A stretch of 64,000 bases of DNA from Prorocentrum cordatum (taxonomy: Eukaryota > Sar > Dinophyceae > Prorocentrales > Prorocentraceae). Positions 1 to 64,000 of this stretch are shown one piece after another (the stretch's first letter is position 1; each line of letters starts with the position of its first letter). The position numbers were made by a program, and so were the translations under genes. The stretch spans positions 476,524 through 540,523 of the forward strand of contig CAUYUJ010004758.1 in assembly GCA_963575745.1 (NCBI GenBank), written 5' to 3'. Below the pieces are notes generated by a model. That model searched no databases. It had not been told where the DNA came from and saw nothing but the letters and a program-made list of their open reading frames with translations.

Positions 1-438
1 GATATGACGCGAGCGTACCTAGCTTGACCTCCTCCCCCTCCTCCCCTTCCCCCTCCCCCTCCCCCCTCCCCCCATTCCCCTCTCCCTCTCCCTCTGCGCG
101 CGAGCGAAGCAGCGGAGCGAAGGCACGGGCAGACTCGGGAACTGAAGCCGGGGCGGGGAGAAACCGAGGAGAAGCGCCAGCACGGGCCATGGCCTTGGCG
201 TCGTCGACGCCGGCGCCCTGGGCAAACAAAAATATACTCAGATCGCTGCTGCACGGATCTCTCGTGCGGTTCTGACAAGGATTTCGAGGCGAGTCCAGCC
301 GCTGCGACGAGGAAAGCGTCATTAGCAGTATCGGCAACTACTCGTCACCTGACGCCCGGCGTCGTCGGCGCCGGACTAGCGTCGGAGCATTGCCACGCAA
401 ACGCCGCTCCATTCCTGACGGGGCGGACATGTGGACTA
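1..438. other. GC-rich stretch without a supported gene
   Basis: It begins with a pyrimidine-rich CCCCTC-type tract (about 28-95), followed by GC-rich sequence holding one copy of the dispersed motif. Short open frames here are compositionally biased and match no family I know. Confidence 0.6.
245..312 (+). repeat. Dispersed ~75-bp motif, copy 1 of 4
   Basis: A short block resembling three others in the window (7186-7265, 8130-8205, 23674-23752). Shared parts are a CCGCTGCTCC-like start, a GTGCGTTCTGACC-like core and an ending close to CCAGCCGTGGCGACGAGG. In this copy an extra G interrupts the frame that is open in the others. Function unknown. It could be a remnant of a mobile element or a conserved short peptide. 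Confidence 0.5.
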
Positions 439-602
439 GATGGCACGACTATTGCAATAGTCGTGCCATCATATATATATATATACACATACACATACAC
501 ATATATGCGACTAGATGGCGCGCAATCTATTGCGCCATCATAAATAGTCGCGCCATCATGAATATGCGACTAGATGGCGCGCAATCTACTGCGCGCCGCG
601 CG
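439..602. repeat. Nested palindromes with GACTAGATGGC repeats
   Basis: Bases 439-470 are a perfect 32-bp palindrome with arms GATGGCACGACTATTG. An AT/CA dinucleotide run follows. Then come two imperfect related units, each beginning GACTAGATGGCGCGCAATCT, with inverted GCGACTA/TAGTCGC and GATGGCGC/GCGCCATC arms. The first unit reads GACTAGATGGCACGACT and the later ones vary. The arrangement could fold into cruciforms or be the ends of a small inverted-repeat element. Confidence 0.7.
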
Positions 603-1660
603 AGGCCTCCAGGACTCCCCTCACGGGGAAGAGAAACGGTACCGTCTTCTTTCCCTCCTCTCGCGTCCCGCTCTGCAGACCGCCGGCCCGAGGGCGGCCG
701 CGGCGGCGGGGGCCTCCCGGGTCCTCGACGCGCCGCGGGCGGCGCCCTGCGCGAGGCGCGAGGCGGCCGCCAGCGCCCAGCAGGCCGCGAGCGCCAGGCA
801 CCGAGAGCACGCCCGCCGGCTCATCTCGCGGGCCTCCTACGGTCAGGATGTCTCAGACCGCTGGGGGTGGGGGACGCCTGGATAAACGAGTGGCAAGGCA
901 CGGACAGAAAAGCCCAACAAACCGGACAATACAAGCACCACAATTCTGCGGCTGTCTCTCGTTTTCGGCCCCTGGGGGCCCTCGCCGGGCCCTGGCACCA
1001 GCAGGAAACGGCAGCAGGAAACGGCTCGGGGTGCACGACCGGCCCTGGAGAAGGGGCCAGGGCTTCCGGGAGTTACGCCTTGGAAAAAAAACAGCACCTC
1101 GGATCTCTGGGACAGCGTGTATCTTGATCTGGGTCGTTTTGGGGGGGATCCCCCAAGGCACGCCATCTGAGGCATCCTGACCGCAAAAGTCACCCCCCCC
1201 GTGGCGTCGTCCGATGATCCTCGGAACGTGTATCAACACCCTGCCACCGAGGGCCTTCAATACGACAAGGGCGATGCACACAAGGCCGACAGAGGCTGTG
1301 CGCTTCCGGTAGAGCTGAGACGGGTGAGCACCACGCCCTCAGGGCCATCGGCTCTGGCCAGACATCACTTCAGGACGAAGTCTCTGCATGCTGCTGGCCC
1401 TCCAGAGGCCTTCTCGGGGGCCTCCGCGGGGGCCTCTGGATACCTTTGGAGGCCAAAGGGACGCCTTCGGAGACCGTCCAGCTCGTCTGCAGGCAGCGCC
1501 CTGCAAATGTCGGGCCGCGCCGGATCGTCGGAACATCGGAACCGAACCAAATCGAGCTGGCCATAAGCGACACCGAATGAGATCGATCGGATGGAAGTGG
1601 ACCCTGCCCCCAGAACGCTGCCCCTCACCAGGACGGACGGTGGTGCAACACCAGCAGCAA
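603..1660. other. GC-rich stretch, no gene recognised
   Basis: Several overlapping open frames exist on both strands, but they are Arg/Ala/Pro/Gly-rich, as expected from GC bias, and show no recognisable domain. A local palindrome (GGGGGGATCCCCC) lies near 1141-1155. I see no supported coding or RNA gene. Confidence 0.5.
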
Positions 1661-1663
1661 CGA

Positions 1664-1795
1664 GAGGGAGGGGAGGAAGAGGAGGAGCAGGAGGAGGAGC
1701 AGGAGAAGGAGGAGGAGGAGGAGGACGAGGAGGAGGAGGAGGAGGAGCGCTCGAGAGGGAGAGGAGAAGAAGGAAAAGGAGGAGGAGGAGGAGGA
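1664..1795. repeat. GAG/CTC trinucleotide microsatellite
   Basis: Purine-rich GAG and GGA triplets dominate the plus strand with scattered AGA and GAC variants. The tract lies beyond the 3' end of the minus-strand LINE. A similar tract sits at that element's 5' end. Confidence 0.85.
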
Positions 1796-1995
1796 ATTCC
1801 GTTCCGTTCCTTCCCATTCGAACTCAACTTCGGGTTCGCTACACCGCTGCTGCTCTGGGCCAGGACTGTTTAGCCTGAGATCTCCACATTGGGGGGGCCC
1901 ACACTTCTGAAAAGGAAAACTCCCCAAAGCGGTGGATCGGTGTCCCGCCGAGGCGCGGGGACACCCCGCACGGGGCGGGCCTTGGAATCCACTAT

Positions 1996-2985
1996 CTACT
2001 TCTCAATATGCCAAACTAGCTCGCCTCTCGGGGATCGGCCTGGCTTATTGTTGAAGCCTACCGCCCTGAGAAGCTGATCAATCACCCGCTCAACCATTGC
2101 TACCTTTCCTACTCCCTTTAGCTCGAACTCTAGAGGCGACCCGATCATCCTTCCCGCCGCGACTGCCTTCTCGTCGGGCTCTGCGGCCTGGCCCTCGATT
2201 GCCCCCCAGAAGTTCTCCTGCTCCTCGAGCAAGTTCGGTCCCTGAGCGCGCGGGTCGGGCAATATGATAGAGCCGACCACCTTGACCGTGATCCTCAAGA
2301 TGGCCGGGTCCTGAGTGTTGCTGGTGCTGCACTCATTGATCCAGGTCGAGGCCGTGGACACGCCGCTCTTCTGCATCATCAGGAGGAGCCGATTGGGCAC
2401 ATCCGCGAGGTTCTTGACCGAGTCCTGCGCTGCGCCCTGCTTCTCGAGCCAGACGTTGAAAGCGCTCAGAAGTGCGGCAAAACTCTGCAACTCTGGAAGG
2501 CCGAGACCGTGCGCCCCCGCCTTGCCCTCCGTCTTCTTCTGGCACTCCGCGTACGTGCCCTTGAGGGCCGCCGCAATCTCCGCGTCGCTGGGCCCGTGCA
2601 CCGTGAGGCCCGCTCCGAACTCCAGCGTGCGGACTCTGGACTCTAGCTGCCGAAGCAGTCTGGCGTTGGCGCGCGACTCCTCTCCCTTGCCCTCTCCCTT
2701 GGCCGACTTGGCCCTGGTCCCCTCGCTGGGTAGTCCTTCCTCTGCTGCTCGTTTGCCTAGTGTGCTGGCCATGAGCCAGTCCGGCATCCTCTCGACGACA
2801 GAATAATATGCTCTCCTCGAGCCCAGGAACTTCAATCTCGAGAACGTGCGTATGAAGATGCTGCTGGAGGTGTTCAGCCAAGATATGTCTACGGAAGTCG
2901 CCATTGTCGCTCGCAGTGTAGTCGCAGGCAGGACATTCGAATGTTCGGGGTAGTAATACTTTACCATCTGTGCGGCCCTGATCAC
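1996..2985 (-). pseudogene. LINE C-terminal coiled-coil-like segment
   Basis: After a weak N-terminal part, a region from KRAAEEGLPSEGTRAK is Lys/Glu-rich and followed by a leucine-rich helix (ARLLRQLESRVRTLEFG). About 200 residues of mixed alpha/beta character extend to the stop. I do not recognise the family. It is the last coding part of the minus-strand LINE and may be an RNA-binding or oligomerisation domain. Confidence 0.45.
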
Positions 2986-3508
2986 ATCTACATCTACCCT
3001 TTAGGAAACTCTGATGCACGCGCCGCTTCGCGTAATCGACCGACGAGAAATTCGAACCACCTATAACACACTGACTCGATACACAACACATTCTACCGAG
3101 CAACTGCTTTCCGTGGGCCCCTCCTTTTCTCATCAAGTAACGCGCCGCCAACTGCTTTTTGCAGAACAAACTCTCGTTGCATTGCTCGCCGTCGCCTCCT
3201 AGCGCTGTGCATCTGTAGGGCCCCCCTCTCTCCACCATCTCCTGCGCGTGCTCGTGCTTGGCGAGGTTTAAGAAATAGTGCGCCGTGGCCCCTCCGACAT
3301 CTAGTTGCATGAACTCCTGCCTGCCCTCGAAAAGGGTATTCTCCAATCCATATAATCCCCGGAAGCCTCGCGCCGTCGTCGAACAGCTCGATCGCTCGAA
3401 TGTCCCCGCAAGACTGTGCACGCCGCGGATTCGCCGCCCCTTCGCTGCCCAGGTATTTCTAAATTTCGCTGCTGTCATCGCCCCGAGAGCACCCGAAAAC
3501 AACTGCAA
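2333..3508 (-). pseudogene. LINE C-terminal segment with C2H2 finger
   Basis: The N-terminal half is Cys-rich (CTALGGDGEQCNESLFC and a CRCDQGR segment). It is followed by FECPACDYTASDNGDFRRH, a C2H2 finger of the type found after the RT in many LINEs, probably used in binding nucleic acid. After residue ~230 the composition becomes Arg/Gln/Gly-rich, and this frame then shadows the next segment; the real protein probably shifts frame near 2960. Confidence 0.55.
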
Positions 3509-4169
3509 GAGACTGAGCGCACCGCGGGGGTTCTCGAAGACAAGCCTGAAGCCATCTGAGTCTCCTGACGCGCTGCTCGACTTGAGAGGCCGCCAGGCGC
3601 ACTTTTGCCAGCACCTGTAGTTTGGTAAGGGTCCTCACCGAGCCGTCCTCTCGCCAGAGAGCCGTTCCTCTCAGCGAGATCCTCGCACGCATGGCAAGAA
3701 AAGAAAGTACAGGCTGCCAACCTTGGGCTCGCATGGGCCCGTCGCGCGCACACAGAACTTCGGCTCCACTGTAGCATGCAATGGCGCCATGGCCCTTCAG
3801 CACGTTGATCTCCCAACTGAGTGGGACGACACTCGTCCAAAAACGATAGAGCAGGTACCAGGCCGCGCGCCCAGCCTGCAAGCGAAATTCAACTTCAAAC
3901 AATGCGAAACGCGAATGCACATGCGGGCCCAGGTACCCGGCACAAGTTGTCGTGCGTCCGTGGAGGCACTGTTCTTCTAGAAGCCTGGCCTCCAGGTACG
4001 CCGCACTGTGGCCGCAAAGGAAAAGCACGTACTCCTGCTTAGCGACATTCTGAGCCATCGTGATCTCACTCATTCTCTCCGTGGTAATGCCACTCTGGTG
4101 CCTACCCGCTTCGAGGACGGCCCCCATGGCGTTGGTCGGGGCGTCGAAATTGTCGGCAGCGTCGCCCAC
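3459..4169 (-). pseudogene. LINE reverse transcriptase motif C and thumb segment
   Basis: Reading through the initiator gives LYVGDAADNF, in the place of the Y-x-D-D motif but with one aspartate displaced. Downstream regions fit an RT thumb and connection: MAQNVAKQEY, then LTKLQVLAKVRLAASQ and QRVRRLRWLQA, a Leu/Arg/Trp pattern commonly seen after the palm in dinoflagellate LINEs. The segment follows the RT core after a small frame break. No complete catalytic pair is visible. Confidence 0.6.
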
Positions 4170-4187
4170 ATAGAGTGCGAAGGCTGC

Positions 4188-5828
4188 TTATATCCATTTG
4201 TTGTTCCACGGACATGTGAAACTGTTGTGCTTGAAGTTGTCCACCCTAACAGATCCCATGCTTATTTGTCGCGAGTGGGCCCCTGCAAAAAGTCGTACCA
4301 TGGCTGGGTCTCCTGGTAGACATCCTTGCTGGAGCAACAAAACAGCGCTGGTCGTGTGCCCAGATAGCATGAGGCTCGCGAGTTGGACTCTGAACTTCAT
4401 GATCGCCCAGTCCTCCTCCCTGAAGATGTACTCTACATCCTGGCATAGGCTCTCGTGGTCGATGCTGTAGAAGGCGTTGGCGGCGCCGTGCGGCCTCTTC
4501 ACGTGGGATTCGCCATTGTAGTACTTCCGCCACGAGAAAGCCTGCTGGACAACCACCGCGGCCTCACGCCGCCGCCCAGGCAAGCACCCGTAAACCCATG
4601 GCTCCACAGTCGGGGGGCGCCCTCTCGTCAGTAAGCTCCTGTAGTACGCCTTCGCGACCGTGCGCGCTAGCATGATGAGCCTCTCCCCGTATACGCCCTC
4701 CCTGCTGCTCCCCTTTCCTACTTTGCAGGCACCGGGGCAGATCATGGCGCACGGCAACTTGCTGCTCTCTCTGATGCCTTTGAGGAGGCAAAACAGGACG
4801 AAATAGACGGGGCCCGCTGCGATCTTCTCCGTATTCTCGTATCCAATGCCATGGGGCGTCTTCTCCCTCCGCTTGTCGACCCAGTTGGGGAACGTGGCAG
4901 CCCTGACGAACTCGGCGCCGATGCTGGCCTGCGGCGCTGCCCGCCAGAGGCGGAGGCGCCACGCCTCGGCCTTGGACGCCTCCAAGTCCTCAGCGATTGT
5001 GTCGTTGTCTACGTCCTGGTAGCTTTCGGGTAGTCTGTCTAGTAGGTCCATCGTGTGATCCGCTGAGAGGGGGAGTGCCGAAGCGCCGCCCTTGTCTCCT
5101 GGTAGTTGCAGTCGATCTGTCCATTCCGTTACCGTGCCGCTGGTCGATAGTTGTCTATAGTTCCTCTTCCTGGGTCCTCTGCCTCTGGCAGCGATGAGGC
5201 GGGCAAGGCGGCGCACGTCGTGGTAGTCCTTGTTGGCCCTTGCCTCATTGAAAGCCGCCACTCTGTCCCCTTGAGCTCTATGCCAGTGCTGCTGCTTGTG
5301 CCTTCTGAGCCATCTTCTGATCGTAATGATGCGCACTGTGGTGGCGAGCTGCTCGTCGTCGTCCCTGGCGTAGGCCCATGCGAGCTTTTCGCGGAGGCCG
5401 CGCCTCTGTCGCAGCAGCCTGCCGAGCTCCGCAGCGTAATCCTTGTGCGGCTCTGTGTAGCCCTCTTTGGTGTGGCAGGTGGCCTCGGCCCCTGCCTTCA
5501 GCGCGTCGATCAGGAGCTGGTTGGCCTCGACTGCTTTGTTGTAGCCCGTCTGAGCCCCCAGCCAGGCAGCCTCTTCCAAGATTGTCGTATGAACTATATC
5601 AATGAAATCTCGTCTCCTGTGTCCACGCTGCAATAGGGCGCTGGCAACAGTCGGCTCAATCGTCGTTCTTGGTCGCTGCTGCACAGTCGTGAGCTGCTCT
5701 GAACTGACCAGCGCCATTCCCAAAGGTATGTGATCCCATTCTCTTCCCCATCTATGAGGCTGTAGTCTGCGCGTGCTCCGTCTGAAAGTCGTGCACCATC
5801 GCACCGTGGCCAGGAATGCAGCGGGCAC
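4188..5828 (-). pseudogene. LINE endonuclease end plus reverse transcriptase core
   Basis: The first ~35 residues complete the endonuclease: a DYI-like strand just upstream in a neighbouring frame, then WDHIPLGM, matching the catalytic Asp-His end. A basic helical linker of ~200 residues follows. RT fingers and palm come next: VYGCLPGRRREAAVV (the G-x-R-x-G region), a degenerate motif A (HGAANAFYSIDH, where the expected Asp of the first position is replaced) and motif B QQGCLPGDPAMVRLF. The frame ends at a lysine-tryptophan stretch before motif C. The loss of the motif A Asp suggests inactivity. Confidence 0.75.
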
Positions 5829-5876
5829 CGCGATGTAGTCGAGCGTCTTGGCAACTCCATTGGACCCGACAAACGT

Positions 5877-6170
5877 TTAGCCCGCATCCTTCATGGTGTT
5901 AGTAAGGCAAAGCTCGTGTGCAATCAAAAGGGGCCTGGGCAACGCGGCCGCTGGACGTTCTTCCTGTCCCAGTGCGTATGCTCCTATGATGCCCTCGACC
6001 TGTGTGGCAAAGACAGAATTCAAATCCATAGTGATGATAAGGGTCCACCTTCCCGAGAGCCCATCGAAGGTCTTGAACAGCCATCTAATCATACTTGCAC
6101 AACTCTGCATGTATTTGACCTGTTGGGCTCTCTCTCTCTTGGGGTACAAAGTGGGAAGTACAAACTGATG
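5877..6170 (-). pseudogene. LINE endonuclease, central segment
   Basis: This continues the preceding segment in another frame and repeats part of it (YPKRERAQQ). It carries IITMDLNSVFA, the D-x-N motif of the endonuclease family (usually GDFN or GDLN), then a Tyr/Glu-containing stretch. The frame closes just before the final endonuclease strand, which is found in the next segment. The overlap of homologous residues at the junction indicates a one-base indel rather than two genes. Confidence 0.6.
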
Positions 6171-6535
6171 AATGCGAAACGGAGATGCTGACGTTCGACT
6201 TTGCAACGGAGCACTCGCCCCTGAGGATCTCGGGGGGCTACGGCTGCACCTCGGAGATGACACGGACGAAAAACTTTGCTGTTGAACCATATACTGATGC
6301 CGCACGAGTTGTTGGTGTGAGCCCCTGACTTCCAGCCTTCGGAGTATCCCCAAAGTCCCCCTTCCTGTCGAAGATCTCGTGAGGCCCTTTCCTTCTCCTG
6401 TGTTCCGACTAGAGTAATGACCGACGTCGTATGCAATTCGTCCAGGATGTCTTTCGTGCGGTTCTGGGTGGCGCTGTTGGGGTTGTACATGACGATACTT
6501 ATCTGCCCAAAATGCGCCGCTGGGCCCCGACTCAT
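6089..6535 (-). pseudogene. LINE endonuclease, N-terminal segment
   Basis: The start chosen is the ATG at 6535, just after the CTC-rich tract ends. The segment opens with a strand containing MYNPNSATQ, continues to TLVGTQEKER (the position of the catalytic Glu loop in AP-like endonucleases) and to SCGISIWFNSKVF, a usual EEP beta-strand pattern. It ends with RFAFISLYFPLCTPRERE, after which the frame changes into the next segment. Expected role: first-strand target nicking. Identity rests on the EEP pattern and its position upstream of an RT. Confidence 0.6.
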
Positions 6536-6611
6536 GGCGGGCCTGCTGGGTGTGCTACCTTCCTCATCTGAATTCTGAAGTGGCGCGGGCTTCCTTGAAA
6601 CCTCATACAGC

Positions 6612-6797
6612 CACTTGGAGGAGGAGGAGGAGGAGGAGGAGGAGGAGGAGGAGGAGGAGGAGGAAGAGCGCTCCACCCAGACGGAAATCAGAAAGGGGAG
6701 GAAGAGCAAAGAGGAGGAGGAGGACGAGGACGAGGAAAAGAAGGAGAAGGAGGAGAAGGAGAAGGAGGAGGAGGAGGAGGAAGAGGAGGAGGAGCTT
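6612..6797. repeat. GAG/CTC trinucleotide microsatellite at the 5' side of the minus LINE
   Basis: A nearly pure GGA run (about 6617-6663) is followed by an interrupted GAG/AAG tract. It lies directly upstream of the LINE endonuclease start. Confidence 0.85.
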
Positions 6798-7185
6798 GGG
6801 CCTCGATAAAGGCCCCGCTCCGAGGGCCGCGCGGTCGAGGGCTGCGCGGCCCCAGGCGCTGGGGAAAACCAGGGCGCCGGGGGCCTTCTGACGCGGGGCT
6901 GGCAGGGGCAGCGCACACGGAGCTCGCGGGTCGCACGGCACCGCCGACCGCCGGCCGATGCACCGCGGGTGAATCGGCCATGCCGGGCTGGGAACAAAAA
7001 GTGGGGGGCCAAAAAATATCCACCACCACCTCCCTCCCCCCCTCCCTCTCGCTGGACGGAGGAGAGAGGAGGAATCGACGTAGTAATGGTGTATATTCTT
7101 TGGGCCCCGAAGAAGCCCGGATTCCGGAGCGCACCGCACCGCCGACGTATCGGCGACGTGGTGCATAAGCGACAGGGTGCCAATG

Positions 7186-7265
7186 CCGCTGCTCCAGGGA
7201 TCTCCCTAGGGTTGCGTTCTGACCGGACTGTCGAGGAGAATCCAGCCGTGGCGACGCGGGTCCTC
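7186..7265 (+). repeat. Dispersed ~75-bp motif, copy 2 of 4
   Basis: In one open frame this copy reads LRSDRTVEENPAVATR and ends at a TAG a few codons later. The amino-acid match to copies 3 and 4 is clearer than expected from their base differences, but the sample is too small to prove past coding. Confidence 0.55.
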
Positions 7266-8129
7266 TAGGTCGAGCAGCGGCATCGGTGCCTTCTCCTCCC
7301 CTTGACCCCTGCCTTTGCCCCTGCGCTTAGGAGGCCTGGATCGTGTCGTTTGTAACCTCAGGAGGTCTTTAGTATTGCTCCCCCCTGTTCCTCCTTCTCC
7401 TCGTCGTCATCTTCGTCGTCGTCTTCGTCGCCGTCGCGGCGGAGATTGTGTACCCTCTATTGCTGGGCGGTGGAATATATTTCCCACGGATTTTTCACTG
7501 TGGGCACCATACACGCGAGAGGATGTGTGAGCATCTTATCATAATAATTGCAATCGCAATCGCATTCGCAATCGTAATCCAAGTCGTAGTCATAGCCGTA
7601 GTCCTAGTCCTAGTCCTAGTCGTCGTCGTCGTCGCTGTAGGAAAATACGTTTTCCACTATTGGTGGGACCCCAGTCCGTCGGTAAGGTCGCCGAACAAAT
7701 AATTAGCTTCCATGGATTGGGGGGTGTCCAAAGACCTACTGAGCTTGACAGCGTGGATCCCTCGACCCCTTCCCCAGGACCAGATGTCCATCCCGAGTAG
7801 CTCCTCGACGGTCCTGCGGCGACCCAAACACACGGTCAAGACAAGTGTGCTCCCACAGTTGAGAGCCAAGAACTATACAAAAGCACAGGTCGCCCTGCAC
7901 TGATGAGTACCGCTTATCCGATCCCCATCCCCAGCGGCGTGGCCTGGGCCCCACTGGCCGATTTACTCCCCTAAAGGGGGATACAAACCATCCCCCTGAG
8001 AATTCAGGAGATATAAATCCCCAACTGGGGTGGCAATTTGGTAAGGGCCTCGAAGGGGATGAGGACGGGATGGGGTTCGGATAAACGATACTGCACTGAG
8101 GAAGCTGGGGATACCAAAAGGTACCGATA

Positions 8130-8205
8130 CCGCTACTCCCCGGACCTCCCCCGGGGTGCGTTCTGACCAGGATTTCGAAGCGAACCCGGCGGTGGCGACG
8201 AGGGC
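8130..8205 (+). repeat. Dispersed ~75-bp motif, copy 3 of 4
   Basis: This copy reads MRSDQDFEANPAVATR in an open frame. The same GTGCGTTCTGACC core is present, followed by GGTGGCGACGAGG. Confidence 0.55.
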
Positions 8206-8478
8206 CTCCCAGGAGGCCCCAAAAAGGGAAAACGGGCGGGGGGATAGAGGTCTGGGTACCGTTTCCTCCTCTGAGAAGCCTGGATCGCTGAGATCAGCGG
8301 CGGCCCCCACTGCTGGGCGCCAAGCCCGAGGGCAGCTGCATTCGGCGCGGGCGGCCGGCCCCGCGGGAGCGGCGCCCCGAGCGCAGGGCCGCGGCGGCCT
8401 CTCTCGCTCTCTTGGGCCCGGGAGGCCGCCGCGTTCCCGGGGGGGGGGGGGCCGCCGCGCGCCGGGAGGCCTGGCAAC

Positions 8479-8659
8479 CTCCTCCTCCTCCTCCTCCTCC
8501 TCCTCCTCCTCCTCCTCCTCCTCCTCCTCCCCCTCTTCCCCCTCCTCCCCCTCTTCCTCCTCATCCTCCTCCTCCCCCTCTTCCTCCTCATCCTCCTCCT
8601 CCTCCTCATCCTCATCATCCTCATCATCATCATCAGCACATCATCCTCATCCTCACCAC

Positions 8660-8736
<77 letters not shown>

Positions 8737-8812
8737 GCATCAGCATCAGCATCAGCATCAGCATCAGCATCAGCATCATCATCATCATCGTCATCATCAT
8801 TATTATTATTAA
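8479..8812. repeat. TCC then ATC trinucleotide microsatellite
   Basis: A TCC tract (8479-8530, then interrupted to ~8625) changes into an ATC tract with a run of AGCATC hexamers near 8734-8775, ending in a short ATT run. Open frames through it encode only homopolymers and are not genes. Confidence 0.9.
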
Positions 8813-9319
8813 TATTAAAATTATCAGAAAACGGCGTGAGCACACCGTCGGCACTTTCGGGCGCGGGTGGTACAGTCAGCCAGTGTAGTAAGGATGCGCG
8901 ATAAGGATTCAAGCCATGAGGATGCGCGATAAGGATGCGCGATAAAGGCCTTGGACGCCCATTTCAAAGCTTTTCGAGCGGGGCGCGGCCAGCGAAAGCG
9001 GCGAGGGAGAACCCCGGGGAGGCAAGGATGCAAGGGTACCCTTGGGAAAGTTGCTCATTCGCACTATTCGGGTTAACTGTACGGCGGGTTTCCTCTTCCG
9101 GCCCCCTTCTTCCCTGTCGGGGAAAAAACAATACAAGATGCACTTCGAGGCAATGGATCATACGCGGGCACCCCGCGATCACTGCGCTTTGCTTTGACTG
9201 GGACGGCGAGGGTGCTGGCATGTTGCCTGCTATGCGCAGGCCAACCAGACGCTATGATGGCCACTCCGCCGCGATTGCGCACTGGTTTTCGACAAAGGTG
9301 TTGGGGCCGACACGTCTCC
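8813..9319. other. No gene recognised
   Basis: The only structure I see is a short duplication of GGATGCGCGATAAGGATTC-like sequence near 8891-8946. The rest is unremarkable GC-moderate DNA. Confidence 0.5.
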
Positions 9320-9540
9320 CGATGTGTACTGCCAGGTGCGCAGGCGCACCTGGCACGCTCTGCGGTTGCCCCGAACGTGGCGCACCTGGCGCGGTGCAGC
9401 ACTGATGGCGCACGTGGATCACGTGGCGCATCTGGCGCACCAGGCGTCCCAATACGCTTGGGCCACAAGGGTGCTTGGCGCACCTGGCGCGCGTGGCGCG
9501 CCTGGCACGCCTGGCGCACCTCGCCCCAGCGTTGCGCACA
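9320..9540. repeat. Degenerate TGGCGCACC repeat
   Basis: Nonamer-like units TGGCGCACC, TGGCGCGCC and TGGCACGCC recur about fifteen to twenty times with no fixed longer period. No coding domain is apparent in any frame. Confidence 0.7.
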
Positions 9541-11054
9541 TGGGGTCTGCTTTTTTGGTTCCCGATAACTGTCCACCCAAAGACTACCGCTGAACACGCT
9601 GCGGCTCGGGTGCCACTTATGTGTTGGGAGGGCGGGTGGGAGTGCGCGAGACGGCTTGCGGGCGGGTAGGGTGTCTTGATCCCTCCCCCTGCCCCGTCTC
9701 CGTGGACCTGGACGCCGGGGGGGCGCGGGTCGTTAGAGCGTCCAAGATGGCCCAAGAAGGCTCCAAGACGGCCTCGACGAATCCAAGATAGCCTCCAAGA
9801 TGGTTTCAGATAGCGCAAGATGGCTCAAAATGGCTTCCAAAATATTCCAAGAGGTCCCAGTCCCAAGGCTCCTCCTGGCGGGGTCATGCGAAGCGTCTAG
9901 AATTGGGAGGCAACATATGGGAGGCCTTCCGTAAGAGCGACGACTATTGAGTCCGCTTGAGGCGCCACTCGGCCTCATTAGCCCAGATGAGCCCATGATT
10001 GTTCCCGAATGAGAGGGGCTGAATGGGATTGAGCAGAAGAGTAAACGGGACCGACCACAGCTATACCATCGCCGATGCTGAATTGAACCTCCCAAGGCAT
10101 TGCATCATAACTACCAACCACCATGAAGAGCACTAAATGCGATGAGCCGCAAGGATGCGAGAGACTCATCTGAACAAAGAGGTCGCTTCGATGACGGGCC
10201 ATTGCACGCGCGCGGTGCGATTGGGGAAGAAACCCAGGGCCCTGGGCGCATCAGTTTCTTAACGATATGAGGAAATCATCGCGCATCGCTGGAAACGAAG
10301 AAACCCAGGGTACCCTGACAAAGCGCACACGGTCTACTTTTGCGGGCCGCTTGTTGGCCCCAGAAACGCTTGGGTGAACGAGGAGCGCCACAGGGACAAT
10401 CATGGGGGAGGACCTCAGGAACAGCGAACCCCATCAGAACCCAGAGTGGTCCTCACTTCAGCTTCTTGACTTCTTGACTGCATAAATATTGCTGAGGCTC
10501 CCGCGGATTTCTCGAGCCGAGGCTGGGCCCCCCTCCACACGTGGCGGCGCCTCCAGCGAACTCCGCCCGCCGGGGAAGGGCCATGGGGAGGGGGCCGCAG
10601 CGCCGACCCAGGAGATCCGCACGCACCTGCGAGGGTTTGTGCTGACGCCGTTTCCCCTGCACTCTCCAGGACAAGCTCAGAAGAACTCGCCATCGCTCGG
10701 ACGTCCATTCCCTGTGCTTGTTTCGGTTTCGCGCGTGGCTTTTTCGCCAAATGATCAAGGATGCTCCTCGATGGTCCTCGGCGAAGGAAAAATGCACACG
10801 TCCGAGCAATGCCAAGAGGAAGCGATGTAGCCCCACCCGCCAAATGGCCTGCTACCGAAGCCCTGGGTGCCCTGAAAATGGCCTCTGGTAAACTCAACGG
10901 TTGATTCCGCCGGCTTCCGCTGGCACAACTCCCTCGTGTTTTTCTTCCCCCAGCTTCTGCCGGGGGCGAAATCACAACTTCTCGATCCGTCGAATGCGAA
11001 ACCTTTTTTGGATCACCCCACATGGATATACAATGTAGAGGCAGGGCGCATAAA
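9541..11054. other. Mostly unassigned DNA with a CCAAGATGGCC tract
   Basis: About 9738-9850 repeats CCAAGATGGC-like decamers of the kind seen again near 26060 and 56100. Two GAAACCCAGGG boxes lie at ~10230 and ~10300. A minus-strand open frame at about 10415-11023 has no recognisable domain. Confidence 0.5.
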
Positions 11055-11384
11055 ATTATCCCGGCAAAGCAACCTAACAGCGATGTGTATAAGCATATCT
11101 GGAAGCATTCCCCTTAAGATTCAGGTGAGAATCCAGTTGTAGAATTCTGCTGTTCTCGGAGTCGCAGTCGCATTCGCAATGACAGTCGCAGTGGCAACGG
11201 CCTGACGATCCAATGGAATCCTAAGGATTCCTAGGGATTCCAAAGGCATCCTTAGGCATCCTTAGGAATCCATAGGAATCCTCAGGATTCCTAAGGATTC
11301 CTGAGGATGCTTAACTATGCCGACGGATTCCTAAGGATGCCTACGGATTACTAAGGATTCCTGGGGATTCCTACGGATGCCTCA

Positions 11385-12240
11385 GCCTGCCTCAGTTTCA
11401 GCCTCAGCCTCAGCCTGCCTCGGCTTGCCTCAGCCTCAGCCTCAGCCTGCCTCGGCCTCAGCCTCAGCCTGCCTCAGCCTCAGCCTCAGCCTGTCTCGGC
11501 CTCAGCCTGCGTCAGCCTCAGCCTCAGCCTGCCTCAGCCTCAGCCTGCCTCAGCCTCAGCCTCAGCCTCAGCCTCAGCCTGCCTCGGCTTGCCTCAGCCT
11601 CAGCCTCAGCCTGCCTCGGCCTCAGCCTGGCTCGGCCTCAGCCTGCCTCAGCCTCCCCTCCCCCCCCCTTCCCCCCCCCATTCAGCCTCACCTTGTCTCA
11701 GCTTCGGCCTGCCTCGGCCTCATCCTCAGCCTCAGCCTCAGTCTCAGCCTCAGCCTGTCTCGGCCTGAGCCTGCCTCGGCCTCAGCCTCAGCCTGCCTCA
11801 GCCTCAGCCTGCCTCAGCCTCAGCCTCAGCCTCAGCCTGCCTCAGCCTCAGCCTCCTCAGCATCAGCCTCAGCCTCAGCCTCAGCCTGCCTCGGCTTGCC
11901 TCGGCCTCAGCCTCAGCCTGGCTCGGCCTCAGCCTCAGCCTCAGCCTGCCTCAGCCTCAGCCTCAGCCTGCCTCAGCCTCAGCCTGCATCAGCCTCAGCC
12001 TCCCTCAGCCGCAGCGTGCCTCAGCCTCAGCCACAGCCTCAGCCTCAGCCTGCCTCAGCCTCAGCCCTCAGCCTCAGCCTGCCTCAGCCTCAGCCTGCCT
12101 CAGCCTCAGCCTCGCCTCAGCCTCAGCCTCAGCCTGCAGCCTCAGCCTGCCTCAGCCTCAGCCTCAGCCTGCCTCGGCGTGCCTCAGCCTCAGCCTCAGC
12201 CTGCCTCGGCCTCAGCCTGCCTCGGCCGCAGCCTGCTTCA
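11385..12240. repeat. CAGCCT/GCCTGC array of composite copy 1
   Basis: Hexamer CAGCCT alternates with CTGCCT and CTCGGC variants over about 850 bp. All forward frames remain mostly open because the hexamer lacks stop codons; the predicted Pro/Ser/Ala/Leu-rich peptides are artefacts. Confidence 0.9.
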
Positions 12241-12245
12241 GCTCG

Positions 12246-12765
12246 GGCATTCAAAATATGGCACAGGACTGGTGTTCTGGGAACACGAAGATCACGAAGT
12301 GGCCCACAGTTCGCTCCGGGGAATCAACATATGGTGCAGGAATGGTGTTCTGGGAACACGATGAACACGAAGTGGCCTACAATTGGCTCTGGGCGTTCAA
12401 AATGTGGCCTGGGAATTGTGTTCTGGGAACACGAAGAACACGAAGTGGCCTACAGTTGGCTCCGGGCATTCAAAATGTGGCCCGGGAATTGTGTTCTGGG
12501 AACACGAAGAACACGAAGTGGCCTGGGACAGTGGCCTACAGTTGGCTCCGGGCATTCAAAATGTGGCCCGGGAATTGTGTTCTGGGAACACGAAGAGCAC
12601 GAAGTGGCCTACAGTTGGCTCCGGGCATTCAAAATGTGGCCCGGGAATGGAGTTCTGGGAAGTCGAAGAGCACGAAGTGGCCTACAGTTGGCTCCGGGCA
12701 TTCAAAATGTGGCCCGGGAATGGAGTTCTGGGAGGTCTGGGAGGTCGAAGAGCACGAAGTGTGTG
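12246..12765 (+). repeat. 73-bp minisatellite of composite copy 1
   Basis: Units begin AGTGGCCTACAGTTGGCTCC and end GAAGAGCACGA. Spacing is 73 bp in clean units, with one insertion (GGGACAGTGGCC) near 12525. Since 73 is not a multiple of three, each unit moves to the next frame and all three forward frames stay open with the same peptide motifs. Confidence 0.85.
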
Positions 12766-12906
12766 ACTGTTTGCGAAAAACGAATTCGGACACGAGTTCG
12801 GACACAGCTCCCCGGATGCCGCCCAGACCCCCCTGGGGAGTCATCTGCTGCTCTCTTTTGACACCACTAGAAACCTATCAGTCTTCGCTGTTAGGTAAAA
12901 AACGCG

Positions 12907-14494
12907 ATTATCCCGGCAAAGCAACCTAACAGCGATGTGTAGGAGCATATCTGGAAGCATCCCCCTTAAGGTTCAGATGAGAATCCAGTTGTAGAATTCT
13001 GCTGTTGTCGCAGTCGTAGTCGCATTCTCGATGACAGTCGCAGTGGCCTGAATCAGCCTCAGCCTCAGCCTCAGCCTGCCTCAGCATCAGCCTCAGCCTC
13101 AGCCTCAGCCTGCCTCAGCCTCAGCCTCAGCCTGCTTCAGCCTCAGCCTCAGTCTGCCTGCAGCCTCGGCCTCAGCCTCAGCCTGCCTCAGCCTCAGCCT
13201 GCCTCAGCCTCAGCCTCAGCCTCAGCCTGCAGCCTCAGCCTGCCTCAGCCTCAGCCTTAGCCTCAGCCTCAGCCTCAGCCTCAGCCTCAGCCTCAGCTGC
13301 CTCAGCCTCAGCCTCAGCTGCTCAGCCTCAGCCTGCATCAGCCTCAGCCTCAGCCAGCCCTCAGCCTCAGCCTCAGCCTGCAGCCTCAGCCTCAGCCTGC
13401 CAGCCTCAGCCTGCCTTCAGCCTCGCCTCAGCCTCAGCCTGCCTCAGCCTCAGCCTGCATCAGCCTCAGCCTCAGCCTCAGCCTGCCTCAGCCTCAGCCT
13501 GCCTCAGCCTCAGCCTCAGCCTGCCTCAGCCTCAGCCTCAGCCTGCTTCAGCCTCAGCCTCAGTCTGCCTTCAGCCTCGGCCTCAGCCTCAGCCTGCCTC
13601 AGCCTCAGCCTGCATCAGCCTCAGCCTCAGCCTGCCTCAGCATCAGCCTGCCTCAGCCTCAGCCTCAGCCTCAGCCTCAGCCTCAGCCTCAGCCTGCTTC
13701 AGCCTCAGCCTCAGTCTGCCTTCAGCCTCGGCCTCAGCCTCAGCCTGCCTCAGCCTCAGCCTGCCTCAGCCTCAGCCTCAGCCTGCCTCAACATTCAAAA
13801 TGTGGCCCTGGAATGGAATTCTGGGAACTCGAAGAACACGAAAAGGCCTACAGTTGGCTCCGGGCATTCAAAATCATGCCCAGGAATGGAGTTCTGGGAA
13901 CTCGAAGAATCACGAAGTGGCCTACAGTTGGCTCCGGGCATTCAAAATGTGCCCAGGAATGGAGTTCTGGGAACTCGAAGACCACGAAGTGGCCTACAGT
14001 TGGCTCCGGGCATTCAAAATGTGGCCCGGGAATGGAGTTCTGGGAACTCGAAGAGCACGAAGTGGCCTACAGTTGGCTCCGGGCATCCAAAATGTGGCCC
14101 GGGAATGGAGTTCTGGGAACTCGAAGAGCACGAAGTGGCCTACAGTTGGCTCCGGGCATTCAAAATGTGGCCCGGGAATGGAGTTCTGGGAACTCGAAGA
14201 GCACGAAGTGGCCTACAGTTGGCTCCGGGCATTCAAAATGTGGCCCGGGAATGGAGTTCTGGGAAGTCGAAGAGCACGAAGTGGCCTACAGTTGGCTCTG
14301 GGCATTCAGAATGTGGCCCGGGAATGGAGTTCTGGGAGGTCGAAGTGCACGAAGTGTGTGACTGTTTGCGAAAAACGAATTCGGACACGAGTTCGGACAC
14401 AGCTCCCCGGATGCCGCCCGGACCCCCCTGTGGAGTCATCTGCTGCTCTCTTTTGACACCACTAGAAACCTATCAGTCTTCGCTGTTAGGTAAC
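12907..14494 (+). mobile_element. Composite repeat element, copy 2
   Basis: Same modules and orientation as copy 1, starting ten bases after it. Head ACCTAACAGCGA is at 12924-12935 and tail TCGCTGTTAGGT at 14480-14491, again perfect 12-bp inverted repeats. The CAGCCT array spans about 13050-13785 and the 73-bp array about 13792-14355. The head-to-tail arrangement suggests tandem duplication or repeated insertion at the same target. Confidence 0.75.
13792..14355 (+). repeat. 73-bp minisatellite of composite copy 2
   Basis: About seven to eight units of the same family as at 12246-12765, more regular than copy 1 (exact 73-bp spacing for example from 14061 to 14134). Confidence 0.85.
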
Positions 14495-14930
14495 GAGCTG
14501 TGCAGCCTGGTGAAGTAGAGGACGCAAACTGGACGCGAAGTTAGAAACCGTGGGTTACAAATAATGTTGAAGCTGGCAGTTGAATATCAGAGACAGTTTT
14601 AGACATACATACGAGCCAGAACAAAAGGTCGAACAAAACATTAACTAGTGACGGTGCTGGTGATACAGAAACAAGTACGATCCCAACGAATGGTATGGTT
14701 CTACATGTTTGGATGAGCTTCCGCAAAACCGACTCGCACGACTGATACATCTGCACACTAGGTGAACCACCTAATACTGTCCAAGGAAAACTACATACTT
14801 AGGATGCAGAGCAACAACCAAATCAAAACTCCAGACACCTGGCAATACTGTGACGACATGCGGGGGCTAGTGATCAATGGCAACGGAAAACGCGAGGTGT
14901 TGTTGGAGCAACTTCTAGAATCCCAGATCC
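14495..14930. other. AT-richer unassigned stretch
   Basis: Notably less GC-rich than its neighbours. An open frame starts at an early ATG-like codon near 14762, but recognisable LINE sequence only appears after about 14930. No RNA gene or repeat seen. Confidence 0.5.
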
Positions 14931-15751
14931 GGACTCTCACCCCTGGGCCAGCCTTCGACATGGCCAAGGCCTGGCCAGCCTGCCTCCCGCCTCTCTGGTT
15001 ACGCCCTGTGGCCAAGCGAAGCCCAGGAGCCCCGAGCCTGGGTGGAGAACCGAGGGCCCCAGAGATGGGCCCTGCTGCGTTTCCACATCACGCCTGCGCG
15101 CGGGCCTACAACGTCTCGACGTCGGCGCTGGTCACAGGGGCGAGAGCGGGGAACACAAGCGAGGGGTTGGGGCCCCTCTGGGGCCCCAGGTGTGACCGAA
15201 ATCGGCGGTCGGGAGTGGCTGACGCGCCAGGCGGCTGGAGGCCCTTGGGCCGCGGCATGCCCGAGACTCGCGCGGTCCGGCTGGACGCATGGGCCCGCCG
15301 CGAGTCGCGGGCGGTAGCGGCGCGGCAGCCCGACTTCGCGCATCTGGCCTCGGGCACCGACAAGTGGGCGACGCGGCGACTTCTCGAGAGCGGGGACCTG
15401 GCGCCAGACTCGGCTGGGGCAGTGCGGGTCGTGCTGGCCAGCAACGTCATCACGGAGTCGGTGGCGGCGAAATGGGGCAGACCGACCAGGTGCCCCCACT
15501 GCGACGCAACCTTGGAAGACCTCGAGCACCGCATGTGGGCGTGCCCGAGCTGGAAGGCAGCGCGCGTCGCGTCGCTGGCTCGAGGGGGCCTCACGCGCGA
15601 GGTGGTGCGCTCCAGGCCCCCAGCCGAGACGACCCGCACTAGCGTGCTGCCAGTGGACCCGCGGCTGGCGGCACTCGCGGAGGACGCTCGGAGCACAGCG
15701 GGCCAGCAAACGCCACGCAGACTGCGCAGCGCGCGGAGATCACCGCGGTGA
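14762..15751 (+). pseudogene. LINE C-terminal fragment with CCHC-like zinc motif
   Basis: The useful part is the second half. ARRESRAVAARQPDFAHL leads to a helical region, then CPHCDATLEDLEHRMWACP, a Cys-Cys-His-Cys arrangement followed by a Trp. This is typical of the region between the RT thumb and the RNase H in RNase-H-bearing LINEs. The frame then fails, and RNase H residues continue one frame away. The RT itself is absent, so this is a 5'-truncated copy or a fragment. The first ~60 residues are probably not coding. Confidence 0.6.
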
Positions 15752-15990
15752 TCCACGCCTTGAGCCTGGCGGGAAGGCCCGTCGAGGCGGTCATGGATTC
15801 GCGGCTCGTCAGTCGCGGCATAGCTGCCATCCACGGCGGGGCGCGGATGGATGCGTGGGCGCACGCCAACCTGTGGGACCTCATCGCGTCCCATGCCCGG
15901 ACGGGCGCATGCCCTGGGCGCGCTGGAGCCCCGCCCACCTGGACCAGGAGGACTTCCTGCAGCGGGGCTTCCCTGGCACTCATTCTGCTG
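15700..15990 (+). pseudogene. RNase H fragment of the truncated LINE
   Basis: The frame reads QTAQRAEITAVIHALSLA, carrying the second catalytic acidic residue (Glu) of RNase HI, then VEAVMDSRLVSRGIAAI, carrying the third (Asp), then ANLWDLIASH. The first Asp strand and the final Asp helix are missing, so the domain cannot be active. It directly follows the zinc motif after a one-base frame change, which fits a single ancestral ORF. Confidence 0.6.
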
Positions 15991-16204
15991 GATCTTCCGC
16001 CCTCTGTTCTGACCACTCTTGCATCGAATACAATGCAAAGTGTCTTCAACTGTTTGAGGTGTCCATTGGTTTTGATATGGTCTCTAGAACTCTGGCGGTA
16101 TTCATAGACATCTCAAACGATTGCACAACATCCAAGACACCCAAAGACATACAAAGACATTATAATATATGTTTACAAGTTTCCTTCTTCGTTTTCACCC
16201 TAAT

Positions 16205-16231
16205 CGCCATGGCCACCTTGATCATCATCAC

Positions 16232-16273
<42 letters not shown>

Positions 16274-16773
16274 CATCCTCATCCTCATCCTCCTCCTCCT
16301 CCTCCTCATCATCATCATCAGCATCAACAGCATTATCAGCATCAGCATTAGCAGCAGCAGCATTATCAGCATCAGCATCATCAGCATCATCATCAGCATC
16401 AGCATCATCATCATCTCCCCCGTTATCATCATCATTCGTAATACCATCACCATCATGAATCCTAATCGTCCTCCTCCTCGTCCTACTCATCCTTAGCATC
16501 AAACTTGCCATAATCGTCATTCTCATCATCGTTATTCGCATTATCATTCCATATCAGCCCCCTCAGCATCATCAGAATCATCAGCACACGCATCATCATC
16601 AGCAGCATCATCATCAAAAGCATCATCATCATAATCGCCATCAGCATAAACATCACCATCAACATCACCATCAGCATCATCATCACAATCATAATCGCCA
16701 TCGTCAGCATCCTCCTCCTCCTCCTCATCATCATCATCACCACAATCATCATCCCCATCCTCATCAGCATCAG

Positions 16774-16804
<31 letters not shown>

Positions 16805-16840
16805 GTCGTCGTCATCGGCAGTCGCATCAACATCCTAATC
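16205..16840. repeat. CAT/ATC microsatellite
   Basis: Imperfect ATC triplets with AGC, CTC and ACC interruptions. Long homopolymer-like open frames (His, Ile, Ser forward; Met, Asp reverse) are not genes. Confidence 0.9.
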
Positions 16841-17195
16841 CCAATGCCCATCCTCTAACTTCTCGATCCCAATCCCCATCCTCGATCCCATCCTCGATCC
16901 CCATCCTGGATCCTCCTCGATCCCAATCCCCACCCTTTTCCCCATGTCTTGACGTTCCGGTCGTGTAAATTGTCTGGCCGTCATCTCAGACACGTCGCAC
17001 TTGCCTCCCGGAACATGTGCGCGAATGCACAGCTTAGTTTAAGGCCCGAAACATAACACATGGGCAAATTTTCTAACAGGGGAATAGAAAATAGATTAGT
17101 TTTCCGAACCATCAACTGAGACACGCCTTAGCGCTCGGTCTTAAAACTCAGACCCGCGTCAGTTTTTGGACAGAAGAATTACGAGATGTCTGACA
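16841..17195. other. Unassigned; start of the palindrome family
   Basis: A short run of CCCAATCCCCATCCTC-like units (16850-16950) is followed by AT-richer sequence in which the first degenerate GAAAACTAAGACA units appear. Confidence 0.5.
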
Positions 17196-17520
17196 ACCAA
17201 GATGTGTTAGTTTTCGAGCCGAAAACTAAGACATGTCTTAGCTTTCGGCCCGAAAAAACAGACATGTCTTAAGATCTCGCGCCGAACACTAAGACATGTC
17301 TTAGTGTTCGTCCCGAAAGCCAAGACAGGTCTCAATTGTCGGCCCGAAAAGGCAAGCATGTCATAGTTCCCGGGGCGGAAAAAAAGACATGTCTTAGTTT
17401 CCGGCCCGAAAACTAAGACATGTCTGACTTCTCGGGCCGAAAATTGAGACGTGTCTGACTTCCCGGGCCGAAAACTAAGACATATCTGAATTTTCTGGCC
17501 GAGAACTAAGACATTTTAGA
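17196..17520. repeat. Tandem array of ~36-bp palindromic units
   Basis: Each unit centres on AAGACATGTCTT and extends outward as GAAAACTAAG... with the mirror-complement half, joined by GGCCCG or CGGGCC linkers. The better units are nearly perfect palindromes of 26-34 bp. About eight to nine units occur. The symmetrical halves could extrude as cruciforms or fold as RNA hairpins. Confidence 0.8.
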
Positions 17521-17865
17521 AACAGGTTCAAGACACTTTTAAGACATCTCAAGGCATTGCAAGACATTTCAAGAAGCTTCTATACAGTTGAAGACAGTGA
17601 AAGACATTCACAGACATACGCAGACATGTTTAAAGACAGGTTCAAGACATCTCGAGAGATTTCAGGACACAAAAGATGTCAGGACATTTCAAAACAGGTC
17701 AAGACTTTTCCCGACAGTTACAGACATCCGCACACAAAACAAAAACATTGTCAAGACATTGTCAAGGTATGTTCAAGACATGTTCGAAACATTTCAAGAC
17801 GTTTCAAGGCATTCCAAGACAGTTCAAGACATTCACAACAAAAAACGAGAGACATCCACGGATGC
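17521..17865. repeat. Degenerate TTCAAGACATT repeat
   Basis: Irregular decamer to 13-mer units related to AAGACATTTC continue from the palindrome array, sharing its AAGACAT core. This suggests decay or spread of the same sequence. No coding domain. Confidence 0.7.
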
Positions 17866-18200
17866 GCGCAGACGCTGACAATTCCAGGCAAAACGAAAGA
17901 GATTCTTGGTATACGACATTACCTCACAAAAGCTCGAACATATGGCATAAACCTTAATAACAATGCGGTTCTGTTGTCAGGAAAATTATGAATGTAAGCG
18001 CCGTTTGGAAAACAACTCAGCGCAATCCATATTATTTCGATTCTGTTGAAGCGAAACTTCGGCCCGAAATTTACGCTGTCCGTATTCGTGTGGGTTGGCA
18101 GCGTGTTTTCATATGAGTGCGGGTTTGGCATACGTTTTCTTATGAAACGCTGATGGCGTTGCTGGTGGCGCCGTTTCTATAATTTGTTGTGAGGGTATCC
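17866..18200. other. No gene recognised
   Basis: Ordinary mixed-composition sequence between two repeat arrays. I see no domain, RNA gene or repeat. Confidence 0.5.
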
Positions 18201-18204
18201 GGAT

Positions 18205-18935
18205 TTTACATTTGAATCGAGGAGGAGGAGGTGGAGGAGTGATGATCGAGGATCGGGATCGAGCAGGCTCGAGGATCGAGGATCGGGATCGAGAATCGAG
18301 GATCGAGAATGGAAGATCGAGGATCGAGGATCGAAGATCGAGGAGATGGAGAATATATCGAGGATCGAAGATCGAGGGTCCAGGATCGACGATCGAGGAC
18401 CGAGGATCGGGATCGAGGAGGGTCGAAGATCGAGGACCGAGGATCGAGGATCGAGGATCGGGATCGAGGATCGAGGATCGAGGGTGGAGGATCGAGGATC
18501 AAAGATCGAAGATCGAGGATCGACGAGATGGAAAATGGATCTAGGATCGAAGATCGAGGATCGAGGATCGAGGACCGAGAACCGAGGACCGAGGATCGAG
18601 GATCGGGGAGGGCACTCGAGGATCACGAGATCGAGCAGGAGATCGAAGAACGATTGCGGAGGCGATCGGGTAGGCGATCAAAGGATCGATCCATCGTGGA
18701 TCGAGTCGTCGATCGAAGGACGGAAAATCAAGGATGTCGAGGGATCGAAGAGCGGATCGAGGGGGAGATCGAGGATCGATTGGATCGGTCGGGGATCAAA
18801 GGATCGAGAAAACGAGAGATCGAGAAGATGGAAAATCGATCGATGAGCGAGGATCGAGGATCGAGGGTCGAGGAGCGGGGATCGAGGATCCAGGACCGAG
18901 GATCGAGTATCGAGCATCGAGGATCGAGGATCGCG
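18205..18935. repeat. GATCGAG heptamer array
   Basis: GGATCGA/AGATCGA units of 7 bp with many variants fill about 730 bp. Open frames in all three forward phases reflect a 7-bp unit without stop codons. Confidence 0.9.
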
Positions 18936-18964
18936 TCTCTATCGTCGTCACCATCGTCGCCAGC

Positions 18965-19225
<261 letters not shown>

Positions 19226-19289
19226 AGCATGGTCCTCGCCACCAACATTACGAGCAACGACATCATAATCTCAACATGGGCATCGCAAT

Positions 19290-19785
<496 letters not shown>

Positions 19786-19929
19786 AATATACGCTCACCC
19801 TCATATAGATCAAGATAACGCAGGTTATGTGAATTACCGCAAGTTTCTCAAGGCATGGAGACATGCAAAGACACGGACAGACATCCGAAGAATCCATCAA
19901 AGTACCTTCCGCACCTTCCGCACCTTCCA

Positions 19930-20130
19930 AACGGTGCGGACGAAGCGGGGCCACGGTTCGCAGCCGAGGACTGGGAGGGCAACGACGTGGCCGACGGGGT
20001 TGTTGTCGCCGCCTCCACGGCCCTCCTCTGCCGCCTCCTGCCTTGCTCTGGGAGCGGCGGCAGCTCCAGGCGCTGGACTGCGCGCGACTGCTGGCAGCTG
20101 TGGAGCTGGAAGCGCTGAAAGCGAACCACG
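19930..20130 (+). pseudogene. Possible RNase H C-terminal remnant
   Basis: One frame gives WEGNDVADGVVVAAS, resembling the final helix of RNase HI, where G-N-x-x-A-D supplies the last catalytic Asp. In the next frame LLWERRQLQALDCARLLAA looks like the helical tail that follows RNase H in dinoflagellate LINEs. No other catalytic residue is present. Chance similarity in GC-rich DNA is possible. Confidence 0.3.
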
Positions 20131-21475
20131 GCGTGCGGGGCCCCCATGGGCCGTGCGTGCGCCGTGCGCCGGCAGTGGGCTGCGGCTGGCGGCTGGCGCC
20201 AGCGCGCGCCGCGCGAGGCGGATGCCGCTGCCGCGGTCGCCGCAATGGCGCAGCAAACGCGACCGGGCCAGCAGCCGCCGGAGTCCCGTGCTGCCCGCGC
20301 GGACGGCCGGGCTGATGCAGGCCCAGGCGGGGCGAGCCGGGGGCGCCGAGGCCGACTGGCGGGCGGCCCTCGGGGAACGCTTGGCCGCGCGCCCTGGCGC
20401 GCTCGATCAGTTTGTGAACTCGGTGCTCCCCTGGCCGCCGCGGCTGGGCCTGGCGCGCGTGCCTCCCCCCTGCCCCCTCCTCGCCTCCCTCCTGCACTCC
20501 CCCTTCCGCCTCTCGCCACAGGGCCCGTCTTGAGGTGGTCAAAAAGATGACCGAAAGCGGCGCGTTTCCCTGAGACGCCGACCGCAGCATCTCGACTTGA
20601 TTTTTATCGGCCGAACTGCTGGCCAGCGCCCATACGCCGCCATTGGCCTCCTTTGGGGCTCACCTCGTACGTGCACCTCCGCTGGATTATGCCAGACTTT
20701 CGCGTGCAGAATCGCCCTCGCTTGCCTCCGCAGGCTTCCGCGGTCCTTGGACCCAGACAAACATGGTCAGGAGGGGAAGAGATGAAGCCAAATCCGCCCA
20801 AAATCACTCTCCGGACACCTCCCAGGTCCATCTGGTGAAACGTTTCGCCTCGAAGGATCCGTTTTGCAAGGTCCCGGGTCCCCGGGCCCGAAGAGGCATA
20901 CAGAGACCAAAAAGAGCACAACACCGTGTCCAACCCAGCGCCTCGAACCTCTCCCCCCTATCCTGCTCGCCGAAACCAATGTTGGGCTACGTCAACCCCT
21001 AGCCGACCCGCCCCGGGGCACCCGGCACCACTCCTCCCTGGCACCACTCCGACCGGCTTTTCATCCTCAGCCGTTGGTGTTGTGGAAGGTCCTGGGGCCT
21101 GGCAGAAGGAGCCCCATGGAAGGCCAAAACTGGCCACAAACCTTCCGTCGCGATTTTCTCACGACGCGCGGATCAGAACAACCTGGCCTCTGGAGCCAGC
21201 CAAACCCTCGGTGCTCATCGGAGGCAGCCCCCCCCAGCGCTCGTCCTAGAGGGGGGCATCCAAGAGGGGGGCTCGCAAAGCATGGCCCGAGGCAAGTGCG
21301 CGGCCCCGATAGGGGGGCCACGGGACGCATTTAAAAAAATATATGTTTTCACAACGTGGAGCGACTGAACACCTCACCCTCAAGCACAGTATACCAGACA
21401 ATAGCGCAGCTGCTCCACAGCGTCAGACGGAGGAAAGCACGGATTGAAACGAACCTGGCGCAACCCCAATTAGGT
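20131..21475. other. GC-rich unassigned stretch with one dispersed repeat
   Basis: Open frames are Ala/Arg/Pro-rich and unrecognised. A block at about 20764-20885 (GAAGCCAAATCCG ... GGTCCATCTGGTG ... GGTCCCGGGT) matches one at about 57955-58070. Confidence 0.5.
20764..20885 (+). repeat. Dispersed ~120-bp repeat, copy 1
   Basis: Shares GGTCAGG, GAAGCCAAATCCG, CCGGACNCCTCCC, TGGTCCATCTGGTG and CCCGGGT in the same order as 57955-58070. Both copies sit near transposon or satellite DNA. Function unknown. Confidence 0.6.
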
Positions 21476-21483
21476 AACAGCCT

Positions 21484-21910
21484 GTTGCATAGGCGCATCG
21501 CTGGGCGCATCGCTTGGCATTGCTTGGCATTGCCTGGCACTGCCTGGCATTGCTTGGCATGGCTTGGCATTGCTTGGCATGAGCTGGCATTGCTTTGCAC
21601 TGCTTGGCAATGCTTGGCATTGACTGCCATTGTTTGGCACTGCTTGGCGTTACTGGGCGTTGCTTGACATTACTTCGCATGGCTTGGCATTGCTTGGCAT
21701 TGCTTGGAATTGCTTGGAATTGCTTGACATTGCTTGGCATGGCTTGGCATGCGTTGGCATTGCTAGGCTCATTGCTTGGCGCATTGCTTGACGCATTGTT
21801 TGGCACTGCTTGGCAATACTGGGATTTGATTGGCATTGCCTGGCATTGCTTCGCATGGCTTGGCATTGCTTGGCATTGCTCGGCATTGCTTGGCATTGTT
21901 GCTTGGGGTA
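21484..21910. repeat. TTGCTTGGCA decamer array
   Basis: About 40 units of ATTGCTTGGC with variants. Forward and reverse frames stay open, giving apparent MPSNAKQCQA or WHCLALLG repeats that are not genes. Confidence 0.9.
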
Positions 21911-22470
21911 ACCGGAGGCGGTGAACCCGAGAAACCCAGGGAAACCGAGGAACCCAGGGAGCCCGAAGAATCTCCGAGGAACGGGCAACGCAACAATAGG
22001 AAGCACCTGGGGCGGGGAACCCGAGGAACCTGGGGAACCAAAAGAACCGCCGAGGAACGGGCAACGTAACAATAGGAGGCACTGGGGGCGGGGAGCCCGG
22101 GGAGCCCTGGGAACCTCCGAGCAACGGGCAACGTAAGAATACGAGGCGCAAACCTTTCACCAAGTAAGAACCACTCAGGCAGCCCTAGGCATTGTTGCTT
22201 GGGGCAACTGGAGGCGGTGAACCCGAGGAACCCGGGGAGCCTCCGAGGAACCCTGGGGAACCAAAGGAGCCTCTGAGGAACGGGCAACGTAACGCTAGGA
22301 GGCACCGGGGGCGGGGAACCCGAGGAACCCGGGGAGCCCTGGGAACCTCCGTGCAAGGGGCAATGTAAGAATCGGAGGCACCGAGAGCGAGGAACCCAGG
22401 GAACCCGAGGAACCCGGGGAACATCCGAGCAACGGGCAACGTGAGAATCCGAGGCGCCAACCTTTAACCA
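21911..22470. repeat. Duplicated ~290-bp block of GAGGAACCCGGG repeats
   Basis: Two related blocks follow one another. Each starts CATTGTTGCTTGGGG, contains GGCGGTGAACCCGAG and many GAGGAACCCGGGGAGCC-like units, and ends AACCTTTMACCAAGTAAGAACC. This is a tandem segmental duplication within a degenerate repeat. Confidence 0.7.
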
Positions 22471-22649
22471 AGTAAGAACCCCGTAGGCAAGCCTAATTGC
22501 AAAACAAGAAGCTCGAGGGAGGCCATGAAATGCGGGGAGCTAACATGGCCCCGACCATGACATCCGCATCCACTTCACCGCCCTCTCGGCCGCCCCCGAA
22601 GCACCACCCGGCCCCGCCCCCACCTGGGCCCACGAGGGGCAAGCCCGCT

Positions 22650-23095
22650 CCTGAACATACGATGTCCTGATAGTGCCAATACGGGGCCCACGGAAGACAC
22701 GACCCTTTCCCCAGAGCCCTCTTTCCATCCTGGGGCCCCCGGAGGCCGAAAACGTCTAGAAACATCCCGAACATACGATGTCTTGGAGGCCTAGAAATGG
22801 GCACCAACACCAACCCAAGGGGTTGCCTCCACATTGGGAAGACGATCCTCGATTTCGGTGTTGGTGGCAATATTTCGGCCACCTTGGAAGCCAGAATATT
22901 ACCACCATCACCGAGATCGGGATCTTCCTCCCTCAGTGGATGCACACCGCCGATATTGGTGTTGGCGTCAATCTCTAGGCCTGCGAATGTCCTGATAGTG
23001 CGAATACGGAAGACACGACCCTTTCCCCATGAAGCCCTCTTTCCATCCTGGGGCCGGGCGAGGGGCCCCCGGAGGCCGAACACGGCCAGAAGCGT
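22650..23095. repeat. Pair of ~110-bp direct repeats
   Basis: Sequence around 22655-22765 recurs at 22980-23095: ATGTCCTGATAGTGC, GGAAGACACGACCCTTTCC, CCCTCTTTCCATCCTGGGGC and GGCCCCCGGAGGCCGAA occur in the same order. The intervening DNA has no gene. A recent local duplication is the simplest explanation. Confidence 0.7.
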
Positions 23096-24165
23096 CCCGC
23101 GTCGTGCATTCCGCTCCCGACGCGCGCGCGCATGCCCGGCTTGCTTTTGCCACGCGTCGGGTGCGCGCCGCCCGTCCCCGTGCGCGGCCCCGGGCCACGC
23201 CGTGGCGGGGCCTCTTTTTCGGGGCCCTGCCGCCGCGCGCGCGCGCGCGAGGGCACCCTCTTTCGCGCGAGGGCCGCGGCGCCGCGACTCTCAGCCCCGT
23301 GTCGGCGATGAATGGGCGGTTGGGAGCTGATGCGTTCCCCTCTGGAGCCGATCCCCCCCCCCCCCCCAAGGCTGCCCCTGAGGAAGCGAGGTTGGAGCCC
23401 ACCTTCCCGGCGCGCAGAGCGAGGGGGGATTGGGGCCCGGAGGCATCCTGCCCTGTAAAGGCCCCCCTGAACGCTGAGAAGCCGTCTCCGACCACCTCTG
23501 AGAAGCCACATGCCATCTTAGAAAGCCACTCCCCCTCGCCCCACCCCTCTCGTGTGCGCGGTCCTCGTCCACTCTTTCGGCACCGTTGGTACGACCATCC
23601 TCCACGACCCAAATCCGAACATTGCCGCGGTGGGGGCCGGGGCGCGCCACAAGGGGACAAAAAGGCGCCGACACCGCTGCTCCCCAGGCCTCTCCTGGGG
23701 TGCACTCTGGCCAGACAGTGGCGGAGAATCTGGCCGTGGCGACGAGGGGTCTCCACGACGAGCCGCGGTATCAGTATCCCCTGAGATCCAGCATTGCGAA
23801 AACAAATACAGCATCGCGGAATATCACGGCACGTGCCCTAGAGCCCAATCTGTAACGGCCCCAGAGACCAGGCGAAAATGCCCGGTGAAAAAAATGCATC
23901 GCCTGGGTCTCCGGGTCCTTCAACATCCGCTCAATCCAGGGTTCTCCTGCCCTTCCGTGACTGAGTCTTGGGACCGAATCGGGCCCTGCCATCACGCCGC
24001 CCGCCGCCTACGCGCCGAACCACCTGCGCGGGCGCCGTGGGGCGGGGGAGGGAGGCGTTTCCTGCTGCTTCCTCCTGCTTCTCCCCCCGTTTCCCTCTCC
24101 CCCCCCCTTTTCCTCCTCTTCCTCCTACTCCTCCTCGTCCGCCTCCCCCTCCTCCGCCTCCTCCT
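23096..24165. other. GC-rich unassigned stretch
   Basis: Contains the fourth dispersed motif copy and a C12 homopolymer near 23347. The frames are compositional and show no domain. Confidence 0.5.
23674..23752 (+). repeat. Dispersed ~75-bp motif, copy 4 of 4
   Basis: Reads VHSGQTVAENLAVATR in an open frame, aligned with copies 2 and 3. Confidence 0.5.
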
Positions 24166-24169
24166 CAAC

Positions 24170-25425
<1,256 letters not shown>

Positions 25426-26654
25426 CCTCCTCAGGCTCGGGCTGGCGGCATTACATCCGAAGACACGGCGTTGTCACCGCCACCACCCCTAGCGGACGTC
25501 GCCGCTGGGGGGGGAAGGGGGCAAACATTGGAACAAGAAATGGCCCCGCCCCCCGGGTACCATCTGCACTCGTGAAGCGATGCTGGGATGGGCCACAAAA
25601 GTATCCTACTGTGGCACATCCACCGTCTCAAGTCCGCCCTCCAAAGCCTCCAGACCCTCCTCTGCCCAACGTTAGTGCTCCCGTTGGTGCAAGGGTGCTG
25701 TCTATATCTGAGTCTGCCAAAGGGTGGTGTTCTGATTGGCGCGGTCGCAGCATCGAGCGTGTCTAGGCGAGCTCGCCCTCGGGAATGACAAACTCAACCA
25801 AAGGCATGCCATAATCGCGAGAACTGCGATCATCCAGAAAACCAGCAGCCAGAACTCTGAAATTCACACGCGACCGCTTCGCAAGCGCGAGGTAATCCGC
25901 CACCGCTTGCACGGGCTAAAAAAGGCGTGTGAAACATTTGGCTATCCCATCCCTCTGCCCAATTTCCCCTCCCCTGGAGACCAAAATGCCGTTTGAGGGG
26001 GAGGGGGTACGAGGGGGGCCGAGCTCCCAAGCGCATCCCCGGAAAACAGAGCGCCTAAACAGCGCCAAGACAGCCCAAGAAAGCGTCAAGATCGCCCATG
26101 GTAGCCCCACGACGACTCTGAATGGCTTCGAGACGGCCCACGAAGCGCCCAAGACGGCCCAAACATGCTCCCAAAGGACCGCCGAGAGGGCCCCTAGAAG
26201 CGCAAATCGTCCCACTCCCATCGGAATATTTACATGTTTAGCATACTCGCTTTCTTCTTAGCCCAAAAGGCCCCTTCGATGCCCACAAGGTCCCTGAGCG
26301 GCATCCCACGAGCCCCTCACATGCATCCAAGAATCTCCTTTTCCCCCAGATAACTTCCAAGATCGTCGCAAGCACTCGCTTCTTCTGGGGGTCGGCGGAC
26401 TGGCGCAAGCCACTTGAATAATACCTGCGCAGGAGCGCGGTCAGGGCAAGGAGAAAGCGGCATTGACTTATCACCCTAAAGAGCATTTCTTTATTTTCGG
26501 CGATGACGGGCGTCATGGGGGGGGTAGGTGGGGGGTATGACGTAACGCCCCCCCCCCTCCGAAGTGTGGATCTGGCACCACAGCCGAGACCGCGCGCATG
26601 ACGACGATGAGCGACGAGCGACGACGACGACGCGAGCAGCATGTAGGTGGCGAT
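25426..26654. other. Unassigned stretch with a CCAAGACAGCC tract
   Basis: About 26055-26180 has CCAAGA-type decamers like those near 9740 and 56100. No domain is visible on either strand. A GAC/ACG-rich tract precedes the minisatellite. Confidence 0.5.
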
Positions 26655-26968
26655 CTGCCCCACAAAGCCTGTGTACACCACAATGCTCGCGTGCACCACA
26701 GCGCGCGTGTACACCACAGCGCCTCTGTACACTGCAACAGCCGTATGCAACGCAGCGCCTGTGTACACAACAGTGCTTGCGTGCACCACAGCGCCGGTGT
26801 ACACCACAGCGAATGTGTACACTGTAGCAACCATTTGCAACACAGCGCCTGTGTACACCACAGTGGTTGCGTGCACCGCAGCGCCTGTGCACACCACAGC
26901 GCCTCTGCACCACAGCATCCGCGTGCAACGCAGCGCTGGTGTACTCAACAGTGCCTTCGTGCACAGGA
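26655..26968 (+). repeat. 18-bp minisatellite, left copy
   Basis: Units of 18 bp such as GCCTGTGTACACCACAGC repeat about 17 times. The left edge is GCAGCATGTAGGTGGCGATC. The same family occurs in reverse orientation at 38140-38420 with the same edge. Frames stay open because 18 is a multiple of three. Confidence 0.85.
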
Positions 26969-27412
26969 TAGATAGAAGGAGCATGTCGGTGAGGATCTAC
27001 TGCGGACAGCTAAACGCCACGCCATAAAAGTGCTGATAATACAATGCGACGTTCTTCCCTCCTCCCTCCTCCTCCACCTCCAAGCCGCCGTCCCGGCCCG
27101 AGGCTTTTGGGTGCAGGTATCCAGGATACCTGCGAAGCCTCGCGGGACTCGGCGGCCATACGCGCTCGCCCGCGCCGCCCTCGCTGGTGGCGTGCGGGCC
27201 GGCCGTGCTGCTGTGCTGTGGCGTGCGCCGCCCCCAGGGTGGGCGGGCGCACGACGGCGCGGGCGCCCGCAGTGCGCAGGGCGCGGCGCCGGCTGCGCGT
27301 GCGCGAGCCCGCCTGGCATAGGCGCGCTCGCGAGCGGCGCACGCAGTCGCGCACCTTGCTGCGCGTCGCCGCGGCAGCGGCGAGGTTGCGCGTGCACCAC
27401 AGCAGCGGGATC

Positions 27413-29182
27413 ATGTCTGGCCGTGCTGGAGGTTATGGCAGCAAGGGCGGCGGCCAGGGCCGCAAGGGCGGCGGCAAGGGCAGCGCGGGCAGCGGCCACA
27501 GCGGGCAGAGTGGCAGCACTCCACCGTGGGCTGTGCCGCCGCCGCCACCAGGATGGTGGTGCCCGACGTGCGGAGGCCTCAATGGCCCGTCGGACCTGCT
27601 CTGCCGCACGTGCATGCCCTTGCCCGCCTGCGGGCCGCAGCACGGCGCAGCGGACCGCGGCAGCGAGGCTGGCGATCGACGCAGCCAGCCGCGCGACCGC
27701 CACCGCCGTGCCTCAGGCTCGCGCCGCCGCAGGCGATCCAGCCAGACCAGGTCGGCCTCCCGCGTGCGCTTCGCGGAGGACGAGGACGACGACGGCGAGG
27801 CCAACGAGGGCGGCCACTCCTCGGACGGCGGCGACGACGTGCTGCGCAGCCCGGCATTGGGCATTTTGCCCGCCCTGCCAGAGGCTGCCAAGGCTCACCC
27901 CGCCTGGGTCGAGCCGCCGAGTGAGGAGCGTGAGCTTGGAGCTCACCGCCGCTCGCTGCGCCAGATGGCCGCCGCCACAGGCAAACGCCTCCAGGCTGCG
28001 AAGGACTTAGGCATGTCGGCCGAGCAGATGCGCCCGCAGGAAGAGGAGTATGCCGTGCAGCTCTGTATGATCATTATCGCTAGGCCTTCTGGCGTGAGAT
28101 GTGACAAGCAACGGTCATATGTCCAGAGAGCGCAGCAGAAGCTGGAGAAAGCTCAGGATGCCGCCGCCGCAGCTCGTGCCGCCCTGGAGGACGCCGACGC
28201 CAAGGTCCAGCAGAGGTCGGCCGCCGTGGAGAGGGCCAGGACGCTGCTGGAACAGCTGGAGGCCATGCGCCCGCCTCCTGCTGCTGCTCATGAGGCAGCC
28301 GACGGAGACGTACCCATGGGCGGGGTGCCTAGCACACCGCCAGCGATGCCAGGCACCCCGCCCGACACGGCCCCGCCGATCGCCGCGCTCGCGGCGCTGC
28401 AGGCTGGGCAGCTGGAGCTGGGACAGGCGCTCGTGGGGCTCACGGGCTTGCTCGCGACGGTCCAGACGGAGTTGGCGGCGATGCGGGCCCAGGGCACTGC
28501 GGCATCGCATGCGGCCGCTCCAGAGGTTCGCCCGTTCGCTGGGCCACCGCAGCGCCTTGGGCCGGATGCGACACCTGCTGGAGAGCCTGCAGCGCCTGCG
28601 GCTGCGCCCACGGCGGCGTCGCCGCCCGCGGCACCTGCAGCAGCCCCTGCTGCCGCCCCTGCGGCGGCCACCGCAGCCGCCCCCTCGGGTGCAGCCGCCG
28701 CCGCTGGCCCTGGGCAGGGCCCGCCAGCCGCCGCCGCCGACGGGATGCATCCCGCGCAGCGCGGGCGCCAGGCCGCAGGCGTGCGCCCGAGGGCACGCGG
28801 GGCAGAGGTCGTGGAGGCGGCGACAGATGCAGCTGATGCCGACGAAGAAGAAGAAGGATGGAAGAAGGTGGATGCAAAGAAGACTCGTGACGCCGAGGCG
28901 CGGAGGGCCCGTCGTGATGCCGAGCGTGCACGCCGACCGACTGGTCAACAGGGGCTTCGCGAGGCCATCGCGAGGCAAGAGGGAGTCGAGAGCCATCGTG
29001 GACGAGGTGCGATCCCTCCGGCTCCAGCAGGTCGTGCCGAGCTCGCCCGCGAAGCTGGAGCTCCTGATGCCGCCGCCGCTGCAGAACGTCGCCAGCGTCA
29101 CAGTCGCAGCCACAGCCCTCGGCACACGCGTGCTGGTGGGGCCAAGGGATCAGATTCATCGGACCTGTCGGAGCTGGGGTGA
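27413..29182 (+). CDS. LINE ORF1: RanBP2-type zinc-finger, coiled-coil protein
   Basis: Likely nucleic-acid-binding ORF1 protein. The open frame reaches back to an ATG at 27044, but the first ~120 residues are Arg/Pro/Ala biased; I prefer the ATG at 27413, followed by a Gly/Lys-rich stretch. Residues ~45-65 contain WWCPTCGGLN...CRTC, exactly the W-x-C-x2-C-x3-N-x6-C-x2-C pattern of RanBP2 fingers, which bind single-stranded RNA or ubiquitin. An Arg/Ser region follows, then a helix with heptad-like Ala/Leu/Glu (about 28130-28270), a long Ala/Pro-rich linker (28540-28740) and a basic tail. The TGA is followed six bases later by the next ATG in the same frame, consistent with coupled reinitiation or readthrough. 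About 589 aa. Confidence 0.7.
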   Translation: MSGRAGGYGSKGGGQGRKGGGKGSAGSGHSGQSGSTPPWAVPPPPPGWWCPTCGGLNGPSDLLCRTCMPLPACGPQHGAADRGSEAGDRRSQPRDRHRRASGSRRRRRSSQTRSASRVRFAEDEDDDGEANEGGHSSDGGDDVLRSPALGILPALPEAAKAHPAWVEPPSEERELGAHRRSLRQMAAATGKRLQAAKDLGMSAEQMRPQEEEYAVQLCMIIIARPSGVRCDKQRSYVQRAQQKLEKAQDAAAAARAALEDADAKVQQRSAAVERARTLLEQLEAMRPPPAAAHEAADGDVPMGGVPSTPPAMPGTPPDTAPPIAALAALQAGQLELGQALVGLTGLLATVQTELAAMRAQGTAASHAAAPEVRPFAGPPQRLGPDATPAGEPAAPAAAPTAASPPAAPAAAPAAAPAAATAAAPSGAAAAAGPGQGPPAAAADGMHPAQRGRQAAGVRPRARGAEVVEAATDAADADEEEEGWKKVDAKKTRDAEARRARRDAERARRPTGQQGLREAIARQEGVESHRGRGAIPPAPAGRAELAREAGAPDAAAAAERRQRHSRSHSPRHTRAGGAKGSDSSDLSELG

Positions 29183-29188
29183 TGCGAC

Positions 29189-31588
29189 ATGACGGGCAGG
29201 CTTCGGGGAGTGAGATGCCTGAGCCGCCAGTGCTGCCATCATCTCACAGCCTGCCCGCGGCTGGCCAACGGCCAGCCACGTCGCCTCGTCCCCACGCTCG
29301 GATGGAGTCCGAGCCTGGGCAGCCCCGATGCCCGATTCCCGACTGCAGTGAGCTTGTCAGGCAACTACGTCAGCCTTGGCAATCTAGTGCTTCTCTCTCC
29401 CCCGCCTTTCTCGGGCAGTGCCAGACGGCCGATCACTGTCTATTTCACCCATACCTTCACAGTAGTACGATTTCTTTTTTTGATACCCACGGAGCCTCCC
29501 CCCCCCTCAGAGGATGAGCAGGTAGCTTGGGTCGAAATCCATACCGATGGGTCTGGAGGGTCTCGCCAACAATCCTTGGGAGGGCCACCGTCTTGGGCAT
29601 GGTGTGTATTTACAGTTACTACCTCGGGACGATATGTTTGTGAAGGATACCTGTGTGGGATTGATCCTGATCTATCCAACTCCGTTGCCAGCCCCTCGGG
29701 TGCCGCTGAGTTTCAAGCAGGTCTGTGGCTGGTGCTATGGTTATTGCAAGCCGACGATAGATTTTGCCAGTATCCCATTGTGGTGTACACAGACAACCAG
29801 CTTGTGGTGTCGACGGCGGCAGGTGGGACCCAGTATGCGTCATGTGGGGACTTTACGTGGCTTTTCGACGGTGCCTTGAAGTTGCTACGGCAGTATACGA
29901 CGCTCACTTGGAATCACATCCTGGGACACAACGCCCACCCGTTAAATGAGCTTGCAGATACCATTGCACGGCTTGCCTCTATGGGCCTATTGCCGACTGT
30001 AGATGCAGACTTTCAACCGTGGTCAGTATTGCTTGCTGCCGCCGCCCATGTACCTTGGTTATGGATTACTGCCAGCGCCAACGTCGGCCCAGGGGTATAC
30101 CCGAATGTTGGTGCATGTGAAATGCCGCGTCTCGCCCCTCCCCGTCTGGACCTTCAGACTGCTTTCTCGCCGCCTGCTGGTCGCAGCCCGATTGACACGA
30201 GTGTGCCTCGTGATTCCCGTCCCTCAGGCGTGCTGTCCCTGCCTCAGGTACGATTCGCCGTGGCTAATGTGCTTACGTTACGGCCCCGCAGGAAGGCAGC
30301 AAAGGGAAAAGGCGACAGCAGGATCAGATGCCGCAACCAAGACGCGGCCGGACTCAACATGCCTGGCAGAATGCTCGCTCTTGCACATCAGTTCTCGTCT
30401 CGCCAGTTGCATCTTGTCGGCACTCTTGAGACACGGCTATGCAGGAATGGTTGGACACCAGCAGGGGATTATGCTGTCATCACTGCCGCTGCCGAGGATC
30501 GAGGGAAGTTTGGAGTGGCCTTGTGGGTTAACATGCAGCATGAGTATGATGGTATACGCACTTTGGCGCGCCGTCATGTACGTGTGCTCAGTTTCTCGTC
30601 ACGCCATCTGCTAGTTGCCATTCGTGCTCCTGGTCTCTGCATTGACGTGTTGGTTGGACATGCCCCTCACTCCCGTCGGCCACCAGACGAGATTCGAGGA
30701 TGGTGGGATCAGGTTGCGGCAGTGCTCTCTGCTCGGGTTCAGCCAGCGCCGTTGTATTGCCTGCTTGATGCGAATGCCACGGTGGGCTCACAAGTGTCAG
30801 ACTCAGTGGGTGATGTGGCGCCCGAGGTTGAAAACTTCAATGGAATGTGCTTCCACAAGTTTCTTCGGGATACCGAGCAGTGTGCAGTATCTACGTTTTT
30901 GCCGTCGTACTCTGGGGTACACGGCACATGGTTACCGCCTGGGGCCCAGGGTCAAGCACCTAGACGTCGCATCGACTACATTACCGCCCCCATCGGACAG
31001 ATCAACAGCGTGGTGCATCAGGGTGTCGATGTCGATCTCGATCTGTCACTACGTCGGGACGATCACTTCGTGGTCACAGCTTACATGCGTATGTGCCATG
31101 CCGATCGGTACGAACCTGCCTTGCTATGGCCACGGTCTCGACACGACACATCGAAGTATGACGACCCTGCCTGTCAGCAGGCCTTTGCACAGGCCCTACA
31201 GACGGTACCCCAACCCCCCTTCTCCATGCATCCGGACGACCATGCAGCACATTTGAATACGGCCTTGCTTGCGGCGGCTGAGTTAGCCTTCCCGCCTAAA
31301 GCGTCACTGTCCGGCCGCACGCCACAACATAGCTGGCTCTCTAGACCTCATGGATCAGCGCATGCATGGCCGTCGTGCACTACGATACCTAAGGTCCAGT
31401 TTGTCGCGACTGCTGCTTGCTACTGCCTTTGTGGCCTGGGCCTCGGACGGGGCCTCTGCGGGAGAATGGTTCTGTCACAGGATACACTGCAGGAGGTTCT
31501 CATATCGCGACGGGCCCTCCCACCTACCTCTACTACAGTGCTGCCGTCGGATTGCGCAGGCGACCGACAGCGTACTGGATGCGACTAA
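29189..31588 (+). CDS. LINE ORF2 part 1: RNase H and AP-type endonuclease
   Basis: Starts at the ATG six bases after ORF1 and in the same frame. RNase HI (about residues 110-270) has all four acidic positions: IHTDGSGG, GAAEFQAG, VVYTDNQLVV and NELADTIARL, with a His in the preceding loop. The EEP endonuclease follows (about residues 350-640): FAVANVLTL, LVGTLETR (Glu), VGHAPHS, CLLDANATVG (Asp-x-Asn), RIDYI and RRDDHFVV (Asp-His). After about residue 705 the frame no longer carries RT sequence, which continues in the -1 frame from about 31350. Placing RNase H ahead of the endonuclease is unusual. Confidence 0.8.
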   Translation: MTGRLRGVRCLSRQCCHHLTACPRLANGQPRRLVPTLGWSPSLGSPDARFPTAVSLSGNYVSLGNLVLLSPPPFSGSARRPITVYFTHTFTVVRFLFLIPTEPPPPSEDEQVAWVEIHTDGSGGSRQQSLGGPPSWAWCVFTVTTSGRYVCEGYLCGIDPDLSNSVASPSGAAEFQAGLWLVLWLLQADDRFCQYPIVVYTDNQLVVSTAAGGTQYASCGDFTWLFDGALKLLRQYTTLTWNHILGHNAHPLNELADTIARLASMGLLPTVDADFQPWSVLLAAAAHVPWLWITASANVGPGVYPNVGACEMPRLAPPRLDLQTAFSPPAGRSPIDTSVPRDSRPSGVLSLPQVRFAVANVLTLRPRRKAAKGKGDSRIRCRNQDAAGLNMPGRMLALAHQFSSRQLHLVGTLETRLCRNGWTPAGDYAVITAAAEDRGKFGVALWVNMQHEYDGIRTLARRHVRVLSFSSRHLLVAIRAPGLCIDVLVGHAPHSRRPPDEIRGWWDQVAAVLSARVQPAPLYCLLDANATVGSQVSDSVGDVAPEVENFNGMCFHKFLRDTEQCAVSTFLPSYSGVHGTWLPPGAQGQAPRRRIDYITAPIGQINSVVHQGVDVDLDLSLRRDDHFVVTAYMRMCHADRYEPALLWPRSRHDTSKYDDPACQQAFAQALQTVPQPPFSMHPDDHAAHLNTALLAAAELAFPPKASLSGRTPQHSWLSRPHGSAHAWPSCTTIPKVQFVATAACYCLCGLGLGRGLCGRMVLSQDTLQEVLISRRALPPTSTTVLPSDCAGDRQRTGCD

Positions 31589-33470
31589 GGCTTTCATGGT
31601 CCCACTACAGTCGCCCAGCGGGAAAATCAGCCTACCCCCGTTTACGACCGACCATGTCGTCGGTTTGCGCTACGTTGGGCGTCTCCCCACGTTGCACGAG
31701 CTGGCTGAGGCCCCCAGGGACCTACGGTATGACCTGGACATGATGTTGCGGTTCTACCTGGCGTGGTCTGGAGTTTTTTGGGCACTCGATCTGGTCTTTC
31801 TTCGGGGGGCCGCGTACGTCATACAGACATCCACGGGACTCGACTCGGCTTGGCACTGTGCCAACATCGCCAAAGGGGTGCGTACAGCTTGGGACCGACG
31901 TCAGTTTGCCGAGGCATATGCCGCGCTGCGTCGGATCGGTGCAGGGTCTAAGAGACGTCGATTCGAGCGAGTCCTTCCTGCTTTACAAGATCTTGCAGGT
32001 CAATCGATCGACTCGGAACGACAGGTTGCACAGCGTTGGCAGCAGCACTTCGCAGGACTCGAGCATGCAGCTACGTTGCCCGTCACAGACGTGCCTACGT
32101 TCGCAGGACACTTTGGGCGTACCCCCTATGCGCGCATGTCTGCCGAGCCCGTCAGCTTGTCAGCTATACCCACCCTCGCCGAGTTCCAGTTCTCGTGCCG
32201 ACAGGCGCGACGGTCCGCCCCAGGATGCGATGGCATTGCAGGCGGCCTCTTGAAGGCCCACCCGACATTGATCGCCGAATACTACTACCCTCTACAACTC
32301 AAGTTTGCTCTTACACTGGTAGAGCCGATTCAATGGAAAGGTGGACTTTATCGGGACCTTATCAAGTCTGGGCAAGCCGACCCGACGAAGTGCTCCAGTT
32401 CCAGGTCCATTTTGGTCTCGTCACAACTCGGCAAGGCGTCTCGCAAATGCCTTCGGTCCCGACTACTACCATTTTTGGCCTCTGAGGCCGGGGAAACACA
32501 GTTCGGTGGGTTGCCAGGCCGAGGGACCACACATGCGTCTTTGGTGTTGCGAGTTGCACAGTCACTGGCCAAGATCAGACGGCAATCATTTGGTGCTCTC
32601 TTTCTGGACGTCGTACAGGCCTTCTACAGGGCCATTCGTGAACTCGTGGTGCGTGCCCATCGCGATTCCGACCTCGACGACATATCGGTTGCCGCCATTG
32701 TTCGTGCAGCAGGCTTACCGCCCTCCGCCATGCAGCAGCTAACCGACCGACTCCGACAGAGAGCTGCGGCTCTCACCCGATCCGACGTCGACCCTCACAC
32801 CGTCGCCCAGGTCGAGCAGTGCTATCAGGCACCCTGGTTCGTGTGTGAAGGATCAGGACAGGTTTCGCTCCCTCAACGCTCCTTTTTCCCCGGCCAACCT
32901 CTCGCTGATGTGCTCTTCGAGACACAGATGGCTGAGTGTATGCAGGAGGTGCGTGAGAAGCTTCTGACCGCTGGTTATCCCTATATGCTCCCGATGGCCA
33001 CCCAGAGATCCCTCACAGCACTCAACGCCGAGGACCCCGATGACAGGCCCCCCGCAGAGCTCCCTTTGGTCGATATCTCATATGCAGACGACGGCACCGT
33101 AATCCTCATCATGCCCGCTGACCAGATTTACGGGGCCCTGTCCAGTTGCCTGGTCATTGTCTCAGACGCGTTTGCACGGTGTGGACACATTTTGACCTCG
33201 GACCCTCCAAAACTGCAGCACTCATTATGTGGCGTGGACACGGTACCAAGCGTGCGCGGCATGCGGCATGGCACGAGCATGACGGACACATTTGTGGCGT
33301 ATCGGACGTACTTGGACCGCTTCGTGCGCCGATCGTACATAATTATGTGCATCTGGGCTCCGTATTCGATGCAGGCACTGCTATGGCGCCCGAGATTCGC
33401 TACCGTGCGGCTACCACTGTCTCATCACTACAGGTACTTCGTCGCCGCGTTTTTGCAACGGACGAACTAG
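31350..33470 (+). CDS. LINE ORF2 part 2: reverse transcriptase
   Basis: Continuation of the polyprotein in another frame; the ATG at 31350 is just the first in frame and probably not used. RAVAQRW-like helices (RQVAQRWQQHF) precede RSAPGCDGIAGGLL, the usual start of the LINE RT fingers. SILVSSQLGKASRK and FGGLPGRGTTHASL cover the template-grip region. Motif A is ALFLDVVQAFYRAI, motif B is SFFPGQPLADVLF, and motif C is ISYADDGTVI (residues ~578-587), a complete Y-A-D-D. The frame passes into the next one near 33195 (FARCGHIL to GPSKTAALIMW), where homology continues, so a one-base shift is needed. Confidence 0.8.
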   Translation: MDQRMHGRRALRYLRSSLSRLLLATAFVAWASDGASAGEWFCHRIHCRRFSYRDGPSHLPLLQCCRRIAQATDSVLDATKAFMVPLQSPSGKISLPPFTTDHVVGLRYVGRLPTLHELAEAPRDLRYDLDMMLRFYLAWSGVFWALDLVFLRGAAYVIQTSTGLDSAWHCANIAKGVRTAWDRRQFAEAYAALRRIGAGSKRRRFERVLPALQDLAGQSIDSERQVAQRWQQHFAGLEHAATLPVTDVPTFAGHFGRTPYARMSAEPVSLSAIPTLAEFQFSCRQARRSAPGCDGIAGGLLKAHPTLIAEYYYPLQLKFALTLVEPIQWKGGLYRDLIKSGQADPTKCSSSRSILVSSQLGKASRKCLRSRLLPFLASEAGETQFGGLPGRGTTHASLVLRVAQSLAKIRRQSFGALFLDVVQAFYRAIRELVVRAHRDSDLDDISVAAIVRAAGLPPSAMQQLTDRLRQRAAALTRSDVDPHTVAQVEQCYQAPWFVCEGSGQVSLPQRSFFPGQPLADVLFETQMAECMQEVREKLLTAGYPYMLPMATQRSLTALNAEDPDDRPPAELPLVDISYADDGTVILIMPADQIYGALSSCLVIVSDAFARCGHILTSDPPKLQHSLCGVDTVPSVRGMRHGTSMTDTFVAYRTYLDRFVRRSYIIMCIWAPYSMQALLWRPRFATVRLPLSHHYRYFVAAFLQRTN

Positions 33471-36052
33471 ACCTCGCCCATAGGCTCGTGCTCGCAGACA
33501 GTCTAGTACTATCCGGACGACTATACAACGCTGGCGCGTGGCCCGTACTGTCAGACGCCGAAGCTAAGCTGGCCCACGGTGAGACTATGAAGGTATATCG
33601 CGCAGCTGCCCGTGTTCGGTATTGCGAGGACGCGCCTCAGGTGTCCGACGCTCTGGTGTTTGCTAGGTTACGCAGGCCGGCCCCTGCTATCCTACTACGT
33701 GCAGCACGACTCCGGCTATTGGGTTCACTTTTTCATACAGGACCCCTGCTGGCCTTTTCGGTTGTGGCAGCTGAATGGCACGCAGCCGCCACCGACATGA
33801 GACGACGGCGCACGACCCTTGGACAATGGTTGCAGGATCTTGAGTGGTTGCGCCTTGCCACTAGACAATGTCAGGATTTACCCCCGCCCAAGGAGGACCT
33901 ACAACCGTGGGAGGACCTCATACGACGCAGCCTACCCGCCTGGAAGCGCATCATTCGCATCGGAGTGCATGCATATACACAGTACACGACGCGCAACACA
34001 CTTGCAGCACACATGGAGTCCCAGTTCTTTGATGAAGTACGCCCTGCGGGAGTGCCCCCTCGGGTATACACCGATGAGCGTGGATGTATTATACAGCAGC
34101 CGCCGCCTGCCCCAGCACAGAGTATGGACTGCCCTTGGTGTGGGCAGTCTTTTGCACGGCATCGGGCGCTACGCACACACGTGGCTCGCGTACATAGGCA
34201 GCTAACTACACTTGCACGTGGCTATGCCAACCCGTCAGGGGTATGTCAAACATGTCTGCTCAGGTACAATGCACGGCCACATCTAGTGGATCATCTGTCG
34301 ATCGATTCGCCTCGCTGCTTGCTGGCTGCTGTGCTGACTATGGACAATCCAGCCTACCACCTACAGCTACCTGCCCAACCGATACTACCACGTGGACATA
34401 CCACCAACGTACATATCCCTCGTCGCCACGTTGTCGTACCCACAGTTCGGACGCCGGGCCCCATCACCGAGATTGCGTTCGACCTTGCCGCGTTGGTGTC
34501 TCAGGAAGATGCCCGCCGAGCCCTTTTGGAAAGTGACCCGTATCTCACTCCAGAGGCTTGTGCCGCACTCCTGCCACCACCACGGCCCGCTGTGGCCGAA
34601 GGAGATGCCTCTGAGCCAGGCCAACCACCACCGGTCTACCACGAGCGCTACCCGACGCGAATGTTCTTGACCGAGCAGTTTACCGACATTGCTGCTCAGG
34701 ATTTGCCCATTTCTATCCGACGGTCGGAATATTTCGTGCTTAACCTGTACTGTGGCCGACGACGGCCTGGTGACATCCAGGCCTGCCTCGAATGGACCGA
34801 GTATCATACCGACTTCACCATTTCGGTTTTATCTATCGATATAGCGATCGACCCAGTACTAGGTAACATGATGCGACGCGAAACGCTGGAGGTATGGAAG
34901 GAGCATATACGAGCCAGGCGAGTTGTCTTGTCAGGCGGCGGGCCACCCTGTGAGACGTGGTCAGCTATCCGTTGGTCCCCTGATGCAGGCCCTCCCCCCC
35001 TACGGTCCCATGCCGATTTCTGGGGTTTGCAGGCCGTCACTCCCCGACAAATGGAGCAGTTACGTGTTGGTAATGAACTATTAGGGGCGATGATCGAACT
35101 GTTCGCCGTGCATCTCACCGTCGGTACCTCATGCTGGATGGAACATCCTATGCCTGCGCACTGGCGACCCGACTCGGTCAGTTCATTCTATTGCCCGCCC
35201 CTACGGGCTGTTATGGCATCCCCAGCAGCGTCGGTGACCGACTTCGATCAGTGCGAGCACGGTCAGGTTGCACGTGCACCTACAAGGATACTTGCACTGC
35301 GCATGGGCACAATGCACGGACGCTTGTGCGAGACACCTGGGCGTGGACGTTGTTCTCACGGACGTGGGGCTCACGAGGTACTAATGGGGTTCGACAGGCG
35401 ACGCGACGAGTGGCGTACGGCCAAAAAGAAAACCTACCCTCCGGCCCTATGTCAAGTCCTCGCAGACAGCATAATGGACGCAGTCAATCATATGCGCGTG
35501 ACGTGTGCAGAGCATGATTGGCCAGAGGACATGAGGGAGGAGGAGGAGGAGCTCCGTGGGTCGCTTGCAGCTTTTTATGTTTCATGGGACCCGCACGTCG
35601 GTACGGACGAGTCCTGGGCCCCAGATTTTGTGTCGACGCGTGCTAGTCGGACTCGAGCGGATCCCGAGCGACATCGGTTCCTGCCACCTGAGCCGCAGTC
35701 GTCCTCTCAGCCCATGCCTGGAGTTGTTTTTGATCCCGAGGCTGAGGCCCGCCCCCCAGGGCCCATCGAGGCCTCGGAAGAGCAGGAGTACGCAGACGCT
35801 TTAGCGTTCCTCGATGGCACCATACCCCCTCAGCCAGGGGACTCCGAGCCACTGTATGAGCCTACCGCGTCCTCTCTTCCCCCTCCGCTCCCCCCTCAGC
35901 CCGTTGAGTTGACTGATGCGATGCGTGCACGTATTGCGGCTAACCGAGCACAGGCTCGAGAGCGACGCCGTCAACGGCTCGCACAACGCATCGCTCCCTG
36001 GACATTCCAGCCTGGATTCGGAACAGGTATTTTGGACATGCCCCAGGTGTAA
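33146..36052 (+). CDS. LINE ORF2 part 3: RT thumb, C2H2 finger and cytosine-methyltransferase-like domain
   Basis: Real coding starts near residue 20, continuing the RT thumb (GPSKTAALIMWRG, then YVHLGSVFDAGTAMAPEI). Residues ~329-350 hold DCPWCGQSFARHRALRTH, a C2H2 finger. Residues ~530-790 resemble a C5 cytosine methyltransferase: motif I LNLYCGRRRPGD (SAM site), motif II/III region SVLSIDIAID, motif IV GGGPPCETWS with the catalytic-type Pro-Cys, motif VI WMEHP (family: ENV/ENP) and motif VIII-like FDQCEHGQ. A Glu-rich linker and basic tail finish the protein. This domain would methylate cytosine if active, but the motif VI Asn is replaced by His. A SAM-binding relative of other function is possible. 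Confidence 0.65.
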   Translation: MPGHCLRRVCTVWTHFDLGPSKTAALIMWRGHGTKRARHAAWHEHDGHICGVSDVLGPLRAPIVHNYVHLGSVFDAGTAMAPEIRYRAATTVSSLQVLRRRVFATDELDLAHRLVLADSLVLSGRLYNAGAWPVLSDAEAKLAHGETMKVYRAAARVRYCEDAPQVSDALVFARLRRPAPAILLRAARLRLLGSLFHTGPLLAFSVVAAEWHAAATDMRRRRTTLGQWLQDLEWLRLATRQCQDLPPPKEDLQPWEDLIRRSLPAWKRIIRIGVHAYTQYTTRNTLAAHMESQFFDEVRPAGVPPRVYTDERGCIIQQPPPAPAQSMDCPWCGQSFARHRALRTHVARVHRQLTTLARGYANPSGVCQTCLLRYNARPHLVDHLSIDSPRCLLAAVLTMDNPAYHLQLPAQPILPRGHTTNVHIPRRHVVVPTVRTPGPITEIAFDLAALVSQEDARRALLESDPYLTPEACAALLPPPRPAVAEGDASEPGQPPPVYHERYPTRMFLTEQFTDIAAQDLPISIRRSEYFVLNLYCGRRRPGDIQACLEWTEYHTDFTISVLSIDIAIDPVLGNMMRRETLEVWKEHIRARRVVLSGGGPPCETWSAIRWSPDAGPPPLRSHADFWGLQAVTPRQMEQLRVGNELLGAMIELFAVHLTVGTSCWMEHPMPAHWRPDSVSSFYCPPLRAVMASPAASVTDFDQCEHGQVARAPTRILALRMGTMHGRLCETPGRGRCSHGRGAHEVLMGFDRRRDEWRTAKKKTYPPALCQVLADSIMDAVNHMRVTCAEHDWPEDMREEEEELRGSLAAFYVSWDPHVGTDESWAPDFVSTRASRTRADPERHRFLPPEPQSSSQPMPGVVFDPEAEARPPGPIEASEEQEYADALAFLDGTIPPQPGDSEPLYEPTASSLPPPLPPQPVELTDAMRARIAANRAQARERRRQRLAQRIAPWTFQPGFGTGILDMPQV

Positions 36053-36059
36053 CGTAGCT

Positions 36060-36670
36060 CGCTGCATACCGATTGGGATGGGTTTAGGTTGAGGACGTGG
36101 AGGTTGGAGGTTGTTGATTTTGTCAGTGCACCTCGCTGTCCCATGCCCGATTGCCCCTACTCCACCACCCCGTTGCCAGTACTTGTCGTAGCAGCGCTAC
36201 CTAGACAGCCTGTGGATGATGCTATGGTTCTTGCAAGCTGACGTTGGTTTTGCCAGTTTCCCCTTGCTGGAGGTTTCCGTGGGTTACTTCCCCTCCCGTT
36301 AAATGAGCTTGCAGTTACCATTGCACGGCTTGCCTTTTTGGGCCTGTTGCCGACCATATCGTGTGTGGTCCGCTCGTTCGAGCTTGCAGTTCCCCTCGTG
36401 CCTGTGTGTACGTGTTGATCCCTATCTATTTCACCCGTGCTCCCAGATGGCCGCCGCCATTGGCAAACGCCTCCAGGCTCCTAAGACCCAGGACCAGATG
36501 CGCCCCCTGGAAGAGGAGTATGCCCATGGGTCAGTTGGTCAACCGCTCGGCTTTGGCGTGAGATGTGACAAGCTTCGGTCTAGTGTCCTGAGAGCCAGGC
36601 AGACTGGAGTTGCTGGCGAGGCCGCAGCTGTGGCTCGTGCCGCCCTGGAGGAGTGGAGGATGAGGTTTAG
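36060..36670 (+). repeat. Scrambled fragments of the same LINE family
   Basis: Two pieces match the element just upstream out of order. 36211-36360 (ATGGTTCTTGCAAGC..., then GTTAAATGAGCTTGCAG) resembles the RNase H region near 29740-30000 with the middle deleted. 36446-36665 (CAGATGGCCGCCGCC..., GGCGTGAGATGTGACAAGC, GTGCCGCCCTGGAGGA) resembles ORF1 near 27961-28190. The order is reversed and both pieces carry indels. A rearranged or template-switched copy is the simplest reading. Confidence 0.7.
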
Positions 36671-37700
36671 AGGGCTGCAGCGGACGTGGGGGAGAGCAGA
36701 GAGCAGGGCGCGCGCGCGCGCCCCGCCGCCCCGCCGCCGCACGCCCGCCCCGCCGCCCCCGCCGCCCGGCGCGAGCGAGCGGCGCGGCAGTGTAGCAGCG
36801 AGCGACTCCTCGCCTCTCCCCTCCGTTTTGTCAAACTTCAAGCCTTGGCCCGTGGGGGGCAGCGGCAGGGGGCTCGGTGAGCGTAGACCGTCGCTAACCA
36901 CACACCCGTTGCGTGTGGCACCGAGCCCCCGAGTGTCCGTCAGTCCGCGCGGCCGCCAGCCAGGTGCTCATGCGGCTGCACGCCGCAGCCCTCGCCTGCC
37001 GCCAGCTTTTCTTGCTGTTGCCTTGCAGATAAGGTTTGGAGTCGTCGGGAGGGATGAGAGTGCAGTCCTCTTCAGCTCAGACAGGTGGCAGCGGTGCCAC
37101 TAGGTCCGTTGGTAGACGAGACCAAGTCGGACGGATCGAATGAGAATGCAGCGAGTCAGACGCAGCCGCCCTCTTTCCCCATCTTGCCCTCCCTCTCCAA
37201 TGCTGTGATCAGAGAGAATCGAGCCCTGGCGGACAGGGAAAGTTGGGAACACCGTGGCAGGACCGCCCCTCTGTTGTTCCGTACGCTCTCTCCTGACCAC
37301 GGTTGAAAATCAGCCAAGCTGGCGTTTAATGACTAGTGGAGGTTGGTGGGTTGTTTAAGGATACTTTGGAGGTGGGACTTGCACTCGGCGTTAAGCCCGA
37401 ACTGCGTGCTGAGATGTACCTTGCCTTCGGTGCGAGATTCGAGTTTTAGTACGGACGCAGAAGCTGTCCATGCCAAATGCCTCCAGTCGACAGTGGCCGC
37501 GCCTTGCCAGTGCCACATTGCTGCCTCGCATCCAGTCGCTGGCGCAGTTAATACGATGGGACTGGGTGGGTTTGTGCATTTCATGGGAGGTGGGTTGGAG
37601 GTACTGTACTGTACTTGTTCACTTGGTGCCCGTGCAGCCATTTAAGTCTGCTAGCCGCAGCGCCGCTCTTTCTCTGACCGTCACCAGGCGAATCAGATGC
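36671..37700. other. Unassigned stretch
   Basis: GC-rich with GCGC runs near 36712-36775. After 37100 the composition is more balanced. Open frames lack recognisable domains. Confidence 0.5.
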
Positions 37701-37707
37701 GCAATCT

Positions 37708-37835
37708 AAATCTCCACCTCCTCCTCCTCCACCTCCTCCTCCTTTTTCTCCTCCTCCTCCTCCCCCTCCTCCTCCCTCTCCTCCTCCTCCTCCTCCTCCT
37801 CCTCCTCGTCCTCCTCCTCCTCCTCCTCCTCCCTC
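37708..37835. repeat. CTC trinucleotide microsatellite
   Basis: Nearly pure CTC triplets with CAC, TTT and GTC interruptions. Confidence 0.9.
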
Positions 37836-38139
37836 ACCCTTCTCCCCTTTCGGTGGGTCGGCGCTACAGCGCACGTGCGCATCTCAGTGTGCACATCAGA
37901 ATGGTCCATTGAATCAGTCGACTTGGTTCTCGGACGGCCAATTTTGCTTGGGCCTCCTGGACGCAGATGGGAGGACTTAGGATGATGCGGGCGGACTCGG
38001 GAGGACTCGTACATTCCAGCGGCGTTCTTTCTTCCATTCGGATTCCTTTCCAAATCCTGTATAAAAATTGTTTTCTGTGGCATCCACAGGCGTTCCATTT
38101 GTCATAAGAATTCCTTCAAACATTATATCTGCTACGGTG
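37836..38139. other. No gene recognised
   Basis: Mixed-composition DNA between the CTC tract and the minisatellite. I see no structure. Confidence 0.5.
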
Positions 38140-38435
38140 GTGCTCTGTTGCGCACGGCTGCTGTGGTGCACACAGGCATCATGGTGTACACAGGCGCTGT
38201 AGTGCACGCAGGCATTGTGGTGTACACTGGTGCTGTGTTGCACACGGCTGATGTGGTGTACGCAGGCGCTGTGGTGTACACAAGCGTTGTGGTGCCCGCA
38301 GGCACTGTGGCACACACTGTCGCTGTGTTGCACGCGGCTGCTGTGGTGTACACAGGCGGTGTGGTGTACACAGGCGCTGTGGTGCACGCAGGCACTCTGT
38401 ACACAGGCGCTGTGGTGCAGATCGTCACCTACATG
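38140..38435 (-). repeat. 18-bp minisatellite, right copy (inverted)
   Basis: Units such as GTACACAGGCGCTGTGGT are the reverse complement of those at 26655-26968. The right edge CAGATCGTCACCTACATGCT matches, inverted, the left edge of the other copy. The edge identity shows both are copies of one repeat that includes unique flanking sequence. Confidence 0.85.
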
Positions 38436-38579
38436 CTGCTGTCACCCGCCCTCGGCCATTCCCAGGCATTTCCAGAAGCCGCCGGCGCGAAACGTGACGT
38501 CATCAGCCCTCTCCACCCCCGCCCCAGATGATTTCCGTCGTCGGCCTGGAATGAAACAAAAAAAAGGCTCCAGCCGCGT

Positions 38580-38638
38580 CCGCGCGCACGACGACGACGA
38601 GCGACGAACGACGAGCGATGAGCGGCGAGCACGACGAA

Positions 38639-38692
<54 letters not shown>

Positions 38693-38695
38693 TGC
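38580..38695. repeat. GAC trinucleotide microsatellite
   Basis: GACGAC runs, the purest at 38636-38692, about 140 bp left of the A1 repeat of the tyrosine-recombinase element. Confidence 0.85.
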
Positions 38696-38832
38696 GGACC
38701 AGACTCCGATCCGGATTCCTACTCGGAAACATATGTGGGTCGACACCAGAGCGATAAACAAGAGCCCAGCATGCGCTGGCGCTCGCGGGCAACTCGCTTT
38801 GCGGCCAACCATGCGGCGAACACCGGGGCCAA

Positions 38833-38962
38833 TTAGTTGTTCGTCCTAAACGGTTGGACCCCGCCCTCCCCAGTCGGCTTGGGTTTTCTCCTCTCCCTGC
38901 TCCTGCCTCTGCCTGCCCTTCTCTCTCCCTCTCTCCCGCTCAAGCCTTCGGGGCTCAAAGCC
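38833..38962 (+). repeat. Split direct repeat A1
   Basis: Begins TTAGTTGTTCGTCCTAAACG, followed by a pyrimidine-rich stretch, and ends GGGGCTCAAAGCC. It differs from A2 at a single base (38842). It probably includes the element's promoter and 5' leader; the gag-like ATG lies 55 bases beyond it. Confidence 0.92.
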
Positions 38963-39017
38963 TTGGAGCCGACCTCAGGAGGTCTGGGCGCCCTCGGCGC
39001 CCGGAAGCGTGCGTGCC

Positions 39018-42000
39018 ATGGCTGCCCGGCGCCCGGCGCTGGCAGGCTCTGCACGCGGGCTGATCGCGCTGACCGCCAGCGCGACCGCCTACGACTGGCG
39101 CGGGCCGCTCAGCACTGCTGTTGCCCGCGCCGGATGGGGCCGCCCGGCTGTGGCCCAGGAGGTCCCGTTCGGGTACACCGTGCCGTACTACGACGACTCC
39201 GAGTACGGCATGGAGATCGGCGAGCACGAGGAGGAGGGTGGGGCTGCAGGCAGCCCCCAGGCGCCGCCCGACAGCGGGCCGCCGGGAGCGCCGCCCCCGC
39301 CCCCCGCCCATGCCGCCGGAGGAGTCGAGAACGGCAGCCACCCCACCGACGACCCGCGTGGCGAGGAGTCCTGGGTGGGCGGCTGGGGTGTCTGGGCGCT
39401 GGGATGGAAGCCCCTGCGCGAGGGCACCTGGGCCTGGCGCCTGAGCGGCATGGGCGGGGTCGCCTACGAGAAGCTGGACAGCCTCGGGAGCGCCTTCTCA
39501 ACCCATGCTGAGACGGGCTGGCTGACCAAGGACGGCGGATGGTTCTTCTACGCCCTCGAGAAGCTGGGCCTGACGGTCTTTGGGGCCGCCTGGCCTGCCG
39601 TGGCATGGACGTTCATCTTCTTGGCTTTCCCGGCGGTGCTTGCCTTTCTTACTCATGTCTGTCGTACTCTACTGGCCCCCTGCGCAGCTGCCCTCTGGCT
39701 GATTGGTCTACTGGCGCGGTGCTCCAAGTGCCGCCGGCGAGAGCCTGGCGACGCAGCTGCCGAAAGGTACCTGCCGCCGGCTCCGCCCGCCCTTACCCAG
39801 ATCAACTGGATGGGGCCAGAGACCGGGCCAGCTACGACCACCGAGTATTACAGCAAGAAAGTGAAGGGTCGTGGAACTGGGAGGCGACCCAATGACGTGC
39901 TGGTTAAGATCGACGACCACGTAGCCAGGCTGAAGATCGACCTCGCGGAGCCCAAGCGGATCGACCGGAGGGGCCTTTGGATAGACTACCTGGGCGTGAA
40001 AGGTGCGAGTTCACGCGCACTTCGCCAGAAGTTGGAGTCGCTCGAGGGCCGTTCCATCCACCTGTGCCGCAACATGGTCTGTCGAGATCAACCCGGGGAA
40101 GTTCATTGCAAAGAATGCGCCGCGCTGGATTCCGAGGCGATTGTGGACATCGGCTCCCGCGCCAGGTTCACCTCCTGCCGCGGCATCTTCCTGATTTGGC
40201 GGACCTTCGCCGATCTGGGGAGAGGCACCTGGGATATCATCGTGTTCCTCTACTGCATCCTCTCCTGCGGTTGCTCTTCCTGCTGCCGGCGACGCCGCCG
40301 TCGCAAGACAGGCGCTGCGGAGCCAGGCGTTGCAGGGAGCATCGCAGAGGTCCTAGATCAGGAATCAGAGTCAGAGGTGGAGGCCGAGGACAAACCATGC
40401 GAGGCCGTTCGGGTGGGCATCGTACTTCGTGGCGGCGCCCGCCCCTTGGCTCCCGACGGTTGCCGTGGCGCCGCGGAAGCCGAGCCGACCACCCTGCTCT
40501 TCGAGGACGGACAGGCGTCAGACCTCCCGCCACCCAGCGACGGGCGGAACTCTTTCGCCCATCTCTGCGCCCATCATGCCCAGGTCTACCGAGCCGCTCG
40601 GTACCGTGACAAGTGTTCGCAAGTGACTTGTTACCGTCAGGCAGTCGGCAACGCAGAGGGCGTGCCGCTCTGCCTTCTTCACCTGGGTGGGGAAGCAAGC
40701 AGAGCAGTGCAGGCAGCTGCAGCAGTCCAGGGCCGCGGGTTCCTCTCGAGTCTGGGCCTGAGGCGCCGGGCAGTCCGCAGTCGCAGTCCACGGGCGCGCG
40801 AGCAGGGCGCACCAGGCACTGCAACTCCCCCCGCAGACGGAGTCCGAGGACCCGAGAGCCACCGCGGGCATGCAGCCCCTGGGCTACACCCACGCGATGC
40901 ATCAGCCTCACCAAGAGGTCCACCTGTTGGTGTCCGGTTCGAGGCGTCACCTTCTCCGAGGGTGCCTCTCCCGCGGGATGCCAGCCCTACCCCAGACGAG
41001 GAGGCCGAGCAGGGTGACTACCTCGTATTGCGGGTGCGGGTGCATTGGGCCGCCGGCCCGCAGTGGGTCATATTCTTGGGGAAATCCAGATCCGGAGGAG
41101 GGCCCACTGGAGATGGCAGCATGACCGTGGTAGACGTGGAGGAGCCGCGCTGCAAGGACCACTCCGCAGAGGGCCAGGAGAACATCTGCTTCACCCTCAA
41201 GACCGCGGGGATCGAGTATGCTCCCGTCGCTAGCGACCAGGGAAAGCTCCCCGCCGGCTATCTCGAAGAGCTGTTGCATCATCCTCCACTCGGAGCCGAG
41301 GAGATGGGGATCGGCGTGCACGGCGTCGTCGTGAGCAACGCCATGTGGGAGAAGCTGCGCCCTTGGAACGGGGTCCCCGTGGGCGGGAAGACCAAGAGGA
41401 TCGGCCGCCCTCAGTGGGCTCAGCTTTGGGCCCGTGGGGACTTGCTTGTGTACCGACATCCAGTGGGCATTCCTGGCGACGCCCATGGCGTGCCGCAGCC
41501 CACCTCGGACGAGATGGACGCGCAGCTCAAGATGCACTGGGCGAGGCTTGACCGCAGCAGCTCCCCCAAGCCCCCTTTCGGCGTCGGGTGGGGTCTGGGC
41601 GAGGGAGGTGATCCAGCCCCCTCAGCCCCCCGCCGCTCTTCCCGCAGCCCCGCAGGGAAGGCGCATGAAGAGGGGAGCACCGGAGAGGCCATGCTGGGGC
41701 TGTACCTCGCGGCCCATGAGGAAGGGTCGGACGACGCCTCGGCGCTGCAGAGCGTGGCAGCAGGGTACGATGAAGATGTCGCCGTAGTCTTGGAGCACCT
41801 CATCAAGTACACCCAGCGCCTCATGCGCAGCAGCGGAGCCGAAGAGCGGGCCAAGTACCAGGTGCACATCGACAGGTGGGAGAAAACGCTGGAGCGCGTT
41901 CGAACCGAAAAAGACGAAGGTGTGAACCCGCCACTCGCCAGCGGCCTCTTGAAGCTAGACGCCGAGCGCAGGCCCGACACCAGCCAGGAACCCAGCCAAC

Positions 42001-43106
42001 CTGGAGCCCCCCCTGGGCTAGATGCAGCAGCGAGTGCTCCACCCCTGCCGCCGCCGGCCACCCCGCCTGGCGTGCGCGTACCAGGAGCTACTCGCCTTTC
42101 CCCCCCGGGCTTGATGCCCGGCCTCGTTCCGAACTTCGGGCAGATGTTCACCAACCGGAGCGCCTACGGACATGGAGGACTGGTCAAAACCCCTGGGCAA
42201 CCTGATCGTGGGTATGCCGCGGGAGCTGGGGAGGGCGAACCATCGGCCGGCTTCACCACCTACGCACAAGTCCTCCAGAATGGCCAAGAGCAGCAGCACC
42301 TGGACAACATGCGGCTGCTGCAGGCGGTGGACAGCCTCCGCAGGTCCGGCGAGGAGGAGAAGGTGGCGCAGCGGGGCACCCTCGGTGCCATCGGGCGTGC
42401 CGAGGAGCTGGACGTGTACCTGGCGCGGGGCTGCGACACCCTCGACGTGGAGGTCTGCGGCACCCTGACCGGGCGGGAGTTGTTCCATGGCCTCAAACGC
42501 GCCTGCGAGCACGCGAAGCACGTGATGCAGGCGGTGAACTGGCCGACGACGGTGACGAACAGGATGGCGCACGGCATTGCCGCCTTCTGTTGGGGAGGAC
42601 GGGGCCACAAGGATCTGGCCGAGTGGTCGATCTCAGTGGCTGACTTTCCCCATTGCAAAGCAGAGGTGTTCGACGCTTACACCATGCCCACCACGTGCAA
42701 GCTCGAACCGCGCCCCCGGCACCCAGTCGTCTTCTCCCAGTGGGTGAGGCAGGCCGAGAACGCCATCACCGTCTTCGGGCTGGTCTACGGGCGGATGCAC
42801 GAGCCCGAGAGGCGCCGGGCCCTGGAGACCCTGCGCCTCGCCTACGAGGAGGACGACGTGGCCTTTCCCGCTGATTACGTGTACAGCCTTTGGGAAGAGC
42901 TCGCCGCCACCTGGTGCGAACAGCTTCGGGAGAAGCGGAGGGAGGTATGCCGCATCCTGGGCCTCACCAACCCGCGCCGGGAGGACATCAAGACCATCGC
43001 CCTCGCTCCCACGGGGCCGTCCGGAAGTGCGTGGCTAACATTCCCGAACGTATACGACCTCGACGCGCCGGACGGGTACTACCAGGTGGTATGCGTCCCA
43101 CGCTAG
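39018..43106 (+). CDS. Gag-like ORF1 with membrane segments and Cys/His-rich regions
   Basis: Start chosen at the first in-frame ATG. No enzyme signature. Features in order: an acidic, Pro-rich N-terminus; hydrophobic segments at about residues 195-238 (two helices around FIFLAFPAVLAFL and LLAPCAAALWLIGLL) followed by CSKCRRRE; a Cys-rich patch (LCRNMVCRDQPGEVHC); another hydrophobic segment WDIIVFLYCILSCGC ending in a Cys/Arg run; a His/Cys patch (LCAHHAQVY to CLLHLGG); low-complexity linkers; and a helical C-terminal domain (about 1040-1362) that may be the capsid-like part. Membrane segments are not usual in retrotransposon gag and suggest envelope-like or membrane-assembly functions. It ends at a TAG beyond which the same frame remains open. 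About 1362 aa. Confidence 0.65.
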   Translation: MAARRPALAGSARGLIALTASATAYDWRGPLSTAVARAGWGRPAVAQEVPFGYTVPYYDDSEYGMEIGEHEEEGGAAGSPQAPPDSGPPGAPPPPPAHAAGGVENGSHPTDDPRGEESWVGGWGVWALGWKPLREGTWAWRLSGMGGVAYEKLDSLGSAFSTHAETGWLTKDGGWFFYALEKLGLTVFGAAWPAVAWTFIFLAFPAVLAFLTHVCRTLLAPCAAALWLIGLLARCSKCRRREPGDAAAERYLPPAPPALTQINWMGPETGPATTTEYYSKKVKGRGTGRRPNDVLVKIDDHVARLKIDLAEPKRIDRRGLWIDYLGVKGASSRALRQKLESLEGRSIHLCRNMVCRDQPGEVHCKECAALDSEAIVDIGSRARFTSCRGIFLIWRTFADLGRGTWDIIVFLYCILSCGCSSCCRRRRRRKTGAAEPGVAGSIAEVLDQESESEVEAEDKPCEAVRVGIVLRGGARPLAPDGCRGAAEAEPTTLLFEDGQASDLPPPSDGRNSFAHLCAHHAQVYRAARYRDKCSQVTCYRQAVGNAEGVPLCLLHLGGEASRAVQAAAAVQGRGFLSSLGLRRRAVRSRSPRAREQGAPGTATPPADGVRGPESHRGHAAPGLHPRDASASPRGPPVGVRFEASPSPRVPLPRDASPTPDEEAEQGDYLVLRVRVHWAAGPQWVIFLGKSRSGGGPTGDGSMTVVDVEEPRCKDHSAEGQENICFTLKTAGIEYAPVASDQGKLPAGYLEELLHHPPLGAEEMGIGVHGVVVSNAMWEKLRPWNGVPVGGKTKRIGRPQWAQLWARGDLLVYRHPVGIPGDAHGVPQPTSDEMDAQLKMHWARLDRSSSPKPPFGVGWGLGEGGDPAPSAPRRSSRSPAGKAHEEGSTGEAMLGLYLAAHEEGSDDASALQSVAAGYDEDVAVVLEHLIKYTQRLMRSSGAEERAKYQVHIDRWEKTLERVRTEKDEGVNPPLASGLLKLDAERRPDTSQEPSQPGAPPGLDAAASAPPLPPPATPPGVRVPGATRLSPPGLMPGLVPNFGQMFTNRSAYGHGGLVKTPGQPDRGYAAGAGEGEPSAGFTTYAQVLQNGQEQQHLDNMRLLQAVDSLRRSGEEEKVAQRGTLGAIGRAEELDVYLARGCDTLDVEVCGTLTGRELFHGLKRACEHAKHVMQAVNWPTTVTNRMAHGIAAFCWGGRGHKDLAEWSISVADFPHCKAEVFDAYTMPTTCKLEPRPRHPVVFSQWVRQAENAITVFGLVYGRMHEPERRRALETLRLAYEEDDVAFPADYVYSLWEELAATWCEQLREKRREVCRILGLTNPRREDIKTIALAPTGPSGSAWLTFPNVYDLDAPDGYYQVVCVPR

Positions 43107-46100
43107 GCCCGGCGGCTGCAGAGGTTCCTCCGCCAGAACCTCCATGCTGGCCCCTCGAGGACCCCCAAGGCCGGGAAAGCCGACGACCACGCCCCAGCCG
43201 ATCAAGAAGCCCCCGCAGGAGCTGGGCCAGGCACAGGGAAGGCAGGGGCCGCCGTCAAGAAGGCTGCTGCCAAGAAGCGGCCCGCCGCCCGGGCCTACCC
43301 AGCGGGCAAGGCGCTGACCTCCAGCGAGATCGGGCGCTCGGTCAAGCACGCCCCCCGTGACAAGAACGGGAAGGTCATTTGCTGGGATGCTTGCACCTGG
43401 GCCGGTTGCCCCAAGGCGGCGGGGACCTGCGCCCACTCCCACGAGGCCATCAAGGGGCTTGGCAGCCTTGACTGGACCGTGCAGGCGCAGCTCATCAGGC
43501 GCGGCGGCCTGAAGTCGGGAGCTAAGGTCGACCCCGCTTCGGTCGACGGGCGAGTAGCCCAGCTCTGGGCCCAGGCTAAGGCCGAAGCGGACAGCAAAAG
43601 GGCTGGCGGAAGTGCCGGGGAGGGCCCCGGGGCAACTTCGGGAGGCAGCCGAGCGGGAGGCTCGCCGGCTGTCTGGTCCCCCCCTGCCGCCTTCGACGAG
43701 ATCCAGACCACCGCCCTCGAGGAGGAGCTCAGACAGGCCGTTCAAGGCCCCGAGGAAGACTGGCTGCTGGACGCCCACGCCCACGCGCCCGCAGTAGAGG
43801 GGACTGGCGAGACGACGCACCCAGCCGCCCTCGAAAGATGGAACATCATCGAGAAGATCTTGGAGAGCGGGACCCTCGCGACCCTGGGCGACATCAGCGA
43901 CTACCTGCACTCGCACGTCCTGGCCAGGCTCGCACGCGCCAGCTCAGAAGGCAGCTCCCTGAGCCTGGAAGAGATACTGCTGGAGGCAACTCGTGACGGG
44001 GGGCCAACCCTCGCCGAGGAAGCAGGACGAGCCCTCGACAAGTTGGGATCAAAGGCGGGGAGGAGCAGCACGCAGGACCTCAGCATTGGAGGTGCCACCT
44101 GGGACGAAGACGCTGGGGTGGGCCGCGGGAAGCTCACGGTGCAGGACCAGGAATGGGACTACCTTGACTTCCAGGACGAGCTCCAACCCGATGAAGAGAT
44201 GCGCACCCGACTCGGCCTCAAGGAGGGTGACGCAGAGCTCAGGCAGCGCCTGGTACTCCACATCGCAGCCGCCCTGCTCTGGGAGGACAAAGAGCCTGAC
44301 GCGCCGGCCGTGAAGGCCCTGGCTGCGCAGCTCCGCCGGGAGTTGTGGGATGGCGTCACCACCGCCTCCGCCGCGCTGGGGGACGCGCCCCCTTTCGTAT
44401 CGCCGCGTGAAGCCGAGCTCAGGATGCACTGCCACGACGTCCAGCACCCGCACCACGACAAGGACTTCAGGTGCATCGCGGTGTTCCCACTGAGTGCCCT
44501 CAACACGACCACCGTCCGGGTCTGGAGGATCAACCACTGGAACCAGCTCGAGATCGACTCCGTCCTGCCGACGCAGACCAGCGAGAAGGAGGTCCACGTC
44601 ATGATCCACCGAGGCCACATGCGGGTGCTCCGGCCGCCGGCCATCGGCAGCCAGGGACCCAACAGGCGGGGCCGGGCCTTTGGGGAGATCCTCAAGACCT
44701 GGACACTCGCTGGGAAGCCCGTCCGCGAGCTGCTCACGGTGGGCTGGGAGATGTACCTGGAGTCGGAGGAGGTTGCGGGGCCCGTGATACCCAGCCGGCC
44801 GCCTCCCTGCATGCACTGCAAGCGTATGCAACAGGCTCAGCTCCCGACACGTGAAGGCGCCGTCGGGAATCAGGAGCTCGAGGAGGAGGACTTCTCCGGC
44901 CTCGCGCCCCTCCTGCGCAGGCCAGCCTTCGCGTGGGGCATCCGCGCCCGCGAGATCTTCGCGGGCACTGGGAACTGGACAAAGGCGATGCGGGAAGCTG
45001 GACTCCAGACGGCCCCGTCCGTCGAGTACTTCCAGGATCCTTTGGCCCAGGCCGGGCCCCAGGAGGAGCACAACATCCTCGACCCCCAGGTGCGAGAAAG
45101 GCTTCTTCTCGACGCTGGAGCCGCGCCAGGCCCCGATGAGGCGAACGTCTACCAGCTGGCCCCACCATGTACGACCCATTCGGCTTGGTGCCTCAAGAAC
45201 GGCGGGACCCGCACGTTCGAGCACCCGGACGGCGACGGGACGGTCCAGGCGGAGATCGAGAGCAACATCATGACAGATTTCGCCGCCGACCTCTGCGAGC
45301 GCCTCGACGCCAACGATCGGGGGTGGATGCTCGAGAACACGGCCAGCGACGGGCGCTACCCGAATATTTGGGACAGGGCCAGGATCAAGCAGCTGCAGAA
45401 GCGCACAGGGGCACGGATCATCTCTGTCGCTATGTGCGAGTGGGGACCGGGGCCCCCAGAGGAGCCCGTGAAGAGACACCGCAAGCTGACGTTCTGGATG
45501 GTCTCGAAGGGCCTCTACCCCTGGGCGCTCTCTCTGGCGAGGCGCTGCACCAACCGGCACGAGCGCGTCGCCCTGGGAGGGCCTCTCCCCTACGACCTGA
45601 CCCAGACCCAGATCGACCACTACAACTCCTCCGGGCTTGCGCTCAGCCCGTCCGAGCAGAAGGACATCCTGAGCCTGACCAATCGGCTGGCCCTCGCAGG
45701 CGCGCAGGCCCAAGGTCTCGCCGTGGACGCCAAAGCCATGGAAACTCCGCAGCTCGGACCCGAGCTGCTGCGCCCGCTGAACGACCTCGTTGGCAAGCTG
45801 GGGCCCGAGAACTTCCACTGGAGCCGGGTCGAGCCACGCACCGGGAGGGCCTTCAAGGACCTCCCAGAGGGCACCATGGCCTTGTACTACGGGCGCGACC
45901 AGGCCGACAATTTCGTGGCCAAGATCTCACACCGGTCACCCCCACACCTGCACGGTGGAGGGCGCATCCCCAGCGGGGCCCCCCCTCTGGTCAAGGCCCT
46001 GCGGGAGGAGTTGAGCACCCTCGGCTTCCAGGTCGGTCAGCGTGGACTACGACGCACCCGCTACGCCGGCCAGTACCCGACGAGGCTGTGCGCTGCCTGG

Positions 46101-46529
46101 GCCGAGGTCGTCAAGGCTGCGGGGGCGGGGCCCCCCCATGCGAAGCTCCTGAAGAAGCTCGAGCCCATCGTCGCGACGAGGGCCGGGGACAAGATGGCGG
46201 CGGGGGCCGGCGACAAGGTTCACCTGGCGGACCCCCCCCCCTCTCTTTCGCTTCCAGGACGTGCCAGTCATGGAGAAAGAGGCGGAGGAAGACCATCCAG
46301 CAGGGCCCAAAGGATGGCAGTGCGCGAACAGGGGCAAGAAGAGGGGAGGGTGGAAGCGCAACAAGGCGAGGAAGAGAGACCCCGACCGAGGAGCACCACC
46401 ACCAGGCCCTGGAGGAAACGGTGGAGGCGACGAACCTGGGGGAGACGAAGGAGAAGAAGAGGAGGAAGAAGAGGAGAAGGAACCACCCAGGAGGGTCAAG
46501 AAGTCCAGGCAAGCCGAGCAGCAGGCTGA
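43107..46529 (+). CDS. ORF1 extension: CCCH finger and cytosine-methyltransferase-like domain
   Basis: Same frame as ORF1, separated only by TAG at 43104-43106. No in-frame ATG occurs for about 1.1 kb, so expression probably needs readthrough, splicing or a non-AUG start. Near 43378-43445 there is a C-x8-C-x6-C-x3-H finger (CWDACTWAGCPKAAGTCAHSH region). The methyltransferase-like domain is at 44930-45620: motif I FAGTGNWTKAMREAG, motif IV QLAPPCTTHSAW with Pro-Cys, motif VI WMLENTASDG, motif VIII-like KRHRKLTFWMVS. Chemistry inferred: SAM-dependent C5 cytosine methylation. A mixed helical region precedes it. The C-terminus is Arg/Glu-rich and overlaps the next frame. Confidence 0.65.
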   Translation, partial: ARRLQRFLRQNLHAGPSRTPKAGKADDHAPADQEAPAGAGPGTGKAGAAVKKAAAKKRPAARAYPAGKALTSSEIGRSVKHAPRDKNGKVICWDACTWAGCPKAAGTCAHSHEAIKGLGSLDWTVQAQLIRRGGLKSGAKVDPASVDGRVAQLWAQAKAEADSKRAGGSAGEGPGATSGGSRAGGSPAVWSPPAAFDEIQTTALEEELRQAVQGPEEDWLLDAHAHAPAVEGTGETTHPAALERWNIIEKILESGTLATLGDISDYLHSHVLARLARASSEGSSLSLEEILLEATRDGGPTLAEEAGRALDKLGSKAGRSSTQDLSIGGATWDEDAGVGRGKLTVQDQEWDYLDFQDELQPDEEMRTRLGLKEGDAELRQRLVLHIAAALLWEDKEPDAPAVKALAAQLRRELWDGVTTASAALGDAPPFVSPREAELRMHCHDVQHPHHDKDFRCIAVFPLSALNTTTVRVWRINHWNQLEIDSVLPTQTSEKEVHVMIHRGHMRVLRPPAIGSQGPNRRGRAFGEILKTWTLAGKPVRELLTVGWEMYLESEEVAGPVIPSRPPPCMHCKRMQQAQLPTREGAVGNQELEEEDFSGLAPLLRRPAFAWGIRAREIFAGTGNWTKAMREAGLQTAPSVEYFQDPLAQAGPQEEHNILDPQVRERLLLDAGAAPGPDEANVYQLAPPCTTHSAWCLKNGGTRTFEHPDGDGTVQAEIESNIMTDFAADLCERLDANDRGWMLENTASDGRYPNIWDRARIKQLQKRTGARIISVAMCEWGPGPPEEPVKRHRKLTFWMVSKGLYPWALSLARRCTNRHERVALGGPLPYDLTQTQIDHYNSSGLALSPSEQKDILSLTNRLALAGAQAQGLAVDAKAMETPQLGPELLRPLNDLVGKLGPENFHWSRVEPRTGRAFKDLPEGTMALYYGRDQADNFVAKISHRSPPHLHGGGRIPSGAPPLVKALREELSTLGFQVGQRGLRRTRYAGQYPTRLCAAWAEVVKAAGAGPPHAKLLKKLEPIVATRAGDKMAAGAGDKVHLADPPPSLSLPGRASHGERGGGRPSSRAQRMAVREQGQEEGRVEAQQGEEERPRPRSTTTRPWRKRWRRRTWGRRRRRRGGRRGEGTTQEGQEVQASRAAG

Positions 46530-49500
46530 CGAGCCAGTCAAGGTGCCCCTCCCGCAGCGGGGGGAACGATGGATACCGATCCCCGGGGCCCCCATGTACG
46601 CGCACGAGCTCCAGAGCGTCCTTATGACCTGCAGGTGGCTGCGCGACGACGTCCTTAGCCCCGAGGAGCTTCGCCTGTTCGTCTACACCGACGAAGGAGA
46701 CACTGCAGGAGCAGAAGGACCGCCTTTGGAAGACGATGATCGAGTCGAACCCGGGGAACGCCTCATCCTTCGGATCGGGAGGGAAGACATCGGGAATTGG
46801 GCGGCCTGGGCGCCACGCTGGATCAAGAGGGCTGTGGACGAGGAGCGTGAGGAGGCGCCGTGGCACCGCGACGAGGCCACCCCCGCTTCCCACCGCAGCG
46901 TCACGCTGAGGATCGCCGACCGAGCCAGCTCCCAAGGTTTTGGCAGCCTGGAGCTTGGCGTCGTCTGGAACAGGCGGATTCCCCCACCGCACTCGGGAGG
47001 GAAGCGTTTCCAGCTGGCCGCTGCTCAGGCCCTCCAGAGGCAGAGCCGCGAGGCACCCGCCGGGGGGTCCAGCAGCGGCGGCAGCTCAGCCGACAGCATC
47101 AAGCTGGAGAGCATAAGGAGGAAGCTCGAGGCCGCCAGAGCCGCCGAGGTAGGTGTCCTGGAGGAGGAGGAGAAGCGCATCAAGGAGCTGCAGATACAGC
47201 TGGCAGAGGCAAAGGAACGCCGCCGGGCCCGTCGTGCGAGGGATGCCGGCAAGCGCGAGGCGGAGCAGGCGCGAGCTGGGCATCCCCGCCGGGCCAGCTC
47301 GGAACCCCCCAGCGGGCAGAGTGCGGCCACCCCGCTTGACCCAGCCTGGGAGGACGAGACCCCCCTGCCCTCGGCCATCCTGGATGGGGAGAACAAGTGC
47401 CACGAAGCGGAGTGCATCCTGAACAACCTGCTCGGGGTCTCGGCCGACGATCCCACAGGACCCGATCGGAGGAGGAAAGCCCGCGAACTCCTGATCGAGG
47501 GCATCAGCTCCATGTTCGAGGATCTACCGCGGAGCTGGACCGGTACTCCCTACGAGGAGCAGGGCGAGATCGCGAGCGAGTACGTCGACATCCTCGAGAG
47601 GCTGACCCGCAAGATGGTGAAGGCAGGGGAGCTGGACGACATCCCCGCGAAGAAGCGCCAGAGGATCGTGCACGAAAAGGCGGAGGAGGAACCTCCGAGC
47701 GACGACGCGGACTCCGCCGAGAGCTCGGAGGACGAGGTTGTGGAGAAGCCGTGCGCGAGGACCAAGGAGGGACCGGACCCACCCATCCCAGAGGACCCAG
47801 ATCCTCTGAGCCTCTGGCCTGGGCAAGCAGAAGCAGCCAGGCGGAGCAGGGAGGAGCCCTTTCAGAGCCCCCCTGGGGCGAGCGGCAGCGGAGGCCCTGC
47901 CCCCGCTGCGGGCGCAAGGCCCCCGCCGAGCGCACCGCCGCCGCCCGAGGCCCTGGAGGCCCCCTCAGACCCAGCCCGGCATCAGAAGAGCAGACTCCCC
48001 ACCACGATCCCCCAGAAGGCAGCACCTACGAGGCGAAGCCGCTCGGCAGAGACGGTCGTGGAAGCAGCCAGGCGGGCCGCAGGTAGGTCGACGACCTCCA
48101 GCGGAGACCCACCTACTGGGAGGGCAGACGCCGGCAGCACAGGAACGCCCGAGGAGGCGCCCACACTCAGGCCCAGGCCAAGATCGTCGGGTGCCCAGCT
48201 GCGCGCCACCTCCAAGGGGAAGCCCTCGCAGCCCAGGCCCCGCCAGGACGAGCCAGCAGGGCCACTCGCGCCCCCGGACCACGCAGTCCGGCCACTGCTG
48301 AGGCCGCCGGGGTGGCGCCCACTCCTCCCAGGGCAGATCTGCAGACCACCAGGCATGCCGCCGATGATGCCACCCCCCTGGCCGTCTCCCCCACGGGGAG
48401 GCCGCTGTGGGGGGCCCCCTTTGGGGGAGGCGCCGGCGGCACCAAGCGGAGGGAAGGCGCAGGAGGAGGCGCGCGCCTACGTCAAGTGGTGCGCGGACCA
48501 CCCTACCTTCCAGCCCGAGAAGGTGCCAGAAGTCGTGAAGCGGGGCAACTCACTCCTCCGTCTCGCCGGCAGCATAGAGAGAGCTGCCGAGCTGCTGAAG
48601 CACGCGCGAGAGGAGATCTACGGGAACCCGTTGGGCGGCGTGCTCCAGGAAGACGTGCAGAAGTCCTTGGACCCGCATCGCGCCGCCTACCTCCGGGCAA
48701 TGGCCACCGGAGGGGTACCTGTGCGGCGCACGGAGGAGCGGGCGCGCACGCAGGCCAAGTCGCACTCCTCGGCGGTGGACCACGCGCTGGAGATGTTCGA
48801 GAAAGCCTGGAAGGACAGAGGCTACGGCGTCGTCCTCTGGGCCTCGGACGAGGTCGAGGATGTGCTCGCCGCCTCGGCGTTGGTCGAGTCGCCCAGCGGG
48901 AGGGTTCCCAAGATGTTGCCGGATCGGACCATCTCGAAGGAGGGCCGGCCGATCCACGACATGCGCGCGGCCAACGCCTTCTCCCCGAAGGAGCAGCACC
49001 CGCCAGCTAAGCAGCCCCTCCACAGGGGGCTTGCTCGGCTCAGCCTCTGGTGGGAAGCGAGGCACCCGGGCGTCCAACAGGTGGTCGCAAAGCGCGACGT
49101 GGCCAGGGCCTTCAAGTGGCACCACCTGGAACCAGCTGCAGTGCCAGAGTTCGGGACGACGCTCCCGGGCAAGGAGGTCGGGGTGCCAGGACGAGTTATC
49201 CTGATCCACGGCGTGCTGGTTTTCGGCTGGGCCGGCAGCCCCGGCGAGTACATGGCGTTCGCCTGGGCGGCCAAGAGCGAGCACGAGAGGAGGAAGCCGC
49301 CGGCGCCCAGGATCAACGATGCCGTCAAGTACGCCTCCAAGTGGCTGATGGACGACGGAGTCGTCCTCGAACCGCTGGTGGGCCTCCGACCCTGGCTCTC
49401 GGCCGAGGAGCTCGACGGGGCCATGAAGCGGGTCTGGGGCCCGGACGCAGTCAACGAGGAGAAGCTGGACGTCGAGGGGGAGTTTGCCGCAGAGCAGCTG

Positions 49501-49920
49501 ATCTGGGGCCTCCACATGAACTTCGACACGAAGGTGGTTAGGCTCCCGGAACCCAAGTGCATCAAGGCCCAGTACTTGCTCGCCCTCCCGGAGCTTAGGG
49601 GATCAAGGCGGGTCCCCCTGAAGGTCGCCCAAGAGCTGCGAGGCTGCGCCCAGTTTTGGGCTTCAGCACAGCCTGCCCTCCGCCCCGAGCTACCTGCCCT
49701 GGACCGGCTCCTGAGCAGCGGGACGAGCTGGGCAGAGCCGAAGGGTGCGCCTGAAGAGGTCGAGCACGCCTGGGAGGAGTGGGACGCGTCGGTGGGTTTT
49801 CTGAGGATGCTCTTCGACGTCCCCGAAGCTTGGAGCACGACTTTCCAGGCCAGCTTCACGCAAGCCCTTTCAGTGTGCGAACGCCTCGCACTGCCGGGAA
49901 CAGCACGTACCACGCGGTAG
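46270..49920 (+). CDS. Reverse transcriptase polyprotein of the tyrosine-recombinase element
   Basis: In the +1 frame relative to the preceding segment, overlapping its end by ~260 bp. The first in-frame ATG is 46270, but the frame is open upstream to a C10 run, so fusion by frameshift is possible. N-terminal half: Gly/Glu/Lys-rich, a compact domain (RLFVYTDEGDTAG to RLILRIGRED), then a long Glu/Arg coiled coil (47100-47280) and a Pro-rich linker. The RT is at about 48780-49560: GRPIHDMRAANAF (fingers), motif A VAKRDVARAFKWH, motif B GWAGSPGEYMAFAWAA, motif C WLMDDGVVLEP with Asp-Asp intact. The DIRS-type RNase H should follow, but a TAG at 49918 interrupts it near its first catalytic strand. 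About 1216 aa. Confidence 0.75.
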   Translation: MEKEAEEDHPAGPKGWQCANRGKKRGGWKRNKARKRDPDRGAPPPGPGGNGGGDEPGGDEGEEEEEEEEKEPPRRVKKSRQAEQQADEPVKVPLPQRGERWIPIPGAPMYAHELQSVLMTCRWLRDDVLSPEELRLFVYTDEGDTAGAEGPPLEDDDRVEPGERLILRIGREDIGNWAAWAPRWIKRAVDEEREEAPWHRDEATPASHRSVTLRIADRASSQGFGSLELGVVWNRRIPPPHSGGKRFQLAAAQALQRQSREAPAGGSSSGGSSADSIKLESIRRKLEAARAAEVGVLEEEEKRIKELQIQLAEAKERRRARRARDAGKREAEQARAGHPRRASSEPPSGQSAATPLDPAWEDETPLPSAILDGENKCHEAECILNNLLGVSADDPTGPDRRRKARELLIEGISSMFEDLPRSWTGTPYEEQGEIASEYVDILERLTRKMVKAGELDDIPAKKRQRIVHEKAEEEPPSDDADSAESSEDEVVEKPCARTKEGPDPPIPEDPDPLSLWPGQAEAARRSREEPFQSPPGASGSGGPAPAAGARPPPSAPPPPEALEAPSDPARHQKSRLPTTIPQKAAPTRRSRSAETVVEAARRAAGRSTTSSGDPPTGRADAGSTGTPEEAPTLRPRPRSSGAQLRATSKGKPSQPRPRQDEPAGPLAPPDHAVRPLLRPPGWRPLLPGQICRPPGMPPMMPPPWPSPPRGGRCGGPPLGEAPAAPSGGKAQEEARAYVKWCADHPTFQPEKVPEVVKRGNSLLRLAGSIERAAELLKHAREEIYGNPLGGVLQEDVQKSLDPHRAAYLRAMATGGVPVRRTEERARTQAKSHSSAVDHALEMFEKAWKDRGYGVVLWASDEVEDVLAASALVESPSGRVPKMLPDRTISKEGRPIHDMRAANAFSPKEQHPPAKQPLHRGLARLSLWWEARHPGVQQVVAKRDVARAFKWHHLEPAAVPEFGTTLPGKEVGVPGRVILIHGVLVFGWAGSPGEYMAFAWAAKSEHERRKPPAPRINDAVKYASKWLMDDGVVLEPLVGLRPWLSAEELDGAMKRVWGPDAVNEEKLDVEGEFAAEQLIWGLHMNFDTKVVRLPEPKCIKAQYLLALPELRGSRRVPLKVAQELRGCAQFWASAQPALRPELPALDRLLSSGTSWAEPKGAPEEVEHAWEEWDASVGFLRMLFDVPEAWSTTFQASFTQALSVCERLALPGTARTTR

Positions 49921-50340
49921 ACCGGTGGCGATGCCACCACTTCCTCGATTGGCGCCATCGACTGGGGGAGCGCAACCGCAGGAGGAGCCACGCCGACGCC
50001 GGAGTACATGGCCGCGGACGCCGGACCTCTGCTCGAGGCCCTGAGTCAAGCGGTCGGGGGCGAGAGCAGCGAGGAGGACTGGATCATCGCGGTGGTTGAG
50101 CTGTTGGCGGTGGTCGCGTTGGCCACGAAGCAGGGCTCGAAGTGGGAAGGCGAGCTGGTGTTCTATGTCACAGACAACCAGAATGTGAAGGCATGGCTTA
50201 CCAAGAAAGCCCCGAGAACGCCCTCGCCCGCCACCTGATCCGTTTAGTGGAGAGGATCGAAGCCATGCACGGGTGCCGCATCGTCTCGTTCTTTGTTAGG
50301 ACCTACCACAACGAAGTGGCCGACTGGCTTACCCGCGAGG
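49921..50340 (+). pseudogene. DIRS-type RNase H, split by a stop and a frameshift
   Basis: After the TAG the RT frame continues with GDATTSSIGAIDW (first catalytic Asp strand), VVELLAVVALATKQ (Glu helix) and VTDNQNVKAWLTK (Asp strand), then fails at 50238. The adjacent frame resumes with ENALARHLIRLVERI and ends RTYHNEVADWLTR, the final catalytic Asp with the Trp-Leu-Thr typical of DIRS elements. A one-base indel near 50205 reconciles both halves. All four acidic positions are therefore present in the DNA but not in one frame. Confidence 0.7.
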
Positions 50341-52856
50341 AGGTCAAGAAGGTTCACGACACGCTGGCCACTTCAGGCTGGAAGCGCCTCGAGCCCCCCG
50401 CAGCCTGGGGCCAGATGCTGGAGGACGCCAAAGAGCGCCTTCTCAGACTCCCAGGGGAGACGGGTCCCGTGGCCGAGGCTGCCCTTCGACACCGAGCACT
50501 TCAGCGAAGGCACGGGCTGCCGAGGCCTCTCCCGCTCCGCGGAAAACTGGGCGGAGAAGCGGGGGGCCTCATCAACCCGCGCACGAAGGCCTTCAAGCGC
50601 CTCGGTGGCTCAGAGCCCGAGGAGAACCAGAAAGCAGGATGGCTCATGGCGTCGCTGTCTCTGGACCCCAAGGGTAGAGAGATGGAGGCCTTCCTCGTTG
50701 CAGCAACCCGGGAGAGCCCTGAAGTGGTGGTCGTGGACGCCCCGACCGGGGTGGATACGGCCAGGTTCGAGAAGGCACTCAAGCAGCTGGGCTACATGAT
50801 CTCGAAGTTCGAGGTGGTCTGCACGCACCACGGGGATGCCACCACGCGGACCAGGCAGGTGCTCACGGGCGGGCGTCGGAAAGCGGGAGTGGGCCTGGCG
50901 TGCATTAACATGCCGCTGGCCTGCTCGCGAGCTGCCAGCGTCAAGCCGCTCCTGGACAAGGGAAAGGACCGCCTCTGGTTCGACCAGCAGGGCGAAGTGT
51001 CGTGGGACCCCCGCATCCAGTCCACCAGCGACCCCCTCCTCCTCAAGCCAGTCGGGCACCTCAAGAAGGATGGAGTGAAGCACCTGATCTACAGTGAGGA
51101 GGGGCCGGTGGGCACCATTCGTTGGCCGGGGGCAGAACCCCAAGGACCCGGAGCAACGCTCCTCCGCGTCACCGGAGGAGGCGGGGGCACGGTCCGTGCC
51201 CTGACACCCCAAGAGGTTTGGCGAGTGCAGGGAGGGACCAACGACGAGTGGACCCACCTGCGGACCCAGGGCTCCGCGGAGGACGAGCTCTTGAAGGGCG
51301 CAGCCAGGGCGCTCCCACCGAGGACCGCGGAGGCGGTGCTGGCCGCGGTGGCGGAAGCACTCGACAGCACCAGTACGCAGCGCGCCGGAGTGTGCCATGA
51401 TCCAGAGGAGCAGGCCGCGTGGGATGCTACCAAGCGCTGGTTCCGCGCTTGGGCACAGGCACCAGATCAGCCCGCACTAGCGCTGGCAGCGGAGGATGAG
51501 GCGAGGGCAGGAGGGGCGCTCACTGATGAGTCGATGCACAAGAATCGCCGGCGTGCCCAGGCAGTCCGCTTCAAGATGATCGATGGGGACACGCTCATCG
51601 GACCCCGCGAGGCTCCGGCCGCAGAGAAGGTTAAGCTGGACAAGAGTGTTACTCGCTCGAAGAGCCCTCGTAAAAAGAGCCCCCGACGTGCCAAAGAGAT
51701 GCCAGCGACCAACCTGGTGAGGCCGCAGGCGCTGGGCGTAGCGCGGAAGAACAACTACCCCGGGAAGGAGCTCGCCCCCGCCGGCCGTGCTGAGCCTGGC
51801 GGGGCCAACTACGCCAGCTGGTTCGCGCAGCAGAAGATGGAGGCCATGCTGCAGAAACTCAGCGAAGGCACGAGGGCAGGCTACGAGGGAGGATGGCGGC
51901 TCTGGGTAGCCGCGCGCCAGGCGCAGGGGCTTAGCCCTCGGCTCCCAGGACGCGATCGCGAGGGGCGCCTGGCCGACGAGGAGGCGCTCATCAACTTCGC
52001 CGTCCTCCTAGCGCGGGTCGTCGGGAGGACCGAGGGGGCCATCAAGCAGAAGCTCTTCGCGGTGCGCTACGCCCACCTGGTGGCCGGCTACTCGGATCCA
52101 TTGCTCCACAGGGGTCGCCTCTGGAGCACCCTGGCAGGGCTAAAACGCCGGCAGGGGCCCGAGACCAAGCGGAAGAAGCCCGTCACGCCAGCCATGCTCG
52201 AGTGGCTCCGCGGCTTTCTCCAGCAAGAAGCCAAGCTCCCCGAGGAGGATGCGGTGGTCATCTGGGCGGCCATTGTGACAGCGTTCTTCTTCCTCCTGAG
52301 GGCTTCAGAGTACCTCCTCCAGGACGGGCGCTCGCGGTCCTTCGAGCGCGTGCTGCGCGGGGAGGACGTAGAGCCCAAGAAGGACGGGAAGCGAGTGGCC
52401 AGCTTCCAGGACGCCGACGAGATGGTGATCTACATCAAGGGCAGCAAGACGGACCAGCTCAACGTCGGGACGGTGAGGAACCACTACCGCGCCGGCACGA
52501 CGCTCTGCCCTATCGCGGCGATGGAGCGGCTCCAGGCTCACCATCCCCAGCGGATAAAGGGCACCGAGGAACGGCTGCCCCTTTTCCGCTGGGCGTCAGG
52601 TACACCGATTCGCAGGGCAGAGGTGCAGCACTTCCTGACGGTCGCGGGGCTGGCCGCCGGCCTCTCTAGGGAGGAAATCGGCAGCCATTCCCTGAGGATC
52701 GGCGGGGCGACTGCAATGTACCACGTGACCGAGGACCTCTCCCGGGCGCGCCGGTTCGGGCGCTGGCAGTCGGACGCGTTCCACGGCTACCTGTGGGAGT
52801 CGCACGAGCCGATGAAGGGCATCTCCGGCAAGATGCCAGGGACACCTCCTCGCTGA
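50193..52856 (+). CDS. RNase H end, methyltransferase-like C-terminal half and tyrosine recombinase
   Basis: First in-frame ATG 50193; the frame is open upstream. Begins with the end of RNase H. At 50715-51370 it resembles the second half of a C5 methyltransferase: VVVVDAPTG (motif VI place), LKQLGYMISKF, HHGDATTRTRQVL (motif VIII), VRALTPQEVWRVQGG (motif IX) and ARALPPRTAEAV (motif X-like); motifs I and IV are absent. A basic linker (KSPRKKSPRR) leads to the recombinase: a helical core-binding domain (51830-52150), then catalytic Arg in LLRASEYL (52299), Lys in YIKGSKTDQ, HSLRIGGAT (His 52686, Arg 52695), RFGRWQS (Trp 52764) and YLWESH (Tyr 52788, the nucleophile). All key residues are present. 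It integrates circular cDNA by strand exchange. Confidence 0.85.
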   Translation: MAYQESPENALARHLIRLVERIEAMHGCRIVSFFVRTYHNEVADWLTREEVKKVHDTLATSGWKRLEPPAAWGQMLEDAKERLLRLPGETGPVAEAALRHRALQRRHGLPRPLPLRGKLGGEAGGLINPRTKAFKRLGGSEPEENQKAGWLMASLSLDPKGREMEAFLVAATRESPEVVVVDAPTGVDTARFEKALKQLGYMISKFEVVCTHHGDATTRTRQVLTGGRRKAGVGLACINMPLACSRAASVKPLLDKGKDRLWFDQQGEVSWDPRIQSTSDPLLLKPVGHLKKDGVKHLIYSEEGPVGTIRWPGAEPQGPGATLLRVTGGGGGTVRALTPQEVWRVQGGTNDEWTHLRTQGSAEDELLKGAARALPPRTAEAVLAAVAEALDSTSTQRAGVCHDPEEQAAWDATKRWFRAWAQAPDQPALALAAEDEARAGGALTDESMHKNRRRAQAVRFKMIDGDTLIGPREAPAAEKVKLDKSVTRSKSPRKKSPRRAKEMPATNLVRPQALGVARKNNYPGKELAPAGRAEPGGANYASWFAQQKMEAMLQKLSEGTRAGYEGGWRLWVAARQAQGLSPRLPGRDREGRLADEEALINFAVLLARVVGRTEGAIKQKLFAVRYAHLVAGYSDPLLHRGRLWSTLAGLKRRQGPETKRKKPVTPAMLEWLRGFLQQEAKLPEEDAVVIWAAIVTAFFFLLRASEYLLQDGRSRSFERVLRGEDVEPKKDGKRVASFQDADEMVIYIKGSKTDQLNVGTVRNHYRAGTTLCPIAAMERLQAHHPQRIKGTEERLPLFRWASGTPIRRAEVQHFLTVAGLAAGLSREEIGSHSLRIGGATAMYHVTEDLSRARRFGRWQSDAFHGYLWESHEPMKGISGKMPGTPPR

Positions 52857-53827
52857 CCAACCCGGCGAAGGACAGCGCCCCCAGCAGAGCTGCCGCCGGC
52901 GCTGAGAGCGCCAGGCGTGAGAGCCCATGAGGGGGACGCAGCGGGCGCCGCCGGTGCTTGCACACCTGGCGCGCGCCCAACCCAAGCCGCCGGCCTGCCC
53001 GCCGTGCGTGCTTGAGTGCAATCACCAACCACCTGCGCCGCCGGCGGATTAGCCGCGCGCTCGCAGAGTACACCCACCCGTGCCTTCGGCACTGGCCAAT
53101 ACCTCAGCGCGAACGTATGCGCACAGGCTTGTCCGTCCGGGCCCCACCAGTGCCTGGGATACTGTGGGTCCCCTTGCAGCCGTTGGACAAGGGCCATGCT
53201 GGAGCCTGCCTGGCACGCCGGCTCTCTATGCCAAGCCTGGTCGTGGCGGGCACACTGACGTCGGCTTAAGATACAGTAGCTGGCAATCTGACGGCTCAGT
53301 GTGGCCGCAGCACCAGAATTCACGCGCAGGCACAGGCCCGCGCCCCAGCGCCGGCCCGGGGAACCCCCTCTGTCAGGGGCCGGACCCTGCCCGCCCCGTG
53401 CACTTGTGGAGGGGCGGGGGGCCGGGAGATCTGGAGGCCGCGGCGCGGACGGGGGTGCCAAGCACCGGCCTGTGCCGAGCGCCAGCGATAGCATCTTCGG
53501 GCCTCAGCCCGAGGTCAGGCTCCGCCGGCAATCAAGGCACCGGCGCGAGCCCAAAGCCTAACCTCGCGGAGAACAGCCGCGCGCGCCGGCATCAGTTGCC
53601 TGGCGGCAGTCGGCAGACAGGAGGGCCAGTGGGGCCCCACGCGCACGCCGGCGCATGCGCCAGGCGGTGCGCGACTCAGAGCATAGACGGTGCCGGCAGC
53701 ACAGAGCCTGGCACCCAGTTTTGGTGACGCCCATCAGGGCGCCCACACAGCACGCCGGCGCGTAGAATCCGCCAGGCGGCCAGTGTGCAGGGCCACTGGC
53801 AGCAGCACCAGTATCATTAGAACAAAG
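52857..53827. other. 3' internal non-coding region of the recombinase element with repeated GCCGGC hairpins
   Basis: No coding domain. From about 53340 a GCCGGC or ACCGGC core recurs, and from ~53580 imperfect hairpins with GCGCCGGC and GCCTGGCG or CGCCAGGCGG arms appear roughly every 50 bp (near 53595, 53655, 53705, 53765). They resemble the stronger hairpins in B1 and B2 and may be packaging, replication or recombinase-binding structures. Confidence 0.55.
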
Positions 53828-54055
53828 GCGGCGAGGCCCGCTTCGCGTGGCGGAAGGAGGGACCCGCCCGGCGTATCAACGCCGGCGGGAGGAGCATGCG
53901 GCCAGCGCAGCAGCAAAATGGGGGGGGCTGCACCGCTGCCGCCATCGTCGTCGTCGTCTCCTGAGAGCCCGCTTCTGACCGCTTCGCGGCTGGCACGTCC
54001 CGCGGCCTTACAGCAGGCCGCGCTTTCGCTAGCGCCGTACTGTGGGGGCGGGGTC
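53828..54055 (+). repeat. Split direct repeat B1
   Basis: Begins GCGGCGAGGCCCGCTTCGCG and ends TGTGGGGGCGGGGTC, immediately before A2. It carries the hairpin at 53863-53889. Differs from B2 by a few substitutions and small indels in homopolymer or triplet runs. Confidence 0.9.
53863..53889 (+). other. Hairpin in B1
   Basis: Arms CCCGCCCGGCGT and ACGCCGGCGGG around loop ATCA. The B2 hairpin has C/G in place of the loop-closing T/A pair, so pairing is preserved. Confidence 0.75.
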
Positions 54056-54185
54056 TTAGTTGTTTGTCCTAAACGGTTGGACCCCGCCCTCCCCAGTCGG
54101 CTTGGGTTTTCTCCTCTCCCTGCTCCTGCCTCTGCCTGCCCTTCTCTCTCCCTCTCTCCCGCTCAAGCCTTCGGGGCTCAAAGCC
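54056..54185 (+). repeat. Split direct repeat A2
   Basis: Matches A1 over all 130 bases with one difference. Joined to B1 without a gap, as expected for split direct repeats. Confidence 0.92.
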
Positions 54186-54254
54186 CTCCCAGGGCCCGAA
54201 TGGGCCCTCTTTTGCCCGCCCACCCTGGGCTTTGCCTTGGTGTCTAACGGCACC

Positions 54255-54482
54255 GCGGCGAGGCCCGCTTCGCGTGGCGGAAGGAGGGACCCGCCCGGCG
54301 CCACCAGCGCCGGCGGGAGGAGCGTGCGGCCAGCGCAGCAGCAAAATGGGGGGGGTGCTGCACCGCTGCCGCCATCATCATCGTCTCCTGAGGGCCCGCT
54401 TCTGACCGCTTCGCGGCTGGCACGTCCCGCGGCCTTACAGCAGGCCGCGCTTTCGCTAGCGCCGTACTTTGGGGGCGGGGTC
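54255..54482 (+). repeat. Split direct repeat B2
   Basis: Copy of B1 at the right end of the element, with GTCGTGAAGG marking the divergence point from B1. Defines the right boundary. Confidence 0.9.
54290..54317 (+). other. Hairpin in B2
   Basis: Arms CCCGCCCGGCGC and GCGCCGGCGGG around loop CACCA, equivalent in position to the B1 hairpin. Confidence 0.75.
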
Positions 54483-54519
54483 GTGAAGGCGGGGATCAGA
54501 GCAACATGCCCGTGCCAAA

Positions 54520-54725
54520 AACATCACCCAGACCAAGAATACAAAAGGCCAAAAAACAAAAAACACAAATAGCAACCGCAAAAAAAAACACCAAAAAACG
54601 CAAAAAAAAAAAACAAAAAAAAAAACAAAAAAAACAAAAAAAAAAAAAAAGAAAAGCAAGGAACAATAAAACCGCAAAGACCCAACAAAAAAAAAAAAAC
54701 AAAAGAAAAAAAAAACCGCAGGCAA
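54520..54725. repeat. A-rich block
   Basis: Runs of A up to 14 long broken by single C or G fill about 200 bp, in sharp contrast with the GC-rich surroundings. It lies about 40 bp outside B2. It could be a decayed poly-A tail of another retroelement. Confidence 0.8.
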
Positions 54726-54789
54726 ATGTACGAATCGGAAACGTGAGCGACGCGTCGGAGATATCGGGACCGCCTGGACATGCGTGAAG

Positions 54790-55335
54790 TGGGCCCTCTG
54801 CGGCCCTCCAACGCCGTCTCGGAGGGCCCCAAAAGTGTCCAAGAGGAACCACATCAAGTCGAAATCGAATCGAAAGAATGCCCTCTTGCGTGATTTGGTG
54901 CCGACTTGATTGTGGCTCCTCTTGGGCCCCTCTCGGGGCTCTTAGGGCCCTCTCGGGGCCCTCGGGAGCCCTCCAACCCCATCCTGGAGGGACCCAAGAG
55001 AGCCCAAGAGGGGCCCGAGACGAGCAAAATCACATTGCCATGAGCCCTGCGTGGCTTGACTTGGACCCCACTCGGACCCCTCCGAGAGTTCCGAGAGGGG
55101 CCGGGCCCTCCGATGCCGTTTCGGAGGGCCCCGCGAGGAGGCCAAGAAAAATTAAGTTCGAATTGCAGGTCACGCGAGAGCCTGATTGCGTGACTTGATG
55201 CAGACTCCTCTTGGGCCCCTCTTGGGGCCACCTCGAGGCCCTCTCAGGGCCATCGTAGGGCCGCCAGGGTCGTCTCGGAGGGAATCCTGGGGCCCTCATC
55301 AAGCCCTCCCGAAGCCTCAAGGGCGCCCTGCCGCG
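54790..55335. repeat. Three degenerate ~140-160-bp repeats
   Basis: Successive units share GCGTGAYTTG (at ~54889, ~55050, ~55189), CTCCTCTTGGGCCCCTCT and CCCTCCRAYGCCGTYTCGGA. Both orientations of GGGCCC/CTCGGGG boxes occur. No gene. Confidence 0.65.
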
Positions 55336-55640
55336 AGGACCCCTTCAGCAGAAACACTGATCAGGGAATCTCAGGAACCTGCGAAGCCGGTCGCTTGTAT
55401 CGCAATCGGCCTGGCACTTTCGCCACGCCCTCGCAATCTCGGGAACCACGGGGGCCAGGAACCTAGCTAAAGTCCGAGTCGTTCCGAGTTGACAAGAAGC
55501 CGCCCCATTATCATTCTCCTCCTCCTCCAGACGAAGAAGAGGGCGAACGACAACAAGTACGACGACGAGCGGCAACGTCGAACGATCACCCACGTCCGCA
55601 GTCGAACGACTACCACGACGACCAGAGACGAACAACGACC
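55336..55640. other. No gene recognised
   Basis: Mixed sequence. The 3' half grades into GAC/ACG-rich triplets. Confidence 0.5.
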
Positions 55641-55765
55641 GACGGTGACGACGACAACGACGACGACGACCACCACCACCACGACGACGACCACGACCAC
55701 GACGACGACGACGACGACGACGACCACGACGAATCCGACGACTACGACGAAAACTACGACGGCCG
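55641..55765. repeat. ACG/ACC trinucleotide microsatellite
   Basis: ACGACG and ACCACC triplets. The apparent poly-Thr or poly-Val frames are not genes. Confidence 0.9.
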
Positions 55766-56099
55766 ACCGCGCCGGCCCCAGACGTCCGACGATCTGATGC
55801 TCTCAATCCGCGCCCCTGGAGGACCCCTTGTCGGAGAGCGCTTCTCGTCCAGGCCCCATGTTTTATTGCCTCAGGGGGCCCGAGAAAGGCCCCCCGAGGC
55901 CGAAATCGAGGAGGGAGCTGAACAAAAATCCGCCGGCCCCCGCCTGCCCGGGGGTGAGGAGGCGCGTGAGATAAGTGGCTGCCCCCCTCCCCGGGGGCCC
56001 AGAGTCCCGTTTTAGGGGTGGCGGGAGGGGGGGAATCCAGGCTCCTCGGCGCACCCCCCCTGGAGACTCTGGAGCTTCCAACTCTGCCTTCCGTGGCCT
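55766..56099. other. No gene recognised
   Basis: GC-rich with purine/pyrimidine-skewed stretches. No domain on either strand. Confidence 0.5.
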
Positions 56100-56645
56100 C
56101 AAAGACCACCAAGACATTCCAAGACGGGTCGAATCGCGGAACGATTGGCCCAAGACGCCTACGATGGCTCCAAGACGCCCCAAGACGCCTTCGAGACGCC
56201 CCAAGAGTCTTCCCGCGCGTGCCCCGAGGGGCAACCATTAATGGTTTTCTTCAGGGTCTTCATTGTTTCCGGGGTTCTCGTGTTCTCGAACTTCCGACGC
56301 TCCAAGACGGCCCAAGAGGCCCCGTAGACCGGCCCAAACCTGCCCAAAAGGCCCCCTTCGATGGCTCCAGGACGGCCCGAGAAGGTTCCAAGACAGCTCG
56401 AAGAGGGGCCCACGACGGCCACAGATCGGCCCAGGCAGGCCCCAAGAGAGTCACACGCGAATAGAAAATCCAATCTTTCTGCCCCCAGAGGGCCCCCAGA
56501 GGTTCCAAGAGGCCACCTAAGCGGCCAAAAAGAAGCCCCCAAACAAGCCCCAAAGGGCCTCCAAGAGGCCCCAAAAGAGACCCCAGAGCGGCCCCAAAAC
56601 ACGCATCATAACTGCTTCCAGAAGGCTGCGCCAGGCCCCCAAACA
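56100..56645. repeat. CCAAGACGGCC-type degenerate repeat
   Basis: Decamer to 12-mer units such as CCAAGACGCC and CAAGAGGCCCC recur throughout. The same type occurs in shorter tracts near 9740 and 26060. All three lie next to other repeats. Confidence 0.7.
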
Positions 56646-56672
56646 GCTTCGAAGACGCCCACTAGAACCCCC

Positions 56673-57652
56673 ATTATCCCGGCAAAGCAACCTAACAGCG
56701 ATGTGTAGAAGCATATATGAAAGCATTCCCCTTAAGATTCAGATGAAAATCCAGTTGTAGAATTCTGCTGTTCTCGCAGTCGTAGTCGCATTCGCGATGA
56801 CAGTCGCAGCGGCAACGGCAGTCGCAGTCACAGCCTCAGCCTCAGCCTGCCTCAGCCTCAGCCTCAGCCTGCCTCAGCCTCAGCCTGCCTCAGCCTCAGC
56901 CTCAGCCTGCTTCAGCCTCAGCCTCAGTCTGCCTTCAGCCTCGGCCTCAGCCTCAGCCTGCCTCAGCCTCAGCCTGCATCAGCCTCAGCCTCAGCCTCAG
57001 CCTGCCTCAGCATCAGCCTGCTTCAGCCTCAGCCTCAGCCTGCCTCAGCCTCAGCCTCAGTCTGCTTCAGCCTCAGCCTCAGTCTGCCTTCAGCCTCGGC
57101 CTCAGCCTCAGCCTGCCTCAGCCTCAGCCTGCGTCGGCCGCAGCATCAGCCTGCCTCAGCATTCAAAATGTGGCCCAGGAATGGAGTTCTGGGAACTAGA
57201 AGAACACGAAGCGGCCTACAGTTGGCTCCGGGCATTCAAAATGTGGCCCGGGAATGGAGTTCTGGGAACTTGAAGAGCACGAAGTGGCCTACAGTTGGCT
57301 CCGGGCATCCAAAATGTGGCCCGGGAATGGAGTTCTGGGAAGGCGAAGAGCACGAAGTGGCTTACAGTTGGCTCCGGGCATCCAAAATGTGGCCCGGCAA
57401 TGGAGTTCTGGGAGGGCGAAGAGCACGAAATGTGTGACTGTTGGCGAAAAGCGAGCCCGGCTCTGTTCCCGGTTCTCCAGAATGTGGCCCGGGAATGGAG
57501 TTCTGGGAGGTCGAAGAGCACGAAGTGTGTGACTGTTGGCGAAAAACGATTCCCGGTTCTCCTCCCTGGCACCTGCCCAGACCCCCCTGAGGAGTCATGA
57601 TGCTCTCTTTTGACCCTACTAGAAACCTATCAGCAAACGCTCTTAGGTAACA
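56673..57652 (+). mobile_element. Composite repeat element, copy 3
   Basis: Head starts ATTATCCCGGCAAAGCA as in copies 1 and 2. ACCTAACAGCGA is at 56690-56701, and the tail has ACGCTCTTAGGT at 57637-57648, a 10/12 match to its reverse complement. The CAGCCT array (about 56830-57155) is shorter, and the 73-bp array (about 57160-57430) is followed by an extra partial unit near 57480. Same orientation as the others, 42 kb away. Confidence 0.75.
57160..57530 (+). repeat. 73-bp minisatellite of composite copy 3
   Basis: Four to five units of the 73-bp family, then a diverged spacer containing GCGAGCCCGGCTCTG and a final partial unit. Confidence 0.85.
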
Positions 57653-58384
57653 TAGTGCCCAACAAAAAAAACCACGCTTTAACCGTAGACTCCACGCATT
57701 TTCTGAGGCCGGCGGAATGGCGTGAGCCCCTGAAACAGCGTTGCAGAATGGGACGGACGACGAGAGAAGAGGGAGCGGCGCGCTGACTTGGCGAAGCGGC
57801 TCTTTTTGCGCAGGGCGACGCTGGAGTCCATCTGGTTCGCCATGTCCTCGGGACTCCCGGGGCCCCGCCCAGACGCAGGGAGGCGACGAGCGCACGAGAA
57901 GGTCAAACGTGGAGGCTGCTGGGGGGGCTGTGTTGGCTGGGCCCCGAAAGTATCGGTCAGGGGGGAGGGGGGGATTGAAGCCAAATCCGATCAAAATCGG
58001 TCCCCGGACCCCTCCCGTGGTCCATCTGGTGCAGTTGTAAACCCCAGATCCATTTTTGACGGCCCGGGTGTGGAGCCACGGATAATACAGATGTGATGTG
58101 CTTCCTTCGTGACTGAGCACAACCGCTGCACCTGCGAGGCTGCGTACACGCACATAAAATCTGAACGAATGCTTCAACAGTGAACCAAGATCCTTAGATC
58201 ATCACTCCCCAAACGCAAGTGCTCGTGAAGAATCAGCCCGATATCAACATTTCGGGAATTCGTCCTTCGAAGCAAACTCGAAAATGTATGTTGCTCGTGG
58301 AGGGAGGGAAAGAAAAGAGGGAAGCGGGATGGCCTCCCCAGATTGCAGGGGGTGATCATCAGGTGGGCGTCGCCTGCCAGGTCG
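57653..58384. other. Unassigned stretch with the second dispersed ~120-bp repeat
   Basis: The block at 57955-58070 (GAAGCCAAATCCG ... TGGTCCATCTGGTG ... GGCCCGGGT) matches 20764-20885. The remainder, including AT-richer 58085-58330, shows no gene. Confidence 0.5.
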
Positions 58385-58651
58385 TCATGCACGAATGGCG
58401 ACAACAGCATCAGTCACGCTCAGAACTCTCATACACGGGCAACCCATCGCGCCTTCACAAGCTCCTGGCCGTCCGCGTCGTACGAGGGTGAGAACGACGC
58501 CCGTCTCCACCAGCCGATCTGGTCGAGCCCGCTTGATCCCACCCGACTCCTTCAGATTGCACGCTCGCGCTGCATGCTTAACCTGATCGGCAGTCTGCCA
58601 CCCAGCCAGCTTAGCCACGATGGTGCTATCTGGACGCGTCTTCTCGGTCAT
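58385..58651 (-). pseudogene. Copia-like RT start, copy 2 (truncated)
   Basis: TEKTRPDSTIVAKLAGW precedes a helix and the strand RPDRLVETGVVLTL, the region just before the conserved RT entry. Homology to the 62-kb copy breaks just after GAMGCPC, where the other copy continues as KARWVARGFK. This copy therefore lacks the palm and is dead. Confidence 0.6.
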
Positions 58652-58994
58652 CTCACGTCGGCCATTAAGCAGAACACCTCGTCGCGTGGACCGCCGGTCC
58701 GCACCGTGGTAGACAGGCAGACATCAGCCAAGACGATGGACCAGGCGCCGCCCGCCTCTCCCAGCGCGGCGGCCTTCACCGCAGCCCGAGGAGCTGCGAT
58801 GGATGATAAAGCTGAAGTGTCTGCTGGTGGCTCAATGTCGGCTGGAGCGGCAGTCGGACGGAGCCTCTCGCGGGGTTGTCTGCCCTCGAGGTCGAACGCC
58901 CGCTCGGCCGCGACGCCGTCGGGGACCCCAGGGCCTCCTCAGCTAGCCGCTTCACCGAGTGATCTACTTCGAGTTTTTCAATGTTTGTTTTTTT

Positions 58995-59584
58995 TCAACG
59001 CCGAGGCAGCGCGTCCTGAAGCTGGGCAACCCTGGACAGATCAATCGCACCAGGGTCACCATATGGTGGAAGAACTGCTGGAAATAAAAGACTGTCGGAC
59101 TCCTGGAGACTCCGCCACATCGCGCCCCTGATTCTCCGCAGGTGGGTCGACACAGGCGGCATTGCCCTGCTTGCCCTTGGAATTATGATGCGCTGCCGTG
59201 AACTTCTGACGCGCATGCCAGTCGGCCCATCCCTCCTCGCGGGCAGCATGTTGCAGGTGTTCGGCGGCCGCTCTGGTCAGAGCCCCAGCATGAGATAGCC
59301 AGATCCGCATGGCCTCGTCGTCGCTGCACATCAAAACCGCCGGCCGCGCAGCAGCTCGGACAGCAGCGCCCCCGGGCAAACCTCGCTGTGCAACGCCAGA
59401 CCGTCGGCGACAGCGTCTGGCGCATCCTTGAAAGGTCGGCTGGAAGTGACGGATCGCGTCCGAAGACGCGCCGACGCGGACGCTGATTCCGAGGTACGCG
59501 GCTCACCTGATCGCAGCCCGCGGCGACGCGGCGCCCCCATGCCTGATGAGACCTCGGCTGGGTGAAACCGATCATATTATTCAA
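58995..59584 (-). pseudogene. Copia-like integrase C-terminal region, copy 2
   Basis: Segments in at least two frames: MIGFTQPRSHQAWGRRV, then RVFGRDPSLPADLSR (the family's V-x-G-R-x-P-x-x-P box after the integrase core), then a Glu/Arg-rich helix (AREEGWADWHARQKFTAAH). Paralogous to 61253-61870 and 62768-63526. Confidence 0.6.
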
Positions 59585-59778
59585 GATATCCGCGGACCAG
59601 GAGCCGCGCCTCGCGCCTTGCCAAGGAGCCAGTAATATTCACCTGGGACGACGTCAAAGTCGACGCCATCACACTCGAGCACATCGGTCACGATCGCCGC
59701 GGCCCGGGCCGAGTCGCACTCGGCTCGGACCGGCGCGCCGCAGGGTCGAAGACAACAGATAGCCCAAGCCTTCCCCAA
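59581..59778 (-). pseudogene. Copia-like integrase core fragment, copy 2
   Basis: GAPVRAECDSARAAAIVTD fits the integrase strand with the second catalytic Asp, followed by a His-Ile-like strand (DGVDFDVVPG) and YYWLLGKARG, where the W-x-x-G-x-x-E-R motif is expected; the catalytic Glu is not seen. Continues into the C-terminal region in an adjoining frame. Confidence 0.55.
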
Positions 59779-60012
59779 GGTTTCGCCGCCCCCCTGATCC
59801 CCCCTGCCTCTTAGACGTCATGAGCTCCTGGGACACCATAAACTCACAAAGATCAGGCTCGATGAAGCCTTGGCGCAGGGCGCATCGAGCACTCCGAGAC
59901 CGAAGCTGACATGTCCTGGGACATGCCCATGACGATGGCGCGAACCAGCTCTGGTGAACTTCGCTGCGAAGCTGCGCTCCGTCGCTCACCGACAACGCCT
60001 CCTGGAATCGTC

Positions 60013-60867
60013 TCATGTCAATGATCCCCAGGGAACTTCTTGGAGAGCACTCGTGCGAGGTCGGGGCTCGAGGTGACGAATCAGAAGGTATTTGATGGGG
60101 CTCGCCACCTGATCACAGTTGCCGCATCGACAATCACGACCGACAGCCTCGAATACATCTTCGCGACCCTTCAGCCATATCATCTCCGGCCCGCCCCACG
60201 ACTGAGCAGATTGAGGCCGCTCGATGTCGGAGCGACGACCGCGCCCCAGCTGGAACCGCGCCATCTGCGCGCACAGTCGAAGTAATTGCTGGGCCCTGGC
60301 AGGTCGTCGCCGATGCTCCAAGGAGGAAGACCGTGGGTCCGTGAACTAGAAGACGCTGAACATGGCGCGCGGCGGTGACTGACGGTGGCGCGCGGTGGGT
60401 TCGCCCCTCGCGCAGCTGCCGCCACATCTCGAGCGGCGACCAATCCTCCGCGGGCCCCAGCCGGCAGCGATGTCCAGGGCCTTGAACGGGCCCAGGCCGT
60501 TGAGCTCGGCCACTGGCCCAGCGCGCTCTGGACTGAAGAGCTCGCGCAGGCTTGATGGACCAAGGTGGGTAGTGGCATCTGCAGTGCACTTCACGAGACG
60601 CCTCCTCTGTCGGCGAATGAAATGGCCAGAAGCGTTCTCAGTCGCGCGATGGGCGCCATCGAGCTCGGCGGCCATCGCGCCCGAATCCTGGTCGGCGGGC
60701 CGTCGGTTGGCGTCGCCATGCACCTGTCCGCGTCGTCGCCGTGGATCGCCTGGGCGGCTGTCTGGGTCTTCAGCTCCTGCGGAGGCGGTTCCGCATTCGC
60801 CGAGTTCCGTGGGTCGTTCGCTGCGCCTTTTGGAGCCGGGATCAAATTCGACTGCTTTTCGGACCAA
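60013..60867 (-). pseudogene. Unassigned pol region between protease-like and integrase segments
   Basis: Overlapping minus-strand frames of 100-170 codons with no clear motif; one contains CRCGNC, perhaps part of the zinc-binding N-terminus of an integrase. Assignment is by position only. Confidence 0.3.
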
Positions 60868-61246
60868 GCGACGGCCAGGCAGATCGCAACCTCAGGGTTG
60901 CTGACGAGGGGCTCCAAGTAGTCACTGAAGCCATTCGGGGCGAAGTCCACGAGGGAGACGGCGCGTGGCCACCTGCTCTAGCAGGCAGAAGTCGCCCTGG
61001 CAAGTCGTAGATCGCGACCGCGCCACGGGCCACGTCGACGCGAGACTTCACGGCCCCGATGCGCCCCCGAGACATCGGAAAGGGCGCTGGGCCAGGGGCG
61101 AGCGACCACTTGGCTATCGCACTCCTGCCGAAGATGTCCGACGGTAACACGGCCTCATTTACTGACGACAGACAGCCATCGTTCCCGAAGGCCGCCTTCG
61201 GCGCATCTGGAAAGGTAGACCGGTCGTAGCGCATCTGCGTCGCCAT
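60842..61246 (-). pseudogene. Possible copia-like aspartic protease C-terminal segment
   Basis: SRGRIGAVKSRVDVARGAVA followed by RLLPARAGGHAPSPSW resembles the end of retroelement proteases, where L-G-A-V-I-D-x-x-x-G is followed by a G-H-x-x-L strand. The catalytic D-S/T-G is not identified. It lies upstream of the integrase in the expected order. Confidence 0.4.
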
Positions 61247-61252
61247 CTGATG

Positions 61253-61870
61253 TTAGAGTAACTGGAACCACGATGACTGTCGGATTTCCTGGAGACTCTG
61301 GCCCATCGTGCCCCTGATTCTCCGTAGGGTGGCATTGCCCTGCTCGCCCTGGAACTTATCCTGCGCTGCCTCGAACTCTTGACGCGCACGGCAGTCAGCC
61401 CGTTCCTCCTCGCGGATCGCACGTCGAAGGTGTTCGGGGGCCGCTCTGCTCAGAGCCCCGGCATGAGATAGCCAGCAACGTGTCCGTTCGAGATAGCCAG
61501 CAACGCCCGTTCTTCTCGACGAGAACCGTGGCGCGAACGCCGACGGGCGCTGTTCCCCCAATCTTCCCGGCGCCCCTTGCCTCGACCCCGTCGCCAATGC
61601 GCCGCGCGATCCCCAGCTCGAAACTGTCGCAGAAGACGCGGTCGAGCCACCAGAGCAGTCTGCCCGACCTCGTCGCCGCTGCACATCAAAACCGCCAGCC
61701 GCGCTGCAGCTCGGACAACGGCCGGCCCCTAGTAAACCTCGGTGCGCAGCGCCAGGCCGTCGGCGACAACGCCCAGCGCACCCTGGAGAAGGTCGGCCGG
61801 AAGTGGCGAATCGCGTCCGAAGACGCGCCGATGCTGACACTGGTTCCGAAGTACACGGTTCTTCTGATCG
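61253..61870 (-). pseudogene. Extra copia-like integrase C-terminal region
   Basis: Shares with 62880-63470 a series of DNA blocks (CAGCCCGTTCCTCCTCGCGG, CTTGCCTCGACCCCGTCGCC). It is joined directly to the RT of the right-hand copy near 61870, so RT sequence runs into an integrase tail. A short internal duplication (GAGATAGCCAGCAACG) lies at 61468-61505. Confidence 0.6.
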
Positions 61871-61876
61871 GGTCCG

Positions 61877-62642
61877 CGTCTCGTCCTCAGCAATGCTCTG
61901 ATACGTAAGACAACCTGAGATCTTCAAATGGCATCGGCTGGGCGCGTCGCCCAAGCCGTAGATATGCAGCACGAACTCCTCCAACTGGTTGAGATGGAGC
62001 CGCGGAAGATCCCCATGGCGGCTGCTTCGCATTGCTGAGGACCGCATGGGCGGTGCAGCGGGTCAGACTACATGAATACGCCTCGAATGTCGCCGATCTG
62101 TAATCGCCAAGGGTTTGAGGCCGCCAGCTGGAGGACAAGCATCCGAGTATTCGGTGATACCGTTGGAGCCGCAGTCTGATTCCAGTATACCAGTTTGAAC
62201 GCATCCGGCTCCTTGAAGCCACGGGCAACCCATCGCGCCTTCACGAGCTCCTGGCCGTCCGCGTCGTACTTGAGGGTGAGAACGAACCCCGTCTCCACTA
62301 GCCGATCTGGTCGAGTCCGCTTGATCTCGCCCGACTCCTTCAGATTGCATGCTTGCGCTGCATGCTTCTCCTGATCGACATTCTGCCACTCAGCCTAGCC
62401 GCGATGATGCTATCAGCGAGATCTGGACGCGTCTTCTCGGCTCTCTCTTTTCGGCCATTGACCAGAGCACCTCGTCGCGTGGACTGCCGGCCCGCACCGT
62501 GGCAGGCAGGCGCTAGCCACGATGCGGGACCAGGCGCCGCCCGCCTCTGCCAGCGCGGCGGCCTCCACCGCAGCCTGAAGAGCTGCGATGGATGAGAAAA
62601 CTGAAGTGTCTGCCAGTGGCTCAGTGTCGGCTGGAACGGCAA
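61877..62642 (-). pseudogene. Copia-like reverse transcriptase, copy 1
   Basis: Across frames: TRPDLADSIIAARLSG, then KARWVARGFK, NQTAAPTVSPNTRMLVL and WRLQIGDIRGVFM (motif A with Asp), then HLNQLEEFVLHIYGLGDAP, the L-Y-G-L-x-Q-A-P signature of copia RT. The Y-x-D-D motif is not reached before the junction at ~61870. At least two frameshifts. Confidence 0.75.
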
Positions 62643-62767
62643 TCTGACGGAGCCCCTCGCGGGGCGATCTGCAATCGAGGTCGAACGCCCGCTCGGCCGC
62701 GATGCCGTCGGGGGCCCCCGAAGTCTCCTCAGCGATCCGCTTCGCCGAATGGTCTACGTCGAGCTCG

Positions 62768-63949
62768 TCATGGTTTTGCGTCAGCGTCGAGGCAGCGCGT
62801 CCTAAAACACGGCAACCTTGGACAACCCGACCGCGCCAGGGCAACCGTCTGATGGTAGAGCTGCTGGAACCACGATGACTGTCGGACTCCTGGAGACTCC
62901 GGCAGATCGCGCCGCTGACTGTCCGTCGGTAGGTCGGCATAGGTGGCGTTGCCCTGCTCGCCCTTGAACTTCTCCCGCGCTGCCTTGAACTCCTGGCGCG
63001 CATGCCAGTCAGCCCGTTCCTCCTCGCGGGCAGCATGTTGAAGGTGCTCGGGGGCCGCTCTGGTCAGAGACCCAGTATGCGATGGACAGTAGCGCCCGTT
63101 CTCCTCGCCGAGAACCGCGGCGCAACCACGCCGGCGGGCGTTGCCCAATCTTTCCGACGCCCCCTGCCTCGACCCCGTCGCCAATGCGCTGGGCGATTCC
63201 CGTCTCGAAACCGTCGCAGACGACGCGGTCGAGCGCCCAGCAGTCCGCGCGGCCTCGCCGTCGCCGCGCAGCAAGACCGCCAGCCGCGCAGCAGCTCGGA
63301 CGGCAGCCGCCCCCGGGCAAACCTCGCTGCGCAGCGCCAGGCCGTCGGCGACAACGTCTGGCGCATCCTTGAGAACGTCGGCTGGGCGTGGCGGATCGCG
63401 TCCGAGGACGCGCCAATACGGACACTGCTTCCGAAGTAAGCGGTTCATCTGATCGCAGTCCGCGGCGACGCACTGCTCCCATACCTTATGAGACTTCGGC
63501 TGAGTGGAACCGATTGTCTCATTCAATGCACTCGAGGAGCCGCGCCTCTCGGCCTCGACAAGGGACCAGTGAGCCCCGCCTGGGGGAACCTCACAGTCGA
63601 CGCCACCGCAAATCGAGCACCTCGGTCACGATCGCCCCGGCGTCGGCCCAAGCCGAGTCGCGCTCGGCTCGGACCGGCGCGCCGCGAAGCCGACGCCACC
63701 CGATGTCCCAAGCCTTCCTCGGAGTTCCACTGGGCCATACCGTCGCCCGCCAGCGGCATCATCTTCTTGGGGGGGGGGGCCGGCCGGCACCGCCCGCGAC
63801 ATTGAGCGCGGCGGGTCTACCCTGAGATGTAGCAGGGCCGTTCGTTGACGTCGAAACCGATCTCCGGCGAGACCTGCAGATCCATTGGCACGGTAGCGGG
63901 CCTCGGGAGCTTCGGGGCCGTGTTCTGCTCGCGGACGTCGCACTGGCAC
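62768..63949 (-). pseudogene. Copia-like integrase, copy 1
   Basis: From the right: a strand read as VSPEIGFDVNER, in the place of the first catalytic Asp (G-x-D); then GAPVRAERDSAWADAG with the second Asp; then AHWSLVEAERRGSS with the catalytic-type Glu before Arg-Arg-Gly; then NETIGSTQPKSHKVWEQ and RVLGRDPPRPADVLK; then a Glu/Arg-rich helix. These lie in different frames, so the gene is broken. Probably continues beyond the window edge. Confidence 0.6.
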
Positions 63950-64000
63950 TGGCGAGCGATGGCCGCGGCCTCCCCGACGCCCCCCGTCGCCTCAGGGCGC

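Follow-up and report, generated by a model that had tools for sequence, protein, structure and literature searches.

The 15.65-kb segment at positions 38833-54482 of the window, the 64,000-nucleotide stretch of Prorocentrum cordatum DNA analyzed here, is very probably a degenerate member of a multicopy family of very large dinoflagellate tyrosine-recombinase retrotransposons (order DIRS, split-direct-repeat type). The kind of element is already known, because dinoflagellate elements with an A-coding-B-A-B layout and a cytosine methyltransferase in Pol, the SymbioDIRS-Dnmt3 elements of Symbiodinium, were published in 2018 by de Mendoza et al. (PMC5890265). The original prediction of an undescribed system was thus too strong, whereas its reading of the element type, the size and the presence of extra domains held. 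New here are the 15.65-kb size, the single giant frame and two methyltransferase-like modules, named mt and X, placed around reverse transcriptase (RT) and RNase H.

Repeats, ends and copies of the element

The repeats are arranged in the order A1-coding-B1A2-B2.

38833..38962, + strand: A1, left terminal split direct repeat; the element starts with TTAGTTGTT; one mismatch to A2
53828..54055, + strand: B1, inner copy of B, 228 bp, abutting A2
54056..54185, + strand: A2, inner copy of A, 130 bp, one mismatch to A1
54186..54254, + strand: 69-bp spacer separating A2 from B2; conservation is 96% or higher across 19 further 3' ends
54255..54482, + strand: B2, right terminal repeat, 228 bp; the element ends with GGGGTC

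Both the A pair (E 3e-63) and the B pair (E 1e-97) were far above chance, and the remaining window matches to A or B were at most 47 bp long and mostly simple-sequence. Repeat comparison confirmed the predicted Ngaro/PAT layout, A1-ORFs-B1-A2-B2, together with its coordinates and the contact between B1 and A2. The repeats had also been called exact, which B is not, because B1 and B2 are only 93.9% identical with gaps and 89% ungapped. The B1/A2 junction is a head-to-tail joint of the outer ends, GGGGTC/TTAG. No Rfam match was found. Near the left end of the element there is an 18-bp repeat array, and low-complexity sequence adjoins its right end.

The same 4.13-Gb genome was searched with the A repeat, yielding 409 candidates of which the best 40 were scored. 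None of the 38 best-scoring A repeats outside the window was solitary; 18 were A1 followed by the 5' interior and 20 were A2 within B-A-spacer-B. Among the other copies, the 18 matched left ends all open with the first base of A (17 as TTAG, one as TTCG). Of the 19 right ends, 16 terminate at the final base of B; the remaining three, two of them duplicates, deviate over the final 2-3 bases. Judged from these copies, 38833 and 54482 are the true element ends. Five more copies align across the element at 93-97%, one of them with a 1.5-kb insertion; copies for comparison were chosen by the likeness of their A to that of the window, so older copies are under-represented. The genome carries many copies of the family to which the window element belongs. 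Flanks of the copies are unrelated to one another, and no target-site duplication longer than 2 bp was seen by eye in nine copies with both ends, of which two or three sit in simple repeats that preclude a judgement and three have ends 23-36 kb apart whose pairing was assumed. A pattern search for relatives in viral contigs gave 26 matching stretches, none of them confirmed.

The B1-B2 distance was 0.019 within a copy vs 0.039 between copies, and none of 10,000 re-pairings was as low, although gene conversion could also make B1 and B2 alike because they lie only 427 bp apart. This test used 15 of 20 3' ends, with only the first pair of the tandem L020; L013, L026 and L030 were omitted as having the same B-A-B as L010, L023 and L029, and L037 and L040 for a cut B1. 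For A1 and A2 no within-copy likeness was detected (1.44 vs 1.56 mismatches; 4,670 of 10,000 re-pairings as low), in a test limited by how little A varies between copies.

Coding modules and breaks in the window copy

The coding region comprises the following features.

38850..43106, + strand: open frame 1, N-terminal polyprotein, ending at a TAG unique to the window copy among six compared
39612-39716 and 40182-40265, + strand: hydrophobic stretches in open frame 1, by eye
40614-40685, + strand: Cys/His cluster in open frame 1, by eye
about 42312-43100, + strand: gag-like region in open frame 1, common to relatives; label by eye
43107..46529, + strand: open frame 2, same frame as open frame 1, containing mt
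43380-43442, + strand: CCCH-like motif in open frame 2, by eye
44901..45845, + strand: mt, C5-cytosine-methyltransferase-like; profile match to motifs I-VI, E 1.1e-6 and 3.6e-6
44946-44972, 45156-45182 and 45330-45362, + strand: mt motifs I, IV with Cys and VI with Glu
45474-45503, + strand: R-x-R/K stretch of mt
46153..49920, + strand: open frame 3, in another frame, acidic linker and RT
49087-49119, 49222-49251 and 49345-49362, + strand: RT motifs A, B and C (LMDDGV), by motif and order
49921..50330, + strand: RNase H-like region, D-E-D-D at 49921-49947, 50086-50115, 50164-50187 and 50298-50330
50100..52856, + strand: open frame 4, RNase H end, X and tyrosine recombinase
50499..51362, + strand: X, C5-methyltransferase-like motifs VI-X without the catalytic Cys, E 2.9e-6 and 9.3e-8
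50724-50750, 50826-50858, 51192-51236 and 51288-51338, + strand: X motifs VI, VIII, IX and X
51846..52835, + strand: tyrosine recombinase, R at 52293-52313, K at 52440-52457, HxxR at 52680-52706, W and Y at 52758-52790

The predicted tyrosine recombinase and enzymatic domains were recovered, whereas an intact reading frame was not, the window copy being broken by two stops and three frame changes. Both stop sites are sense codons in all five other copies compared, and the frame relations between modules vary from copy to copy. Around the recombinase, open frames of 4,692 and 4,696 aa occur in two of 121 scored copies, and one other copy has open stretches of 2,322 and 1,888 codons in register across their overlap. 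Going by these lengths and by the relatives, unbroken members would encode one polyprotein of ~4,700 residues in the order gag-like, CCCH-like, mt (methyltransferase N-half), RT, RNase H, X (C-half) and tyrosine recombinase. The order mt-RT-RH-X is present within the single proteins P0031 and P0032. For open frame 2, phmmer returned only P0029 as a homologue and a profile search returned more.

The RT region matched nothing in Pfam and nothing in PDB at E up to 10; in relatives, RT motifs are likewise followed in order by the RNase H D-E-D-D, with no Pfam or PDB match for RT. Across 18 aligned sequences the D-E-D-D tetrad is conserved at 90% or more; in the window copy a TAG at 49918 lies just upstream of this region and the frame changes near 50220. 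RT and recombinase stand in different frames in the window copy because of the breaks; in relatives P0007 and P0008 a single frame runs from RT to the recombinase, and this sharing of one frame by RT, RNase H and recombinase in relatives speaks against an assembly of domains from unrelated elements. The recombinase has all key residues, as predicted, with R, K, H-x-x-R, W and Y conserved at 90% or more across 27 sequences, and its frame changes near 52835 in the window copy. PF00589 matched it below the curated cut-off in the window (E 6e-4) and above it in P0001 (E 5e-9). The integrase-core family was absent among the Pfam hits, and a profile of open frame 4 (27 sequences) matched no PDB chain, recombinases included.

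Two readings of this anatomy are very improbable. Programmed breaks, of the read-through or frameshift kind known from some retroelements, would suit the position of some breaks between modules, such as the TAG between the gag-like and CCCH-like regions, but were rejected by the sense codons at both stop sites of the other copies, the varying frame relations and the existence of open frames near 4,700 codons. Still less probable is it that chance brought together unrelated repeats and coding parts, or nested elements: the repeat array near the left end and the low-complexity stretch beside the right end would fit such a patchwork, but all 38 other A repeats have the same neighbours and five copies align end to end. 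None of those 38 stood alone, and independent A and B repeats were rejected for the copies examined.

Two methyltransferase-like modules flanking RT and RNase H

By profile comparison, the additional enzymatic domains that had been predicted include two C5-methyltransferase-like modules. The Cys and Glu of mt are kept in 12 of 12 rows; in X, the motif VI Glu is replaced by Asp in 24 of 25 rows with letters and the motif IX Arg is present in all 27. No match to motifs IX-X was found in mt (residues 150-300). The modules flank RT-RNase H, and neither spans all of the C5 motifs I, IV, VI, VIII, IX and X. The methyltransferase alignment took nine of 20 PF00145 loci of the same genome; as controls, the RT and recombinase profiles and 30 column-shuffled versions did not match C5 methyltransferases. 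No Pfam methylase, PF00145 included, matched mt or X with E limits of 10 and 5, and a genome search with PF00145 gave no window match among the best 123 of 3,988 candidates. PDB hits of mt included no methyltransferase and those of X a single non-significant one (E 0.21). Against E. coli Dam, mt and X scored at background (17.0 and 13.9). For the rest of the polyprotein, the methyltransferase search used Pfam only. Across six coding modules dN/dS was 0.13-0.27 (X, 0.26), compared with 0.62 for 3' non-coding sequence and 0.33 for a 5' stretch that is partly coding; because these non-coding controls do not reach 1, the values are relative only. By these ratios both mt and X are under purifying selection.

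A tentative proposal, less probable than not, is that mt and X are one C5 methyltransferase split in two parts that flank RT-RNase H within the giant polyprotein, with mt as the catalytic core (motifs I-VI) and X supplying target recognition and motifs IX-X. Once cleaved apart, mt and X would come together as a two-part enzyme linked to cDNA synthesis and recombination. Split C5 methyltransferases include M.AquI and M.EcoHK31I, and in the DNMT3A-DNMT3L pair as well the catalytic Cys lies in one partner and recognition or regulation comes from the other. Those partners are separate polypeptides, whereas here both parts would come from one polyprotein with RT and RNase H between them. The article excerpts returned by a literature search contained no split methyltransferase flanking RT-RNase H.

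Rather doubtful is the alternative that X, once part of a methyltransferase, now binds DNA or acts as a scaffold for the recombinase or RT, with mt alone a methyltransferase, perhaps inactive. The missing catalytic Cys motif and the Asp in motif VI favour it, as do KptA-bearing relatives whose frames start just upstream of RT and retain an X-like stretch (by eye); it fits poorly with motifs IX-X being unmatched in mt but kept in X, and with the conservation of X under selection. Unlikely, too, is an ordinary SymbioDIRS-Dnmt3 member, whose Pol would contain a single complete Dnmt3 domain and whose methyltransferase would not be split. The published dinoflagellate elements have the identical A-coding-B-A-B layout and combination of RT, RNase H, tyrosine recombinase and cytosine methyltransferase, their methods describe an RT that Pfam also aligned poorly (PMC5890265), and remote Symbiodinium relatives (P0049, P0050) were found. 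Against this reading, the methyltransferases in that account were counted with PF00145, which matches neither mt nor X, and Dnmt3 lies there in the Pol ORF with RT, apart from a separate recombinase ORF (PMC5890265), whereas here the recombinase shares the RT frame in relatives; moreover, mt and X carry complementary motifs and neither is complete. Two complementary modules, both kept by purifying selection, suggest that DNA methylation belongs to the replication cycle and is no passing capture. With the mt/X pair, the question raised in the same article, why methyltransferases are acquired by dinoflagellate retroelements, can be put to a concrete test (PMC5890265).

Proposed replication cycle and relation to known elements

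Onto the observed anatomy, fixed ends and B1-A2 joint, the following likely cycle can be projected. The whole element would be transcribed and translated into one polyprotein, probably then cleaved. RT and RNase H would make cDNA, with the B1-A2 joint restoring and bridging the outer ends, and the product would be a circle carrying GGGGTC/TTAG, which the recombinase, apparently of bacterial type, would insert without target duplication. The methyltransferase modules may then put 5-methylcytosine on the new DNA, so that it would resemble the host genome.

As in the order DIRS, a tyrosine recombinase replaces a DDE integrase and no target-site duplication is visible, and the layout A1-ORFs-B1A2-B2 is that of the split-direct-repeat subgroup (Ngaro, PAT, VIPER). 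In VIPER and TATE the ORF order is gag-YR-RT/RH, and neither is known to carry a methyltransferase. These elements of kinetoplastid protists likewise have a 5' A1 and a 3' B1-A2-B2, with YR and RT/RH (PMC6681497). PAT-like elements of the DIRS group are described as sharing the split direct repeats and as having a methyltransferase domain with RT and YR (PMC4157794). The DIRS-class methyltransferases are called Dam-like in the passages concerned (PMC5890265, PMC6338049), whereas the matches of mt and X are to C5 methyltransferases, with none to E. coli Dam. Ngaro elements, such as those reported from Cafeteria burkhardae (A1-[ORFs]-B1A2B2), resemble the present element in split direct repeats, gag, RT, RNase H and recombinase, and differ in a Pfam-recognised RT, three ORFs and a length of about 6 kb (PMC8547959); according to PMC4157794 the Ngaro group lacks a methyltransferase domain, whereas mt and X are present here. 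The predicted length of about three times that of known members was borne out, 15.65 kb standing against "less than 6 kb" as stated for DIRS1-like elements and about 6 kb for Ngaro (PMC8547959). With order DIRS elements given as about 6 kb or less in the literature excerpts, a 15.65-kb family with a frame of ~4,700 codons widens the size range of the order.

Repeats, genomic copies and coding capacity

The element is a dinoflagellate member of the DIRS order, giant in size and equipped with two complementary modules that resemble C5 methyltransferases; it is a variation on a known kind. Self-comparison of the window recovered four repeats.

38833-38962, direct orientation: A1
53828-54055, direct orientation: B1
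54056-54185, direct orientation: A2
54255-54482, direct orientation: B2

B1 directly adjoins A2, 69 bp separate A2 from B2, and long plus-strand open frames lie between A1 and B1, as the original prediction had laid out (A1-ORFs-B1-A2-B2). The repeats had been called exact; A1 and A2 have 1 mismatch in 130 bases, and B1 and B2 are not exact (93.9% identity counting gaps). Elsewhere in the window, matches to A or B were at most 47 bp long and mainly simple-sequence.

Among proteins with a species name, the closest come from Prorocentrum cordatum. The genome assembly behind the window (4,128,499,153 bases, 21,875 contigs) was searched with A, as had been proposed; 40 of 409 candidates were scored, 2 being the window's own, and copy counts are lower bounds. 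All 38 other matches were retrieved, in 37 stretches. Every one sat in element context, 18 as A1 followed by the 5' interior and 20 as A2 within B-A-spacer-B, with no solitary A repeat among these best-scoring matches of the 409 candidates. The A1-A2 spacing was 15,223 bp in the window, 15,125, 15,169, 15,181 and 15,212 bp in four other copies and 16,720 bp in one further copy. Those five other copies were 93.4-97.3% identical to the window element from one end to the other, and in one of them 1.5 kb is inserted close to the start. The recombinase domain gave at least 121 scored matches (89-100% identity) from 2,451 candidates.

Three pairs of fetched stretches (L010/L013, L023/L026 and L029/L030) shared identical B-A-B ends, either on separate contigs or on a single contig at a distance of 34 kb, and identical or similar right flanks; these are single insertions doubled by segmental duplication or in assembly. 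One 3' end (L020; contig C3312, 67307-70263) carried a tandem B-A-spacer-B-A-spacer-B, which unequal exchange, or template jumping in reverse transcription, could have produced.

The module order is N-terminal part, gag-like region, CCCH-like motif, methyltransferase-like module mt, acidic linker, putative reverse transcriptase (RT), RNase H-like region, methyltransferase-like module X and tyrosine recombinase (YR). Labelled by eye, the N-terminal part has two hydrophobic stretches and a Cys/His cluster, and the gag-like region and CCCH-like motif are common to the relative proteins P0025, P0029, P0040 and P0051. An 18-sequence alignment showed conservation of 90% or more for the RNase H residues D, E, D and D. 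Across 27 sequences, recombinase residues R734, K783, H863, R866, W889 and Y897 (open frame 4 numbering) either never vary or reach 90% conservation or more, which bears out the full set of key residues and, with the split repeats, the tyrosine-recombinase retrotransposon type originally predicted. Pfam recognised the recombinase, with an E-value of 6e-4 for the window and 5e-9 for the relative P0001; the open frame 4 profile matched 0 PDB chains, and a longer profile hit Cre without significance (E 0.55). The putative RT was identified by motif order (DVARAFKW, FGWAGSPGEY, LMDDGV). It had no Pfam match, and RT profiles matched no PDB sequence; the former is not unexpected, because, according to the available text of de Mendoza et al. 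(PMC5890265), the RTs of Symbiodinium DIRS elements give poor alignments to Pfam.

The window copy is broken: in-frame stops lie at 43104 and 49918, and the reading frame changes in three places, one between 46130 and 46529, one near 50220 and one near 52835. Both stop sites are sense codons in all five other copies compared, and frame relations vary from copy to copy. Relatives from other sources cross the same junctions in a single frame from gag-like region to mt (P0040, P0051), from mt to RT (P0031, P0032, P0040) and through RT-RNase H-YR (P0007, P0008). One fetched copy had open stretches of 2,322 and 1,888 codons, in register across the overlap of its two pieces, and 2 of the 121 scored recombinase matches sit in frames that stay open for 4,692 and 4,696 codons. 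From these frame lengths and the relatives, we infer that the family would encode one polyprotein of ~4,700 residues.

Two methyltransferase-like modules

The additional enzymatic domains of the original prediction were recovered as profile matches of mt (window and 11 relatives) and X (window and 26) to C5 methyltransferases. Both were compared one-against-one with reference profile 1 (E. coli Dcm and six phage enzymes) and profile 2 (the same plus nine of twenty fetched PF00145 loci from this genome). The mt match extended over motifs I to VI, with probabilities of 91 and 87.5 (E 1.1e-6 and 3.6e-6). The X match extended over motifs VI to IX with profile 1 (probability 88, E 2.9e-6) and over motifs VI to X with profile 2 (probability 94, E 9.3e-8). 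Thirty column shuffles of the larger alignment scored at best 19.5 and 17.8 versus the real 51.5 and 62.5, and the probability for the RT and YR profiles against the C5 profile stayed below 1. Among single sequences, six of seven C5 enzymes (the exception being that of phage KP27) scored above all eight E. coli controls, including Dam, with mt, and seven of seven with X, one barely. No Pfam methylase family matched mt or X, the PDB hits of mt included no methyltransferase, and mt 150-300 and X 1-60 had no C5-methyltransferase match of their own. The top PDB hit of X, a cytosine methyltransferase in the stretch that matched the C5 profiles, was not significant (E 0.21). In relatives, X starts with a glycine-rich 'ELGxG' resembling a generic SAM-binding motif.

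All 12 rows of mt have the motif IV Cys, and all 12 the motif VI Glu. X lacks this Cys motif, carries Asp at the Glu position in 24 of the 25 rows with letters and keeps the motif IX Arg in 27/27. Because mt keeps Cys and Glu (motifs I-VI) and X, without the Cys, keeps motifs VI-X, the modules are complementary, with a putative catalytic core upstream and a recognition part plus motifs IX-X downstream. A bolder reading, possible though somewhat doubtful to us, is that mt and X would be one C5 methyltransferase split into two parts.

dN/dS by region (six copies, 15 pairs)
gag-like: 0.13
CCCH region: 0.13
mt: 0.19
RT: 0.20
X: 0.26
YR: 0.27

Constraint on mt and X is about as much as that on RT and YR. 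The same counting gave 0.62 for a non-coding 3' stretch and 0.33 for a partly coding 5' stretch, and the values are relative because the control falls below 1.

In the available portions of the sources, from which the classification features of DIRS-order groups were also taken (PMC4157794, PMC6681497), Ngaro has the same layout but differs in size (~6 kb; PMC8547959), and all DIRS1-like elements were below 6 kb as of 2011 (PMC3266345). SymbioDIRS-Dnmt3 has A-coding-B-A-B repeats, with a Dnmt3 domain sharing the ORF of RT and the recombinase in its own ORF (PMC5890265, in part). The claim of an undescribed system was therefore too broad as to kind; the giant size, the single giant frame and the two complementary modules appear new. 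Neither a giant single-frame element nor paired methyltransferase halves were found in the accessible parts of the literature on SymbioDIRS, methyltransferases of dinoflagellate retrotransposons (since 2019) and split cytosine methyltransferases in polyproteins, which included few subscription journals, and no publication on DIRS retrotransposons in Prorocentrum was found.

Genome-wide, PF00145 gave 3,988 first-look candidates (best 123 scored), many with recurring frame lengths (402, 478 and 383 aa), which suggests several repeat families carrying methyltransferases.

Ends and possible renewal of the repeats

All 18 other left ends began at base 1 of A (TTAG in 17, TTCG in 1). Of 19 other right ends, 16 stopped at the same base (14 GGGGTC, 2 GAGGTC) and 3 deviated in the final 2-3 bases. 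Outer flanks differed between copies without relation, except in duplicated insertions. No target duplication longer than 2 bp was visible by eye in nine copies with both ends; two or three of these, situated in simple repeats, do not allow a judgement, and three have ends 23-36 kb apart, their pairing assumed. The B1/A2 joint was GGGGTC/TTAG in the window and 18 of 19 other copies; it equals the outer ends joined head-to-tail, which is what a circle formed from the element would carry.

B1 and B2 differed at 1.9% of sites within a copy versus 3.9% between copies, with 0 of 10,000 re-pairings as low (15 three-prime ends, left from 20 after removal of duplicated and truncated ones). The nearest relative of each B (30 cases) was its own partner in 13, an other-class B in 10 and a same-class B in 7. 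This likeness would agree with copying from one template in each cycle; it could instead come from gene conversion, B1 and B2 being a mere 427 bp apart. No such signal was found for A1 and A2 in nine pairs (1.44 versus 1.56 mismatches; 4,670 of 10,000 re-pairings as low), perhaps because A hardly varies.

Relatives and neighbouring sequence

An RT tree of 23 sequences separated the window and mt-bearing relatives from Tpt1/KptA-bearing ones (support 99/94); the window sits on a long branch, and its exact position is uncertain. Of 18 members, 5 matched PF01885 (Tpt1/KptA RNA 2'-phosphotransferase), with a best E of 1.2e-28; P0041 had no KptA hit, yet grouped with KptA-bearing relatives. In P0042, P0045, P0047, P0048 and P0050, the domain lies within RT-bearing polyproteins, before the recombinase where the frame reaches it. 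It could strip 2'-phosphates that block reverse transcription; the literature listings, as far as available, held no account of KptA/Tpt1 within retrotransposons. The recombinase-bearing relative P0023 has a DnaJ domain near its C-terminal end.

Long overlapping plus-strand frames at 27014-36052 of the window, without an RT by Pfam, are perhaps a LINE-type element; the last (33122-36052) has a weak C2H2-finger match and, by eye, a methyltransferase-like 'GGPPCETWS' motif. An array of 18-bp repeats (38142-38417) lies left of the DIRS-order element, an A-rich stretch with C interruptions (54517-54734) directly beyond its right end, and 22-bp and 73-bp arrays (56803-57549) farther right.
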